64,000 nt of DNA, from the NCBI GenBank assembly GCA_020809425.1, contig JAGGDC010000001.1:1116001-1180000 (forward strand), written 5' to 3'. The stretch comes from Candidatus Synoicihabitans palmerolidicus (GTDB lineage Bacteria; Verrucomicrobiota; Verrucomicrobiia; Opitutales; Opitutaceae). Positions 1 through 64,000 of the stretch are shown here, one piece after another. The position numbers were made by a program, and so were the translations under genes. Under the pieces are notes generated by a model that saw only the letters and a program-made list of their open reading frames with translations, had not been told where the DNA came from and did not search any database. Numbering within the stretch: the stretch's first letter is position 1; the number at the start of each line of letters is the position of its first letter.

Positions 1-73
1 ATCCCTCGGATCAAATTTCTGTTTTGCCCTTTGGCTGCGGGTTTGACGCGATGCACCTCCCTCTAAATCCACC

Positions 74-517
74 ATGTCCCCAAAATTCACCATCGCCATC
101 GGATCCGACCACGCCGGTTTCGCCTATAAAGGCAAGATCATCGCAATGCTCCTCGCGGAGGGCCATACTGTAAAAGATATGGGCACGCACTCCGACGCGT
201 CCTGCGACTACCCCTACTTCATCTTTCCTGTCGCCAAAGCAGTGGCCGCCGGCGAATTCGAACGCGGAATCGTACTCGGCGGCTCCGGCAACGGAGAAGC
301 CATCACCGCCAACCGCGTCAAAGGTGTCCGCTGTGGCCTCTGCTGGAATGAACAGGTCGCCATCTGGAACCGTTCACACAACGACGGCAATGTGCTCTCC
401 CTCGGCGCACGCACCGTGACTCTCGCCGAAGCCCTACACATCGTCCGCGTCTGGTTATCCACCCCTTTTGAAGGCGGCCGCCACATCCGCCGCATCGACA
501 AAATCGACGAAGCTTAG
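74..517 (+). CDS. rpiB: RpiB/LacAB-family sugar-phosphate isomerase
   Basis: Interconverts ribose 5-phosphate and ribulose 5-phosphate in the pentose phosphate pathway, or a related aldose/ketose phosphate pair. The 147-residue length is normal for the family. The N-terminal GSDHAG motif (residues 10-15) is the phosphate-sugar binding start of RpiB. The active-site loop reads GGSGNGE (69-75) instead of the CGTG loop of E. coli RpiB. This is the form known from Mycobacterium, where the Ser and a Glu take the place of the catalytic Cys. The HN..N..SLGAR stretch near residue 103 is also typical. ATG at 74 is the only sensible start and no strong ribosome binding site is visible. The gene is intact. 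The exact sugar substrate cannot be decided from sequence. Confidence 0.9.
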   Translation: MSPKFTIAIGSDHAGFAYKGKIIAMLLAEGHTVKDMGTHSDASCDYPYFIFPVAKAVAAGEFERGIVLGGSGNGEAITANRVKGVRCGLCWNEQVAIWNRSHNDGNVLSLGARTVTLAEALHIVRVWLSTPFEGGRHIRRIDKIDEA

Positions 518-562
518 ACCCGTCCCCTCCCATTCACACCTGGAACGTTTCGGTCAATTTAC

Positions 563-840
563 TCAACACCAAGTAAATTTCGTTCCGATCAAGTCAGTCA
601 GACCCGCGTCTTCGCGATCAAACACGGAGCGGTGTGCCAGGCTAGTTTCCGGGTTCATGCCCACCTTGTCTGCTGCCGCATTTTTGGGCGCCATATCGCT
701 AGGAGTGCAGGCTCGCAGATCTAAAAACCGATGCACGGTATGCAATTGCGATTCCGGATTTTTAAAAAAATCCTCACTGCGCAGAAAGATAAACTGCTCG
801 GGGGGAAACCACTGCATCCACCTGGCAATCTGCTCCAGAT
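563..840 (-). pseudogene. Sulfotransferase C-terminal remnant cut by IS-X copy 1
   Basis: The minus strand encodes about 92 residues that match the C-terminal part of PAPS-dependent sulfotransferases: YLEQIARWMQWFPPEQ, then a FLRSEDFFKNPESQL segment, which corresponds to the conserved 'LRSEDL..dP...l..v..FLgL' helix and loop, and an ending in LIGTKFTW that fits the family's usual 'LLGRDFGW' terminus. The stop is TGA at 563-565. The frame runs without a break to base 840 and ends at the inverted repeat of the element starting at 841, so the 5' two thirds (PAPS-binding P-loop) have been cut away. No matching 5' part is found beyond the element's other end or elsewhere in the window. The substrate class is unknown. 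Confidence 0.7.
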
Positions 841-2656
841 AGAGCGTGTCCCATTTACCTTGATTTTGGAAGGGGGGGGCAGGAAAGCCGATTTTTGAGC
901 GGATTTCCGGCTACCAATGGAGGATGTAGGCGCGCGCAGATGCAATTTAATGGCTAAATTGCAGTGTCGCAGCAGTCAGTGCCTGGATCGTTTCCATGAG
1001 GGAACCTCCGGCAGCCTGTTTATTGTTCATCGTTGGAGTAGGCTGGGTGGTTTTAGGCGGCTTGGGCCTGCGGTGGTTGGTCGGCCAGCAGTCGGGCGAT
1101 GAGCCACAGGTTGTGACCGAGGATGCTCCAGGCTACCGCCAGGTAGCGATTCGTGAAGCCTCTGGCACTCAATCGCTTGCCTTGGCGTTGCTTGATGATG
1201 GCGATGCGGGCTTCCGTCGAAGCCCGGCGATGTTGGAGCGCCACGAACTGCGGCTCCTGCATGCGCCGTTGCAGTTGCTGCGGATCGCGGGGGCAAGTGG
1301 CGTCATAAATGTCGGCTTCGGCCAAGCGTTCGCACAGCCGTTTGGTAGAGAAGCCTCGGTCGGTGCTCGCCGCTTTGATCGGGGTGCTCTGGTCGAACTG
1401 ATTCTGGCGCTCGAGGCTCTGGTCGAACTGACGCCATTCGGCCGGAGCCATTCCCTGATACAACTGCCAATCGGTGATCAACCCCGTCACGTTCTCACTG
1501 ATCATGAGGGTGTTGCCAAACTCGACCTCGCCGGACGCCTTGCCCCGGACCACGGTCTGCACGTCGGGTTCGTAGACGCTGAGGATCTTCTCGGCGTTGG
1601 GCACTGGTAGCGCGCCGATGATGCGTTCGTGGGCCTGGTTGATCGCGGCCGGCAGTTGCTCGAGCATGGCGTCGATGCGCGCAATGATGCGGATGGCCTG
1701 GCGCTCACTGAAGCGGGTCCGGGCGTAGTCGGCGGCGAGGTGGTCGCGGTGGCGGCGGGCGTGCTCGCCGATGGTGCGCAGCAGGCGTTTCATCTGGCGG
1801 AGCACGCCCTTGCGGGCCCGCTTCGCATCGCGGCGCCGTCGGGCTGTGGGTCATCGCGATGCACCACCGATTCATCTGCTTGGCAAAGACTGGCGGCTCG
1901 TTCGGCATCCGACCCCGCAACCCCGCTGCACGGAGCAGTTTCACCGCCTTGAGCAGGGGGCGAAAGAGCACCCAGTCGACCGGGAAATGGATGTTGGCCT
2001 GCAGGCAGGTCGAGTCCACCAGGCACGTATCCATCGGCTGCGCCGCAGCCAGTCCCAATTCGCTCGCCCGGTCCGCCTCACCGCACATCTCGATAAAGAC
2101 TTGGCTCATCCTGCGCACCTGCCCGGCGGTGAAGCATTTGGACGCACGCTCCCGCACGCTTTCTTTGGGAGACCCCCTTGATGCCGTCGATCCGGCGCGC
2201 TCCGCAAAAGTCGGCCAACAGATCGCTGGAGGCGATGCTCAGGGAAAGTTTACGCAAGCTGATTTTCCCGAGCATCATGCGCAATACCTGCACCCGCCGC
2301 GCCTTGCGCGCGAACTGCAGGTGTCGCGGCAACCCGGCCACGTCGTCGCCCCGCCAGTTTTCCCGGGCAAAGTCCACGGCCATCGCTGCCAAGTGACTGT
2401 TGACCAGCAACTGGTCGAGCCCCGCCAGTTGATCGCGCAACGCGGCGTAATCTTTGTTGGGTCCGACCGGAGTCAGGTGTCTGGACGCAGCCAGGTTTGC
2501 AGGGCAACTTCCGGGGCGACGGCCTCAATTGTATTGTTCACACTAAATTATACACGCCGTTTTTGTGCCGAAACCAGGAAATCCTCCCGGGTTCGGCCTC
2601 TTTATTTTTACGCTACCTCCTCTTTTCCAACCTCTTGCGCTTGTGGGACACGCTCT
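841..2656 (-). mobile_element. IS-X copy 1, DDE insertion sequence (about 1.8 kb)
   Basis: The element is bounded by a perfect 13-bp inverted repeat: AGAGCGTGTCCCA at 841-853 and its complement at 2644-2656. It holds one transposase gene on the minus strand. A second copy lies in opposite orientation at 49982-51804 with the same ends (one arm has one mismatch). The two flanks belong to different genes, a sulfotransferase on the left and a YfbK-type protein on the right, and no clear target duplication is visible. This copy therefore probably marks a rearrangement junction rather than a simple insertion. Family assignment is tentative: size and transposase layout resemble the IS1182/DUF772 type. 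Confidence 0.85.
1053..2541 (-). pseudogene. Transposase of IS-X copy 1, frameshifted
   Basis: Read from the GTG at 2539-2541, the N-terminal third (RDQLAGLDQL..., LGKISLRKLSLSIASSDL) is a DUF772-like helical region. It is followed by the segment with DSTCLQANIHFPVDW, which carries a likely catalytic Asp, and then by the long C-terminal frame 1053-1805 containing YEPDVQTVVRGKASGEVEFG and a terminal NLWLIARLLADQ. These three pieces lie in different frames, so at least two frameshifts separate them. The C-terminal 250 residues are intact and end in TAA. In the 49982-51804 copy the breaks fall partly at other places, so the two copies decayed at least partly independently. The functional transposase would have been about 490 residues. 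Confidence 0.8.
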
Positions 2657-3125
2657 AAATAGTGATGAAATCGATGGAGACGAAATTGAGGCGAGGCACG
2701 CGGTGACGGCGTTGTATGAAATTGTGCTGACCGAGCGAGGTGGGGCGCAGGCCGGTAGTCCGGCAGGGGATGCACGACGATTTTAGGCGGCGCAGGCAGG
2801 CGAGTGGACGACGGCGGAAGATGCTCGAAGCGACTTGTTGACGGTGCGAGTGGGGGCGAAGTTGCCGAACGCGGAGGAGATCCGGCAGTGGGCGTTTCCG
2901 CTCGTGGACGACGGGCGAGCGTTTGCAGCGGCGTCTGACGATTTCAAGTTTGCGGCTGCGGTGGCGGGGTTTGGCCTGGTGCTAAGCGATTCGCCGCATC
3001 ACGGCGCCACCGATTTGAGGGATGTGATGGCGTGGGCCCAGGCAGGCTTGGGAATCGACGAACCAAGACATCGCCGTGACTTCGTTTCGCTCGTGCAACG
3101 CGTGGATGCGTTGCAGGCGCTGTAG
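2657..3125 (+). pseudogene. C-terminal remnant of a YfbK-like von Willebrand factor A protein
   Basis: Directly after the right end of IS-X copy 1 a plus-strand frame reads NSDEIDGDEIEARHAVTALY, then KFAAAVAGFGLVLSDSPHHG, and ends at TAG 3123-3125. In YfbK-type proteins (VWA domain plus DUF3520) the C-terminal domain has the same series: 'GHSVTALYE', 'kFAaAVAefg.lLRdSp' and a final 'GYR.EFi.LV' helix, here HRRDFVSLVQ. The VWA domain itself is missing. An in-frame TAG at 2784-2786 splits what is left, so the fragment has decayed since it was cut. The role of this family is not well defined; it is an outer-membrane or periplasmic protein in proteobacteria. Confidence 0.65.
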
Positions 3126-3127
3126 GT

Positions 3128-6100
3128 TCAGGCTCGACGCCGACGCGTTGGCGAGCCGAGGAGACACAGGCCGAGTCCCAGAAGAGCGAAGGTGGATGGT
3201 TCGGGGACGGGGGTGAAGCCGACGCCCAGAATGTTCTGGGTAAGAGGACCGGCGCCAAGAGCGCCGGTGGTATCGTCGGTGAGGAAAAGGTTGAAGGAAC
3301 CTCCGAAAACAGCGCCAGCCAGTTCGGGATCTATTTGGAAATCGATCAGATCGAGGTCAAAAGTGGTGATCGAGGCGAGAGAGCCGACGATCATCCAGGC
3401 GGAGGAGGTGAAAGGGTCGAAGTTGGCGGGAACGGTCCCATCCTCATTGGTGAGGTAAATGGTGAAGGGGTCGCGTGAAGTGGACGTGAATTCCAAGGTA
3501 TTGGCCAGGATGACGTCCGCGATGATGGTGGAGGTATCGGAGATGGAGGTGCCGAGCTCGACTTCGAAGATACCCCCGCTAGCGAATTGCACGGAGCCGT
3601 TGAGATTGAGGCTGCCGACGGAGTCACCCGGGGTGAGTTTGGAATTGGAGCCGATGTTGAGAGGAGTTTCGAAGCTCAGCTTGCCGTTACCCGCGAGGGT
3701 GCCGCCGCCGCAGAAGGTGAGGTTGGCGAAGAGTTCGGTATCTTGGCCGATGTTGAGGATGGCGTTATCGAGCGTAACATGGCGGCACCGGAGAGGGACG
3801 AGCCACGGGCGTTGCCGTTGCGGACGAAGACTTCAGCGCCGCCGGAGAGGGTGGTGCCGCCCGTGTAGTAATTGTAGCCGGAGAGTGTTTGGAAGCCGGA
3901 TGTGCCGGTGATGATCAGACTGCCTTCTCCGCCGAGGGCTCCGCTGTATTCGATATCGTAGCCATCGGGATTGATCGTGAGCGCGGTGCCGGAGCTGATG
4001 GTGACGACGGCGCTGCTGGTGGAGGAATACGAGTCGTCGGTGAAATTGACGAGACCGGCGATGGTGGGGGTGGCAGAGGTGAAGGTCAGCTGCTGGCCGG
4101 AGCCGCTGCCATCGAAGATGATGGGGCTGGTGCCGGCGGCGGTGTCTGAGGCTATAACGACGGTACCTTCTTCGATCAAGAGACTGCCCGTGAAGCCGGA
4201 GAGGTTGAGTGTGCCGAGGTCGGACTTGAGGAGGGTGCCGCTGATTTCCCCCCCCGAGAGTGAAGTCGAGATCGACGGTATCGAAGGGCACTTGGCCGTC
4301 GAGGTCGCCGTTGAGCGTGATCGCGTTGCCTAGCACGAGGTCGGCGTTTTGAGGGGAGAGAACCGGGGCATTTTCGTCTAAGAAGCCGAAATCATCGCCC
4401 CCTGCATCACTGCTGAAGGCAAAGACGGCGCTGCCGCCCGAGACGTTGAGGCTGCCGGTGCCGAGGGAAGCGGCGGAATCTACGACCAGTTCGCCGGATT
4501 GGAGTTCGGTGCCGCCCGTGTAGGTATTGGTTCCGGTGAGGGCGACGCCAGAAAGTCCGGAGTAGGTGGCGGACTGAAAATAACCGGTGGAAGTATTGTT
4601 GGAGTCGCCAATGACGACGGAAGAAGGAGTTTCACCATCGGTGAGGTCGGAGGCGATGTTGAGAAAGCCGCCCTTGTATCCCGAGAATCGATAAGTGTGG
4701 GTTCCGTCGGGAAGCATGATAGCGCCGGACAGTTCCACGAGGGTGCTGGCCCCGAGGTAGAAGTTGGGTGACTCTGAGGTAAAGCGATTCAGATCGATGG
4801 CTGCGGTGATTTCGCGGGTGGTATCCTGATCGGAAGAGTCAAATCCGATGATACCCTGGTTGAGAGAGGCATCGAATTGGTCTAGGTAATCGGCGACCGA
4901 CATGGTGGTGTCTTGAATGCCGATGTAGGCGCGATTGGAGAGGGTGAGGGTGGCGGCGGAGGGAAGGGAACCCGGGGCATTGCCGAAGATGACGGCGGAG
5001 TCTTCAATGTAGACAGAGCCGGTGAATCTATTGGCGGACGAATTGATGTAGACGCGCAGGGGGGATTCGAAATTAGAAATGACCTCGATGCCGCGGCCGG
5101 TGGAGCCGTCGTCGGTGAGAGTGGAGCCCACCAAGAGGAATCCACCCCCGTTGCCAAAGCGGTAGTTCGAACCGGCGGGAGTGAGGGTGCCAGTCAGCTC
5201 GGCGAAGGTGGCGGAACCGATGCGCACGGAGGAATCGAAGCCCGTCAGGTCGATATTCCCGCCGTATTGAATGGGGGTAATGGAAACCGGGTCGGTATCG
5301 AAGCCGATGGTGCCCAACGTGTTGGTGAGATCAAATTTCTCGAGGAAGGAGGTCATGGTGGTGGCGACCTCGGCGACATTGTCTTCGATGATTCCGATGT
5401 AGCCTCCGGTATTGGAGGAAAACAGACTGGTGGACGGCAGTGCGTTGTCATCGTTGAAGATAGCGGCGCCATAGTCGACGTGGAGACCGCCGGTGAACCC
5501 GATGGTGCCGCCGAATAGCACGGCGTCATAGCCGGTTACCGTGACTGTGGTGCCGGGAGTGGCTTCGAGGAGTTTGCCCTCAAAGCTGAGCACCCCCCCG
5601 GAGTTTTCGATCAGCGTGTCGCCGTTGAGGGTAACGTCGCCGGCGAAGTTGATCTCGTAGGCCCCATCGAAGTCTTCCTCTGTCAAAAGATAGTTGGTGA
5701 CTACGACGTCGTTGGAAATCGTGCGATCTGCGTCCACAGCTATGAGGCCGGGGTAAGTTTCCAAGGAATTGTCGAGGGCCCCAATCATCAGGGTGGCGGA
5801 GCCGAGGGCATCATCGCTGCCGATGCCGAGGATTCCGTTGGTGATGACGACGGTGCCATTGAAGTCTAAGTTTTCGGAACCGCTAAACAACAGGGTGCCA
5901 GAGCCGACCAAGGTTACGGACCCTTCATTGGCAAAACCACCGGCGATTTCGACTTCGGCGCCGTATCCAATATCCCCAATCGTGTCACCATCGGTGGTGA
6001 TGGCGGTACCGTAGTCGAAGAGGATCTCGGAGTAGTCGAACCATTCGGTGAGAGGGGTGACGGTTAGGCCGTCGCGCAAAGTGATCGGAGCGGTAAATTG

Positions 6101-6345
6101 GGTGAAGTAGTCGGGCGCAAAGGTGAAGGAGCCCTCTCCCTCAAAGATCAATCCGGAAATATCGATAGGGGTATCAAGTGAGCTAGTGCCGGTGGATGAT
6201 GAGGCCAGAGTAGTCGAATCGAAGAGAATGATGCTGGTGCCGTCGGACGCGGGAAGGGTTTCGTCGAGCCAATTGCCCGAGGAGGAGCACAACTTTCCCT
6301 CTGTGCTGTCGGCCGGTCCAAGTCGCGTCAGCCACGGCCGGGATA
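3128..6345 (-). pseudogene. PEP-CTERM autotransporter-type beta-strand repeat protein, frameshifted
   Basis: A secreted surface protein of about 1070 residues rich in Gly, Ser, Thr and Asp. It is built from autotransporter-associated beta-strand repeats (pieces such as SGYNYYTGGTTLSGGAEV and LTGTNTYTGGTELQSGELVV) and ends in a PEP-CTERM sorting signal: VPEPSTFALLGLGLCLLG followed by the basic tail SPTRRRRA. The N-terminal part DATWTG... begins near 6345, and no intact signal peptide is left. Three frame changes are visible: near 6295, at the C8 run 4248-4255, and near 3780. Between the breaks the reading is continuous. Such proteins are exported and handed to an exosortase; the only exosortase in the window (42311-43854) is broken too. 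Neither strand offers an intact alternative gene here. Confidence 0.8.
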
Positions 6346-6365
6346 ACCTCGTGGAGTGAGGTTAT
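6343..6365. repeat. 8-bp perfect inverted repeat at a gene-gene junction
   Basis: ATAACCTC at 6343-6350 and its exact complement at 6358-6365 enclose a 7-base loop. The site lies exactly where the truncated PEP-CTERM gene (minus strand) meets the truncated permease remnant (plus strand). It could be the scar of a deletion, or a weak hairpin. There is no U-run, so it is not a convincing terminator. Confidence 0.4.
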
Positions 6366-6579
6366 TGAAGCGATCAGACTCCTGATGGGTTGTGGACTGG
6401 CGGTCGTCGGAAATCTGCTTTTGGCGGCGTTTATGTTTAATATAACCGAAGTGGTCTCGGGGGCGACCTTGGGCGGGGCGTTTGTGGCCGTGATGGTCAT
6501 CACGTTGACGACCGGACTGCTCTCCAATCGGGGGGTGACCAATCATCCACCGCTGGAAGTGTTGCGGGCGGAGGGGTAG
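6356..6579 (+). pseudogene. C-terminal remnant of an FtsX/MacB-like ABC permease
   Basis: About 74 residues without a proper start. Two hydrophobic segments (MGCGLAVVGNLLLAAFMFNI and TLGGAFVAVMVITLTTGLLS) are followed by NRGVTNHPPLEVLRAE. The ending 'A.R....PLEVLR.E' is the hallmark of the cytoplasmic tail of FtsX-type permeases in macrolide/lipoprotein ABC systems. The whole periplasmic domain and first membrane helix are absent. The stop is TAG at 6577-6579. The fragment abuts the broken end of the PEP-CTERM gene, so a deletion probably fused the two loci. Confidence 0.6.
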
Positions 6580-6775
6580 CATGTGGTCCGGACGGTTTGG
6601 CCGAGGCACGGGTGTTGCGGAATCGGAGTTCGGCGCGGATTTTCATCCGATGGCTACGTGTGGGGCTTGGTAGCGGCAGGATGCCACTAACTCGGGGAGA
6701 GGGCGCGACGGTTGCGGGGGGAAATACGGAGGGGCGCTTGATGTATTGGAGTGGCGGCGACAAAGTACGGAGAAT
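6580..6775. other. Non-coding stretch upstream of the ABC exporter
   Basis: About 200 bases between the permease remnant and the ABC exporter. Short open stretches exist, but none has recognisable protein content. No clear promoter or terminator was seen. Confidence 0.4.
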
Positions 6776-8659
6776 ATGATTCGACGCATTAGTTCCTCCG
6801 ATGAAGACCAAGCTTTGGCCCGCCTCCCCAAGGCGGCGCTCAATCGAGAGAATTTACGACAGACTCTGGCGTTGGCTCGTTATGTGGGGCCTTACCGGGG
6901 GAGGTTTTACGCGGGTTTGGTGACCCTGTTTTTTAGTGCGGCGGTGGGGTTGGCGTTTCCATTGCTCGCGGGGTCTTTGATTGATGTGGCGTTGCACCCG
7001 GGGGTGGCGGCGTTGCCGGTTTTTGGAGTGTTGAGCCTGAATCAGGTGGCGTGGTTACTGGTTGCGGCGGTGACGTTGCAGGCGTTGGGGTCGTTTAACA
7101 GCTCGTTGGCGTTCAACCGGGTGGGACAAAGTGCGCTGGCTGATTTGCGGCGGGATTGTTACGGGCGGCTCATTGTGTTGCCGATGGAGTATTTTTCGAA
7201 GCACCGGGTGGGTGAGCTGACCAGTCGGATGTTGACGGATATCGCGCAGATTGAGGGAGCGTTGATTGATTCGCTGCCGCAGATATGTCGTCAGTCGGTG
7301 TTTTTACTGGGTGGGGTGACGATGATCGCGATGACTTCGGGGCGGTTGACCGTGGTGATGCTGGGGACGTTGCCGGTATTGATCGCGGCGGCGATGTTTT
7401 TTGGGCGGCGGTTGCGGCGGTATTCGCAGGAAACGCAGGATCAATTGGCGGCGACAAACACGATCGTGGAGGAGACGTTGCAGGCGATCGCGAGCGTGAA
7501 GGCGTTTGCGAATGAGGCGTTTGAGTTGGGGCGGTATGATCGGGCGAATGCGCGGGTGTTGGCGGCGGCGACGGGCACGGCGAAGTGGCGGGCGAGCTTT
7601 GTGGCGTTCTTCATCATCGCGCTGTTTGGGGGGATGGTGATCGTGCTGTGGTATGGGGCGAGTTTGTTGCAGAGTGGGGGAATCAGTTCGGGTGAGCTGA
7701 CGCGGTTTGTATTGTACACAACCTTTGTGGCGGGCGCGATGGGGCAATCGGCGGAGCTGTTTAGTCAGGTGCAGAAGACGGTGGGAGCGACGCAGCGAGT
7801 ACGGGAGCTGTTGCGGGAGCCGCCGGAAATGGATCTGGAGAAGCCCGAGACGGGGATAGCGGAAGACGGAGTGGAGGCGTTGTCGCGGTTGCGGGGTGAG
7901 GTGGCGTTTGAGGCGGTGGATTTCAAGTACCCGTCGCGGCCAGAGTTGACGGTGTTGCACAGTATCACGTTGGCGGCGAAGCCGGGGGAGCGTATCGCGT
8001 TGGTGGGGCCTAGCGGGGCGGGGAAGTCGACGATCACGGCGTTGTTGCTGCGGTTTTATGATCCGGACAGCGGTCGGTTGTTGCTTGATGGTCAGCCGGC
8101 GCGGGATTATTCGCTGGGATGGTTGCGAGGGCAGATGGCGATCGTGCCGCAGGACGTGTTGTTGTTTGGGGGGACGATCGGGGAGAACATTGTCTACGGC
8201 CGACCCGGGGCAAGTGAGACGGAAGTAAAGGAGGCGGCGCGTCTGGCCAATGCACACGAATTTATTGCGACGTTTCCCGAGGGCTACGAGACGCGAATAG
8301 GGGATCGAGGGATCAAGCTTTCGGGAGGGCAACGGCAACGCGTGGCCATTGCGCGGGCGATATTGAAGAATCCGGCGATCTTGATTCTGGATGAGGCGAC
8401 CAGTTCATTGGACAGCGAGAATGAGCGGTTGGTGCAGAACGCGTTGGATCGGCTGATGCAGGGGCGGACGACGTTTATCGTGGCGCACCGGTTGGCCACG
8501 ATTCGCACGGCGGATCGCATCGCGGTGATCGAGGGGGGACGTATGGTGGAAGTGGGCACTCATGCAGAGTTATCGGCGCGTCCGGCGGGTTTGTATCGGC
8601 GGTTGAGTGCGCTGCAGTTTGGGCCCGAAGCGAAGGCGAAGCAGGCGACGGGACTTTAG
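6776..8659 (+). CDS. ABC exporter with fused membrane and ATPase domains (MsbA/ABCB type)
   Basis: Half-transporter of 627 residues counted from ATG 6776 (a TTG ten codons upstream is possible). The N-terminal half holds about six membrane helices of the ABC exporter fold. The C-terminal half is the ATPase, with Walker A GPSGAGKST, Q-loop PQDVLLFGG, signature LSGGQRQRVAIARA, Walker B ILILDEATSSLD and H-loop AHRLAT, all intact. It would act as a homodimer in the inner membrane, exporting a lipid, peptide or drug; the substrate cannot be read from sequence. The linker carries the usual VDFKYPSRPE strand that starts the nucleotide-binding domain. It stands alone between gene remnants and a lipoprotein gene, and is one of the long genes in the window that remains fully open. 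Confidence 0.9.
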   Translation: MIRRISSSDEDQALARLPKAALNRENLRQTLALARYVGPYRGRFYAGLVTLFFSAAVGLAFPLLAGSLIDVALHPGVAALPVFGVLSLNQVAWLLVAAVTLQALGSFNSSLAFNRVGQSALADLRRDCYGRLIVLPMEYFSKHRVGELTSRMLTDIAQIEGALIDSLPQICRQSVFLLGGVTMIAMTSGRLTVVMLGTLPVLIAAAMFFGRRLRRYSQETQDQLAATNTIVEETLQAIASVKAFANEAFELGRYDRANARVLAAATGTAKWRASFVAFFIIALFGGMVIVLWYGASLLQSGGISSGELTRFVLYTTFVAGAMGQSAELFSQVQKTVGATQRVRELLREPPEMDLEKPETGIAEDGVEALSRLRGEVAFEAVDFKYPSRPELTVLHSITLAAKPGERIALVGPSGAGKSTITALLLRFYDPDSGRLLLDGQPARDYSLGWLRGQMAIVPQDVLLFGGTIGENIVYGRPGASETEVKEAARLANAHEFIATFPEGYETRIGDRGIKLSGGQRQRVAIARAILKNPAILILDEATSSLDSENERLVQNALDRLMQGRTTFIVAHRLATIRTADRIAVIEGGRMVEVGTHAELSARPAGLYRRLSALQFGPEAKAKQATGL

Positions 8660-8817
8660 GATGGGGATGAGGCGGTGCGAGTGGAGGTGATTTAGAGGAC
8701 GGTCCGCTAGAATTAAATTTTGGGAGAAGATATGAATTTTTGTGCGATCAATGGAGTCGCAATGAGGTGGTGAGGATAGCTGTTCCCTCTATTTTCCAAC
8801 TCTTATTCTGATCTATT
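8660..8817. promoter_or_regulatory. Intergenic region before the lipoprotein gene
   Basis: About 158 bases, AT-richer than the surroundings (for example AATTAAATTTTGGGAGAAGATATGAA). It probably carries the promoter of the 8818 gene. No individual site can be assigned with confidence. Confidence 0.3.
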
Positions 8818-9225
8818 ATGAAATCCGTCCTCCGTTTTTTCTCTCCGCGTCTCCGTTTCGCTCTTCCGGTTATGGCGGGTTTGTTGCTCCTGGGGCCTGG
8901 TTGTGCGGTGATCCAATCTCACGAGGAAGTGCGTTACTCGGGAAGGTCGGTGGAATCGTCGACTTTGGATCGACTGCAGCCGGGCAAGACCACGGAGGCG
9001 TGGTTGCGGGCGACGTTGGGCGAGCCTTCGCGGGTGGAAGATGTGGGCGGAAAGACGCGAATATTGAGCTACGATTCAACGAAGATCAAAAAGGTGGATG
9101 CGAAGTTGTTGTTTGTCTTCGACACGAGTTCCCATGTGGAGCTCGACCAGACGGTGTTTATCGAGTTCGAGGATGGGGTGTTGGTGCGTTACTGGAAGAA
9201 GTCGGGGCACGAGCAGCATTCGTGA
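8818..9225 (+). CDS. Small lipoprotein, BamE/SmpA-like
   Basis: 135 residues. The N-terminus MKSVLRFFSPRLRFALPVM plus a hydrophobic stretch ends at the lipobox LLLGPGC, so signal peptidase II would cleave before Cys29. The mature part contains LDRLQPGKTTEAWLRATLGE, which fits the 'L..G.T.......LG.P' signature of BamE/SmpA-like domains. It is followed by a beta-rich part (LLFVFDTSSHVELDQTVFIE) and a polar tail. By family it would be an outer-membrane-anchored protein assisting envelope assembly, but this fold is also used by unrelated small lipoproteins. It appears to be transcribed alone; an IS630 element lies 115 bases downstream. Confidence 0.65.
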   Translation: MKSVLRFFSPRLRFALPVMAGLLLLGPGCAVIQSHEEVRYSGRSVESSTLDRLQPGKTTEAWLRATLGEPSRVEDVGGKTRILSYDSTKIKKVDAKLLFVFDTSSHVELDQTVFIEFEDGVLVRYWKKSGHEQHS

Positions 9226-9340
9226 GGTGCGGATAGGGCGGGAGGGCGTGGCGATGGGGTGATGGCGACGGTGTTTCCCACCAAGAAGGGACTCGGATGG
9301 CTTCGCGACCACACCGCCTGAAACGGGGAGCCGCACCCTA

Positions 9341-10379
9341 GTGTGCTGAGAGTTAATTAACTATACCGAATGAAGGGATGCGGCGGTGCGGGCGCGTTGG
9401 ATTTTCTCCAGGATGGCGGAGCCTTCGGCCTTCCAAGTGTAGCGTAGCGGGTGGGTTCGAGGTCGCGTGCGGCCATGTAGGTTTCAGGTTTCGATGGCGT
9501 TGGTGAGGTTTCGAACGCTGGTGAAGCTGCCATCGCGGATACAATCGACGGTGAGGTCGCGGAAGAAGCGCTCCACTAGATTCAACCAGGAAGAGGATGT
9601 TGGAGTACAGTGGTGCAGTGCAGTGCGATGCGCTCGACGCCATGGGCTTTGGCATGGCGCTGATTGCGCCACTTTATCCAGCTCTTCACTTTGGCGTGCT
9701 TGTGGGTGGCGTAGTTGTCGATGATCAGATGCAGGACCAAGCCGTCGGGTGCCTGCGCATCGATGTGCTTGAGGAAACCGAGCCATTCGCGGTGGGTATG
9801 CCGAGAGGCGGTGCGTCGCATGATTTTGCCGTCCAGATAGCCGAGGGCGGCGAATAGCGTGACCGTGCCGTGGCGGGTGTAATCGTGGGTGGCGGTTTTG
9901 ATGTGCCCGATACCCAGGCAGGCCCGGCTGGGTGCGCGCAAGCGCCTGGCACTGGCTTTTCTCGTCGCAACACAGCACCAAGGCCGTGGAGGACCAGCGG
10001 GTGCGCCCGGCCGGGGGTTGCGTGACCTCAGTGACGATCTGAGCGCGAATCGCCACATCCACACTCGGCTTCCGGCCCGAACGTCTCGCTTCGGCCCATC
10101 CAGCCAACCCTGCCTCACGAAATCGCTTTTCCCACTTCGCCACCACCGGACGATTCACTCCGATCTGAGCAGCCACCGTCTCCTGGCTTTGCCCTTCGGC
10201 CCGCAACAACACGATGCGCGCCCGCCTGACCTCCCGTTGCGGCGTGGTCGGGCGTTTGATCATCTGTTCAAGTTCTTGATGCTGCGCGGCATCAATGATT
10301 AGCGGATTAACAGAGCGGGCCATGCACCCATCCTGCACTACTATTTTTGTTTTGTATATCTCATTAACTCCCACTACAC
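9341..10379 (-). mobile_element. IS630-family element, copy 1
   Basis: The ends are GTGTGCTGAGAGTTAAT at 9341 and its partly matching complement up to 10379. The element is flanked by the dinucleotide TA on both sides (9339-9340 and 10380-10381), the target duplication expected for IS630. Copy 2 lies at 24020-25033 in the same orientation. Relative to copy 2, copy 1 carries three short insertions of 5, 7 and 13 bases (near 9441, 9483 and 9609), each a partial duplication of adjacent sequence. It sits between the lipoprotein gene and lysS. Confidence 0.9.
9361..10323 (-). pseudogene. IS630 transposase copy 1, frameshifted
   Basis: The start MARSVNPLIIDAAQHQELEQ at 10323 leads into the helix-turn-helix region (QSQETVAAQIGVNRPVVAKW). 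The DDE part follows with CCDEKSQCQAL (first Asp), HLIIDNYATHKHAKV (second Asp) and SSSWLNLVERFFRDLT (Glu), then a terminal SLHSV and TAG. The order and motifs are those of IS630-family enzymes (mariner-like DDE/D). The reading frame breaks near 9915 and again around the 13-base insertion near 9609, so no full-length enzyme can be made. Confidence 0.85.
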
Positions 10380-10481
10380 TAAGAGGCGGAGAGAGGCGTA
10401 ATATCCGATGCAGAACGGGGCGGTGTGGCTTTGGATTTGGATTTGCCCTTGGCGGGCGGGGTTTGCACGGTCGGCGGTTCC

Positions 10482-11957
10482 ATGAACGAGAAAACACCGG
10501 TGGACAACAGTCACGATCAACATGCCGTGCGGCGACAAAAGCTGGTCGACTTGCGCGAGGCGGGGACCGACCCGTTTCGGTCCAACGTCAAACCGACCCA
10601 TTTTTCTACCGAAGCCAAAGCAGCTTATGTAGAGGACGAAGACAATGTCGTGAGTGTCACGGTCGCGGGGCGGTTGGTCACGTTTCGGGTGCAGGGGGGC
10701 AGTGCGTTTGTGAAAATTCAGGATCAGGAAGGCATCATCCAGCTCTACTTTCGCAAGGACGTCCTGGGCGAGGAGCGTTACCTGGTCTTCAAAAAGAAAC
10801 TCGACCTGGGCGATTACGTGGGGGTGACCGGCACGTTGTTCAAGACTCGCACGGGCGAGATCACGGTGCGCGTCGAGGCCTTTACGGTGGTGTCCAAGGC
10901 ACTGCGTCCACTGCCGGAAAAATGGCATGGATTGGCGGACGCCGAAAAAGTCTACCGGCAGCGCTACCTCGATCTGGTCGTCAACCAGGAGTCCCGTGAG
11001 CGCCTGATGACGCGGTCCAAGATCGTCTCAAAGATTCGCCGGTTTTTAGAAGATCTCAAATTTCTCGAAGTTGAGACCCCCGTCCTGCAAAGCGTGGCGG
11101 GAGGCGCGGCGGCGCGGCCGTTTGATACGCACCACAATGCGTTGGGCGTGGATTTTGTGCTGCGTATTTCGCTCGAACTTTATTTGAAGCGCCTGCTGGT
11201 GGGCGGGATTGACCGGGTGTTTGAGATCGGCCGCAATTTCCGCAATGAAGGAATTTCGCCGCGTCACAATCCCGAGTTCACGATGTTGGAAATCTATCAG
11301 GCCTACAGCGACTATCGCGGAATGATGACGTTGGTGAAGGACATGTTGCAGACGATTTGTCGCGATGTGCTCGGCACGACGAGGATCAAGCACGCGGCGA
11401 GCGGCGAGGAAATCGAGTTTGACGGAGAATGGCGCGAGGTGACTTACAAGCAGTTGCTCTGCGACACGACGGTCGAAGCGGATTGGTTTGACCTGCCGCG
11501 GGAGGAAAAAATCGCGAAGGCGGAGGCGTTGGGCTGCAAAGTGAACCCCGCGTGGGAAGACTTCGAAATCACGAATGAGATTTTTGGGGAAAAAATTGAG
11601 CCGACGCTGATTCAACCGACGTTTGTCACGCATCTGCCGAAGGAGTTGTGCCCATTGGCCAAGCTCAATCAGGATGACCCCAGTGTGCTGGATGTGTTTG
11701 AGCTGACGATTGGAGGCATGGAAATCGCGCCGGCGTACAGTGAACAGAACGATCCGGATGTGCAGCGGGCGATGTTTGAGGCGCAGGCAGGCGAGGAGCA
11801 GCAGAAGATTGACCACGACTTCCTGCTCGCGCTGGAGCATGGCATGCCTCCGGCGGGCGGCATGGGGGTCGGCATCGACCGTTTGTGCATTCTGCTGACC
11901 GGGGCGGAGAGTATTCGCGACGTGATTCTGTTTCCGCAACTGAGGCCGGGAAGTTGA
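10482..11957 (+). CDS. lysS: Lysyl-tRNA synthetase (class II)
   Basis: Charges tRNA-Lys. 491 residues from ATG 10482 (MNEKTPVDNS), a normal length. An OB-fold anticodon-binding domain (VSVTVAGRLVTFRVQGGSAF) precedes the class II core: motif 1 around SKIVSKIRRFLEDLKFLEVE, motif 2 RNFRNEGISPRHNPEFTMLE, and motif 3 GMGVGIDRLCILLTG near the C-terminus. It is intact, as expected for an essential gene. The start lies 100 bases after the IS630 element, so its promoter is either inside that gap or supplied by the element. lolC and lolD follow on the same strand. Confidence 0.95.
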   Translation: MNEKTPVDNSHDQHAVRRQKLVDLREAGTDPFRSNVKPTHFSTEAKAAYVEDEDNVVSVTVAGRLVTFRVQGGSAFVKIQDQEGIIQLYFRKDVLGEERYLVFKKKLDLGDYVGVTGTLFKTRTGEITVRVEAFTVVSKALRPLPEKWHGLADAEKVYRQRYLDLVVNQESRERLMTRSKIVSKIRRFLEDLKFLEVETPVLQSVAGGAAARPFDTHHNALGVDFVLRISLELYLKRLLVGGIDRVFEIGRNFRNEGISPRHNPEFTMLEIYQAYSDYRGMMTLVKDMLQTICRDVLGTTRIKHAASGEEIEFDGEWREVTYKQLLCDTTVEADWFDLPREEKIAKAEALGCKVNPAWEDFEITNEIFGEKIEPTLIQPTFVTHLPKELCPLAKLNQDDPSVLDVFELTIGGMEIAPAYSEQNDPDVQRAMFEAQAGEEQQKIDHDFLLALEHGMPPAGGMGVGIDRLCILLTGAESIRDVILFPQLRPGS

Positions 11958-12065
11958 ACGGCGGGATAAACTGAATACTAAAATGAAGATTATTGCAACA
12001 AATGTGCGTTGCATGGTTCCTAGTTTCAACTATGCGATCGCTTAGCGTTTCAGTATTTTAATCCC

Positions 12066-13304
12066 GTGCCCTGGTCCCTCTATCTCGCGCTTAAGCAGCT
12101 CTTCCCTTCCGGGCGGCGGTTTCCGTTTTTCACGGTGATTTCAGTCATTGGGGTGGCGCTGGGCGTGGCGCTGTTGATCATATCCGTGAGCGTGATGGGC
12201 GGCTTCGGACGTGAGATCCGTCGGATGATTGTGGATACGCAAGGCGATGTGCAGGTGAGAGCCGGCGGATATCTGGAGAATTCGGACGAGGTGGTGGCGC
12301 GGTTGGCCGCGCCACCCTGGGTGACGGGCGTGACGCCCTTTGCCGAGGGCGTCGTGATGCTGCAATACGATCTGAAACCCGCGTTTCCGGCGTTGCAGGG
12401 CATTGATGTGGAGCGGGTCAACTCCGTGATACCCCTGGACGATTACATCCGGTCGGGGTCGCTGGAGGATCTCGATGATGACTCGGTGATCCTGAGTTCG
12501 CGGCTCGCGTATTCGTTGGGAGCGCGCATCGGCAGCGTGGTGGAGATCTACTCACCGCTGCTGCTGGAAAAAATGAAAGGCGGGGAAATGATGTTGCCAA
12601 GGGAGTTGGAGGTCGTGGGGATTTTTGAGATCGGGCACCAATCACTGGACAGCAGTGTGGTGTTGGTGACGCTACGTTGCATGCAGGAGCTCTATGGTTT
12701 GGGGGACGGGGTGCATGGATTCAGTGTGAAGTTGGAGGAGGGCGTGGATCCTGATCTGGCGGCCCGAGGATTTAATCGGGAGTTGGCGGAGGTGGCCCCC
12801 GGCGCATTTGCGGCGTCATGGTTGGATTCGAATCAGGACTTTCTGTTTGTGGTGCAGTTGGAGAAAACCATGATCTTTTTTCTCCTGTTGTTCATTATCG
12901 TGGTGGCGTCGTTTTCGGTGACCAGTTCCCTCCTGATTTCGGTGGTCCGGAAGACACGAGAGATTGGACTGCTGGGGGCGATGGGCGCGCGCAAGCGGGA
13001 CGTGGCGCTGTGTTTCTGCTGGCAAGCGATGCTCATCGGCGTGGGAGGCACGCTGACCGGGGTGGCGGTCGGATTTACGGTGTTGCATTTCCGCGACGAT
13101 CTCATCGCGGCGTTCACGCGATTGACCGGGAGTGAGGAGGCGTTGTTGCGTTTTTATGAGTTCAGCAATCTACCGGCGTATTTATCGAATCAGGATCTGA
13201 CGTTGATCGTCAGTGCCGCGGTGATCATATCAACTTTGGCCGGAGTATTGCCAGCCTGGCGGGCGGCAGGGTTGCAACCGGTTGAGGCTTTGCGGAACGA
13301 ATGA
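12066..13304 (+). CDS. lolC: Lipoprotein-releasing ABC permease (LolC/LolE family)
   Basis: Inner-membrane subunit of the LolCDE-type system that extracts lipoproteins for transfer to the outer membrane. 412 residues from GTG 12066. The first helix (FFTVISVIGVALGVALLIIS) is followed by a periplasmic domain of about 220 residues, then three membrane helices (FFLLLFIIVVASFSVTSSLL and two more), with the typical VRKTREIGLLGAMGA coupling helix and a final PAWRAAGLQPVEALRNE. The gene is intact. It lies 108 bases after lysS and 72 bases before lolD, and the three probably form one transcription unit. There is only one permease gene, so the complex may use a homodimer. Confidence 0.9.
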   Translation: MPWSLYLALKQLFPSGRRFPFFTVISVIGVALGVALLIISVSVMGGFGREIRRMIVDTQGDVQVRAGGYLENSDEVVARLAAPPWVTGVTPFAEGVVMLQYDLKPAFPALQGIDVERVNSVIPLDDYIRSGSLEDLDDDSVILSSRLAYSLGARIGSVVEIYSPLLLEKMKGGEMMLPRELEVVGIFEIGHQSLDSSVVLVTLRCMQELYGLGDGVHGFSVKLEEGVDPDLAARGFNRELAEVAPGAFAASWLDSNQDFLFVVQLEKTMIFFLLLFIIVVASFSVTSSLLISVVRKTREIGLLGAMGARKRDVALCFCWQAMLIGVGGTLTGVAVGFTVLHFRDDLIAAFTRLTGSEEALLRFYEFSNLPAYLSNQDLTLIVSAAVIISTLAGVLPAWRAAGLQPVEALRNE

Positions 13305-13376
13305 ACGTCCGGAAGATGCAGCGAATTCGGAGTCGGCGTGAATCTACCGAGATTCAGAGTAAGGGAGTAATAAATT

Positions 13377-14057
13377 ATGGATACATCCGAGCAGATTCCA
13401 GTGTTGGCGGCCAGCGGATTAACGAAGTCGTTCGCCAGTGGGGAGCGGACGTTGCAGGTGTTGCGGGGAGTGGATCTGAGCGTGGCGGCTGGCGAGACGG
13501 TGAGTATTCGGGGCGAGTCAGGATCGGGGAAATCGACGTTGCTACATTTGCTGGCGGGATTGGATGCGATTGATGGGGGCTCGCTGCGATGGGGCGGCGT
13601 GGAGGATACGGGCGCATCGCGCCGCGGCAGGTTTCTGGGATTGGTGTTCCAGTCGTTTTATTTAATTCCGGAGCTCACGGCGTTGGACAATGTGTTGATG
13701 GCAGCGCGTATGCTGGGTCGGATTGGTGCGGTGGCACGGGAGCGAGCTGAAGTGTTATTGGGACGAGTGGGCTTGGCGGAGCGGGCGTCACATGTGCCGA
13801 CCAAACTTTCCGGAGGGGAGCGTCAACGCGTGGCAGTGGCGCGAGCGTTAATGAACCGACCCAAGCTGTTGTTGGCGGATGAGCCGACGGGGAATTTGGA
13901 CGAGCGCACTGGCGATGCCGTGATCGAGTTGCTGCTTGAGCTCAGTCGGGAGACCGACACCGCGTTGGTTTTGGTGACCCACAATCCGGGGCATGCGGCG
14001 AAGACAGATCGGCAGTTGGTGCTGACTGCGGGCCGATTGGGAGACGAGTCCGACTGA
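13377..14057 (+). CDS. lolD: Lipoprotein-releasing ABC ATPase
   Basis: ATPase partner of the upstream permease, 226 residues. Walker A GESGSGKSTLL, signature LSGGERQRVAVARAL, Walker B LLLADEPTGNLDERTG and the H-loop VLVTHNPGHA are all present, in the arrangement of the LolD/MacB/FtsE subgroup. A good ribosome binding site (AAGGGAG) lies 8-9 bases before ATG 13377. The stop codon is separated by one base from the last codon of the convergent ISAs1-type transposase at 14059, so that element ends exactly behind this gene. Confidence 0.93.
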   Translation: MDTSEQIPVLAASGLTKSFASGERTLQVLRGVDLSVAAGETVSIRGESGSGKSTLLHLLAGLDAIDGGSLRWGGVEDTGASRRGRFLGLVFQSFYLIPELTALDNVLMAARMLGRIGAVARERAEVLLGRVGLAERASHVPTKLSGGERQRVAVARALMNRPKLLLADEPTGNLDERTGDAVIELLLELSRETDTALVLVTHNPGHAAKTDRQLVLTAGRLGDESD

Positions 14058-14058
14058 A

Positions 14059-15187
14059 TCAAGAAAGGTTATTGAAAGCGATTTTGAGGGGCTTGGTTGC
14101 GAAGCTAACCGCGTTGTAGGCGTTGGCGCATAGCCTCTTTGGGACGCATGGCAGCGACTCTTTGAGTCTGCCAAGCACGGTGGTCACCAGGGATCTAATC
14201 GTTGCGAGCAGCGAAATCGGTGGCCATTTACGGGCGTAGCATCGGTCTTCACCCATGGAAGCGTCTTTGCGGTAGTGAAGAGCGTTCTCGATCTTCCAAT
14301 GTCCTGTGGCCTGAGCGAGTAGCTTGGCCGGATCGGCTTGGGTGCAATCTTGGCTGGTCACGAAAACGATGCATTGGATTTGTTTTTTACCTGTCGTGAG
14401 GTTCTCGCGCTCTCGGGTGATCCGGCCGGCCTGCGCCGCGAAGGGCCAGGTCAGGTCGGTCGGGCTGGCGTTGATCGCTGCGATGCGGCGGCGCTCGGTC
14501 CTGCCATGGCCCTTTTCCTGGGGGAAGATCTTCCTGACCTCGCTGGCATCCATCCTTTTGACGATGGCCTTGCGCAGCGCCGGGCGGTTGCCCTTCACGC
14601 TCATCAGATAATCGGCTCCATTCTTCCTGCACGATGCTGTGGGCTAGCGTCCTGCGGCAGTGTAGGGCGTCAACGGTTACGAGAGTGCCATCGATCGGAC
14701 CGATCTTGCCGAGCAGATCGACGACTGCCTGCGGCTCGTGGTCCTTTCCCCTGACGCCAAGGCTGCCGAAAAAAAATCCCTTGGGCTATGGCTGATCGCC
14801 GAGACGCTCAAGGCCTCAGGATTGGCGGGTGTCGCCGTCGCCCTGATCACCTTGCCGTCGATGGCGATGGCCTGCGGGGCGTCGTGCTGATGCTGCCGGA
14901 GCCATGTTTCCACGACTTTATCGAAGGCTTCTGGCTGCGCAGCGCAAATGGCGCGCCATAGTGTCGTATGGGAGGGGGCGACGAGCTGGCCGGTGCCGGG
15001 GGGCACGCCAGAAGCCGAAGCTGCGGCACTGCCTTTGATTCAACGCAGCGGCGAAGGCGGCGCACTGCCCCAGCGAGCGGCACCCCGCGAAGTATCCGCA
15101 AACGACCACGCCGAGCAAACCGGAGAGGCGATATCGGCGCCCCTTGCGCTCGCGCCGGTCCTCGAGCAACCCGAAGCCTTCCATTAG
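14059..15187 (-). pseudogene. ISAs1-family DDE transposase domain, degraded
   Basis: In order on the minus strand: the N-terminal DDE_Tnp_1-associated part (GLLGVVVCGYFAGCRSLGQ), the first catalytic Asp in AIAIDGKVIRAT, the second in a VTVDALHCRR segment near 14670, and the Glu-containing block GHWKIENALHYRKDASMGED, close to the ISAs1 consensus 'HW.IEN.LHW..DV.F.ED'. The protein ends at KPLKIAFNNLS. Several frame changes lie between 14600 and 15050, so no active enzyme is possible. ISAs1-type transposases are also known as H-repeat-associated proteins. Confidence 0.8.
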
Positions 15188-15298
15188 CGAGCCGATCGCC
15201 TTACCTTCGGCAAGGCGCGGATACCGCTTTTGCTACTGCTGGCAGTAGCCATGGTAGGGCTCGGGTAGCTCCTCGCGGAACAGCAGCTCCTTGAAGTC

Positions 15299-15901
15299 CT
15301 ACCGCAGTGGATACATCAGAATTGTCTTGGGCTTGCCGTGATGCTGGTAAAAATCTGCCGCTTGGCGGGCGAACCCCTGGATCGAACCTACCACCGTCCA
15401 GTTGGCGGCCTTATAGCAAGTGCCCTCGAAAAACTCCGGATCCCCGAAGGTCTCGACTGCGACAGGTTCCGAGCCAAAAGCACCACGCCAGTCTTCGCGC
15501 AGGCGTCTGAGCGCCAGCGAGAGGCTTTGGGACGCCAGATTTGGCATGGAGCGCGACGACCCAACAATCAGCAAGCGGCTGTTGGCAACGAGCAGTGCGA
15601 GGCGCTGCCTGCGCTGCCATGTTTCCCAGCCAATGCAGCTGTCGCGTGCCTTTAGATGGTAGGCTGCGGAGCTGAATGAGAGCAATGCCGCCCACTTCCC
15701 TGCCTCTTCCTCCACGTAGCGCAGCGCTTTTCCCGCCACGTTCGAACTGCGCAAATAATGGTGAGTGCGGATCAGGTCGTTCCATCGCTCTATCTCTGCT
15801 TGATCGTCGAGCAATCGAATCGTGGCATTATCCAGCAGGTATCTCTGACGGCGGTTTGGACGGGTCGTTTTCTCAAACATTTGCCGACTTTGGTCGGACA
15901 T
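15299..15901 (-). CDS. DUF4338 / DruA-like domain protein (N-terminal half of an ISAs1 fusion)
   Basis: 200 residues, open from ATG 15901 to TAG 15299. The conserved blocks RWNDLIRTHHYL, the GKWAALLSFSSAAYHL segment, CIGWETWQRRQRL, PNLASQSLSLALRRLREDW, AVETFGDPEFFEGTCYKAAN and TILMYPLR are those of DUF4338, the domain called DruA in Druantia anti-phage loci. Here it is no Druantia system, since no druB-E genes are near; it is the N-terminal half of a transposase fusion, cut off by an amber codon in place of a Lys or similar residue. The domain itself looks intact and could still be made as a separate protein. Its biochemical role is unknown. Confidence 0.75.
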   Translation of the reverse strand: MSDQSRQMFEKTTRPNRRQRYLLDNATIRLLDDQAEIERWNDLIRTHHYLRSSNVAGKALRYVEEEAGKWAALLSFSSAAYHLKARDSCIGWETWQRRQRLALLVANSRLLIVGSSRSMPNLASQSLSLALRRLREDWRGAFGSEPVAVETFGDPEFFEGTCYKAANWTVVGSIQGFARQAADFYQHHGKPKTILMYPLR

Positions 15902-15918
15902 GCCGGAAAAATATCCAT

Positions 15919-15956
15919 TGTAAATTACATATAATATTATCTACCTGTAACTTACA
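15919..15956. promoter_or_regulatory. Paired 11-bp palindromes TGTAA-N-TTACA upstream of the DUF4338 gene
   Basis: TGTAAATTACA (15919-15929) and TGTAACTTACA (15946-15956) are two copies of one palindrome with centres 27 bases apart, in a very AT-rich patch immediately before the divergent DUF4338 start (15901). Between them lies ATATAATATTAT, which can serve as a -10 element in either direction. Two equal dyads across a promoter are what a dimeric repressor operator looks like. The regulator is unknown. Confidence 0.5.
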
Positions 15957-15976
15957 TTTTATTATGAAATAGCCCT

Positions 15977-16060
15977 GCCTGCTAGGTGAGTCGGCGGGTG
16001 CACGAATGAAACCCACTAACCGACTGGCTAACATGACTTTGTTACATGCGTTTTCTGGGA
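15977..16060 (+). repeat. R element copy 1 (short, diverged)
   Basis: Shares GGTGAGTCGGCG..., GAAACCCACT.ACCGACTGG and AACAT.ACTTTGTTACATGC with the longer copies at 38983 and 43990. The stem GTCGG/CCGAC is kept. The inner stem GTGGG/CCCAC of the other copies is here shifted to GGGT/ACCC, so folding is preserved although bases changed. Only the 3' half of the unit is present. Confidence 0.6.
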
Positions 16061-16186
16061 TGAACTCGGGATCGAGGTCTGCCTCTGTGGCGCCAAAGCC
16101 CACGGCCCGCTATTTTAACGTACAAATGGGCTAATCAACACCGGCGTTGATTAGTCGGTTCGGGCGACGGTTCGGCGTGATGCGGG

Positions 16187-17951
16187 TTAGTCCTGAGATG
16201 GAATGAACTCGTGGCGCACGGCGGCGGTCAGGAGCTTGGGGGGAAGCAATCCTTGGCCGATGATGAAGTCGTTGAAGACAAGCCGGGCTAACTTGGCTCC
16301 GAGCGCGACTTTGGTGGAGGTGCGCAACGTCATCAGGCGTTGGTATCCATAAAAGTAGGACGTCGCCTGGCCTGGCATGCCGAAGGTATAGCGATCGACC
16401 TCTTGCGTGACCATGGCGTCGGACAAGCACACATCCTCGCGCAGGACACGGGCGGCCTCCTCACACGTGATCAGTCCTAGATTCAGCATGGGATCAAGAA
16501 ATGCCCGACTGGCCCGGAGCAACCGGTGTTGCAGGGCGATCAACTGTCCTTCGAGGGGTTAGTAGGGCTTGAGTTCGGCTTCGGCGTAGAGAGCCCAACC
16601 TTCGACGTTGACGCTGTTGAAGGCGAAGTAGCTTCGCGCCAGCGACACCCCGCGTTCGACCATGGCGGCGAACTGCAACTCATGGCCGGGCCGACCTTCA
16701 TGGGCGGTCAGCGTCCAAGTACCGGCGGCGAAAGTGAAGTCGTCAAAGGTCTCGGTCTCTTCGGCTGCGGCGGGTGGCGTGCCGGAGGTCAGCACGAAGG
16801 TGCCACGCTCTTCCCCGGTCCCGCCCGTCAGCGGTAGGGGCAGCATGTGCGGCGCGGGTTGGGCGGCATTTTCCGCTTCACTGCCGAGGCGGATCGACAT
16901 CGCACGATCGAGTAAGGTGATAATGCGTTCGCGACGAATGATGTCTTCAATTTGTCCAATGATGTCTTGGTAATATGGCAGCACCTCGTCGGCGGTGAGT
17001 TGCTTCATTTTCAGCCGGGCGATGACGGCACGGTAGTTGGCGTCCGACCAACTCTTCTTCTCGGCGATCAATACCGCGAGTGCGGCCATTTCCTGGCGGA
17101 TTTCAGCGGAGGAGGTCTGTGCTCGCTGGATCAGAGTTTCGGGCGGAATATCGAGTCCGAAGCCACGCAAGGCTTGGGCATACACGGGAGCTGGTTGGCG
17201 GTAGTCGGTGCGGGCGTGGGGCCGCACGGTTTCGCGCACCAAGTATCATAGTCGATAGTCGGTGAGAATCTGCTCCATCCGAGCGAGTGCGGGGGCGACG
17301 CTGGCGGCATCGAGATCGGGCGCATCAAACATCTGCCGAATGCCGGCGATGAAACGAGGGGTATTGGCGAGCATGCGTTCCACTTCGTCGACAAAGGGAG
17401 CGAGGCGTTTCGTGTCGGTGGTGGCTGCTTCGGTGTAGCGCTCTTGCGCGAGTGTGGTGATGGCTGTCGTGTTAGGCGCGAGGCCGACGTAACGATGGAG
17501 ACGCTCCACGGCGAGCGCCTGGCGCTCGGGTGCTGCGGCGGGTTTGAGGAGCCCGAAGACTCCGCTGTAAATTCGTCGTCCGGCGTCGATGAAAGGCAGC
17601 ATGTATTGCTCCCGCACGAGATTGTTTTCGATCTCGTCTTCGGCCGATGAAAGCATGATTGCCAGATCTTCCCGGACGAAGGGGTTTTCCTCCCGCTCCA
17701 AGCGTTGTTGATAGTTGTCGCGCACGGCACTGAGTGTGGCCCGGAACCGGTTGCCGACATCCGGTCCGAGGTCGGCAACTTGGACATCGAAGCCCTCGAT
17801 GCCGAACGCGGTCAATCCCTCCGGTTGGAAAGCACCGTAGACTGCGACCATGTCCTGGGCTGCGGCGTTACTGCGTTCCACCCAGTCCGGGCGCGGCGAA
17901 CAAGGCAAAGGGGAGGGCAAAAAGGGAAAGAATAAGGCTCGTTCGTTTCAT
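16187..17951 (-). pseudogene. DUF885 secreted metallopeptidase-like protein, interrupted
   Basis: Starts at ATG 17951 with a signal peptide (MKRTSLILSLFALPFALFAA). The body matches the DUF885 family of presumed zinc carboxypeptidases, with LTAHEGRPGHELQFAAM (HExxH-like zinc site HEGRPGHE), NSVNVEGWALYAEAELKPY, and the C-terminal DRYTFGMPGQATSYFYGYQ block. Lesions: a frameshift just after the signal peptide near 17895, an in-frame TGA at 17243-17245, and an in-frame TAA at 16559-16561. Otherwise all 580 or so residues can be followed in one frame. The protein would have been periplasmic or extracellular. Confidence 0.8.
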
Positions 17952-17972
17952 GGCGGGACCGGTGAGTGACCG

Positions 17973-18740
17973 TTAAGAACCCAACCCGCCGAGTGACCCG
18001 AGGAGTTGTTTGGTAAGGAAGGCGGTTTGCAGGGCGGCGATTTCCTTGAGACCGCCGGTGGCCAGACTGAGCAGCTCGGTGAGTTGGTCGGGAGAGAAGG
18101 TGGATTCCTCGCCGCTGCTTTGAACTGCCACGAAATTACCACCGCCGGTCATGACGATGTTGGCGTCGACTTCGGCGTCGCGGTCCTCGGTGTAGGGCAG
18201 ATCGAGTAGAGCCTGACCGTTGACGATGCCCACGCTAACGGCTCCGATGGAATCCTTGATGGGGTTGTCCTTCAATTTGCCGCTATCGAGCAAGGTTTGC
18301 ACGGCGAGGCGGGCGGCGACGTAGGCGCCGGTGATGGAGGCGGTGCGGGTACCGCCGTCGGCTTGGAGCACGTCACAATCTAGCCAGAGCGTGTGTTGAC
18401 CCAGTTTTTGGAGATCGATGACTGCACGAAGAGACCGACCGATGAGGCGTTGAATTTCGACGGAGCGACCGTCGAGTTTACCCCGGGAGCTATCGCGCTG
18501 TTTGCGGTCATGGGAGCTGTAGGGCAGCATGGAGTATTCCGCGGTGAGCCAGCCTCCGGAGACGTTTTGCGCACGCATCCAACCCGGAACCCGGGATTCA
18601 ATGGTGGCGCCGCAGATCACGCGGGTGTGACCGAACGAGACCAGCACGGACCCCGTCGCATGGGGCGCGATATTGGGCTCAAAGGAGATCGGACGGAGTT
18701 CGTCGGCGCGGCGGCCGTCGGCACGGGAGGAAGTTGACAT
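17973..18740 (-). CDS. rph: Ribonuclease PH
   Basis: Phosphorolytic 3'-5' exoribonuclease that trims tRNA 3' ends. 255 residues, intact. The N-terminal SSRADGRRADELRPISFE, the GSVLVSFGHTRVICGA strand, the phosphate-binding region around SHDRKQRDSSRGKLDGRS and the QADGGTRTASITGAYVA block are all typical of rph. The start ATG 18740 lies 122 bases from the divergent kinase gene, and the gene ends 22 bases before the broken DUF885 gene on the same strand. Confidence 0.93.
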   Translation of the reverse strand: MSTSSRADGRRADELRPISFEPNIAPHATGSVLVSFGHTRVICGATIESRVPGWMRAQNVSGGWLTAEYSMLPYSSHDRKQRDSSRGKLDGRSVEIQRLIGRSLRAVIDLQKLGQHTLWLDCDVLQADGGTRTASITGAYVAARLAVQTLLDSGKLKDNPIKDSIGAVSVGIVNGQALLDLPYTEDRDAEVDANIVMTGGGNFVAVQSSGEESTFSPDQLTELLSLATGGLKEIAALQTAFLTKQLLGSLGGLGS

Positions 18741-19531
18741 GGCAGAAGATCAAGCGGCGGACGCAATGGAGGCAAGCCGAGCGTTCGGTGGATCGTTCTG
18801 CGGTCGATTTGCATCAGAGATATATCGTAAATTCGAGATAGCCTAGAGTGAGGTGAACAGTTATGCGATTGGGCGTCTGGCTCAGACCTGTTCTTATGCT
18901 TAGTTTCTACCCTACGGAATGTGAAGGAGTGAAGTGTTCTATCGTGACGGTAGAACTATTTGGACGATTGGGGAGACGCGTGAGACGTGGACTCGGAATC
19001 GGACTGGTGGGACTGGGCTCGATGAGTGGGCAGGTCGAGCCGAGTGGGTTCGAAAGCACATCTGCTCGAATCACGGTGACCCGGATCAATCAAATTTGGG
19101 CCATGACGCCGGAGGAGCGGGATGAAGAACATCGGCTGAGAATTGAAGGTCAGGTGAGTTTTGCTGATGCGGAGTGGGGCAATCTCTGGTTTGAGCATGA
19201 AGGGGTGGGATATTACGCCGCCTTGGCAGACGCCGCGCCGGCGTTTCGAACGGGCCAGCGGTTTCGGTTGGAAGGTACGTTTGTACCGAATCGGGGGTTA
19301 AGCGCGCGGACAACGAGTCTGACGATTTCACCTCAGTTGGTAACGCCGGAGCCGTTGGACACGTCGGGGCAAATCGGTGACATTGCACGATTTGATAAGC
19401 GAATGGTGGTCGTTGAAGGGCTCGTCGACTTGACGCAGGTCATTGATGAGCGGCATGTGCGATTGATGATGATCGTGGAGAATCGCCCGGTGGTGTGTTG
19501 GGTGAGGCCGACGAGTCTGCAGGTGCTACCG

Positions 19532-19561
19532 GATCTAGTCGGCAAGGATCTAGTCGGCAAG
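19532..19561 (+). repeat. 15-bp tandem duplication inside the kinase gene
   Basis: GATCTAGTCGGCAAG occurs twice head to tail and encodes DLVGK-DLVGK in the sensor region. It is in frame and looks like a recent slippage product. Confidence 0.85.
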
Positions 19562-20107
19562 CTAGTGCGGGTTAAAGGCGTCTATTTGGGTCGATTGGAT
19601 CCGACGGGCACCGAATCCACCATTGAGTTATGGGTCGATACGGAGAGGGCCATTGAGGATGTAGGGGCCCTGGAAGACGATCCTCGCTTCGAAGCTGAAG
19701 TGACCCCAGTGGGGGATACGAGCGCGCTGGAACCGGGGGCGACTTTGTTGTTGCGCGGGGTGATGGTGGAGCGAGTGGTGGGTGAGGGGGCCTGTTGCGG
19801 GAAGGACAAGCTGACATTCAAGTGCGGTCGATTCAGCGGCAGATGATTCCGCGAGGCACGCCAGTGGAAGTGGTGGGGAAGCTGGCTCGGGAGGGGGCGC
19901 GGAGAGTTTTGGCGGATGCGCTGATCCGTCCAGCGAAGGGCGCGGTGGCAGCAGAGATCTTAACCGCGTGGAAGAACACGGTGGGACGGGTGGAACAAAT
20001 ACGCGAGTTGTCGGCGGAGGAGGCCGCACAAGGTAGAGAGGTGGAGTTGCAGGGCACGGTCGCCTGGGAGTTTCCGAATACGGATTTTTCTATCTAACAG
20101 ATTTAAC

Positions 20108-20120
20108 GGGGGGGGGGGGG
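20108..20120 (+). repeat. G13 homopolymer in the sensor domain
   Basis: Thirteen G residues encode four Gly codons after a Thr (YLTDLT-GGGG-THVRF). Related modules in this protein type usually show only one or two Gly here (recalled, not searched), so the tract appears expanded. At this length it stays in frame with what follows. Confidence 0.85.
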
Positions 20121-21769
20121 ACGCACGTACGGTTTAATTTAAGCGAGTTTTCGGCGTCCAATTTATACAAACAACTAAGGATCAAGGGCCGCACGGTGGT
20201 GGGCCCGGCGGGGGCGGAAGTGGAGATGGAGTCGTGGGTTGATTTGGGGGCGAGAGGGCATCCGAAGCCGTTGCGAATCACAGTGGCGGAGGCTTTGGCG
20301 GGCGGTGTGGAGGCGCAGTGGGTGGAGATTCTGGGATTTGTGCGGGAAACGGTGTCGGATCGTGATTGGTGGCGGGTGATGATGACTTCACCGACGGGCG
20401 ATTTTGTGGGACTATTAAATTTACCGGTTGATTTTATGGCCAAGTCTGGGTCGTTGGTGCGGGTCAGAGGAGGCTGTGAAACGGTGCGCGGACCGGGGAG
20501 CGCGATTGAAGCCGTGCAGTTGCGGGTGCCGTTCCTGCACAATTTTGGAGTGGAGGCGGAAGCCCCGGTGGACCTGTTTGCATTGCCGCTGCGTTCGGTG
20601 GCGAGTTTGGAGCGCTTGTCGGTTTTGAATGAAATGATCAGGGTAAGGATTCAGGCGACGGTGGTTCATGCGGGCGAACATCGCAGAATGGTCGCCCAAC
20701 AGGATGAGGCGGAGATCGAGCTCTTTACTCGCGAAAACCAGGCGGTGGAGCTCGGGAGCCGAATCGAGGCGGTAGGCATCCTGGGGCGCGAAGGACCGCT
20801 CGTGGTGTTGAGAGATGCGTTATTCCGTTCGGAAAAGACGCTCGTGGAGCCCACACCAGTCAGGTTGGATCCGGACGCGGATCTGGATACCCGCTGGAAC
20901 ATGCGTTTGGGGGAGACGGACGGACGATTGATCAGTCGGGTCAGGAGCTCCGACCAAGTTCGGTTGACGCTGCAGCGGGGGGAGAAAATTTTTGCTGCGA
21001 TCCTTTCCGGGGATTCGGTGGCGAGACGCAACAGGGAGGCCCCGGAGGTAGGCAGTAAATTGAGCGTAACAGGAGTGCTACGGGTGAATTATGACCACCT
21101 GCGCCGGGCACGGGGATTTAAGTTGCAGATGCGGAGGGTGACCGATGTGAAAATCATGCGGGCGCCGTCGTGGATAACCGGTCACGGGGCGATGCGAGTG
21201 GTGGGGGCTTTGGCGACGTTGGTCGTGCTCGGAGGCGTTGGGTTGCTGGCCTCGCGGAGGCAGGTGCGTCGCCAGACAGCGCAAATTCGGGATCAATTGG
21301 GGAGGCAGGGTGCGTTGGAGGCGGAGTTGGAACGCGATAAACGAGCGAGGGTGATCGGTGCCCTGGCGGGGGGCATTGCGCACGATTTTAATAATTTGCT
21401 GACAGGAGTGGTTGGCAATTTGTCGTTGTTGGAAGCGAATTCACAGGTGATGGCCCTGGCGGGGGACAGCGTCAGCGAAGCGAGTGCGGCCTCGGCGAAG
21501 GCGCGACAATTGACGGCACAATTGGTGACCTTGTCGCGCGGGGGAGCACCTGTGAAGCGGACGATTGCTCTTCTGCCGTGGCTGGAAGGAATCGTGAAGG
21601 AGGTAGTCCCGGATGGATGGCAGGTGTTAGCTTCGATGCCGGTGAATCCGATCGAACTGGAGGTGGATCCCGCCCAGCTAGGGTCGGCGGTTCAGACGTT
21701 GGTGGGACATTTCGCAGAACATCCCCGTGCAACGGGGGTGGTGGAGCTGAAGGTGGCAGGATCCTGGGT

Positions 21770-21782
21770 GGGGGGGGGGGGG
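21770..21782 (+). repeat. G13 homopolymer between HisKA and HATPase domains
   Basis: A second run of exactly thirteen G residues. As given, the frame leaves the tract as RC-stop (TAG 21789-21791). With one G fewer or two more it reads into GASIELQDDGP, the start of the ATPase domain, so the tract length decides whether a full kinase is made. Confidence 0.9.
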
Positions 21783-22594
21783 AGGTGCTAGTATCGAACT
21801 GCAAGATGATGGTCCGACGCCGACGGCAGATCATATTGCGAATTTTTTCGATCCTTATGGCGCTTCATATTACGGCGAAAAACGGTTCGCGCTGGCGCTC
21901 GCGATGTCCGTCATCAAACGATACGGGGGCACGCTAACGGGTTCACCACGAACGGATCGCAGTGGAACAGTATTCAAAATAAAACTACAAAATGCAAACC
22001 AGAGCGAACGAATGATTCGACAGCCGCCTTGGTCCCGCAGCAGAGTTCTCGCGTCGATGCAGAGCGGGAATCCGAGTCGTCCCCAAAGGCAGTCGCGCAA
22101 TCCGTGCCTCTTCCCGTAGAGGGGATACGACCTGATATAACGGAAGCGAAGAAGCCCTTGCCCTTGCGCGTATTGGTGATGGATGATGAGGCGTCAGTGG
22201 CGCGGGTGATACAGCGGTTGTTGCAACGATTTGGCCATGAACCCACCATCACGGTGGATGGCGCGGAATGTGTGCGGGCGTATCGCGAGCACTATGAGCA
22301 GGGGAAGCGTTTTGACGTGGTGATCATGGACCTCACGGTCTCCAATGGCATGGGAGGGGTTGAGGCTTTAGCGCAGTTGAAGGAGATCGATGCCGAAGTG
22401 AAGGCAGTGGCTTCGAGCGGTTACTCAGACAATCCCGTGATGTCACATCCGAAGGAGCACGGGTTTTCCGGAGTTTTGGCGAAGCCCTATGAACTGGCTG
22501 AGATGCGAGCAATGTTGGCGAGGGTGACGGAGGGGAGTTGAGACCGGTGAAAATTGGACTTGGGTTGGAGGCCAGGGTGCGCTGTAGCTGAAGT

Positions 22595-23542
22595 ATGAAT
22601 CGCACGGATCAATTGGTGGCCATGGTGCTGCAATTACAGGGACGGCGAGTCGTGCGGGCGGAGGAGTTGGCGGGGACGTTTGAGATCAGTCTCCGCACGG
22701 TGTATCGCGATATCGCGGCGCTGGGTGAGGCGGGCGTTGGGTATCGACTGGCGCCGGGCTATCATTTGCCGCCGGTGATGTTTACGGCGGATGAAGCTTT
22801 GGCGTTGGCGGTTGGAGAGGATCTGGTGCGAGCGATGACGGATGCTTCGATTGAAGTGCCGATGGCGGCGGCTTTGGGGAAAATCAGATCGGTTTTACCG
22901 GCGGACCATCAGGATGCGTTGGACCGGCTACGACGTGCGACATCGGTGAAGGCGCCACGACGGAAGGGCGGAAAGGATGGGGTGAAGAAGCTGCTTCTCC
23001 CCGTGCAGCGTGCGGCCATCGCACGATCGGTGTTACGGATGCGTTATCTGGATCGAAAGCGGGTGGCGACAACGCGCGATGTGGAACCGTTGGGCGTCAT
23101 CTATTTTAACGATGCATGGTATGCGGTGACTTGGTGCCGAATGCGAAAAGGGCTGCGACATTTTCGGGTTGATCGGATGGTCGAAGCGTCGGCGACGGGT
23201 GAGCGCTTTGCCGTGCGGGAGGACTTTTCACTCGAGCGGCATATTGCAAGGGAAGCCCGAGGGCATGGCGATGCGAAGGAAGTGGTGGTGCGGTTGACGG
23301 CGGCTGCGGCCGAGCGATTGCGGATGGAGACCTGGACGGAAGTGCAGCTTGAACGCGAAGAGGCGGATGGAGCGATAGAGATGGTGCTGGGTGTTCCTGT
23401 GTTTGAGCCGATGGTGTGGTGGATTCTGGCGGCCGGAGGAGAAGTGGAAGCGATTTATCCGGATGCGTTGAGACGACAAGTGGCGGAAGTTGCGGGGGGA
23501 ATGGTGAAAAAAACACCAATGAGGGAAAGGCTCCTGACATAG
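22595..23542 (+). CDS. WYL-domain transcriptional regulator (YafY-like)
   Basis: 315 residues, intact. The N-terminal winged helix-turn-helix (RTDQLVAMVLQLQG, then ELAGTFEISLRTVYRDIAAL) binds DNA. The central WYL domain (LRMRYLDRKRVATTRDVEPL, AWYAVTWCRMRKGLRHFRVD) is the presumed ligand sensor, and a WCX-type tail ends with WWILAAGGEVEAIYP. Regulators of this family often control a neighbouring gene; the next gene, 34 bases downstream on the same strand, is an SRPBCC-fold protein and is the natural candidate partner. Start ATG 22595 is directly preceded by AGCTGAAGT, a weak ribosome binding site. Confidence 0.88.
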   Translation: MNRTDQLVAMVLQLQGRRVVRAEELAGTFEISLRTVYRDIAALGEAGVGYRLAPGYHLPPVMFTADEALALAVGEDLVRAMTDASIEVPMAAALGKIRSVLPADHQDALDRLRRATSVKAPRRKGGKDGVKKLLLPVQRAAIARSVLRMRYLDRKRVATTRDVEPLGVIYFNDAWYAVTWCRMRKGLRHFRVDRMVEASATGERFAVREDFSLERHIAREARGHGDAKEVVVRLTAAAAERLRMETWTEVQLEREEADGAIEMVLGVPVFEPMVWWILAAGGEVEAIYPDALRRQVAEVAGGMVKKTPMRERLLT

Positions 23543-23576
23543 GGGTGTCAGCCGGAGGTGCTAGAGTGACGTCGTC

Positions 23577-24020
23577 ATGAACATTACCACTGCCTCCATT
23601 CACGTTACGGCCCCGAAAACCGTTGTTGTTAATTTTCTCAGTGATCTGAAGACCCTGCCCGCGTGGGCAACAGAGTGTTGTCAGTCGATTGAGAACACCA
23701 CCGAAGGCTGGGTGGTGCAAACGGCCAACGGGGCATTGATGGTCGATGTCGACGCCCATGCCGCGACGGGCGTGATTGATATGAAAGTCGGACCTACGGC
23801 CGACGAAATGGGGGGCTTTCCGATTCGGGTGATCGGGATGCCGGATGGCAGCACGTTAGTCTCGTTCTGCTTCATTCAGGCGCCGGACGTATCGGATGAA
23901 GTCTACGCGATTCAATATCAGTCCTTGTTGATCGAATTACGCGGCCTGGCGGAGCGTTTCGAAGGCACGGTGCACGCCCCCCTGTCGGCATTTAATGCGG
24001 TGGAGGCCATGTTGGTCTAG
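23577..24020 (+). CDS. SRPBCC-fold ligand-binding protein, 3' end defined by an IS630 insertion
   Basis: 147 residues with the helix-grip pattern of SRPBCC/polyketide-cyclase proteins: an opening strand ASIHVTAPKTVVVNFLSDLK, then the PAWATECCQSIE turn, a series of beta strands and a long C-terminal helix (SLLIELRGLAERFEGTVHAP). Such proteins bind hydrophobic ligands or act as small cyclases or AHSA1-like factors. The stop codon TAG (24018-24020) consists of the TA target site plus the first base of the IS630 copy, so the original C-terminus may have been longer or different. It is probably co-transcribed with the WYL regulator. Confidence 0.65.
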   Translation: MNITTASIHVTAPKTVVVNFLSDLKTLPAWATECCQSIENTTEGWVVQTANGALMVDVDAHAATGVIDMKVGPTADEMGGFPIRVIGMPDGSTLVSFCFIQAPDVSDEVYAIQYQSLLIELRGLAERFEGTVHAPLSAFNAVEAMLV

Positions 24021-25033
24021 TGTGCTGAGAGTTAATGAACTATACTGAATGAAGGGATGCGGCGGTGCGGGCGCGTTGGATTGTCTCCAGGATGGCGGAG
24101 CCTTCGGCCTTCCAAGTGTAGCGGGTGGGTTCGAGGTCGCGTGCGGCCATGTAGGTTTCGATGGCGTTGGTGAGGTCTCGAACGCTGGTGAAGCTGCCAT
24201 CGCGGATACAATCGACGGTGAGGTCGCGGAAGAAGCGCTCCACTAGATTCAACCAGGAAGAGGATGTTGGAGTGCAGTGCGATGCGCTCGACGCCATGGG
24301 CTTTGGCATGGCGCTGATTGCGCCACTTTATCCAGCTCTTCACTTTGGCGTGCTTGTGGGTGGCGTAGTTGTCTATGATCAGATGCAGGACCAAGCCGTC
24401 GGGTGCCTGCGCATCGATATGCTTGAGGAAACCGAGCCATTCGCGGTGGGTAGCCGAGAGGCGGTGCGTCGCATGATTTTGCCGTCCAGATAGCCGAGGG
24501 CGGCGAAGAGCGTGCCCGTGCCGTGGCGGGTGTAATCGTGGGTGGCGGTTTTGATGTGCCCGATACCCAAGGCAGGCCCGGCTGGGTGCGCTCAAGCGCC
24601 TGGCACTGGCTTTTCTCGTCGCAACACAGCACCAAGGCCGTGGAGGACCAGCGGGTGCGCCCGGCCGGGGGTTGCGTGACCTCAGTGACGATCTGAGCGC
24701 GAATCGCCACATCCACACTCGGCTTCCGGCCCAAACGTCTCGCTTCGGCCCATCCAACCAACCCTGCCTCCCGAAATCGCTTTTCCCACTTCGCCACCAC
24801 CGGACGATTCACTCCGATCTGAGCAGCCACCGGCTCCTGGCTTTTCCCTTCGGCCCGCAACAACACGATGCGCGCCCGCCTGACCTCCCGTTGCGGCGTG
24901 GTCGGGCGTTTGATCATCTGTTCAAGTTCTTGATGCTGCGCGGCATCAATGATTAGCGGATTAACAGGGCGGGCCATGCACCCATCCTGCACTACTATTT
25001 TTGTTTAGTATAGCTAATTAACTCCCACTACAC
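24020..25033 (-). mobile_element. IS630-family element, copy 2
   Basis: Same ends as copy 1 (GTGTGCTGAGAGTTAAT... on the left, ...CTCCCACTACAC on the right). The left flank is TA as expected; the right flank reads TT, so the target duplication has been altered by mutation or recombination. It lies in the same orientation as the 9341 copy, 14.7 kb away, and so could recombine with it to delete or amplify everything from lysS to the SRPBCC gene. Confidence 0.88.
24040..24977 (-). pseudogene. IS630 transposase copy 2, frameshifted
   Basis: MARPVNPLIIDAAQHQELEQ at 24977 starts the same protein as copy 1. Domains are as in copy 1. An extra A near 24570 and a two-base loss near 24450 shift the frame, so the DDE triad is never in one protein. 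The lesions differ from those of copy 1, so both copies lost function independently. Confidence 0.85.
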
Positions 25034-25062
25034 TTGATTCCAAGCCGGGAGAGCTTGAAAAC

Positions 25063-25092
25063 AAAAGACCGCGTCGGCTGACGTGGTCTTTT
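25063..25092 (-). terminator. Intrinsic terminator behind korB
   Basis: An 11-bp stem (AAAAGACCGCG / CGTGGTCTTTT, one G-U pair) with the loop TCGGCTGA. Read on the minus strand the stem is followed by TTTTGTTTTC, a good U-tract. It lies 22 bases after the korB stop. Confidence 0.8.
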
Positions 25093-25114
25093 AGTGAGGG
25101 CAACACGGAGGGGC

Positions 25115-26019
25115 TTAGCGCATGCGGGCGAAGGTTTGTTTGAGCAGAGTGCGGTCGTCCGCCTGTTTGACGCGCTCGCGGGCTTTGTCGATCAGGCCGG
25201 ACTCGAGGGCGTTTTTGGTTGGACGATGGATCTCGAGGTAGACGCCGAATTTCCCGGGCCAAGGATCGCTGGCGAGAGCCATGGCGGCGGTGATGTCGGT
25301 TGTGTCGTGGGCTTCTTCGTCGATGATTTCGAATGCTCCGCCTTTGCGAGGGTTGCCGGCATCAAAGGCGCCGGGGAAAAATTCAACGCACTCGGAGAGG
25401 ATTTCGACGACGGCGAAGCCGGGATGTTCAGCGGCGCGTTTGATCATTTCGATCATGTGTTTGACCTGAGTGGCGTGGCTGCGGGCGACGAAGGTGGCGC
25501 CGCTGTTGACCAGTTTGCGCATCGGATTGATGGGCTGATCGATAGCGCCCCACGGGTCGGTCTTGGATGTGAAGCCTTGCGGGGAAGTCGGCGAAGTCGG
25601 CTTTGGGTGAGACCGTAGACCTGATTATCCATGATGACATAGGTCAGGTTGACGTTTTTGCGGGCGACGTGGTCGAGGTTATGACCCCCGATGGAGAACC
25701 CGTCACCGTCACCGCCGAAGACAAAGACTTTCAGATCGTCGCGAGATAGGCTGACCCCGGCGGAGAATGGGACCGAGCGTTCATGGATGAAGTGTCCCCC
25801 GTGGGAGTTGACGAAGTAAAGGAAGCGGGACGAGCAGCCGATGCCGGCCATGGTCACGATGGACTCGTGAGGGTAGTTGAGTTGCTCGAGGGCTCGATAG
25901 TAGGCGGCGAGGACGGCGAAGTCGCCGCAGCCGGGGCACCATGTGGGGTGGTCGGCGGTGAGTGCTTTTGGGGTGAGTTTGGGCTCCTCGGGAGCGGGCG
26001 CGATGGCGGTATAGGACAT
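25115..26019 (-). pseudogene. korB: 2-oxoacid:ferredoxin oxidoreductase beta subunit (KorB-like), one frameshift
   Basis: Thiamine-diphosphate subunit that, with the alpha subunit, converts 2-oxoglutarate (or another 2-oxoacid), CoA and oxidised ferredoxin to acyl-CoA, CO2 and reduced ferredoxin. Visible are TADHPTWCPGCGDFAVLAAY, SIVTMAGIGCSSR, the ThDP/Mg motif FGGDGDGFSIGG with VIMDNQVYGLTQS, then, after a single frame change near 25612, TSPTSPQGFTSKTDPWGAID and the C-terminal part ending in KQTFARMR. Only one indel separates this from an intact gene, so either it is a very recent lesion or a sequence error. It overlaps no other gene and is 57 bases downstream of korA. Confidence 0.85.
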
Positions 26020-26076
26020 GAGGGGAGGGGAGACTAATAAATTGGAAGTGGGGTAGTAACGAAACAGCCCGTCGTC

Positions 26077-27907
26077 TTACAGATCGGGGTAGGCAGAAAC
26101 GGAAGCGGTGCGAGTGCCGGAGAGTTCGGCCATGCCAGCTTGGATCTCGCTGACTTTGAAGGCGAGTCCGTCGGTCTTGGTGATGCTGCAGATGGCGGGG
26201 TTGGCGTAGCGGGCGCGCAGCAAGGTGGCGAGTTGACCGTAGCCGTAGAGGCCTCGGACCACAAAGACCTGACGGAACCGGGAGAAGATGCGCTCGAGTT
26301 CGGGCGGCAGCGGATTGAGGTGGCGGATGTGGATGTGCCCCACTTTTTGACCGGCCGCGCAGGAGCGGTTGGTCGCTTCGCGCAGGGGACCGAAGGTGGA
26401 GCCTCATCCTACGAGTAAGATGTCTCCGTCCTGGGCGCCGTGGATCTCGGGGCGATCGATAACTTTGGCCAGCTGGCGCAGTTTATCGCGGCGCTTGTTG
26501 GTCATTTTCTGGTGCTGGATGGGGTTCCCCGAAGGGTGCCCAAATGCATCGTGCTCGAGGCCCGTTACGGTCAGGTAGCGGGCACCTTCGATTTTCGAGC
26601 CCGGAGGCGCATGGCGGGTGAGCGCATCGAGAGGATAGGGTTTAAAGTCCTCGCCGTGGTTTTGCAGGTGGGGACCGGGAGCACCCATCACGGTTTCGAC
26701 ATCGGGCTCGTCAAAGGCCTCGATGCGGGAGGCGAGAGCCTGGTCGGTGAGAATGATGACGGGAGTAGAGTATTCGCGAGCGAGGCGACCGGCTTCGAGG
26801 GCGGGAAACAGTCCTCGACGTTTTGCGGGGCGAGCACGATGCGGGGGGCGTCGCCGTGGCTACCATAGATGGCTTGCATGAGGTCGGACTGTTCCACGTT
26901 GGTGGGGAGGCCGGTGGACGGACCGCCGCGTTGCACGTTGATGACGATGAGAGGAAGCTCCGCCATGGTGGCCCAGCCGAGCGCCTCCATTTTGAGAGAA
27001 AGACCGGGGCCGGACGAACCGGTGACAGCGAGGTGGCCGGCATAGGCGAAGCCCCGCGCGTAGGCGATGACGCCGAGCTCGTCCTCGGCTTGTACGAAAA
27101 GGCCGCCGTATTTTTGGAGCTCGGTGCGCAGGGTTTCCATGATGGTCGACCATGGAGTGATCGGGTAGCCCGCGCCGTAACGGACGCCCACGGCGAACAG
27201 CCCCAGTGTCATTGCGGTGTTGCCGTCGGTAGTGATTTGCGGATGGCCGGTGGGGTCGGTGTTGGCCGCGAGTGTGTAGTATATATCGCGGATGTTTGGA
27301 GCGGGCCACGCGTAGCCGGCGTCGAAGGCCAGCATGGTGTTGCGCACGATGTCTTCACCGAACTTGCCAAAGCGTTCGCTGATGAGAGCGGTGAGTTTGG
27401 CGACCTCGAGATCAAAGAGACGACAGAGCAGATCGAGGACGAAAATGGTTTTCCCCTTTTCCTTGGCTGAGCCACCCACGGCTTCGATCGTCGCACTGGT
27501 GAACGGCACACCGATGGCGGTGAAATCCTTACCGGTGGCATCGAGTGTGACATGGTCGTGTCGTAGATCACGATCCCACCGGGACGCAGGTGCTCGATAT
27601 GGGCGGCGAAGCTATGTTCGTAGAATGCGACGAGGAGGTCGGCTTGGTCGCCAGAACTGAGAATGTCGCCAGTGCCCATGCGCACTTGAAAAATTGACGG
27701 GCCTCCGAAGATGGTGGAGGGGATCGTCATGTAGGGCATGACGTCCTGAGCGCTGCGACCCGCTAATCGAGCGAGAAAAGCACCAATGGTCGGGATACCA
27801 TCTTGGGCGTTGCTAACCATGCGGATGACAACGTCGTTAATAGATTTGGGAGCGCCGGTGGTGGAAGGGGTTTCCGCCGGCGAGTCGGGGGTATTTGGGC
27901 TGACCAT
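26077..27907 (-). pseudogene. korA: 2-oxoacid:ferredoxin oxidoreductase fused gamma-alpha subunit (KorA-like), interrupted
   Basis: Starts at ATG 27907. The gamma domain (RMVSNAQDGIPTIGAFLARL, PSTIFGGPSIFQVRMGTGD) is followed by the alpha domain with NTAMTLGLFAVGVRYGAGYP (the conserved 'G.P..P.S' CoA/pyrimidine-domain start), GLFVQAEDELGVIAYARGFA, AVTGSSGPGLSLKMEALG and the C-terminal ILLVG...GSTFGPLREAT block. Lesions: a frameshift near 27540, another near 26790, and an in-frame TGA at 26404-26406 where the family has Trp (VGWGST). A Trp to opal substitution is hard to explain as a sequencing indel. Operon with korB. Confidence 0.85.
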
Positions 27908-28059
27908 GAACGGGGGTTTGGAGCGAACGCATGAAGCGCCTTCCTTTCGAGGCAGTGGGAGCATCAGAAATTTTAATGTACCCAGGAGGCCGAGAAGAGC
28001 ACGCAGCAGGGATCGGGGACCGGGGTAGAAAAGGGGGTAGGCGAGAGGAATCCGTCCGA

Positions 28060-28990
28060 CGGATTAAGGGCGAAAGGGCGAAATTGCGCGGGTGGTCACC
28101 GGCCGTGGAAATGTGCTGGAGCGGAGTAAGCCGGCCCGTGGTGGTATCCCGCAGGAATGACGCGATGGAATTCGGTCCGCGGTTGGCGGCGAAGACGAAG
28201 TGTTCACCATGGGGAGAAAGCCGAATTTCGGAGCTGTTGTTGAAGCCGACGTGGTCGAGGGGCAGGGTGGAGACGGTTTCGAGCACGGAGAGGGCGCCAT
28301 CGGTGATCGAGCGGGCGAAAACAGTGATGGAGCCGATGAGTTCGTTGAGCACGTAGAGAAATCGCCCGTCGTTGGAGATTTTAGCGTGGCGGGGACCGTG
28401 ACCACCGGGCACGCGGCCAGAAGGGACGGGAGCGCGCTGAAGATTGCTGGGGGAGTCGCCGAGCATGTAGATGATTATCTCGTCGAGTCCGAGGTCGCAG
28501 ACGTAGACGAAGCGATTGTCGGGAGACAGCGTAACGGAGTGGGCGTGAGCTTGGTCCTGTCGGTTCGAGTCGGGGCCTGCGCCCCGATGTTGAAAGCAGG
28601 CTGAGCGTGGACCGAGGGAACCGTCTGGCCAGCACAGGGAAGGCGGAAATGGTGCCACCGTTGTAGGTCGCAGCGATTACGGTACGTTCCTTGATTTCGA
28701 TCGTCAGGTGGCACGGGCCGGCCCCCCTCGACGGGCTGTTTATTAAGAAGGGATACCTTGCCGGTGCCTGGCTCGATGCTCATAGCCACGACCCCGGCGG
28801 GAGGGGCGCTAATACCGTAGAGACGATCACCTTGAGCGGCGGGCACGATGAATGACAGATCGGGATGATGCAAGATCGGGACAGCTGGACCGAGTGCACC
28901 GGTGGCGGAATCAAAATCGACGCGAAACAAGCCGGTCGACGGGTGACCGGATCCTATTAACAGAGAAGTGGGTGCAGCGGATTGGCCCAT
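28060..28990 (-). pseudogene. Beta-propeller lactonase (6-phosphogluconolactonase-like), frameshifted
   Basis: MGQSAAPTSLLIGSGHPSTG at 28990 opens a seven-bladed lactonase: blades GLFRVDFDSATGALGPAVPI, HSVTLSPDNRFVYVCDLGLD, GPRHAKISNDGRFLYVLNEL and HGEHFVFAANRGPNSIASFL. The set matches cycloisomerase-type/YbhE-type lactonases, which hydrolyse 6-phosphogluconolactone in the oxidative pentose phosphate pathway. Two frame changes lie around 28560-28740, and the last blade runs out of recognisable sequence near 28060. Same strand as korA and korB, and possibly first gene of that operon. Confidence 0.75.
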
Positions 28991-29058
28991 GAGAGACCAT
29001 GGGTCCTAGGCAAGTTGGCGAAGGGCGCCAGTCTGGAGTGGTGCCCGACGCTACTCGT

Positions 29059-30377
29059 TCATTCGAGCGGAGGCGCGGAGACGTAGTGTCGAATCCGACC
29101 CAGATCGTGAGTGAGCTCGGCTTGAAAGTCGGGATGGGAGATCGAAATGAGGGCTTCGCCCCGTTCGCGGAGGGTGAGCCCGTGGAGGTTGACGGCGCCG
29201 AATTCGGTGACGATCCAGTGCACGTATCCGCGAGTGGTGACGACGCCGGCACCGGGGTTAAGTTCTGAGACGATGCGGGAGACTTTACCGCCCATGGCCC
29301 GGGAGGGCAGGGCAATCATGGGTTTACCGCCCGGGGAAAGCGCGGCGCCGCGGATGCAGTCCATTTGGCCGCCGATGCCAGAGAATATGCGATGGCCGAT
29401 CGAATCCGCGCAGACCTGGCCGGTGAGATCGATTTGGATGGCGGAATTGATGGCCACGACCTTGGGATTTTGACGAATCACGGAAGTGTCATTGGCCCAG
29501 TCGCACGGGTAGAAATTTACCAATGGGTTGTCGTGAACGAAGTCGAAGAGACGTTTCGTGCCGCCGATAAAACTCGTCACGATGCGTCCGGGGCCGACGA
29601 CCTTGTGGCGATTGGTGATCACGCCGGCCTCGAACAGGTCGACCACGCGATCGGAGAACATCTCGGTGTGGATGCCGAGTTCGTGTTTGTTGCCTATGCG
29701 AGCCAGGGCGGCGTCGGGAATGCCACCGATGCCCATTTGCAGGGTGGATCCATCTTCGACGAGGTCGGCAATGATCTCGCCAATCCGGTCTTCGACTTCG
29801 GATTCAGGACCGGAGGCGTGTTCATGTAGCGGTCGATTGGTGGCGATGAAGTGATCCACCCGGGAAAGGCGGACGACGTTGTTGCCGTGGATGCGCGGCA
29901 TTTGGGCATTAAATTCTGCGATAACCACTTTGGCGGTGTCGGCGGCGGCTTTGGCGGCATCACAGGATGTGCCGAGTGAACAGAACCCGTGTTCGTCTGG
30001 TTCCGATAATTGGAGGAAGGCGGCGTCGAGTTTGATTTGATTGGACAGGACAAGCCCGGGGATGTCGGACAGAAAAACGGGGACAAAATCTGCGCGACCC
30101 TCGGCGATCGCAGCCCGCAGCGGTTGGCCAGTGAAAAGTGAAATCGAGCGAAAGGTGCCGGCCATTTCCGGAGAGGCAAAGGGGGCGGGACCGTTGGTGT
30201 GCAAGTGATACACGCGCCACCCCCTCGAGGTCGGTGCGGGCGGCCAAGGCCTCCACCAACGGAGTGGGCGTGGCGGCGGGCCCCATGGATGAAGATATTT
30301 TGGCCGCTGCGGATGGAAGAGACGGCTTCGGCGGCGGAAACCGTCCGGGTGGACCAATCGAAGGAAGTGTGGCGCAT
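29059..30377 (-). pseudogene. Acetyl-CoA hydrolase/4-hydroxybutyrate CoA-transferase family, frameshifted N-terminus
   Basis: MRHTSFDWSTRTVSAAEAVS at 30377 starts a protein of about 435 residues. It contains SNQIKLDAAFLQLSEPDEHG, SRVDHFIATNRPLHEH, DGSTLQMGIGGIPDAALARI, a HTEMFSDRVVDLFEAGVITN segment, and the C-terminal VTTRGYVHWIVTEFGAVNLH. This is the family that moves CoA between acyl-CoAs and short-chain acids (acetate, 4-hydroxybutyrate). Two single-base frame changes around 30230-30290 disrupt the first 60 residues; the remaining 370 are in one frame. It is divergent from a second CoA-transferase gene at 30573, with about 195 bases between them for both promoters. Confidence 0.82.
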
Positions 30378-30572
30378 GGGTTGAACCTCAACCGTGACAG
30401 ATAGGCACGGCATGCGAAGCCAGAATATGCGCACCCGCAGTCGGAAAATGGAAGTAAATGGAGGTGAGTCAATATGCGCACCGCGTGTGGCAAAGCGTGC
30501 GGAGCCGGAGGGAAGGATCTCTGCCAGATTAAGTCCGGTCACCGGTTAGTTCGGTTGCTCCGTATATTTACC

Positions 30573-32065
30573 ATGAACACTCCGTTTCCCACGCTCGCAC
30601 CCGAAGAAGCCGCTGCAATGGTCCAGGACAACCAGACCGCTGGTTTCGGTGGCTTTACCGCCGCCGGCGCCTGCAAGGTCATACCGCTCGCCATCGCGGC
30701 CAAGGCGAAGGCCGAACACGCAGCCGGCCGGCCCTTCAAGCTGGGGGTCATTACCGGGGCGTCCACGGGTAAGTCCCTGGATGGCGCGTTGGCGGAGGCG
30801 GAGGCCATTGCGTGGCGCACGCCCTATCAGGCTGATCCGGTGCCGCGGAAATCGATCAACGCCGGTAAAACCAGTTCTTTGATTTCCACCTCTCTGCGGT
30901 TCAGCCGGCGGCGCGCAGGGGCGTGTTTTTAAAAATGGATTGGGCAATTATTGAGGCCAGTCATGTGACTGCGCAGAGGGAAATTGTACTTTCGGCAGGA
31001 GTGGGCGCGGCGAATACTTTCGCGCGTTTGGCGGACAAGATTTTGATTGAGCTTAATGCTCACCACCCCGGCGACCTCATGGGGTTTCAAGATCTTTACG
31101 AGCCGGCGGATCCGCCTTTTCGGCGTGAGATTCCGGTTTACGCGCCGACGGATCGGATTGGTGCCAGCTTCATCAAAGTCCCTCCGGAGAAGATTGCCGG
31201 TGTCGTGCTGACTGACCTGCCTGATGAGTCCGGCGGTTTCCAGGCGCCCGACGAGGTCACGAACCGAATTAGCGAGAATGTGGCCGGGTTTCTGGCCAAT
31301 GAAATCAAGATTGGGCGACTGCCGGCCTCGTTTCTGCCGCTGCAGTCGGGGGTGGGGCATATCGCCAACGCGGTGATTGGGGCGCTGGGAACAAACCCCG
31401 GAATTCCTCCGTTCATGATGTATACGGCAGTGTTGCAGGATTCGGTGGTGGACCTGTTGCAGTCTGGCAAGTGTGCCTTTGCGAGCAGTTGTTCGCTGAC
31501 TTTGAGTCCAGATCGTTTGAAGGAATTTTACGCCAATCTCGAATATTTCCGGTCGCGGGTGGTGTTGCGGCCGCAGGAAATTTCCAACAGTCTGGAAATC
31601 GTGCGACGGCTCGGGCTAATCACGATCCACACCGGCATTGAAGTGGATCTATTCGGTAATGTGAACAGCACCCACGTGATGGGGCGCGACCTGATGAACG
31701 GCATCAGGGGCTCGGGCGACTTTACCCGCAATGCGCATGTTTCCATCTACACCTGTCCGTCGATCGCGAAGCTTGGCAGCATTAGCACGATAGTGCCGTT
31801 TGTCACCCACCTCGACCACAGTGAGCACTCCGTGCAAGTCGTGGTGACCGAGCAGGGCGTAGCTGATCTGCGCGGCAAGTTTCCCCATGATCGAGCGGAG
31901 CTGATGATTGAGCAGTGTGTGCACCCGGACTACCGGGAAGCCTTGCGGGGTTATTTGGCCGCGTCCAGTCGCGGTCACGTCCAGCAGACCTTGCACAACG
32001 TCTTTGGCATGCATCTTTCGTTCCTAGAAAAAGGTGACATGCACAAGGTGGAGTGGCAGGTGTGA
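30573..32065 (+). pseudogene. Succinyl-CoA:acetate CoA-transferase (AarC-like), one frameshift
   Basis: About 497 residues. MNTPFPTLAPEEAAAMVQDN, GFGGFTAAGACKVIPLAIAA and GVITGASTGKSLDGALAEAE form the N-terminal part. After a one-base loss near 30877 (FFDFHLSAVQP region) the frame continues to the stop with NPGIPPFMMYTAVLQDSVVD and the FVTHLDHSEHSVQVVVTEQG block. Enzymes of this type replace succinyl-CoA synthetase in a modified TCA cycle. Next to korAB this suggests a route 2-oxoglutarate to succinyl-CoA to succinate, yielding acetyl-CoA and reduced ferredoxin. It is a single lesion in a homopolymer T context, so an assembly error is a fair alternative. Confidence 0.85.
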
Positions 32066-32139
32066 AGCTGCCGGGCTCCGTGGTCGGCCTGGATTGCGGA
32101 GGTGACTTCGTGATTCTTGGTCAACGAGCCGAGCGGACC

Positions 32140-32706
32140 TCAATCGGACAAGGCTGCGGTGTAGTGTCGGCGGCACATGGCGACGTAACGTTCGTTGCCG
32201 CCGATCTCGATTTGCTCGCCCTCGCGCAGGCCTTTGCCGTCGGGGCCCACGCGTAGGTTCATGGTCGCCTTGCGTCCGCAGTGGCAGATGGTTTTGATTT
32301 CAATCAGATCGTCGGCGAGAGCCAACAAGCCGGCGCTGCCTTCGAACAATTGGGCCTGGAAATCGGTGCGCAAACTGTAGCAGAGGACAGGGATATTGAG
32401 CTTGTCGGTGACTTTGGCGAGTTGCTCGACTTGGATACGAGTAAGGAATTGAGCTTCATCGACGAGCACGCAGGCCAAGCCTTCCTCGCCGTGTCTGGTG
32501 AGGATCCGGCGGTACAGGTCATCCGTGGGGGAAAAGGCGTGCGCTTCGGAGCTCAATCCGATGCGACCGAGATCGGCGCGTTGATCGACTACCGGGGCGA
32601 AGAGCATGGTGCGCATGCCGCGCTCCTGATAGTTGTAGCTCGATTGAAGAAGAACGGTGCTTTTGCCCGCATTCATCGCGGAGTAGTAAAAGTAGAGCTT
32701 GGACAC
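32140..32706 (-). CDS. tdk: Thymidine kinase
   Basis: Phosphorylates thymidine for DNA synthesis by salvage. 188 residues, intact, type II (TK1-like): P-loop [20 protein letters not shown] (catalytic Glu and Mg-binding region), lasso and zinc ligands in [14 protein letters not shown] and [11 protein letters not shown]. Start ATG 32706. It is separated by about 300 bases from the upstream CLC gene on the same strand; that gap holds a strongly structured element. In a genome losing biosynthetic genes, retention of a salvage kinase would be meaningful (inference). Confidence 0.93.
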
Positions 32707-32781
32707 GGTTACTCAGTAAGAAGGGCGCAGAGTGAAGGATGAAGTCGGAAGTGCGGAGGAGGGTAAAGAAGCCTAAGGTGC

Positions 32782-32943
32782 GTCTGGGAAATAAACCCGG
32801 CCACCGCTAACGCTCAATGAAGGAGTGAGAAAGGACACTGGGCCGGCGTTGCCTTCGGCGGCACGGGCCGCTGGCCCGCCTCCACCTCGGTCGCCTGGGC
32901 CGAGACCCCTGTCTCTCCCGCTGGCCCGGTCTATTTCCCAGAC
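32782..32943. ncRNA. Candidate structured RNA between a CLC channel gene and tdk
   Basis: Two arms of 22 bases, 32782-32803 (GTCTGGGAAATA..) and 32922-32943, are complementary at all but about two positions. They close a loop of 118 bases that itself can form GC-rich hairpins, for example GTTGCC-TTC-GGCGGC near 32852 and CTCGG...CCGAG near 32886-32904. There is no open frame of note on either strand. A single long closing stem with inner hairpins is the architecture of 6S-like and other small regulatory RNAs, but it could equally be a structured leader of tdk or a mobile repeat unit. Strand cannot be decided. Confidence 0.4.
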
Positions 32944-33004
32944 ACTCTCTCAGGTTTTCGCCTTCCTTTTATTGCGAACGTCTGACCTCCAAGATCGAAA
33001 ATGA

Positions 33005-34669
33005 TCAGTCTTTCGTGAAGAGAATTTCGGCGCGGAGAATATCGTGCAGGGTCATGAGGCCGATGGGGACGTCGTCTTCACCGCCGACGATGACGACCAT
33101 GTTGGCGGGGGATTCGATGATCTTGCCTTGCACGTCGCGGATGGTGGCGTCTCGACGGCAAGTGGCGACGTGATCGATCATGGCGTCATCGCCATGATCG
33201 ATCATGCGCTGCAAATGCTCGCGAGTGATGGTTTTGGTCGATTACCACGGGGAAACAGTCGTGATGGCTGTCCACGAGGACCTGGCGGACGGCTTCGATG
33301 GAGAGATCTTTGATGCGGACCGGGCGGAAATTGGCGGCGCGACTGACGGCGGTTTCCTGCCAGGATCGCAGGTCGCGTGGGGGCATGACTCGTTCAACGG
33401 CCTGGCCGTCCTGTTCGAGGACGACGTCGTAGAAGTTGTGTTTGGTGAATCGTTTAGCGATGACGATGCTCACCAGACCACCGACCATGAGGGCGGGAAC
33501 CATGGCGAACTCATGAGTCATTTCGAACACGATCAACAGGCCCGTCACGGGCGCACGAACCACGGCTCCGAGACACGCACACATTCCAACGACAGCGAGC
33601 GTTACATGACCGGCGGTGCTGAGCGGGTAGACCACATCGATGAGGCCAGCCATGGCAGCCCCCGCCATATCGCCAAAAAATAGGGTCGGGGCGAAGATGC
33701 CGCCCGCCGCGCCCCAACCGTAACACACCGCGGTAGCCACCAATTTGGCCACGAGTAACAGGGCGGCGCTGGACCAGGCCATTTGATCGTTCAAGGCACT
33801 GGAGAGATCTTCGTAACCCAGTCCGAACACGCCGGTGTGACCCGTGTAGAGAAATACGGTGCAGCCGATGAGCCATACGGCCAACCCACCAAGGGTGGTA
33901 CGCATCCACCGCGGCACCCGGTGGGTTTGCTTATTCCACAGGCGCAAGCCGAGAGCGAATTTCTGAAACCATACGCCGGCCAAGGCCGCGACCGCCGCAA
34001 CAAATGGAGTGGCCAGGTAGACCTGCCATTCCGGGGATCCGGCTCCTCGTAGTGTGAAAGCGGGTTGTTCGCCCCAAAAACCATGTGCCACGAGGGCTCC
34101 GACGACGGCGGCCAACAGAATCGAACCGAGCATGCGGCTGTTGAGATCACCGATGATTTCCTCGAGCACGAAGGTTACCGCGGCGATCGGGGTATTAAAT
34201 GCCGCGGCCAGGCCAGCGGCCGCGGAGGCCAGGCGACGTTTATGTTTGGCCACGCCCAGCACCCCGCTCACTTGCGAGGACAACCCGGCGGCGAGCGATC
34301 CTCCCGACCCAAGCTGTTGCCGCCGTCGACGCTCAATACGCCGGCAATAAATTTGACCCCAACGACCCGGAACGGAATTTCTCCCATGTCCTTTCAGAAG
34401 GCCAGTTTGACCTGGGGTATACCCGAACCCGCGGCGGCGGGGCAAAACGCACTCAGGAGCCAACCCGATATGGCGGAGGTTCCGCCTATGACGAGGAAGG
34501 TGCCGATCAAAAATATGGCGATGCTTTCGCGGGTGAGGCGTTGGATGCCGTGTTCGAACACGGAATGAATGCAGATGTGAAACGCCACTGCCGCTCCGCC
34601 CGCGACAAGACCAAAAATCACTGTCTGGACGATGCCGCGGGTCTTCGCGTGCATGTCGGGCCATGGCAC
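33005..34669 (-). pseudogene. CLC-type chloride channel/antiporter with CBS domains, frameshifted
   Basis: About 555 residues: N-terminal helices (GIVQTVIFGLVAGGAAVAFH), the GSGIPQVK selectivity segment, NSLGREG with the gating Glu, GAAGGIFAPTLFFGDMAGAA (GxFxP loop), and a cytoplasmic CBS pair (VRQVLVDSHHDCFPVVID, then VVIVGGEDDVPIGLMTLHDI). Frame changes lie between 34310 and 34430 and near 33235, so neither the pore nor the CBS tail is made in full. Intact relatives move Cl- or exchange it for H+ across the inner membrane. The gene is on the same strand as the methyltransferase upstream and tdk downstream. Confidence 0.85.
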
Positions 34670-34736
34670 GGGCGGGCAGGTCTAATATCAGGATGCTAGA
34701 GTTGCGGACAGGCCCGGATAAGTTTCAACGGCTTAT

Positions 34737-35372
34737 TCACGCAATTGATGCACGTCGCCAGTGGTCGGCCTGAATCAGGCCGTGGTTGAAGTGTCGGCGA
34801 TTGGAGAGGCTGAAGCCCGCATTGTGCAACATTGTATCCGGAGGCGTCAGGTGACGTGCTTCCAAGCGGGTCACCATCCGGAAGGCCCGATACATCAGCT
34901 GGTGTGCGGCGCGAGCGCGCAGCCGCTGCCAGCCGGGACGCGCCGGTAGGGTAAAGTCGGTTACCACCCAATCGGCCCGGGCGGTGGCGGCCGAGGCGAG
35001 GGGGGCGATCACGCACGCCAAAGATGCGGGGGCGAAGCAGTCCAAGACGCAATGGGTCACGATGGCATCCCAATGACCCACTGGTGGCCGCCACGAGCGC
35101 AGATCTGCCTGAACGAACTCGGTCGGTCCGATCGGCACGACGCGGCGGGCTTGATCCAACATGCGTGCGCTTGCGTCCAGCACGGTGATGGGGAGTTGGG
35201 GCCGTCGCTCGCGTAATACGGCCAAAAACCGCCCCGGACCTTCCCCGACCAGCAGCACGCGTTGCGCTCGTTCGATCACGGCCAGATGGGCGAGTCGTGC
35301 TCGTTGCAAAACGCCGCCGGCGACGGCGGCTTCCAACCAGCGGTAATGAGGCGCGAGCAAATCAAATGACAT
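34737..35372 (-). CDS. Class I SAM-dependent methyltransferase
   Basis: 211 residues, intact. Motif I is VLLVGEGPGRFLAVL (GxGxG SAM-binding loop), the acidic residue of motif II is in TVLDASARMLDQAR, and the VQADLRSW and WDAIVTHCVLDCF segments give motifs III and IV. The fold is the UbiE/Methyltransf_25 type. The C-terminal part (HQLMYRAFRMVTRLEARHLT) replaces the usual substrate-binding cap. The substrate is not predictable. Start ATG 35372 lies 26 bases after the next minus-strand gene at 35398, so the two may be one transcript. Confidence 0.8.
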   Translation of the reverse strand: MSFDLLAPHYRWLEAAVAGGVLQRARLAHLAVIERAQRVLLVGEGPGRFLAVLRERRPQLPITVLDASARMLDQARRVVPIGPTEFVQADLRSWRPPVGHWDAIVTHCVLDCFAPASLACVIAPLASAATARADWVVTDFTLPARPGWQRLRARAAHQLMYRAFRMVTRLEARHLTPPDTMLHNAGFSLSNRRHFNHGLIQADHWRRASIA

Positions 35373-35397
35373 CAGACCAAACCGGCAGAGGCGGGCG

Positions 35398-35988
35398 TCA
35401 AGTGGTGGGTTTTAAGCTGATGACCTTTTTCTTCGCGCTGTCCCGTTGCCACCAAAGCCCCGCGAGCAACCCGCCGGTCAGATAGGCGACCACGTCCCAC
35501 CAGTCGGCGGTGGCGTGGTCGACGAACCGAGGCCCGGCGACCTCGCAGAGGAAGGACCAAATGACCAAATGCAGGGTGATTTCACCCGGGGTCGGCGGAC
35601 CATCTTGGTCCCGCCATTTGAGTAGGCGTTGCACGCCCAGTACGAGCGGGAGTGCGGCCGGAATCAACAGGACATCGTTGAAGTGGTCGTGCAGAATCCC
35701 GCCGTGGACTTGCGGTTTGAGCCCCCAACGGTTGAGGGCGTAGAACGCTATGGCACTCAGGCAAAGCGCATCACGCGCGTAGCCAAACGGCTTCACAACA
35801 GTGCTAAAATAGCGATACCCGACAGCGTGGCCAGGCCGATTTTCCCAATGAGAACGATCATGGTCCCCACTGAGCGGGGTTTTACGGTCGGCGCAAGACT
35901 GGAACCTGGTAAAAAGGTGGGTAATCAAGTGGCGTGACCAGCCTATTAGGTGTTTTGCAACACGACCTCGATGGGTGGACATGCCCAT
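35398..35988 (-). CDS. Unknown membrane protein
   Basis: Not recognised. 196 residues from ATG 35988. A polar N-terminal third is followed by three or four hydrophobic segments: DALCLSAIAFYALNRWG, VLLIPAALPLVLGVQRLL, ITLHLVIWSFLCEVAG and VVAYLTGGLLAGLWW. A short basic tail (RDSAKKKVISLKP) ends it. The HGGILHDHFNDVLLIPAA stretch, with two His and Asp before a helix, and FVDHATADWWDVVAYLTGG resemble VanZ-like or DUF-type small membrane proteins, but no family can be claimed. The first 50 residues may be untranslated, with a start nearer to FGYARD. Confidence 0.45.
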   Translation of the reverse strand: MGMSTHRGRVAKHLIGWSRHLITHLFTRFQSCADRKTPLSGDHDRSHWENRPGHAVGYRYFSTVVKPFGYARDALCLSAIAFYALNRWGLKPQVHGGILHDHFNDVLLIPAALPLVLGVQRLLKWRDQDGPPTPGEITLHLVIWSFLCEVAGPRFVDHATADWWDVVAYLTGGLLAGLWWQRDSAKKKVISLKPTT

Positions 35989-36018
35989 GACGGCATGCAG
36001 GGTGCTGATCCCTTCATC

Positions 36019-36445
36019 ATGAAAAAATTGTTCAGCCTCTCATTTCTGCCCGTTAACGCTTCGCTTGGACTGCTCTTACTCCGGATTCTGGCGGGGGGGT
36101 GGCATGGCCGTGCTACACGGATGGGGTAAGTTAATGAACTTCAGTAAGATGTTTCATTCGTTCCCGGATCCGGATCCATTGGGCATATCCGCCGAGGCGA
36201 GCTACCTCTTCGCCACGGGAGTGGAGTTTATGGGCGCGCTGTTTGTGATACTGGGGCTTTTTACCCGCTTCTCCGCATTGAGCATGGTCATTACGATGGG
36301 GGTGGCCTTTTTTATTACCCATGGAGGAGCGTTGACTGGTGAGCACAGCGGCGAGATGGCGATGATTTACGGCATTGCATTTTTACCGCTGATTTTCACT
36401 GGCGCGGGAAGCTACTCGATTGATGCGAAAATAGGTAATCCGTGA
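36019..36445 (+). pseudogene. DoxX-family membrane protein, frameshifted at a G7 run
   Basis: MKKLFSLSFLPVNASLGLLL at 36019 leads, after removal of one G from the G7 run near 36093-36099, into GMAVLHGWGKLMNFSKMFHS and then three further helices (FMGALFVILGLFTRFSALSM and others) ending in YSIDAKIGNP. This is the four-helix DoxX/YqjF layout of about 142 residues, thought to act in electron transfer or redox homeostasis at the membrane. The only lesion is the homopolymer. Confidence 0.75.
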
Positions 36446-36662
36446 TCGAGGGCGGTGAATGGTTTTTAAGTTGATCCGACGCTTCGACTACGTCGGCCAG
36501 GTTTGTGTTTCGGTATCATCGACACCCTGGTGCCGAGTCAGCTGCGGAATCACCGAGCAGACGCTTGATAGTGAGCGCAGAGTGATAGTTCGCGGGAACG
36601 CGTGGTGGTGCGGAATTCGGTGTGGGGTTGTTTTCTTCGTTTAACCGCCTAGCCGTTGTTTC
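36446..36662. other. Gene-free stretch before the mannanase gene
   Basis: About 217 bases. No recognisable gene on either strand. The mannanase promoter is probably here, but no clear -35/-10 pair can be named. Confidence 0.3.
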
Positions 36663-37811
36663 ATGTCCTCTCGTTTCCGCTCGGTCGCATTTTGGTTTGG
36701 TCTGGTGGGTTGGGTGGCGAGCGCTGCTGCCGAGCCGCGTCCGCTTCCTCAGCCCGTTGATGTTGATGCCACGCCGGAGACGCGGGCGTTGTTGGCGAAT
36801 TTGCACCGCATAGGTTGGGGTACGGATACTTTCATGTTTGGGCAGGAGTTTCCGCTAAGTTACGACAAGCGCGAACTGCTGGGTTACCTTGATGTGGCGC
36901 AATCCGAGGTGAAGGACGTGGTGGGCGATCATCCGGCGGTGCATGGATCGGATGTTCATTTCCTCATCGACAAGGATAGGCATGAACGTTTTGCGCATCT
37001 CCGGGCTGCACGGAAGGCTTTCGCCGATGGAGCGATGGTCACGCTCGATTACCATTGGTTGGGACGTTATGGCGGCACGCATAATTGGCAGGAACAGGAT
37101 GCGAAAATTCTGCACCACGTGGTGACTGGCGACGACGCGACCGGCGATGTGACGTGGTTCTACGCACGGCTCGACGCAGTGTTGAAGGTGATTAATGAGG
37201 ATCTGGGATTCCCAATTGTGTTTCGCCCGTTGCACGAGATGAACGGCGATTGGTTTTGGTGGGGAAGTCTGGCCGAGGGAGGTCCGGAAACCTATGCACA
37301 AGCTTACCGCATGTTGGTCGACTACATCCGTGAACGGAGCGATTTGGTGTTGTTCTGCTGGTCGCCGGACACGGCACTGGCCACCGAATACTATCCGGGC
37401 GACGATTACGTGGATGTGATCGGCGTCGACGGCTACGGAGCGGGGAATCCGAATATTGAATACATCACCGTACCATTGATGGTCGGGCTACTCGAGCAAG
37501 TGACCGACTTCGCCGCCGAACACGGCAAGGTCGCCGCTCTCACGGAGACCGGGTATGGCACGTGGGGAGAGATTAACTACCATACCGAACGGCCGCAGTG
37601 GTGGACGCAGGATGGATTGGAGCCCATCATGGCGTCGCCCAAAGCCAAACGCATTGCCTGGGTCCTTACGTGGATCAACTCACATTGGTCGGGTCCCTAC
37701 ACGCCCCACATCGCATCGCAGGAAGCTTTCCGGTCCTTCTACGACGACCCCCGCACGCTCTTCCAGACAGACGTCGCCAGCATGAACCTCTATGTCGAAC
37801 CGACTAGATGA
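36663..37811 (+). CDS. GH26 family endo-beta-mannanase, secreted
   Basis: 382 residues with a signal peptide (MSSRFRSVAFWFGLVGWVAS then AAA before EPRPLP). The catalytic acid/base lies in FRPLHEMNGDWFWWG and the nucleophile Glu in ALTETGYGTWGE, with MFGQEFPLSYDK and VIGVDGYGAG as further GH26 landmarks. Members cleave beta-1,4-mannans in the periplasm or outside the cell. The gene is intact and has no neighbouring glycan cluster; DoxX upstream and an alpha/beta hydrolase downstream are unrelated. It is one of few extracellular functions in the window that has not decayed. Confidence 0.9.
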   Translation: MSSRFRSVAFWFGLVGWVASAAAEPRPLPQPVDVDATPETRALLANLHRIGWGTDTFMFGQEFPLSYDKRELLGYLDVAQSEVKDVVGDHPAVHGSDVHFLIDKDRHERFAHLRAARKAFADGAMVTLDYHWLGRYGGTHNWQEQDAKILHHVVTGDDATGDVTWFYARLDAVLKVINEDLGFPIVFRPLHEMNGDWFWWGSLAEGGPETYAQAYRMLVDYIRERSDLVLFCWSPDTALATEYYPGDDYVDVIGVDGYGAGNPNIEYITVPLMVGLLEQVTDFAAEHGKVAALTETGYGTWGEINYHTERPQWWTQDGLEPIMASPKAKRIAWVLTWINSHWSGPYTPHIASQEAFRSFYDDPRTLFQTDVASMNLYVEPTR

Positions 37812-37999
37812 CCGAATTCTTTTACCACCGATGGGGACCGATTAACACAGATGAAGAAGAAGTGAATGGATTTTAAGACTGGATATTTCGAATCTGATTT
37901 GAACGCCGTGCGTAGTGGTAGCGAAGCCATCGGTGTCCTTCTGTGGTTAAGCAGCAGCAGGGTGGTTGGGTCCGTGGTTAAAAATAAAATCCGTTCTGC
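37812..37999. other. Intergenic region
   Basis: 188 bases without a recognisable gene. It contains AT-rich stretches and near-repeats of ACCGATGGGGACCGATTAAC type, but no hairpin or promoter that can be defended. Confidence 0.3.
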
Positions 38000-38959
38000 A
38001 TGCCGCTGATTGAATCAACCTATACGTCACCATTCGGCTGTGCCAACGGGCATGTGCAGGCGATCGTGCCAGCGGTGTGGCGGCGGGTCCCGTCGGGGCC
38101 GATGGAGCGCGTGCGAATCGCGACCCCCGATGACGATTTTCTCGATCTCGACATCGCGGGCCGCGGCGCGGATCGCGTCGCGATTATTTCGCACGGACTC
38201 GAAGGCAGTTCGCGCGCCCCCTACATCCAAGGCATGACGCGGGCGCTGCTAAAACACGGTTGGGATGTGGGCGCGTGGAATTGGCGCGGGTGCAGCGGTG
38301 AGATGAATCGGCAGCTCCGGTTTTATCACAGTGGGGCGAGCGCAGATCTCGCGGTGGTAGCGGATCATGTCTTGACCCGTTCATCGTGGCAGCGCGTGGC
38401 ATTGGTGGGCTTCAGGCTAGGAGGGAACATGACGCTCAAGTACCTCGGGGCGCGTGGCTCATCGGTTGCTCCGCGTATCGAAGCAGCGGTGGCGTTTTCA
38501 GTGCCGTGTGACCTAGCGGCGAGTTCGGTGCGACTCGGTCATTGGAGCAACCGGCTCTATATGGCGCGTTTCATGAGAACCCTCCGACGTAAAGTGGCGG
38601 GAAAGGCTGTGCGCTATTCGACCGAGTTCAATACGACGAACCTCTCGGCGATGCGCACATTTCGGGATTTCGACGGACGCTATACGGCACCGTTACACGG
38701 TTTTGCGGGGGCGGAGGACTATTGGGATCAGTGCGGTAGCATCCGGTTTCTTGATCAGATTCGTGTACGCAGCCTATGGGTTAATGCGAGCGATGATCCT
38801 TTTCTCGCGGGAAGATATTTTCCCACGAATCTCGTTCGAAATCACACGCACCTCCATCTCAAAACTCCGCGCTATGGAGGGCACGTGGGTTTCGTGACCC
38901 TTGGCAGCGGAGGCGAATATTGGTCGGAATCCCGGGCGGTGGAGTTTCTCTCCTCCTAG
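38000..38959 (+). CDS. YheT-like alpha/beta hydrolase with the nucleophile Ser replaced by Arg
   Basis: 319 residues, open throughout. Matches the AB-hydrolase-4/YheT family: the N-terminal FGCANGHVQAIVPAVWRR, the oxyanion region ISHGLEGSSRAPYIQGM, WNWRGCSGEMNR, and the acid in LWVNASDDPFLAGR with the catalytic His in YGGHVGFVT. The nucleophile elbow should read GFSLGGN but is GFRLGGN (codon AGG at about 38410-38415). A single base change from AGC or AGT gives AGG, so the ORF is formally intact but very likely catalytically dead. The physiological substrate of YheT-type enzymes is poorly known. Confidence 0.8.
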   Translation: MPLIESTYTSPFGCANGHVQAIVPAVWRRVPSGPMERVRIATPDDDFLDLDIAGRGADRVAIISHGLEGSSRAPYIQGMTRALLKHGWDVGAWNWRGCSGEMNRQLRFYHSGASADLAVVADHVLTRSSWQRVALVGFRLGGNMTLKYLGARGSSVAPRIEAAVAFSVPCDLAASSVRLGHWSNRLYMARFMRTLRRKVAGKAVRYSTEFNTTNLSAMRTFRDFDGRYTAPLHGFAGAEDYWDQCGSIRFLDQIRVRSLWVNASDDPFLAGRYFPTNLVRNHTHLHLKTPRYGGHVGFVTLGSGGEYWSESRAVEFLSS

Positions 38960-38982
38960 TTGCAATTTAATTACCTCAGATA

Positions 38983-39164
38983 GACCTAAATTCCGAAGTT
39001 GGCTGTTACAGCAGGGAACGAAGGGCGCGAAATTGGAACGAGTACGGTCCGCCGAAGGCACCGATTCGTTCACCTGTCAGGTGAGTCGGCGTGGGCGCGT
39101 TTGAAACCCACTCCCCGACTGGATAACATAACTTTGTTACATGCGTTTTCTGATGTGAACTGCG
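38983..39164 (+). repeat. R element copy 2
   Basis: Begins ACCTAAATTCCGAAGTTGGC and is almost identical over about 182 bases to 43990-44172 (same orientation); its 3' half is shared with 15977-16060. Predicted structure: a CACCTG-T-CAGGTG palindrome, a stem AGTCGG/CCGACT with inner stem GTGGG/CCCAC and loop CGCGTTTGAAA, and a small hairpin TAACA-TAACTT-TGTTA. There is no coding content. Confidence 0.85.
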
Positions 39165-39397
39165 TTTTCTAGCGTGGATTGAGGTTGGCCCGCGAAAAAC
39201 GAACCAGCGGCAAGGCGGAGGGAGATGCGGTACGAGGATTCTCCAGAATCAACGATGGCGATGCAGCTTGGTTTTAGACCACGGTACACTCGGTAGACAC
39301 GGAATCCGCGAGTCTCGTCAGCCAGGTGGTTTTCGACAAGGCGATGAAACGGGCACCCTCTTGCCGTTGAACTTTTGATTAGTGGTGGGGGCGAATC
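39165..39397. other. Stretch between R copy 2 and the PEP-CTERM gene
   Basis: About 230 bases. On the minus strand one frame stays open from about 39360 into R copy 2 without a start codon (for example HLADETRGFRVYRVYRGL). It could be a scrap of a lost gene, but nothing is recognisable. Confidence 0.25.
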
Positions 39398-40460
39398 CTA
39401 CAGGTGAGCCGTGCGGCGGGGCCGTCGGAGCACGATTCCGAGGGCGGAAAGCACTCTACGGCGGCGAAGCCCCAAGGGCTGGGTTCGGGAACCGCGGAAA
39501 AGCTGCCGGAGGATGCGTCGAAGGCGACATGGTGCACCTCGGCGCCCGTTTGAGTGTAGTTGTTGGCCACGATCTGTCCGTTCACGTATTTACCGTTGCT
39601 GGCGAGATCCATTAACGGTGCCAAAATGCTGCCATATAAATTCGATCCGAGGTTGACCGAGCTGGAGGTCATCAGGTTGGCATCGGACACTATATTCCAC
39701 AGCAGTTGATCGCTGTTGCTACCGGAGTTGGCGTTATTGCCGGCAAACAAGTTGGTATCATCCGCGTTCAGAACGTTGATCACGTAGAACATGTCCGCGG
39801 GTACGTTGATTTTAATATTCAGACACGAAACACTGCCAAACTGACTGACGTCGTAGTCGAACACGGCGATCCCGGTATTCCGCGCGGTGTTGAAGAGCAG
39901 TTTGTCGCCCGACAGGGTTATGGTGCCATTGGCTTGAGTAGCCGCCAGAGCGGTAGAAGCGGCGCTCAGATTGGCCATTGCAGTGGCAACATTCCAAATG
40001 CCGGGGTCGGTGGTCAGGTCGGCAAACGTAGTGCTGGAGTTGTCGAGAATCAGGGAACCGCTCCCAGAAACCAGTGACCGTTGATTGGCATTGTTCCAGG
40101 TGGTGGTGTTCCCGAAGTTCGGAATGTAAGCGGTACCGTTGTTGAGCTGGTTGTTGCCGCTCACGTTGAGGTTTCCCTGCACGTACAGGCTGGGCAGTCC
40201 CTCCAGCGTGCTGCCATTCATGGCCAGTACGCTGCCGTTGTTCAGCGTGAGGTTGCCACCGCTCCGTCGGTGTGCGTGCCAGTCAGGGTCGTATCCTGAC
40301 CCGTGATAATGTTATACTGGCTGACGTAGGTGTCGAAGGTGACCACGGCCTGGTCGACGCTCATTTGGGCCCGCGCAGGGCTCGATGCGACGACGATCGC
40401 CAATAGTACTGCCGGGACCAAGGGACCAAGTAGGGTGAATTCCTCATTACGAATAGGGGG
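39398..40460 (-). pseudogene. Choice-of-anchor-A PEP-CTERM protein, frameshifted
   Basis: A signal peptide (LVPAVLLAIVVASSPARA) and MSVDQAVVTFDTYVSQYNII start the protein. The middle (GNLNVSGNNQLNNGTAYIPN, IKINVPADMFYVINVLNADD, LYGSILAPLMDLASNGKYVN, GQIVANNYTQTGAEVHH) is the choice-of-anchor-A domain. The end is VPEPSPWGFAA plus, after a frame change, VLSALGIVLRRPRRTAHL and a stop at 39398, which is a complete PEP-CTERM signal. Frame changes at about 40440, 40270 and 39450 interrupt it three times. It is the closest exosortase substrate to the exosortase gene 2 kb away, and both are broken. Confidence 0.8.
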
Positions 40461-40605
40461 GGCTGATTTTTAGTCCCAGGTCTTGTCAATATGTGACCGC
40501 GCCTAATTCGAAAATTCATCCAGCGCCCGAATGGTGTCTTTTTAATAATAGTGCCAAGTAGTGCCAAATGCAAGTCTGAAGGGAAGGCCGATGCGGTGGC
40601 TGGAT

Positions 40606-42216
40606 TCACGGATTTGGTAATGACATGCTTCCAATACGGGAGGTCAGGCAGGCCTCTAACGGGGGCTGCGAACGAACGATTCGATCGGCCTTTTCCCCGT
40701 CCTGCAGTCGCCAAGCCCAAATGGCCGTGGCGAGCTGGCTGCGCGGTGTTTTTTCGAGTCCGGCGAGGAGATGTTCTGCATTGACAGTCAACGCTCCAGG
40801 GATCGTCGGTAGGGCGCTGCCGAAACGGATCCAATCAAACACCACCGGTTCGTTTTCGGGCTGCTGGATAGCTCAACGGTCGCATAGTTCCCAAAGGGCT
40901 GTGGTCTGGCCCAGATTGAACAATGGTGCGCAGTGAAGCGTAGGCCCAAAACTCAGTCGGGTTGGCGTCGATGGTCTGCTGCAGAATCGGGACGACCCAG
41001 GTAGGTTCCTGCCAGATCGTGCCGATGCGAATCAGTGTGCGCAGAGTTGTTGGGTTCGTTTTTTCCGAAAGCGCGACCGCATCGAGCCATGTTTCGATCG
41101 CGGATTGCTCCTCCCCGAGCAGACTTTGCTGACGGGCGGCGAGAGCGAGTAGAGCCACGCCATGGTCAGCGGGACCGAGCATCCCGGAGCTGACCAGCGG
41201 GTAGGCCCTATCCGTAGGTCCAATCCGAGCGTGAGTTCGGCCGTGATCTCCCTGACCGAGCGCACTTGTTGAATCTCGGGCGGAAGGGAATCGATCCAGC
41301 GCAATGCCTCGGATTTTCGGCGTATTTCTCCCGTCCAGCGCGCCACCAAGGTGACGTCGCCGGGGGAGTTCGCGGCGGCGCTTTGCCTGACGGCGAGTAA
41401 TCGGGAAAATTCGATTCTGGTGGTATCCAGAGCATGGGTCCCCAACTTAGAGACGATCGCTTTGGCCACCTCTTGAGCATGGGCGTTGTCGAGTTGGCGG
41501 GTGGAATCCTTGAGAAGCTCAAGCGCGGCGCGCACGCGCACTTGAGGATCGCTCAGCAATTTTTCCAAGCTGGCAATGGCTTGACTGCGTTTGGCCGGAT
41601 CGCCTTGGAGGATTTGGACGGCGGCGAGGTTGAAGCGCGCCTCGCTGTTGTTGGGCTCCAGCGAAATCAATATCTCGAGGTGCTCCAGTAGCGCCTCGGT
41701 GTCCCCGAGGATTAATGCCAATGTCGCCGACACCTGATGAAAGTTCGAATCCGTCACGGCTTTCGGATTGGATACGTCCAGCGCGGTTTTGGCGGTCGCG
41801 ACTTCTCCAAAACGAATGGCTTCGGGCGCCAACGCGATTCGGGGGGCAAGACTCTGGGGAGTGAATTTGAGTACGTTCTCTCGGGCGACCACGCTATCAT
41901 GAAGATTAAGGTCCGAAAGGTAGTCCGCGATCATCTTCCACGTGTCGACATCGTTCGGTGCGAGTTGGCTCGCTCGCTGGAGACTGAGGACCAGATTGCG
42001 GTAGTCCTGCGATTCCGCGTATTCGCTGGTTTGGGCCATGGCTTTGTCGTGCCGCCAGGTCCGGAGCATCGGACGGCTCAATCGCCACGCGGGGAAGGCG
42101 ATGAGCGCGATCATTCCCAGAACCAACCAGCCACGCAGACGGCTCTGTTCGCCGGCGGATAGCCGGTTCCAGTAGTTTCTAAAAACTCTTTTCCCGTTAG
42201 CCCGACGTCGCCGCAT
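40606..42216 (-). pseudogene. TPR-rich membrane-anchored protein of the exosortase cassette, interrupted
   Basis: About 535 residues. After MRRRRANGKRVFRNYWNRLS a single membrane helix (GWLVLGMIALIAFPAWRL) anchors a long helical domain with tetratricopeptide-like pairs (NLVLSLQRASQLAPNDVDTW, LLEHLEILISLEPNNSEARF, NLAAVQILQGDPAKRSQAIA, VPILQQTIDANPTEFWAYA). Such TPR proteins commonly sit beside exosortase genes in Verrucomicrobia (recalled) and may help handle substrates. Lesions: frame changes near 41200 and 40900, and an in-frame TGA near 40875. It is divergent from the exosortase gene, with about 95 bases between the starts. Confidence 0.7.
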
Positions 42217-42310
42217 TCGATCGACGGAACAAAGCTGCGGACTATCTATCTGCAACGCCAATCGTGTTGAGAGATGGACAATCCGATTCGGGTTTTGCAT
42301 CGAAGGCGTG

Positions 42311-43854
42311 ATGTCCACGCCTGCCACGCGTCCCGATAGGCCGCCCGCCACGAGCTCGATTGAAGCGCGGTGGAGACTGGGCGCCATGCTCGTGGCATGC
42401 TGGGCTCCCTTGGTGTGGCGGTGGCGTTATGCTTGGAATCTTGATCCGGATTTGGGGCACGGTTGGGCGGTGCCATTTCTGGCGCTCTATCTGGTGTGGC
42501 AAAGTGCCGCGTCGTGGTCGGGTGCTCATTATCCGACGAGACGTGAACTCCGCGGAGGACTCATTTTATGGAGCACCGGTTTGGCGGGTGCATTCTTGAC
42601 TGTTCCGGTGCTGGAGGCGAATCCCCTCTGGCCCACGGTGCAGTGGATAGGGGCGGGTTGGGCGATGTTGGGGAGTTTGGGTGCGTTGATGGTGTGGCGA
42701 GGGAAATCCGCGGTGGTGCGGTTTGTGATTCCCGTGCTGTTCATGCACACTGCGATCGCATGGCCGGCATTGGTCCGGGTTCCCGTGGTGACGACGTTGA
42801 TGCAAACCAATGCAGAAATCGCGGCCGAACTTCTGTCGCTTTTTGGTCAACCGGCGGTCGTGCGCGGTAATATCATCGAAGTGGATACAGGATTCATCGG
42901 GGTCGACGACGCCTGCAGCGGAATGCGTTAGTTACAGGCCGTTTAGATGTTTGCGCTCTTTTTCGAGGAACTCCATCGGCTGGACGTTGGAACTCGATTA
43001 AAATTGGTGGGGGTCGCGTTGTTGGCGGCTTGCGGAGGTAACCTCGTGCGCACCCTTTTTCTGGCCTGGCAAATTGGTCGAGCGGGGGCTGCAGCCGGCT
43101 CGGCCTGGCACGATCCGGCGGGCGTTATAGTCCTCCTCTTCACTTCCGCGGTGGTGTTCCTGTATTCGCAGCGATGTGCTAGTCGGGAGCCGGCGCCAAG
43201 GGACCGGATTTCGTCCACGACCGACGGGGACGTAGCTGGCCGCGAGCTTGGCTGCGCCGAGCGGTTATGGTCGCATGGGGCGAGCACTCGAACCGGGGAG
43301 CGCATGCATTGGCAGGTAACGGCATCGCGGAGTGAAAAATGGAAACCGGTAGAGACTCCCCAAGGTGTGTTTGACCTTTTACGGTGTTCCCGTGCGGAGC
43401 AATATGAGGATCGCAGCCCCACCACGGCACCGGTGCGATGGCGATGCTGATCAGTTGGGAACAGGACCGGCAGGCCTTGAGTGGGATCGTCGACGCGCAT
43501 GATCCCTCCCTATGCATGCCGGCGATCGGTGGTGTGCTCGACCGTCGGATGGAGCCGGTGATGGTTTCGGTGCAGGGACGAGACCTGAGATTTGACGCCT
43601 ATGTTTTTGTGACTCACGGCCGTCGCCAGTATGTTTTTAATGCCGTGTGGGATGCCACCCGCAACGGCAGGGTCACCGCGACTGGGTTGTCCGAAGGGAT
43701 TGTATCAAAGCGGCTGCGACGCGTGTTGGAACGGAGGCGCTTCACTGACTTGGACCGCGTGGTGATGGTCGGTCAGGATGCAGTCGATGAAGTGGCGGCA
43801 AGACGGTGGCTGCAACGCGAGGTGCCGCTCCTGTTGAGCTTGCCGTTTCCCTAA
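42311..43854 (+). pseudogene. Exosortase with C-terminal EpsI-like domain, two amber codons after the catalytic Cys
   Basis: Multi-helix transpeptidase that cleaves PEP-CTERM signals. The N-terminal part has helices with LDPDLGHGWAVPFLALYLVW and QTNAEIAAELLSLFGQPAVV, then the catalytic block VDTGFIGVDDACSGMR. The next codons are TAG (42929-42931), four sense codons, then TAG (42944-42946), where relatives read SLQ.VLM. The frame then goes on through LVGVALLAACGGNLVRTLFL (with the catalytic Arg) and SAWHDPAGVIVLLF (catalytic His). A periplasmic EpsI-like tail (AHDPSLCMPAIGG) follows after one more frame change near 43420. Without read-through, the Cys is separated from its Arg and His partners. 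Confidence 0.8.
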
Positions 43855-43989
43855 CAAATAATCAGAGGTAGGGGAGAATGGCACCCTGCCGTTAGCTAGC
43901 GACATCGAGGCGCTTGTCAGTTTGTCACGCTGACTCGTTGAGGCGTTTCTCGCTGAGTAATGAGATTCGGCAGCAGACAATCCCGATTA

Positions 43990-44172
43990 ACCTAAATTCC
44001 GAAGTTGGCTGTTACAGCAGGGAACGAAGGGCGCGAAATTGGAACCAGTTACGGTCCGTCGGAGGCACCGATTCGTTCACCTGTCAGGTGAGTCGGCGTG
44101 GGCGCGTTTGAAACCCACTCACCGACTGGATAACATAACTTTTTTATATGCGGCTCGTTATGTGAACTGCGT
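43990..44172 (+). repeat. R element copy 3
   Basis: Same unit and orientation as 38983-39164, with about a dozen differences, mostly outside the stems. Together the two copies bracket the PEP-CTERM, TPR and exosortase genes as direct repeats 5 kb apart. Confidence 0.85.
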
Positions 44173-44589
44173 GTTATAGGATTACTTCACGATGAGTCGC
44201 GATTGCTGACCCGGGATAGGAATCTTGGGCGTGGCTTTGTCTCCGTCACCACAAAGGTGAGGTTCACCGATCTCCGATATTTTGCGGGCGATAGGGTTGG
44301 TTACGTCGGTGGAGAGACGGTGGCTAATTCTGGTTTCGTCAATCCGGTACCGAGGTTATTACCCGGCTGGGGCGTCTTCTTTGTGACCGGTAGTGAAAGG
44401 TGATCTTGCGATCGACCGATGCGGTTAAGTGGGCCGTTGGGGGGGGGGGGAGAATGGAGCCAAGCGTGCACCCGGACACGTCGTTTCTCACGCATGTGGG
44501 GGGGGGGGGGAGCTAATGGAGAAGGGATCGACTGTGGGGCGGATTGCGGCAGTCGGAAAATAGGCGACGCTCGCCGGGCCCCGGAGCCG
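44173..44589. repeat. Gene-poor region with two long G tracts
   Basis: G12 at 44439-44450 and G13 at 44498-44510, 47 bases apart, between R copy 3 and the 3' end of the chemoreceptor gene. Reading frames across the tracts (plus strand) give Gly runs in otherwise unrecognisable peptides. On the minus strand they lie behind the chemoreceptor stop. Confidence 0.8.
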
Positions 44590-45785
44590 CTAGTGAAATT
44601 GGGCCATGTCTGGCGCGGACTCAAGATCGGCTGGAGCGAAGTTGCGGTTGGAGGGCGCCGGAGGACGGAGGCTTTGCGTCGAGAAGTTGATCGCGGTGGG
44701 GCGAGGTGAATCGCTTGCTCCGCACAGGGAGCGCAGCGAGTCCACCGCGCCCAGCAGCATGTTGGCCTGGGCGTTTAGCTCTTCGGCGGCGGAGGCGTTG
44801 CTCTGCGTGGCCTGGTCGATGTCGGTCGTGGTCAGGTTGAGCTGCTGGATACCTTGGCTTTGCTCCTGGGAAGCGTTGGCAATTTCGGAGATGAGCGAAT
44901 TGAGCTCGACGATGCTCACCTGGATTTTGCTGAAGTGATCGGCCACGAAGTTGCTGATGTCCGAGCCTTGATTGCCTTTGACCACGGAGGATTCGATACG
45001 ATGGGCGATTTCTCGGGCAGCGTCGGCGGAGCGTTTGGCAAGGGCGCGCACCTCATCGACGACGACGGCAAAACCTGCACCAGCTTCCCCGGCACGGGCG
45101 GCTTCGACGGCGGCGTTAAGGGCGAGTATGTTGGTTTGGAAGGCGATCTCGTCGATGGTCTTGATGATTGTGACTTCGCTCGAGGCCTTTTGGATTTCGT
45201 CCATGGCCGCCTTCATGGCGCTGATTTGCTGTTCGCCTTGGGACGCGGACTCGCGGGCCGCTTGGACGATGGATTGAGCTCGAGTGGAGTGTTCGGCGTT
45301 ACTCCTCGTCATTGCGGTCAGTTCCTCGAGTGACGCCGAGGATTCTTCGATCGACGCGGCCTGTTCGCTGGCCCCTGCCGCAAGTTTTTGGCTGGCTCCC
45401 GACACTTGATGGGCGGCGGCGGCGGTCTGGTTGGCACCATCGTCGAGGGAGGAAGCGAGATGGGCGAGGGGCCGAGCAATGCTGCGATTTAGAATGCGGG
45501 ACAAGCCCGAGCCGAGGATGAGCGCGGTGAGGGCAAACGCGATCACGTTGCGTTGGGTCACTACGATATCGGTTTCGAGTATGTTGCCGTCGATGCCCTG
45601 TTGGCGAAGCACCCGGCTTCCATGGCGGCAATGGTTTGTTTGATTTCATGATCGGATTGCGTCATGTCGGTGGCGATTCGCCGAGCTAGTCTGTCGTCGT
45701 GCGCCACGATGGCGCGGTGGTAGTCGTCGGCTGTGGTGTGAAAGGCCAAGATATCGTTTTCGACGGCGTGCAGTTGGCTGACCAA
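44590..45785 (-). pseudogene. Methyl-accepting chemotaxis protein, 5' end removed by an IS701 copy
   Basis: C-terminal 400 residues of a chemoreceptor: part of the sensor four-helix bundle (VSQLHAVENDILAFHTTADD), a membrane helix ([17 protein letters not shown]), a HAMP-like stretch and the signalling domain with the hairpin tip [20 protein letters not shown] then [21 protein letters not shown] frame change near 45605 separates the sensor piece. The first membrane helix and start are missing, since the gene runs into the IS701 copy at 45790. No che genes lie nearby. With the start lost the gene cannot be functional. Confidence 0.88.
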
Positions 45786-45789
45786 CTAG

Positions 45790-47259
45790 TTCTACTTAGT
45801 TAGATGGAGGTAGGCCGACGGGAATGCGTTTTCGCCGCTCGATGTCGCGTGCTCTGAGCCGGTGCCTGGCGGTGATATTGGTGAGGATTGCCGCCTCATC
45901 GAGGCGCTTGCGAGGCAGATAGTAGTCGAGAGTTCGGTGATGTCGCGCACGCTCAGCAGCGGGATCTGGGCATGCACTTGGGTGCATAATTTTGGGGAAA
46001 ATAGCATGGCCATGGCAACCAAGGCCATGTGATGATGCCAGCTGGGCCAGACCCGCACCTGATACTGTGCCATGCCCAACTGGCTCTTCGCTTCGTGGAA
46101 GGCATGTTCGATCCAGAAGCGCTGGGCCTGTGCCCAGGCATAGTGGGCCCACGACCGGCCGGCAGGCAGGTTGCTCAGGCTGTATTTGAAGCTGTTATCT
46201 GGCATCGCGTCGGATGATCAGTAAACGCTCTCGTGGCTCCTGTGTGCCTGGCTCCCAGGTCCATACGGTGCTCACCCAGATCCGAGTCCACATCTCCCCC
46301 TTGGTGCCTGAGCGGTATTTGACCCGTTGGTGTGCCGACTCGAAGTGCTCCTGGGCCAATGCTTCCACGCTGCGATACTGTGCGGTGTTGGCCTCGCTGA
46401 GCCGCTAGTTCTTCGCGGGTCGTCCCCGGTCCGCGCGCGGTTTCTCCAGTTGTAGTTGTTGCGTCCATACCTTGGTCGTCCTGGCCACATCGCCCACAAA
46501 GCGCTCCCCCAGGTCTTCGACCGCGTTGAGCAACTCGCGCTTGCCATCCAGGCAGTCGAAGCCGACCCAGCCAAACCTCAGGCCCTGCTTGCGCGCGTGC
46601 ACGATCATCTCCCAGGCCTGCTCGTGTTTGGTTTTATGCACGCGGCATTGCTCCGGTACCTTGGCCTTGTCCAGTCTCGCCGAGTCCTGCGTCCACCCCT
46701 CCGGCAGATCCAGACGAACATCAGTCAGGCACACCCGCGTATCGCGCCCCAGGCAAGCGTAGACCCCGACTTGGCAGTTCTCAACCTTGCCCGCCCGCCC
46801 GGACCATTGGCGCTGCACTCCCACCGACGCGTGGCCCTTTTTCAAAAAACTGCTCTAGTCGATATACAGACCGGCAAGTTTTTCATCGCCGAACAATGTG
46901 TTGGCGTCGCAGGCCACTGGGTCCATCAACGAGTGGTGATCCCATAGCGATGAACTGATGAACCGCTCAAGACCTTGATAATCACTGCCTTTCACATCCT
47001 GCCCGATTACCTCAATGTTTTTTCGCCGCTGCGTGCCCAGCAGCACCACTCTGAGGTAGTGGCGCGCGTGCCCCACGCTGTTCATCCCCCCAGCCGATGA
47101 AGTGCGGTGAAATAGGAGTGGAAAAATTCAACGAACACACGGGCCGCATCTTTTAGGGCGGCAATGTCATTTTTTCTTCGGCCCCCCGATGACCAACGGG
47201 CTGATGAGTCACCACTCTGTCGCCTCTTCTAGTTCTGTCAAACATTTAACTAAGTAGAA
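45790..47259 (-). mobile_element. IS701-family element, copy A
   Basis: Terminal inverted repeat TTCTACTTAGTTA at 45790 and its complement ending at 47259. The flanking tetranucleotides are CTAG on the left (45786-45789) and CTAA on the right (47260-47263). Both fit the YTAR target rule of IS701 but differ from each other. The transposase frame (minus strand) has KKGHASVGVQRQWSGRAGKV and the conserved 'YID.SSF' block. The Glu of YIDES is an amber codon here (46856-46858), and a further TAG lies at 46406-46408. The N-terminal part is also frameshifted. Confidence 0.88.
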
Positions 47260-47325
47260 CTAAGGAGGGGAATCTCCGCTGTTGCCAATATGGGGGAATA
47301 CGAAACGCTGTGCTGTTTCCCAGCT

Positions 47326-48987
47326 ATGTTTAAAAAGATTTTAGCGGCGTTGAGTCGGTCGAAGTCGTCGCCATCAGCAGCCACGACTCCGACTCCGAGC
47401 GTCCACCCAGTCCAGTCCAAATCCGAATTTTCTCGCAGGCAGAAGCCGGGAACCCAAGGTGATCGTCCGAAGACGGAGGTTGGACGCGGGGGGAATCGTC
47501 GTCGTCGTCCGGAAGGGGAAGCGGGACGTTCGGAAAAAGAGCAGCCCAGCGGTGAAGAGCGTAGCCGGGGAGGTAATCGACGTCGCGGAGGCAACGGTGA
47601 AAGCAGCGGTGGGGGCGAGCGTCACGGACGCGGAGGCCGAAGTGGTCGTGGAGGCGGACTCGGTAGTCGAGGCGGCCGTGGAGGTCGCGATGAACGGCCC
47701 GCGCCGAGAGCCCGAGATGATTTTGAGCACCCCCATGCGGCCTCGATCAAGCTGAAGAGCCCGGTTGAGGTGCCAGCTCAGGATACGGCATTTTCCAGGT
47801 TGGGCTTGAATGATGCTCTCGCATTTTCGGTCGCGGAGAAGGGGTATGAAGAGCCGACACCGATTCAAGCGCAGTCGATTCCGTTAATTTTGGAAGGGCG
47901 CGATGTGATTGGTTCGGCGCAGACAGGAACGGGCAAGACGGCGGCGTTTGCGTTGCCGCTTCTGCAGAAAATGGGATCGCACGGAAAGATGCGGTGCTTG
48001 GTTTTGGAGCCGACCCGGGAATTAGCGCTGCAGGTGGAGGAAGCATTTCAAGAGTATTCGAAGTTCACCGACCTCACGACGACGATCGTCTACGGTGGCG
48101 TGGGTTATGGCAAACAGCGCGATGATTTGCGTCGTGGGATCGATGTTTGTGCGGCGACCCCCGGGCGTCTGTTGGATCTGTTGGAAGATGGATCGACGCA
48201 TCTTAACAATATTGAGATTTTGGTACTCGATGAGGTGGATCGGATGCTGGACATGGGATTCCTCCCGGATGTGCGCCGAATTGTGGAGCGGTGTCCCGCG
48301 GTGAGGCAGACCTTGTTTTTTACGGCGACTTTGCCTCCTGAAATCGAGCAATTGGCGGACTGGGCGTTGACGAATCCGGTTCAGGTAAAGATCGGCACGC
48401 AGCGCAAGCCGGCGGAGACGGTCTCGCACGCCTTTTACCCGGTGGTGGCTTCGCAGAAGTTCGATCTGTTATTGGCGCTGATGAAGCGGACGGATTTCAA
48501 AAGTGTAATCATTTTCACGCGCACTCGGATGGGCGCGGACCGGATCGCCCGGCGTTTGCAGAAGGAGTCCCACACGGTGGGTGTGCTCCACTCTGATCGC
48601 AGTCAGCGCGAGCGGGTGGAAGCGTTGCAGGGGTTCAAATCCAGTAAATTTGAAGTGTTGGTCGCCACGGATATTGCGGCGCGAGGATTGGACATCGCGG
48701 GTGTTTCCCATGTGATCAGCTACGACGTGCCCGAGAATGCGGAGGACTATGTGCACCGCATCGGCCGCACTGGTCGCGCCCAGACGACGGGTGATGCATT
48801 CACGTTGGTGACCGAAGATGATGTGCGAAATGCGCGATCGATCGAACGCTTCATCGGAGCGGAAATTGAACATACGAAGATCGAAGATTTCGATTACATC
48901 TATTCGGCGCTGTTTGATGCGGCGGCCTTGGCGGATGCAGCTCCGGTAAAACCGAAGTCGCGTCTGATGCGTGGAATGCGTCGGTAA
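47326..48987 (+). CDS. DEAD-box RNA helicase, RhlE-like, with an N-terminal RGG/arginine-rich region
   Basis: About 553 residues from ATG 47326 (MFKKILAALSRSK); an upstream ATG at 47290 is possible. The first 130 residues are low complexity, with repeated RGG, GGRGGR and NRRR clusters that can bind RNA. The helicase core follows: Q motif PTPIQAQSIP, motif I AQTGTGKTAAF, PTRELALQ, motif II DEVD (not DEAD) in VLDEVDRMLDMGF, motif III TAT, and motif VI HRIGRTGRA. Relatives unwind RNA in ribosome assembly or decay, often in the cold, and mostly carry the basic tail at the C-terminus rather than the N-terminus. The IS701 copy ends 66 bases upstream. The gene is intact. Confidence 0.88.
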   Translation: MFKKILAALSRSKSSPSAATTPTPSVHPVQSKSEFSRRQKPGTQGDRPKTEVGRGGNRRRRPEGEAGRSEKEQPSGEERSRGGNRRRGGNGESSGGGERHGRGGRSGRGGGLGSRGGRGGRDERPAPRARDDFEHPHAASIKLKSPVEVPAQDTAFSRLGLNDALAFSVAEKGYEEPTPIQAQSIPLILEGRDVIGSAQTGTGKTAAFALPLLQKMGSHGKMRCLVLEPTRELALQVEEAFQEYSKFTDLTTTIVYGGVGYGKQRDDLRRGIDVCAATPGRLLDLLEDGSTHLNNIEILVLDEVDRMLDMGFLPDVRRIVERCPAVRQTLFFTATLPPEIEQLADWALTNPVQVKIGTQRKPAETVSHAFYPVVASQKFDLLLALMKRTDFKSVIIFTRTRMGADRIARRLQKESHTVGVLHSDRSQRERVEALQGFKSSKFEVLVATDIAARGLDIAGVSHVISYDVPENAEDYVHRIGRTGRAQTTGDAFTLVTEDDVRNARSIERFIGAEIEHTKIEDFDYIYSALFDAAALADAAPVKPKSRLMRGMRR

Positions 48988-49098
48988 CGAGCAGTATCCG
49001 ACCGATTCGATGTAACCCGATATCGTATCGGCTTCGAAAGCGTAGAGACCGCTACGTGGGTGGCTGATTTTGAGGATCTGCGAACTGCTTCTACTGTT

Positions 49099-49695
49099 AT
49101 GAACGTTGATTTACCAAGCCGTGAGTTTGGCGGCTATATCTTTGATTTGGATGGGACATTGATTCATTCGATGCCAGTGTATTACCGGGCTTGGGATGCC
49201 GCGATGCAGGAGGCAGGTTTGGGGCAGCCTCTCTGTGAAGACTTGTTTTACTCGCTGGGAGGAGTGCCGACGGTGTTGGTGGCGGAGAAGATGGCGGCCC
49301 ACTACGGTTTGGAGATCGATGCGGTCGCAGTGGAGCATCGTAAGGAGGCGTTGTCTTTGGAGCTCTTGGGTGAAGTTGAGGTGATTTCAGAGGTCGTGAA
49401 CTTTGCACGGGAGGTGGCGAAGACCAAGCCGGTGGCTATCGCGACGGGAGGATTGCCTTTGATCGCGTTACCCGCGTTGAAGGCGGCGGGGTTGGAGACC
49501 TTGTTCCCCATTGTAGTCACCCCGGAAGATGTTGCCCCGGGCCGAGGTAAACCGGCCCCTGACATGTTTTTAGAGGCGGCGCGGCGGATGGGAGTGCCGG
49601 CGAAGGACTGTGTTGTTTTCGAGGACGCACAGCCTGGAATCGAGGCGGCCCAGGCTGCGGGCATGGCGGTCGTGCACGTGCGTAGTCGACCGTGA
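49099..49695 (+). CDS. HAD-superfamily phosphatase (YqaB/beta-phosphoglucomutase-like)
   Basis: About 198 residues. Motif I is FDLDGTLIHS with the nucleophile Asp; the cap starts at YYRAWDAAMQEAG; motif II is in AIATGGL; motif III Lys in PGRGKPAPDMFLEAARR; motif IV is VVFEDAQPGIEAAQAAG. This layout matches sugar-phosphate phosphatases such as YqaB. ATG 49099 (MNVDLPSREFG) is preferred over 49060 because the conserved part starts right after it. The gene lies 111 bases behind the helicase. The substrate is not predictable. The gene is intact and ends just before a remnant on the other strand. Confidence 0.8.
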   Translation: MNVDLPSREFGGYIFDLDGTLIHSMPVYYRAWDAAMQEAGLGQPLCEDLFYSLGGVPTVLVAEKMAAHYGLEIDAVAVEHRKEALSLELLGEVEVISEVVNFAREVAKTKPVAIATGGLPLIALPALKAAGLETLFPIVVTPEDVAPGRGKPAPDMFLEAARRMGVPAKDCVVFEDAQPGIEAAQAAGMAVVHVRSRP

Positions 49696-49699
49696 GTTG

Positions 49700-49981
49700 A
49701 GCCAGGCGCTATTCCCCGGAGGGAATCGACGCAAGTGCACAGAGTCACCGACCTCCAAATGGGCCGTCTCGGCCGCATTACCCCAGTTGCGAGATAACCA
49801 GACGAAACCGTCGGCGTTGGGAAAAATACCCCACTCGCCCCGCGCAACACTGTCAAAGTCGGTGCCGTAGCGGACGCGATAGGTTTGATCGTCGATCTGG
49901 AGTTGGGCCCAGAGCCCGCTAGTCAGACCGATGCGAGCCAGATCGGCGGGTTGGAGATTGAGGAAAACGTTTCCGTAGAGG
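49700..49981 (-). pseudogene. C-terminal remnant of a SAM hydroxide adenosyltransferase-like (DUF62) protein
   Basis: From the IS-X copy 2 edge at 49981 leftward the minus strand reads LYGNVFLNLQPADLARIGLT, RVRYGTDFDSVARGEWGIFP, NADGFVWLSRNWGNAAETAH and LEVGDSVHLRRF. The series 'fGN..tNi', 'y.dv..GE', 'SdG.l.lA.n.GnAA' and 'GD.V.v' is that of the C-terminal beta-barrel of SAM-dependent chlorinase/hydroxide-adenosyltransferase proteins. The N-terminal SAM-binding domain is missing. The original stop cannot be placed; the open frame overlaps the HAD gene. Confidence 0.6.
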
Positions 49982-51804
49982 GAGCGTGTCCCACAAGCAC
50001 AAGAGGTTGGAGAAGAGGAGGTAGCGTAAAAATAAAGAGGCCGAAACTGGGGGGATTTCCTGGTTTCGGCACAAAAACGGCGTGTATAATTTGGTGTGAA
50101 CAATACTACCGAAGCGGTCGCCCCGGAAGTTGCCCTAAAAACCTGGCTGCGTCCAGACCTGACTTCGATCGGACCCAACAAAGATTACGCCGCGTTTCGC
50201 GATCAACTGGCGGGGCTCGACCAGTTGCTGGCCAACCGTCACTTGGAAGCGATGGCCGTGGACTTTGTCCGGGAAAACTGGCGGGGCGACGACGTGGCCG
50301 GGTTACCGCGACACCTGCAGTTCGCGCGCAAGGCGCGGCGGGTGCAGGTATTGCGCATGATGCTAGGGAAAATCAGCTTGCGTAAACTTTCCCTGAGCAT
50401 CGCCTCTAGCGATCTGTTGGCCGACTTTTGCGGAGCGCGCCGGATCGACGGCATCAAGGGGGTCTCCCAAAGAAAGCGTGCGGGAGCGTGCGTCCAAATG
50501 CTTCACCGCCGGGCAGGTGCGCAGGATGAGCCAAGTCTTTATCGAGATGTGCGGTGAGGCGGACCGGGCGAGCAAACTGGGACTGGCTGCGACGCAGCCG
50601 ATGGATACGTGCCTGGTGGACTCGACCTGCCTGCAGGCCAACATCCATTTCCCGGTCGACTGGGTGCTCTTTCGCGACGTGAGCCGCACCCCCTGCTCAA
50701 GGCGGTGAAACTGCGCCGTGCAGCGGGGTTGCGGGGTCGGATGCCGAACGAGCCGCCAGTCTTTGCCAAGCAGATGAATCGGTGGTGCATCGCGATGACC
50801 CACAGCCGACCGGCGCCGCGATGCGAAGCGGGCCCGCAAGGGCGTGCTCCGCCAGATGAAACGCCTGCTGCGCACCATCGGCGAGCACGCCCGCCGCCAC
50901 CGCGACCACCTCGCCGCCGACTACGCCCGGACCCGCTTCAGTGAGCGCCAGGCCACCCGCATCATTGCGCGCATCGACGCCATGCTCGAGCAACTGCCGG
51001 CCGCGATCAAACAGGCCCACGAACGCATCATCGACGCGCGATCAGTGCCCAACGCCGAGAAGATCCTCTGCGTCTACGAACCCGACGTGCAGACCGTGGT
51101 CCGAGGCAAGGCGTCCGGCGAGGTCGAGTTTGGCAACACCCTCATGATCAGTGAGAACGTGACGGGGTTGATCACCGATTGGCAGTTGTATCAGGGAATG
51201 ACTCCGGCCGAATGGCGTCAGTTCGACCAGAGCCTCTAGCGCCAGAATCAGTTCGCCCTGAGCACCCCGATCAAAGCGGCGAGCACCGACGAGGCTTCTC
51301 GACCAAACGGCTGTGCGAACGCTTGGCCGAAGCCGACATTTATGACGCCACTTGCCCCCGTGATCCGCAGCAACTGCAACGGCGCATGCAGGAGCCGCAG
51401 TTCGTGGCGCTCCAACATCGCCGGGCTTCGACGGAAGCCCGCATCGCCATCATCAAGCAACGCCAAGGCAAGCGATTGAGTGCCAGAGGCTTCACGAATC
51501 GCTACCTGACGGTAGCCTGGAGCATCCTCGGTCACAACCTGTGGCTCATCGCCCGACTGCTGGCCGACCAACCACCGCAAGCCCAAGCCGCCTAAAACCA
51601 CCACGCCTACTCCAACGATGAACAATAAACCGGCGGCCGGAGGTTCCCTCATGGAAACGATCCAGGCACTGACTGCCGCTATACCACCTTTTGCTATCTC
51701 ATTGCATCTGCGCGCGCCTACATCCGCCATTAGTAGATGGAAATCCGCTCAAAAATCGGCTTTCCTTCCCCCCTTCCAAAATCAGGGTAAATGGGACACT
51801 CTCT
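49982..51804 (+). mobile_element. IS-X copy 2, inverted relative to copy 1
   Basis: Left end GAGCGTGTCCCA at 49982-49993, right end TGGGACACTCTC at 51793-51804 (one mismatch in the repeat). Near-identical over its length to 841-2656 in reverse orientation. The right end abuts the CTAA target site of IS701 copy B. The two IS-X copies bound a 47-kb interval as an inverted pair, so recombination between them would invert most of this window. Confidence 0.85.
50096..51595 (+). pseudogene. Transposase of IS-X copy 2, broken
   Basis: GTG 50096 starts NNTTEAVAPEVALKTWLRPD. The protein is then split by frame changes near 50480, 50690 and 50830, by an amber codon at 51237-51239 where copy 1 has Glu (SLERQNQF), and by another frame change near 51290. 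The C-terminal half (RGFTNRYLTVAWSILGHNLW) ends at TAA 51593-51595. Some lesions are shared with copy 1 and some are not. Confidence 0.8.
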
Positions 51805-51806
51805 AA

Positions 51807-53302
51807 TTCTACTTAGTTAAATGGAGGTAGGCCGACGGGAATGCGTTTTCGCCGCTCGATGTCGCGTGCTCTGAGCCGGTGCCTGGCGGTGATATTGGTG
51901 AGGATCGCTGCCTCATCGAGGCGCTTGCGAGGCAGATAGTAGTCGAGCAGTTCGGTGATGTCGCGCACGCTCAGCAGCGGGACCTGGGGATGCTGGGGAT
52001 GCACTTGGGTGCATAATTTTGGGGAAAATAGCATGGCCATGGCAACCAAGGCCATGTGATGATGTCAGCCGGGCCAGACCCGCACCTGATGCTGTGCCAT
52101 GCCCAACTGGCTCTTCGCTTCGTGGAAGGCATGTTCGCTCCAGAAGCGCTGGGCCTGTGCCCAGGCATAGTGGGCCCACGACTGGGCCGGCCGGCCGGCA
52201 GGTTGCTCAGGCTGTATTTTGAAGCTGTTATCTGCATCGCGTCGGATGATCAGTAAACGCTCTCGTGGCTCCTGTGTGCCTGGCTCCCAGGTCCATACGG
52301 TGCTCACCCAGATCCGAGTCCACAGCTCCCCCTTGGTGCCTGAGCGGTATGTGACCCGTTGGTGTGCCGACTCGAAGTGCTCCTGGGCCAATGCTTCCAC
52401 GCTGCGATACTGTGCGGTGTTGGCCTCGCTGAGCCGCTAGTTCTTCGCGGGTCGTTCCCGGCCCGCGTGCGGTTTCTCCTGTTGTAGTTGTTGCGTCCAT
52501 ACCTTGGTCGTCCTGGCCACATCGCCCACAAAGCGCTCCCCCAGGTCTTCGACCGCGTTGAGCAACTCGCGCTTGCCATCCAGGCAGTCGAAGCCGACCC
52601 AGCCAAACCTCAGGCCCTGCTTGCGCGCGTGCACGATCATCTCCCAGGCCTGCTCGTGTTTGGTTTTATACACGCGGCATTGCTCCGGCACCTTGGCTTT
52701 GTCCAGTCTCGCCGAGTCCTGCGTCCACGCCTCCGGCAGATACAGACGAAAATCAGTCAGGCACACCCGCGCGTATCGCGCCCCAGGCAAGCGTAGACTC
52801 CGATTTGGCAGTTCTCAACCTTGCCCGCCCGCCCGGACCATTGGCGCTGCACTCCCACCGACGCGTGGCCCTTTTTCAAAAAACTGCTCTCGTCGATATA
52901 CAGACCGGCAAGTTTTTCATCGCCGAACAGTGTGTTGGCATCGCAGGCCACTTGGTCCATCAACGAGTGGTGATCCCATAGCGATGAACTGATGAACCGC
53001 TCAAGACCTTGATAATCACTGCCTTTCACATCCTGCCCGATTACCTCAATGTTTTTTCGCCGCTGCGTGCCTCAGCAGCCCACTGAGGTAGTGGCGCGCG
53101 TGCCCCACGCTGTTCATCCTCCAGCCGATGAAGTGCGGTGAATAGGAGTGGCAAAATTCCACGAACACACGGGTCGCATCTTTTAGGGCGGCAATGTCAT
53201 TTTTTCTTCGGCCCGCAGGGCTAGGCCCCGATGACCAACGGGCTGATAGAGTCCCATCTCTGTCGCCTCTTCTAGTTCTGTCAAACATTTAACTAAGTAG
53301 AA
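51807..53302 (-). mobile_element. IS701-family element, copy B
   Basis: Same ends and orientation as copy A. Flanks are CTAA on the left (51803-51806) and CTAG on the right (53303-53306), the mirror image of copy A. In this copy YIDESSFLKKGHASVGVQRQ is intact. A two-base duplication near 52772 shifts the frame, the amber codon at 52438-52440 matches that of copy A (46406-46408), and a TGA near 52069 replaces the Trp that copy A keeps in the VWP.WHHHMALVAMA block. No functional transposase can be made from either copy as given. Confidence 0.88.
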
Positions 53303-53387
53303 CTAGAGTGGGTGGCATACCCTAATTTATATGCTGCGAACTAAATTTTATAGCACTAATATACAGGATTGTTCTTACTTATAGTTC

Positions 53388-54079
53388 ATGAACATTGTTG
53401 AATCTCCACGCCCTCAAGTACATCTTATGTGCGTCTTGGTAGTAGACGACAACTTATTTGTGGTCGCATTGGTGATTCAGTTTTTGGAAACTTTAGATGG
53501 ATTTTCGGTTGTTGGCCAAGCGACCACGGTGGATGAGGCTATTGAAATCGGGGTCAGAGAGAAACCGGATTTGGTCATCCTAGATCTAGTTTTGGAGAAC
53601 GGTTCAACCGGCTTGCGCTTGTTGGACGACTTGAAACGTAAATCCCCGCAAACTCGTTTCATGATCTAATTCTGGAAACCTCACTCTCAATGCGACCAAG
53701 GCAGCGTTGGCGCATGGTGTTTTGGGGATTGTCGACAAAGGCGCGCCGCTCAAAGAACTCCGACAAGCCTTGATGAGTACGGCTCAGGGCACTCCTTATT
53801 ACTCGAGTACCGCGGCTGATTTTTTACGCCATCTTGTGCGGGTTCAACGCAATGAGAAGAGAACGGTGGATCTATAGCCCGCGTGAGCGTTCAGTTTTAG
53901 CCATGCTGGCGGAAGGACTAAGCTCCAAGGAAATCGCCGCCAAATTGGGTTTGAGCATGCACACGGTGGTGAATCACCGTAGCAATTTGATGCGCAAAAC
54001 GGGGCTGCACCGGGTAGCGCAACTTTCCCGCTACGCGGTTGAAATCGGCCTCCTTACTCCTTCCCAGCCCTCGCAGTGA
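53388..54079 (+). pseudogene. NarL/LuxR-type response regulator, two frameshifts
   Basis: The receiver domain starts with MNIVESPRPQVHLMCVLVVD (phosphorylation-site Asp in LVILDLVLENGSTGLRLL). After a one-base change near 53670 it continues as SGNLTLNATKAALAHGVLGI and VDKGAPLKELRQALMSTAQG. After a second one-base change near 53873 the LuxR helix-turn-helix follows, SPRERSVLAMLAEGLSSKEI with HTVVNHRSNLMRKTGLHRVA. Joined, the protein has the standard 215-230 residue length. There is no partner kinase beside it. Upstream, 53307-53387 is AT-rich and may hold its promoter. Confidence 0.85.
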
Positions 54080-54148
54080 GCGCTTGCCGGTAGGCGCTTT
54101 CATTTCCCGCACTATCGGCAATGTATATCGCCACGTTAGTGGCGCCAC

Positions 54149-56366
54149 TCATAGGATTGAGTGCGGAATCTCGAGCACGAAAGTTTCGTTTAAGCTATCT
54201 AACAATCCGTCGAAAGGGTGACTGGATTCCGTCTGGTACCCGTTGTTAAAGTGGAGCTCGATCCCGGCGATCAAAGAGAGGGAATCAACAGCTTGAATAC
54301 GAAAGGTAAGGGTTGTGTCTGAATTCGAGATACCGATACCCGGAGAGGTTGGTGGAGTCAAATCAATGAGGAGGTCATCCGTTTCAAACGTCACGCTGCG
54401 ACGGTCAGCTGGAGCGCGCGGCGAAGTTTATTCCACGGTTAGGCGAGTAAAATACAGGCCTTCGGTTAAAAATCTGCGATCGAATTGCAGCCACGATTCG
54501 TCGATCTGGTGGGCCAAGTCCGTCCATTCAGATTCTTCGTTGTGGCGGATCGAACACGTCGCCACCGTGTTGTCGTCGTCAGGTCTCGGATGGTCCAGGT
54601 TACGATTTGGGCATCGGGTTGAGGGACGACTGGGCTCGACAACAAGTTGGTGTTGTTTCGACCGCTGTCATTGGAGACTGCTGGGTTGATTTTACCGATG
54701 ACTTGACCCCAGGTCACGACGTTGGTGGTTGATGTTTCGGGGCGGGGATTGAGCCCGAAATTCGGGGAAACCAACCGAAATTCCTGTAGTATAGGTCGAC
54801 GATTGCGGGGCAAGTGGTAGATACTAGCGGCATCCAATTGGATGCGCGGCACTCACTGTATTGGGTAGTGTGATACGCACCTCTGAAAATTCGCCGCGCA
54901 ATTCCGGCACCAACCAACCGGAATGGTTGAGCGTCGCGGGCTGCCACGAGGTCCAGCCTTCGAATTTGTCGCGGCCTAAATTGGCCCGTATTTCGACCAG
55001 CAGTTCCTCGGAAGCGACATCGCGTATTCGGTTGAAACGCAAGGTACCAATTTGGCCAGGGGACCGTAAGTCCAGCCTTTTGGTTTTAGCGGTGCGGGGG
55101 CCATCTCCGTCGAAGTCCACTCGTGTCAATCCGCGGGGATTGTTGGTGAGGAGGAGAAAGGTGCGGCGGATCCGCCCCAAGGGCGAAGGTCCGTGAGTTG
55201 GACGGAGTCGCTACCGGGAAAAGTCAAAGAACGTCGAGCCACGGGATCGTAGTCGACCAATTCTCCGTCGTCTCCGCCCGGAAGAAGTAGAACATTCTCG
55301 AACGGAACAATGCGATAAATCGCGAGATTTGCTCTTGAGGCGACGGTTTCAGGCAGGCCGCCGTCCGATGGCAGCACCAGAAGAGAACTGCGGCCTTGGA
55401 AAGCATCCGGAGTGGCAGCTTCCATGATGGTTGGCGCGGGTTTTGAGGCATCCTTTTCGTCCTCATTTTTCTCAGGAGACAAATTAGTGGTGTTGATGAT
55501 TCTGTTCTTCGCGGCGCTGCCAGACTCGACGACGTAAACGTCCCCGCTGGGAGCGACGTAAATGTCGGTCACCTCACCGCGATCTTGATCAACAAGAATT
55601 GTTGGTGATCCTCCTTGGGCAGGGAACTGGTACAGATTTCCACTGGGCGAAGACCCGGCGAGGATTGATCCGTTCGGGGCCAGTGCCAGATTCCGCACAT
55701 TGCGATCACGAATGGCGCCGAATTCGGAGACTCCGCGTTCAGACCAAATGGGCTTGTTGCTCGTGTCGCTATCAGGCTGGGAGGCCAGGAGTGCGGTCAG
55801 ATCGATCCGGTAAATTCGTCCCGGATTGCGGGTGGCGACCAAGAAGGTTTTTTCGTGTTCGAGCGGGAGCAGATCAAGGACTGAATCCACGGGGAGATCA
55901 ACCGATGTGACCACGGCACCTGTTTTATCCAGTATATGAATACGTCCATCCGGAGAGGTTCCCACGGCGAGATAGCCACCCGGTAGACTGAGGAGTACGA
56001 GAGCATGTGAGGAGTTTAGTTCCGCCCAAACTTCAGTCCTGAAGTTTGGCGACTCGGAATCGAAGGTAACCTTTAGAATTTGCCCGGAAGGTCCGGTGGC
56101 AATTAGCCAACTACCGTCTTCCACCGGGAGGAGGTCCCAGAGTAGCTCGGAGGGTATCTCGCCGGATAAAGGAGTTATCGTAGGACCGGCTCGATGAGGC
56201 GGCCATCCGATCTTGTGCCTAGTCCCTGCAAGTCTCGAGAAGAGACATCACGAAAAAAATCGATCCCATAACTCAAGGTGCTCGGATCCGCGACGACAGT
56301 CGTCGTGACGACTGCCGATAACAATGGACCTACGAGAAAGCGAAAAATGCGGTAAGACATGGGCAA
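54149..56366 (-). pseudogene. Secreted beta-propeller protein paired with an S55-family gene, multiply frameshifted
   Basis: About 740 residues. The signal peptide MPMSYRIFRFLVGPLLSAVV at 56366 leads, after a frame change near 56160, into a propeller domain (EDGSWLIATGPSGQILKVTF, GYLAVGTSPDGRIHILDKTG, NLALAPNGSILAGSSPSGNL, TDIYVAPSGDVYVVESGSAA). A jelly-roll or carbohydrate-binding-like C-terminal region follows (RITLPNTVSAA, IELHFNNGYQTESSHPF). Further frame changes lie near 55180, 54850 and 54470. The gene starts 32 bases behind the S55 gene on the same strand, so the two formed an operon and presumably worked together outside the cytoplasm. The function is unknown. Confidence 0.65.
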
Positions 56367-56397
56367 GGAAGCACGTGAAAAAAACTTGACTGAGGGT

Positions 56398-58198
56398 TCA
56401 GTCGGTGATCGTGAAAGACCGTTTTACCAGTCCTGCGACCAGTCCTGCGACCAGTCCTGCGACCAGTCCTGCGACCAGTCGATGAGGCAGTATATGAGTC
56501 TCCCATAATATTTCCCGGGTAGCGCGTTGGCTATACCTCGCGGGATCGGCAGTGCGCGCCACTCGGCTGAGTGAAGCGGGCAGTTGCAGGGTAGCGTCGG
56601 TTTGATTCAGAAAAATATCAGACGCAGTCAGCACCGAAATATAGAGTCCATCGGGCCGACGCTTGGCACGCCGGGCGTCCAGATAGGCCTCAAATTTACG
56701 TCTTTGGCTCACTGGGTAAGCGCGTTGACCGCCGGTCAATAAATCCAAGTTGGGGCCGCTGGTGATAACGATCTCGAGTTTTTGCCCCTCCCATGCGGTT
56801 TCGAGTGGGATTTCGATTATCTCACGCCACGAGGAGGATTGGAAATCTCGCAAAGTCAAAGTGACTGTAAAGTCGCTGCCGGGTCTGGCGCTTCGGTGCG
56901 AAAATTGGGCATTGTCCATGCTGGTGGTCGGATTTTCCTGCAGCGGTTCAACCGTGAAGGTGACCAACTCGGGGAAAACTTCTTCGACGGGATTTTGCAT
57001 CCAAGTCGATAGGCGTTATACGAGGCCTTCCAAGCCGACTTTGAAGCCCTGAGGACCGGCGTAGAGGCGGGACATGCGCAATGATTCTCCCCCGGGGAAG
57101 TCCACATCGACTCTCAGGGCAAATCCTTCGGACAACCCGGCATCGTTTGATCCGAGCACGGCTTGACTCAAACCAGTCGCCATGATCATGGGAGTGAGTC
57201 GCGGGTGCCGCACGGTGGAAAAATTCAAAGTGCGTTGAGGCGTATGAACTTTCCCCGCCACCATGGGAGGATCGGAACCGAGTTCGCCGTAGATGGCTGA
57301 TAAACGGTCTTGGCGGACGGTGCAGATCACGGCGCCGGTATTGGCGATTTTGAAAGAGCTCAGATTTGAGGGAAGAATCGCGACGATTTCAGCGGCCGTC
57401 ATGGGGACTTCCACGGTGCCCAAGCCCAGTAGCGGATGGCCAAATGCGAGGACGCGGTTTCCGTCCACCGAAGAAATTGTGCCGGTTCCAGCGAGGGCAA
57501 TGTCGCCAATGGCGAGGGCGGCGCCAACCGCTTGACCGGGCGACAAAATCCGGCCTTCGAGATCGTTAGCGGATAAGGCGGAAGGCGACATCGCGCCGCC
57601 GAGAGCCGTGGTGTTTAAACCGAGCTCAGCGAGAGGCTCGGCCAGCCATGCGGCGACGTTGGGCGAGATTCCGCCTAAGGCGAATACGAGAGAAAGAGGC
57701 TCCAGTGTATCGGGATATTGGTTACGATGGCGAGGAATGGGCGCCGTCGATCGCCCCATCGTGGACGGCGATAAACCACTCGCAGGCAAAGCTCCCGGAC
57801 GGGTATTGAGGTCCATCGCGATGCGGCGAACCTCGTAGAGGTCCGCCGCGGAGGTGAAACCGGCGAATCGCACGGTCTCGAAGCGTTGCACTTGATAGGA
57901 CAGCGCTCCGGCAAACTTGCCATTGATATAGAGGGGGGCTGCCACTCATGCTCGCCACCGCGCCCATATTTGGTACCCTTGGATCCGTGAGTTGGCAGAA
58001 AATCATGGATTTCCCCGGCCCCAGGGCGTTTTCAATGACGCCGGTGACTTCGACGGTGAAGGATTCCGGTTCAGTGCCTTGAAATACGGTCCAAACCTCG
58101 CCTTCCATCCCGGCCGACAGTTCAGCAACCGGCAGGATTTCCGAGAATGTTGGTTGAGCAGGGACCGTGAGGAAACGCCACGCCAGTAACACTACCAT
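56398..58198 (-). pseudogene. SpoIVB-type S55 peptidase-domain protein, interrupted
   Basis: Signal sequence MVVLLAWRFLTVPAQ at 58198. The S55 domain follows: LSAGMEGEVWTVFQGTEPES, VTGVIENALGPGKSMIFCQL and VASMSGSP, where the Ser of 'MSGSP' is the predicted nucleophile, then LYINGKFAGALSYQVQRFET after a frame change at the C6 run near 57950. The rest is a long beta-rich domain. An in-frame TAA at 57016-57018 (Glu to stop, GLV-stop-RLSTWM) and the homopolymer shift break it. SpoIVB-like domains are serine peptidases acting on regulated proteolysis or surface proteins. The C-terminus carries the AGLV repeat. Confidence 0.72.
56426..56480 (-). repeat. 12-bp tandem repeat encoding AGLV units at the C-terminus of the S55 gene
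   Basis: Four full units ACCAGTCCTGCG plus a partial fifth. On the minus strand they read VAGLVAGLVAGLVAGLV just before KRSFTITD and the stop. Copy number changes would stay in frame. Confidence 0.9.
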
Positions 58199-58265
58199 CA
58201 CAATACCCCGTTCGACCGCAACCGGGCAAACGGGCGGGTTTTCAGGAGGAATGGGCAGCGGAAAA

Positions 58266-59527
58266 TCATAGTTCTTTGATGACGGAAGCCAAAATTTCAC
58301 AGGCGCGGTCGATGGATGACCCCTCATGGGCAGTGCTGATGAAGCATGCCTCATACGCGCTCGGAGGCAAGTAGACGCCTTTTTCGAGACATCCGCGGAC
58401 ATAGCGTCCAAAGAGGTTCGCATCCGTAGTTTGGGCCGTCGCCAAATCTCTAACCGGTTCCTCGGTGAAATAGGTGCACCACATCGACCCGGTTTGCGGG
58501 ACTTGGGCAGCAATACCTTTGGCGTTGAGGGCTTAGCTCACGGCGCGCTGAATTTGGGACCCGAGTCGGGCCAGTCGCGGGTAGATGTCTTCGGTGGCGA
58601 AAAGTTTCAGCGCTGCGATGCCCGCCGCCATGGCGAGCGGGTTGCCGCTCAAGGTCCCTGCTTGGTAGACGGGACCTTCGGGGGGCAAGGTAGGCCATGC
58701 CCAAATGCTCCCACGGGCAAGCCTCCACCAATGATTTTACCCAGGGTGGTAAGATCGGGAGTGATATTTTCGATCTCCTACACGCCGCCCCTGGCGAGGC
58801 GAAACCCTGTCATGACTTCGTCGAAGATGAGAATACTGCCGTGTTTGGCGGTCAGTTCGCGGAGAAATTTGAGGTAGCCCGGATCGGGACGAATGAGTCC
58901 TACGTTGGCGGGGTAGGGTTCCAGGATGACGCCCGCGATGGCGTCAGGATTCAGAGCGAACGCCTCCTCCAAGGCGGTGCGGTCATTGAACGGTAATACA
59001 ATGGTTTCGCGAGCGAAAGAAGCGGGCACGCCGGCACTGTCAGGATGCCCGTGGGTGAGGGCGCCGGATCCGACCTTGATGAGCAGCGAGTCGGAGTGAC
59101 CGTGATAGCAGCCCGAAAACTTGATGATCTTGTCGCGACTGGTATAGCCCCGAGCCAATCTAATGGCGGACATGGTGGCCTCGGTGCCACTATTACACAT
59201 GCGTACCTTTTTGATGGACGGAACGTAGGTGGTGATCATCTCCGCCATCTCCACTTCGTATGGGTGTGGCGTCCCAAAGGAGGTGCCTCGATGTAGTGCT
59301 TCGGATATGGCGTCGCGAATGACCGGATGGTTGTGGCCGTGAATGGCGGGCCCCCAGGTGCAAACGAAGTCAATCAACTCCTGACCGTCCCCCGTGGTGA
59401 GAGTGGCGCCGTGCGCGGACTTGACGAAAAATGGAGCTCCACCCACGGAGCGGAAGGCGCGCACGGGCGAATTCACACCGCCTGGGATCAATTGTTTGGC
59501 GCGTTCGAAAAAAGCGTCAGAGGTCAT
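58266..59527 (-). pseudogene. hemL: Glutamate-1-semialdehyde aminomutase, inactivated
   Basis: Makes 5-aminolevulinate for heme and corrinoid synthesis by the C5 route. Start ATG 59527 ([20 protein letters not shown]). All landmarks are recognisable: [56 protein letters not shown], and the PLP lysine in [17 protein letters not shown]. Lesions: TAG at 58778-58780 (Gln to stop), loss of several codons after GAFG near 58712, an extra C in a C6 run near 58690, and TAA at about 58533-58535 (Gln to stop). Two nonsense substitutions plus a deletion point to true loss, not sequencing noise. Confidence 0.88.
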
Positions 59528-59604
59528 AAAAGATGAAGGAACCACGAATGAAGGGCGTTAAACATAGAAATTCCGCGATCAGGTGAAAATATCCCCTGAC
59601 TCCG

Positions 59605-61246
59605 TTAACTGACGTAGCGTTGGACAATGGGGATACGTCGACCGACTCCAAATGCGAGAGGAGTGATTTTTAACCCCGGGGGCGGCCTGGTGGCGTTTGT
59701 ATTCGTTGAGAGCGACCTTTCGCATCACGTCCTTGATGATCTCCGCGGGGAAGCCTTGTTCGATTAGTTCGCGACTTGATTTCCCTTCCTCGACGTATGC
59801 GTGCAACATGGCGTCCAAGTCCTCATAGGGCGGCAGACTATTCGAATCTACCTGGTCCGAGCGCAGTTCTGCACTAGGAGGTTTGGCCAGGGTGCTTGGG
59901 GGGATAATTTCCCGGTCCTTGTTCAACCATCGGGCAAGGGCCATCACTTGGGTTTTGTAGACATCGGATATAATAGCCAACCTGCCGCACATATCACCGT
60001 AGAGCGTGCAATACCCAATGGCGAGTTTACTCTTATTGCCAGTAGTGAGCAACAGCGCTCCAAATTTATTGGAGAGCGCCATCATCAAGGTGCCGCGTAT
60101 TCGAGATTGGATATTTTCCTCCGTCACGTCGGTGGGGCGTCCTTCGAATAGCGGAGCCAGGACGTTTTCGCATGCCTTTACGACGGGCGAAATGTCGATG
60201 ATCTCAAAATTAATTCCCAAGTTGCTGGCCAACTTACGGGCGTCGTCTCGGGAGTGTTGAGACGAAATTGGCGCAGGTAGCGAGACTCCAACCACGTTCT
60301 CCGGGCCTAGTGCCTCGACGGCCAAAGCGGCCACGACGGCGGAATCGATGCCGCCGCTCAGTGCTATGAGCACTTTGAGGAATCCTGAACTTGGAGGCGT
60401 AATCCCGCAGGCCGAGCACCGGCGCATCATGCACATCCGCCATTTCCTCTTGATCAAAGCCTCGATGGAGAATAGTCGCATGCCGATCCAGATCCACTAC
60501 GGTGGTATCTTCGGAGAATGCGGAAAGTCCGGTTTGCAAAGAACCATCCGGACGCACGACAAGAGATCGGCCGTCAAATACCAACTCATCCTGTCCACCA
60601 ACTGCATTCACGTAGACTACCGGGCAGGTTAATTTCTGCGCGGCGGTGCTGATTAACTGCTGTCGTGTGGTGTTTTTGTCGTGCTGCCAGGGACTGCTGG
60701 ACAAGTTGACCATCAAATCAAGTTGGTGTGACTCCAGCCACGCCACAGAGTCGAAACGGTGGCGATGGCGCGTCAGCAGTGGGGCGTTGGCCCAGAGGTC
60801 TTCGCAGATTGTGATTGCGACGCGGAGGCGATTGATGGTGAAAATCGTCGGGGCGGACGCGGCTTCGAAGTAACGATCTTCGTCAAAGACGTCGTAGGTC
60901 GGCAGGAGACATTTACGGGCGAAACCTTGAATGGCACCGTGCTGGCAGAGCGCGGCAGCATTATGAAAAGGTCGTCCGTCGAGGGCTGGATTGGATTCCA
61001 CAGTACCAATGAGTGCGGGCACTTCGCCGCAGACGGCGGCGATCTCGAGCAATGCACCTTCCGCGTCATCGCCGAAACGGCGTTTGAAAGGAGGTCTTGG
61101 GGGGGATATCCACAGGTAACCAATTCGGGAAATACAATCAGTTCGGCGCCATCGGCGACCAAGCGATGGTAGGTGGCGATGATTTTGTCTCGATTTCCCG
61201 CCAGATCGCCAACGGTAGTATTTATTTGAGCAAGGCCGACACGCAT
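59605..61246 (-). pseudogene. nadE: Glutamine-dependent NAD+ synthetase, three single-base frameshifts
   Basis: Final step of NAD synthesis. The nitrilase-type glutaminase domain ([39 protein letters not shown] with the catalytic Glu, [29 protein letters not shown] with the Cys) is followed by the synthetase domain ([20 protein letters not shown], the SGGxDS ATP-PP motif; [37 protein letters not shown]) and the end [14 protein letters not shown]. Frame changes at about 61083 (T run), 60375 (TT) and 59670 (A5 run) are each one base in a homopolymer. Total length (about 547 residues) is otherwise normal. As NadE is usually essential, an assembly or basecalling error is a strong alternative here. 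Confidence 0.85.
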
Positions 61247-61450
61247 GAGGTAGGAACGGGAACGTGAGTGCTTCAGCGGTCGCTGACAACGCACAAGACC
61301 GACGCAGTTGGGGCGGAGAATAAAACGCTGGCATCTGAGTTTTATGATGCTGGCTTGCGCCGCTCACTCAAGCCGCTTTTGGTTCGAACCGGGCATGAAA
61401 TCAATTGGGCAACACCGACAGTATATCGTAGGAGGTCAGGATTGCGCCTG

Positions 61451-62050
61451 ATGAGTGGTAAATCGGAATCTCTGGCGGCGGGGAGCTTGATATTGGCTTC
61501 GGCGTCACCTCGGCGGCGAGAGTTGTTGGCCTCACTGGGAGTTGCTTTTCACATCGTCACGGCCGACGTGGTGGAGCATGAGGACCCCAGCACCGATTCG
61601 CGCGAAATGGTGGCGCACAATGCGGCCCTCAAGGCGGATTGGGTCGCGAACAGGCACCCCGAGTGCTGGGTATTAGGGGCGGATACGACCGTTTTTCTGG
61701 ACGACCATGCTTTGAACAAACCGGCTGATCTCCTCGAGGCGCGGACGATGTTGCGTAGGTTGAGCGGTCGAACTCACACGGTGTTTACGGGGCTTGCCAT
61801 TCGTCACTTTGTCAAGAAAGTGCGATTAGATCGAGGAGTGTCGAGTACGGTGCGCTTCAAAGAAATCGATGAGGAAACGATCACGACCTATCTCAACCGG
61901 GTGCATACCTTGGACAAAGCGGGAGGTTATGCGATTCAGGAGGAAGGGGAGTTGATCATCGCGGCGCAGGAAGGCTCTTTTTTTAATATAGTCGGATTGC
62001 CGATCGAAGAGACGAAACAAATTTTGACCGAACTGGGTCTGTTGGCCTGA
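61451..62050 (+). CDS. maf: Maf-family nucleoside triphosphate pyrophosphatase
   Basis: Hydrolyses non-canonical or modified nucleoside triphosphates (dTTP/UTP or m7GTP class) to monophosphates. 199 residues from ATG 61451 (MSGKSESLAAG). The frame extends upstream, but the conserved part LILASASPRRRELLASLGVA starts just after this ATG. Further motifs: WVLGADTTVFLDDHALNKPA with the catalytic Asp and the metal loop, SGRTHTVFTGLAI, and DKAGGYAIQEEGELIIAAQE then GSFFNIVGLPIE. Intact. The divergent nadE gene ends its 5' side 205 bases away. Confidence 0.9.
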   Translation: MSGKSESLAAGSLILASASPRRRELLASLGVAFHIVTADVVEHEDPSTDSREMVAHNAALKADWVANRHPECWVLGADTTVFLDDHALNKPADLLEARTMLRRLSGRTHTVFTGLAIRHFVKKVRLDRGVSSTVRFKEIDEETITTYLNRVHTLDKAGGYAIQEEGELIIAAQEGSFFNIVGLPIEETKQILTELGLLA

Positions 62051-62066
62051 GCTGTTAGTTTATCGT

Positions 62067-63215
62067 ATGCCGTCCGCTGTTCCTCCTCCTTCCAGACATT
62101 CTTCACGTCGCCGCCGACAATCGGCTGCGTTGGGTTGGGTGCGAGGACCTCGCCGTAATACTTCGTTGCGAGCGGGGATCGTCGGAACGATTACCGTCCA
62201 TCTATTGCTAATTTGGTTGGGACCCAAATTTGAGGACCATTTCATGGAAGGACCGGTTTCGACCTATTCGCCCGAGGATCCCAATCGAAACTTATTTGAT
62301 ATCGAGATCATGTCGGACCAGCTGCCGCCCGACACCTACGTCGATGCGAATCCCGGTGCCCCGGACAATCCGCCAGACGAAACGGAGAATTTTTCTGACC
62401 GAAACCAACAGCTCGCCCAAGAAGAGCCCCCTGAGGAAATCGGCGATATGCCTTCGACTGAGGGATTGGAAGATGTCGATTCGACCTCGATCGTGACCGG
62501 AGATGGGGCCGAACCGCTGCCACCTGCAGTCTATGTACCGCCGACCCCGGAGACGGAGAAAGCTGCAGAGGCTCTCGAAGAACAGGAACTGCCAGCTTTG
62601 GCCCAGGATCCCTTGGGTGGCACCGAAGAGCTAATAGGAGACAATGAAGAGAGTTATGGCACGAACATTGTTAAGTTGCCGAAGAACCCACAGGCGAACG
62701 TGACGGAAAAAGTGGAAGGTGTCGACGAACTGGAGCAAGATACTCCCCAAGGGCGTGGACTATACTACCGCCCAGATCCAACGCGCCAGGCGACGCGGCC
62801 AAGCTTGGCCCAATCCCAGATTCAACCGGCGGTTTTTTCAAATTGGGTGGCGGGTGCAGAACACATCGGTGTAGTCGCCCACAATGCGCTGCGTACGACC
62901 TTTGGTGAATATTTCAACCGCATGCTGGGCGTGATCGGTCAAGGTTGGCGCTATGACATCCGGGCCAAGATCGAACGTCGGATGGGGTTCCCACTCGACG
63001 GGAGTCGAGTGATGGTCGCGTTCACGCTGCACAAAGATGGCACCATCACGATCGATAAGGTGGATGGAAATGCAGGCCCTCTATGGGATGGCACCGCGGT
63101 GGAAGCGATTGCCGGGCCGGCTCGATTATCGGATGGGTATGGGGAGTGGCCGGACGATATGCGCGTGATGGGGGGGGATAGCACCCCGATCAAGCTGACT
63201 TTTTATTATCAGTAA
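62067..63215 (+). CDS. TonB-like periplasm-spanning protein
   Basis: 382 residues. After a basic N-terminus a single membrane helix (AGIVGTITVHLLLIWLG) is followed by about 190 residues rich in Pro, Glu and Asp (EEPPEEIGDMPSTEGLEDVD, PPTPETEKAAEALEEQELPA), an extended spacer typical of TonB/TolA. The C-terminal domain contains VIGQGWRYDIRAKIERRMGF, VMVAFTLHKDGTITIDKVDG and a beta-rich end, which matches the TonB C-terminal fold (beta strands around 'v.f.i..dG.i..v.v..sSG'). No exbB or exbD lies next to it. It overlaps closely with the next gene (one base between stop and ATG). Confidence 0.7.
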   Translation: MPSAVPPPSRHSSRRRRQSAALGWVRGPRRNTSLRAGIVGTITVHLLLIWLGPKFEDHFMEGPVSTYSPEDPNRNLFDIEIMSDQLPPDTYVDANPGAPDNPPDETENFSDRNQQLAQEEPPEEIGDMPSTEGLEDVDSTSIVTGDGAEPLPPAVYVPPTPETEKAAEALEEQELPALAQDPLGGTEELIGDNEESYGTNIVKLPKNPQANVTEKVEGVDELEQDTPQGRGLYYRPDPTRQATRPSLAQSQIQPAVFSNWVAGAEHIGVVAHNALRTTFGEYFNRMLGVIGQGWRYDIRAKIERRMGFPLDGSRVMVAFTLHKDGTITIDKVDGNAGPLWDGTAVEAIAGPARLSDGYGEWPDDMRVMGGDSTPIKLTFYYQ

Positions 63216-63216
63216 G

Positions 63217-63981
63217 ATGGAAACCACGCAGGCAGTCTTTGCCTCGTTGGCTCCTCTGGGAAGGAACGTCGCGGTGATCCGGGTTGATGAGTCGGGGCTC
63301 ATCGCCGTGGCAAAACCCCCGGGAATGTTGTCGCACCCCAACAAGAGTGGAGAGGAATCACGCGCATTGTTGAATGCCTCCTACGAATTGAACGGAGAGT
63401 TTTACCGTTGGACCGACTCCCACGGCAAAGAGCGGCGGGCGTGGTTGTTGAATCGGTTGGATTCCGCGACGTCGGGCGTGATGTTGTTGGCCACGAATGA
63501 AGCGTTGGCTCGTCACATACGCATCCTGTTTAAAACCAAACGTATTCAAAAAATGTATGCAGCGCTGGTCTTTGGGCGACCGGCGCAAAAGCGGGAAGTT
63601 TGGCGCGACAAGTTGGCGGTGCACAAAAAGGGAGGACAGATTCGCACTGGCGGGCAGGGGAACAGTCCGGCCGAATCGGAGATGCGGTGGGTGGATACGG
63701 GGCCGCACGCCACGCCGCCACGTAGTCTCATCCAATTGGAGCCCCGCACGGGACGGAGTCACCAATTACGGGTGCAGTGTGCGCAGCGGCATCTACCGAT
63801 TGTGGGTGATGCGACCTATGGAGACTTTCGCTTGAATCGTGAATTGGCCAAGCGCACCGGTGAAAAACGTCTCTGTCTGCACTCGTTTCGCACCAGTTTC
63901 GAATACGAATGGGAAGGGCGCCGGGTTCGCTTCCACGCGGAGGCGCCATTGCCCGCTGAATTCGAGACTCTGCTGCGTTGA
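63217..63981 (+). CDS. RluA-family RNA pseudouridine synthase
   Basis: 254 residues, intact. The catalytic block is LLNRLDSATSGVMLLATNEA; the Asp of RLD is the nucleophile (the more usual HRLD is NRLD here). Other landmarks: GLIAVAKPPGMLSHPNKSG (KPxG motif), RIQKMYAALVFGRPAQKREV and the IQLEPRTGRSHQLRVQCAQR segment with the RTGRxHQLR RNA-binding motif, then IVGDATYGDFRLNRE. Members modify uridines in rRNA or tRNA. It follows the TonB-like gene with one base in between and is probably translationally coupled. Confidence 0.88.
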   Translation: METTQAVFASLAPLGRNVAVIRVDESGLIAVAKPPGMLSHPNKSGEESRALLNASYELNGEFYRWTDSHGKERRAWLLNRLDSATSGVMLLATNEALARHIRILFKTKRIQKMYAALVFGRPAQKREVWRDKLAVHKKGGQIRTGGQGNSPAESEMRWVDTGPHATPPRSLIQLEPRTGRSHQLRVQCAQRHLPIVGDATYGDFRLNRELAKRTGEKRLCLHSFRTSFEYEWEGRRVRFHAEAPLPAEFETLLR

Positions 63982-64000
63982 CAGCGTAGAATGAATCTCC

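What the first reader, a model, noticed from the sequence alone, without database searches (positions are those of the whole stretch)
38983..44172. Exosortase cassette bracketed by direct copies of a structured repeat
R copies 2 and 3 (about 182 bp, same orientation) flank exactly the PEP-CTERM protein, the TPR protein and the exosortase gene. A shorter, diverged copy at 15977 keeps the same stems with changed bases, which implies selection on folding. A mobile or recombination-active repeat unit around a surface-sorting cassette would be new to me. It could be a non-autonomous element, a single-strand-folding recombination site, or a small RNA.
Basis: partly seen in the sequence, partly recalled or inferred. 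Interest (0 to 1): 0.7.

Follow-up and report, generated by a model that had tools for sequence, protein, structure and literature searches.

The report
Jumping-DNA repeats beside exosortase genes
The repeat on both sides of the surface-protein sorting genes is an ordinary short, gene-less transposon scattered through the whole genome, so the pairing looks incidental; what is unusual is that almost every copy points the same way relative to the local strand bias of the DNA.

Summary
In detail: two 189-190 bp copies of R (38985-39173, 43991-44180; same strand) flank a PEP-CTERM/TPR/exosortase cassette, and an 89-bp piece lies at 15978-16066. The interpretation mostly fails. R is a MITE family with 73 R groups in this genome (G000), with imperfect terminal inverted repeats and a 5-bp WTNAW target duplication (>=4/5 match in 21 of 38 copies; 7.8 expected). 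A congener (G001) has 14 copies. Close R pairs are as frequent as chance predicts. The same cassette occurs without R in G001 (two units) and G003 (three). R2 and R3 are sister copies in separate target sites, so a compound element is unlikely; R-R recombination at R2, a synteny breakpoint, stays possible. The 89-bp copy is R cut by an ISAs1/DruA-type IS. Covariation is nearly nil. R is a landing pad: 27 of 30 IS110-family copies sit at one R site. This closely matches QMITE2/IS1111 of Coxiella burnetii. Unexpected and unexplained: R's orientation agrees with local GC skew in 72 of 73 groups, whereas four other ISs here show no clear bias and the congener's R shows none (5 of 14). New member of a known kind.

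The parts
38985..39173 (+). R copy 2: complete MITE (189 bp), CCTAAATTCCG...GTTTTCTAGC
38980..38984 (.). left 5-bp flank of R2 (ATAGA); right flank 39174-39178 is GTGGA; only 3 of 5 match
43991..44180 (+). R copy 3: complete MITE (190 bp), sister copy of R2 (93% identical)
43986..43990 (.). left 5-bp flank of R3 (ATTAA); right flank 44181-44185 is ATTAC; 4 of 5 match
15978..16066 (+). R copy 1: right part of an R (model columns 93-181), cut at its central palindrome by an ISAs1/DruA-type IS
14059..15975 (-). degraded ISAs1-type IS carrying a DruA-like ORF (15299-15901) and an ISAs1 transposase remnant (14059-14604); ends approximate
39379..40221 (-). choice-of-anchor A / PEP-CTERM surface protein, C-terminus frame-shifted
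40361..42387 (-). TPR protein gene, in several ORF pieces (one 601-aa ORF in G001)
42308..43854 (+). exosortase (EpsH family) gene, split over three ORFs (42308-42931, 42947-43450, 43438-43854); one 531-aa ORF in G001
30923..38959 (.). block collinear with G003 (the part from 32140 also seen collinear with G001); collinearity ends after the hydrolase 38000-38959, i.e. at R2

Best explanation
R is a ~190-bp non-autonomous transposable element (MITE) that was inserted many times into intergenic WTNAW sites with 5-bp target duplication, and has since diverged in G000. R2 and R3 are two sister copies that happen to lie either side of the cassette, itself a conserved trio present without R in congeners. 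Shown: copy number, ends, target duplications, a related family in a congener, the cassette without R, ISs inserted into R at fixed sites. Inferred: movement in trans by a transposase that was not found; R2 and R3 as independent insertions (R2's duplication is degraded); a later role of R-R recombination in rearranging the genome.
For: 73 R groups in G000. Flanks match >=4/5 in 21 of 38 copies with both ends versus 7.8 in shuffles (maximum 18 of 10,000 shuffles), consensus WTNAW. In G001 14 of 14 copies keep both ends and 10 of 14 show a perfect 5-bp duplication, and one copy folds as a near full-length hairpin (z -5.08). 26 of 26 uninterrupted copies were placed between predicted genes (one overlapped a called ORF; crude gene caller). 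Cassette without R: two units in G001 (L203), three in G003 (L204). Chance expects 6.2 intervals <=5 kb and 5 are seen.
Against: No autonomous parent was found in G000 or G001: the IS1380-like ISs in G000 have other ends, and all 14 G001 copies are short. R2's own duplication matches only 3 of 5. R2 and R3 are sisters and the closest-spaced pair among the 44 longer copies compared, and R2 lies at a synteny breakpoint, which chance alone does not predict. The MITE reading does not explain the 72-of-73 polarity.
Confidence: 0.88

Rival explanations
1. Homologous recombination between dispersed R copies brought the cassette here: R2 (and perhaps R3) mark recombination joints rather than two plain insertions.
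For: Collinearity with G001 and G003 ends at the hydrolase next to R2. R2's flanks do not match well. Two pairs of other R copies have reciprocally exchanged flanks (2 pairs among 17 mismatched copies, permutation mean 0.07, P 0.0006). In G000 the cassette is missing beside enolase, where G001 and G003 carry it.
Against: R3's flanks match 4 of 5. The sequence downstream of the hydrolase differs between G001 and G003 too, so this spot is variable without R. No partner R for R2 was identified. The flank test was made after seeing the two pairs.
Confidence: 0.25
2. R2-cassette-R3 is a compound element that moved as one unit.
For: Direct sister copies on both sides.
Against: The outer flanks of the pair (ATAGA, ATTAC) share only 2 of 5 bases; R3 matches its own inner flank better. 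The cassette exists without R elsewhere.
Confidence: 0.04
3. R is a structured RNA or a single-strand-folding recombination site maintained by selection on its fold.
For: Near full-length hairpin in a G001 copy (z -5.08); internal palindromes; strict polarity.
Against: R2 is no better than shuffles. Covariation term about zero; 2 of 29 and 1 of 22 pairs with double changes. No Rfam match in the window. Many copies are interrupted by ISs.
Confidence: 0.05
4. On the polarity (compatible with the MITE reading): R inserts coupled to the replication fork (as Tn7/TnsE or IS200/IS605 do), or copies in the disfavoured orientation are lost.
For: 72 of 73 groups agree with local GC skew, also with ISs masked; 12 of 12 copies with a perfect target duplication; 25 of 26 uninterrupted copies using flanks 0.4-1.4 kb away. 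Other ISs in the same DNA show no clear bias: 5/2, 7/11, 1/3, 8/9.
Against: The congener's R shows no bias (5 of 14). GC skew was used as a stand-in for replication direction; origin and terminus were not located. A FtsK-type polar motif was not supported.
Confidence: 0.5

Closest known systems
QMITE2 of Coxiella burnetii and its hot-spot use by IS1111 (PMC5896051, passages; PMC10969869, passages)
   Same: ~190-bp MITE, 78 copies, most of them not full-length, mainly in 3' flanks of genes; 20 of 21 IS1111 (IS110-family group) copies sit in it; IS1111-carrying copies flank a functional gene block (icm/dot); a QMITE2 inversion that left no direct repeats is reported.
   Different: R has a 5-bp WTNAW duplication (QMITE2 7-9 bp), different ends, a second IS type at its centre, and in G000 near-total polarity with GC skew. 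The passages I saw say QMITE2 orientations are drawn on circular figures; whether they are biased I could not see.
IS110-family insertion into REP sequences and transposon TIRs (PMC1525189 abstract; PMC11208160 and PMC11187229 passages)
   Same: An IS110-family IS lands at one oriented site in a dispersed palindromic repeat.
   Different: Here the target is a subterminal stretch of a MITE; the bridge/seek RNA was not identified.
IS1380 family / ISEcp1 (recalled)
   Same: From memory, ends CCTA.../...GGAATTTAGG and a 5-bp duplication look alike.
   Different: IS1380-type ISs in G000 have other ends; no parent shown. A lead only.
Tn7/TnsE and IS200/IS605 fork-directed insertion (PMC5371812, passages)
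   Same: Orientation follows replication direction.
   Different: R has TIRs and duplications and no transposase; the bias is absent in the congener.

Membership tests
Prokaryotic MITE | short (<500 bp), multicopy, without a transposase gene | tested here: met
   ~190 bp; 73 groups in G000, 14 copies in G001
Prokaryotic MITE | terminal inverted repeats | tested here: met
   imperfect: CCTAAATTCCGAAGTTGG at one end, CCTAGAAAACGCAGTTCAC at the other; a G001 copy folds end to end, z -5.08
Prokaryotic MITE | target-site duplication | tested here: met
   5 bp; 21 of 38 copies >=4/5 versus 7.8 expected; 10 of 14 perfect in G001
Prokaryotic MITE | intergenic location | tested here: met
   26 uninterrupted copies placed between predicted genes, one overlapping a called ORF; crude gene caller
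Prokaryotic MITE | related autonomous IS with the same ends | tested here: not met
   none found in G000 or G001 with the patterns used; parents are often absent (general knowledge), so this lowers the assignment to an IS family, not the MITE reading
Prokaryotic MITE | mobilised in trans | not testable with these tools
   needs an experiment
IS1380-derived element | ends shared with an IS1380 IS | tested here: not met
   IS1380-type ISs in G000 begin CTTAGCCGTAACGATGCAGT; the ISEcp1 resemblance is recalled only
IS200/IS605 (single-strand) derivative | no target duplication, no TIRs | tested here: not met
   R has both
Compound transposon around the cassette | matching outer duplications | tested here: not met
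   outer flanks ATAGA and ATTAC
Structured non-coding RNA | covarying stems | tested here: not met
   2 of 29 and 1 of 22 pairs, covariation term about zero
IS110 family (the IS inside R) | DEDD + Transposase_20 recombinase and a long non-coding end | tested here: met
   PF01548 E 3.7e-20 and PF02371 E 1.3e-16 for L112:3961-4917; about 285 bp between the IS end and the start codon

The most novel reading that the evidence does not exclude
In this lineage R inserts only in one orientation relative to the replication fork, or wrong-way copies are purged because R has gained a polar role in chromosome maintenance; and because R is the preferred landing site of an IS110-family IS, it imposes that polarity on the IS as well.
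Probability: 0.4. Interest if true: 0.6.

Novelty: new member of a known kind. Interest (0 to 1): 0.35.

Why it matters
It removes a false lead (a mobile exosortase cassette) and replaces it with a clear case of a MITE serving as landing pad for two IS families and as a likely substrate for rearrangement in an IS-rich genome. The polarity of R, near-total here and absent in a sister species with the same element family, would make a direct test possible of whether a MITE's orientation is set at insertion or by later selection.

Tried and rejected
R as the end of the DruA/ISAs1 element (my first guess): rejected, the IS lies inside R at model columns 92-101. R as the end of the 1.44-kb IS110 element: rejected, the IS lies inside R; R parts differ between copies more than the IS parts do. 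IS1380-like ISs as the parent: different ends. A FtsK/KOPS-like polar motif in R as the cause of polarity: GAAGGG and GGGNAGGG are not polar beyond base composition in 0.52 Mb of oriented G000 DNA. Gene direction as the cause: mixed contexts (13 convergent, 8, 3 and 2 of 26). Literature searches for a printed account of R; 'MITE', 'miniature', 'palindrom', 'IS110', 'exosortase' and 'PEP-CTERM' do not occur in the main text of PMC8636102.

Full report
The observation. Two copies of R lie in the same orientation on either side of a PEP-CTERM/TPR/exosortase cassette, and an 89-bp piece lies at 15978-16066. By the end consensus R2 is 38985-39173 and R3 43991-44180. This is not chance similarity. 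No Rfam family and no tRNA is found in the window.

R is a genome-wide family. BLAST scored 40 copies (114 candidates); patterns for one end, the core and the other end gave 55, 58 and 21 places. After fetching the surroundings, a profile search over 331,610 bp gave 92 pieces that I grouped into 73 R groups; two of these (C1:48195 and C1:49433) are probably halves of one copy, and the profile was built from 21 of the copies. Intervals of 5 kb or less between R groups: 5 seen (one of them between those two halves), 6.2 expected (2-11). So a 5-kb R-R interval needs no special explanation.

R is a transposable element without a gene. Oriented copies share the ends CCTAAATTCCGAAGTTGG... and ...AACTGCGTTTTCTAGG, imperfect inverted repeats of one another. 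The 5 bp outside the ends are WTNAW and match each other in >=4 of 5 positions in 21 of 38 copies with both ends, against 7.8 in 10,000 shuffles (maximum 18). A species of the same genus, G001 (one contig, 5.93 Mb), has 14 relatives, all short, at 67-79% identity over the longer matches; 10 of 14 have a perfect 5-bp duplication. R was found by BLAST in 2 of 57 genomes (G000, G001); the other six congeners had none at that sensitivity. One G001 copy folds almost end to end (z -5.08); R2 does not beat shuffles. No autonomous parent was found.

Folding. Over 20 G000 copies RNAalifold gives 29 pairs, 2 with a double change, covariation term +0.65; over 18 G000 and 10 G001 copies it gives 22 pairs, 1 with a double change, term -0.07. 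The three window copies alone show no convincing compensation (my reading). Selection on folding is not supported.

The piece at 15978. It matches R model columns 93-181 and abuts the end of a degraded ISAs1-type IS that carries a DruA-like ORF (PF14236, E 1.8e-22; NF033564 E 3.9e-19, 69 bits, just under its cut-off of 70). The same IS ends follow R column ~101 at 14 R groups by my reading of the junctions, and three further groups carry R pieces on both sides of that point; the duplicated stretch is about 9 bp of R's central palindrome. So this copy is R cut by an IS, not a variant with its own meaning.

A second landing site. A 1.25-kb IS with an IS110-family recombinase (PF01548, PF02371) sits between R columns 27 and 33. 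R parts differ between the carrying copies more than the IS parts do, so the IS came into existing R copies. Of 30 IS110 places with a fetched locus, 26 have R at the left end, 1 at the right end only, and 3 have no R but partly R-like flanks. A third IS, with a DDE_Tnp_1/DUF4277 transposase, lies inside one R on C3.

The cassette. The trio PEP-CTERM(-), TPR(-), exosortase(+) occurs in G001 as two units and in G003 as three, near an RlmI-like gene (my reading of the ORF) and enolase, with no R there: the 14 R places of G001 lie elsewhere and G003 has none by BLAST. Identity to the window is modest (first exosortase piece 48-52%), so orthology of any one unit is not established. In G000 enolase is on C3 beside the gene that in G001 lies between the units (DUF4097-like, name recalled), with no cassette. 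The block left of R2 is collinear with G003 from 30923 and with G001 over the stretch fetched (32140-38959), and collinearity ends at the hydrolase next to R2. What follows the hydrolase also differs between G001 and G003. R2 and R3 are each other's closest relatives (93.1%; next 89.9% and 88.3%) among the 44 longer copies compared. R3's flanks match 4 of 5, R2's 3 of 5. I read this as two insertions of one subfamily, with R-R recombination at R2 possible. Among the 17 copies with poorly matching flanks, two pairs have exactly exchanged flanks (C1:1479315 with C3:480466; C1:2180188 with C3:515917; permutation mean 0.07, P 0.0006). This test was made after noticing them, but it fits R-R recombination in this genome.

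Polarity. The strand of R agrees with the sign of the GC skew of the surrounding few kb in 72 of 73 groups, also with all ISs masked, in 12 of 12 copies with a perfect duplication, and in 25 of 26 uninterrupted copies when only DNA 0.4-1.4 kb away is used; AT skew shows nothing (11 of 26). The groups are not all independent, since rearrangements can carry R along. Other multi-copy ISs in the fetched DNA agree/disagree 5/2, 7/11, 1/3 and 8/9; one IS has only 2 copies (2/0); IS110 copies (28 of 28 opposite) inherit R's orientation; IS1380-like copies are all opposite (8 hits, 6 distinct places, some within a shared duplication), too few to interpret. Sampling shows G000's C1 positive from 0.12 to 1.2 Mb and negative from 1.35 Mb on, and C3-C5 negative, so most of the agreement is at replichore scale, with local exceptions (C1:62089, C1:221061, C1:637618) where R and local skew are both reversed, as inversions would give. 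In G001 only 5 of 14 agree. I have no tested mechanism; fork-coupled insertion and loss of wrong-way copies both remain.

Identity of the genome. Ten contigs and about 4.3-4.4 Mb, with G+C of 55-62% in the sampled stretches, fit 'Candidatus Synoicihabitans palmerolidicus' (10 contigs, 4.3 Mbp, 58.7% G+C; PMC8636102, passages); this is inference, no tool named the genome.

Known precedent. QMITE2 of Coxiella burnetii (~190 bp, 78 copies) is the target of 20 of 21 IS1111 copies, and IS1111-carrying QMITE2 copies flank the icm/dot region (PMC5896051 and PMC10969869, passages). IS110-family targeting of REPs is established (PMC1525189 abstract, PMC11208160 and PMC11187229 passages), and orientation following replication is known for Tn7/TnsE and IS200/IS605 (PMC5371812, passages). 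R is therefore a new family of a known kind; its near-total polarity is the one feature that I did not see described for a MITE in what I searched and read.

Noticed in passing
window 42308-43854, 40361-42387, 39379-40221: All three cassette genes are split by frame breaks here but are single ORFs in G001: either a decaying cassette or indel errors in the assembly.
   Followed up: partly
window 874-2655 and 49982-51773 (inverted), 9338-10500 and 24017-25034, 45786-47269 and 51803-53305: Three other multi-copy, IS-like repeats; used as orientation controls (agree/disagree with GC skew 7/11, 5/2, 2/0).
   Followed up: partly
L015:1665-1949, L112:3674-3960: About 285-bp non-coding left end of the IS110 element, the usual place of a bridge RNA; it contains GAACAGAAG, resembling the R target TTACAGAAG. 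Guide loops were not worked out.
   Followed up: no
window 14059-15975 and R groups at model column ~101: An ISAs1-type IS with a DruA-like companion ORF inserts repeatedly into the centre of R's palindrome with about 9 bp duplicated; DruA is otherwise known from the Druantia defence system.
   Followed up: partly
L203, L204: Exosortase/TPR/PEP-CTERM units are arranged as tandem arrays of two (G001) and three (G003), each unit with its own diverged exosortase.
   Followed up: no
G000 C6:43172-44386, C5:165530-166564, C4:253002-253742, C1:98473, 534849, 768065: IS1380-like copies all point opposite to local GC skew (6 distinct places scored); too few and partly duplicated, but as one-sided as R.
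   Followed up: partly
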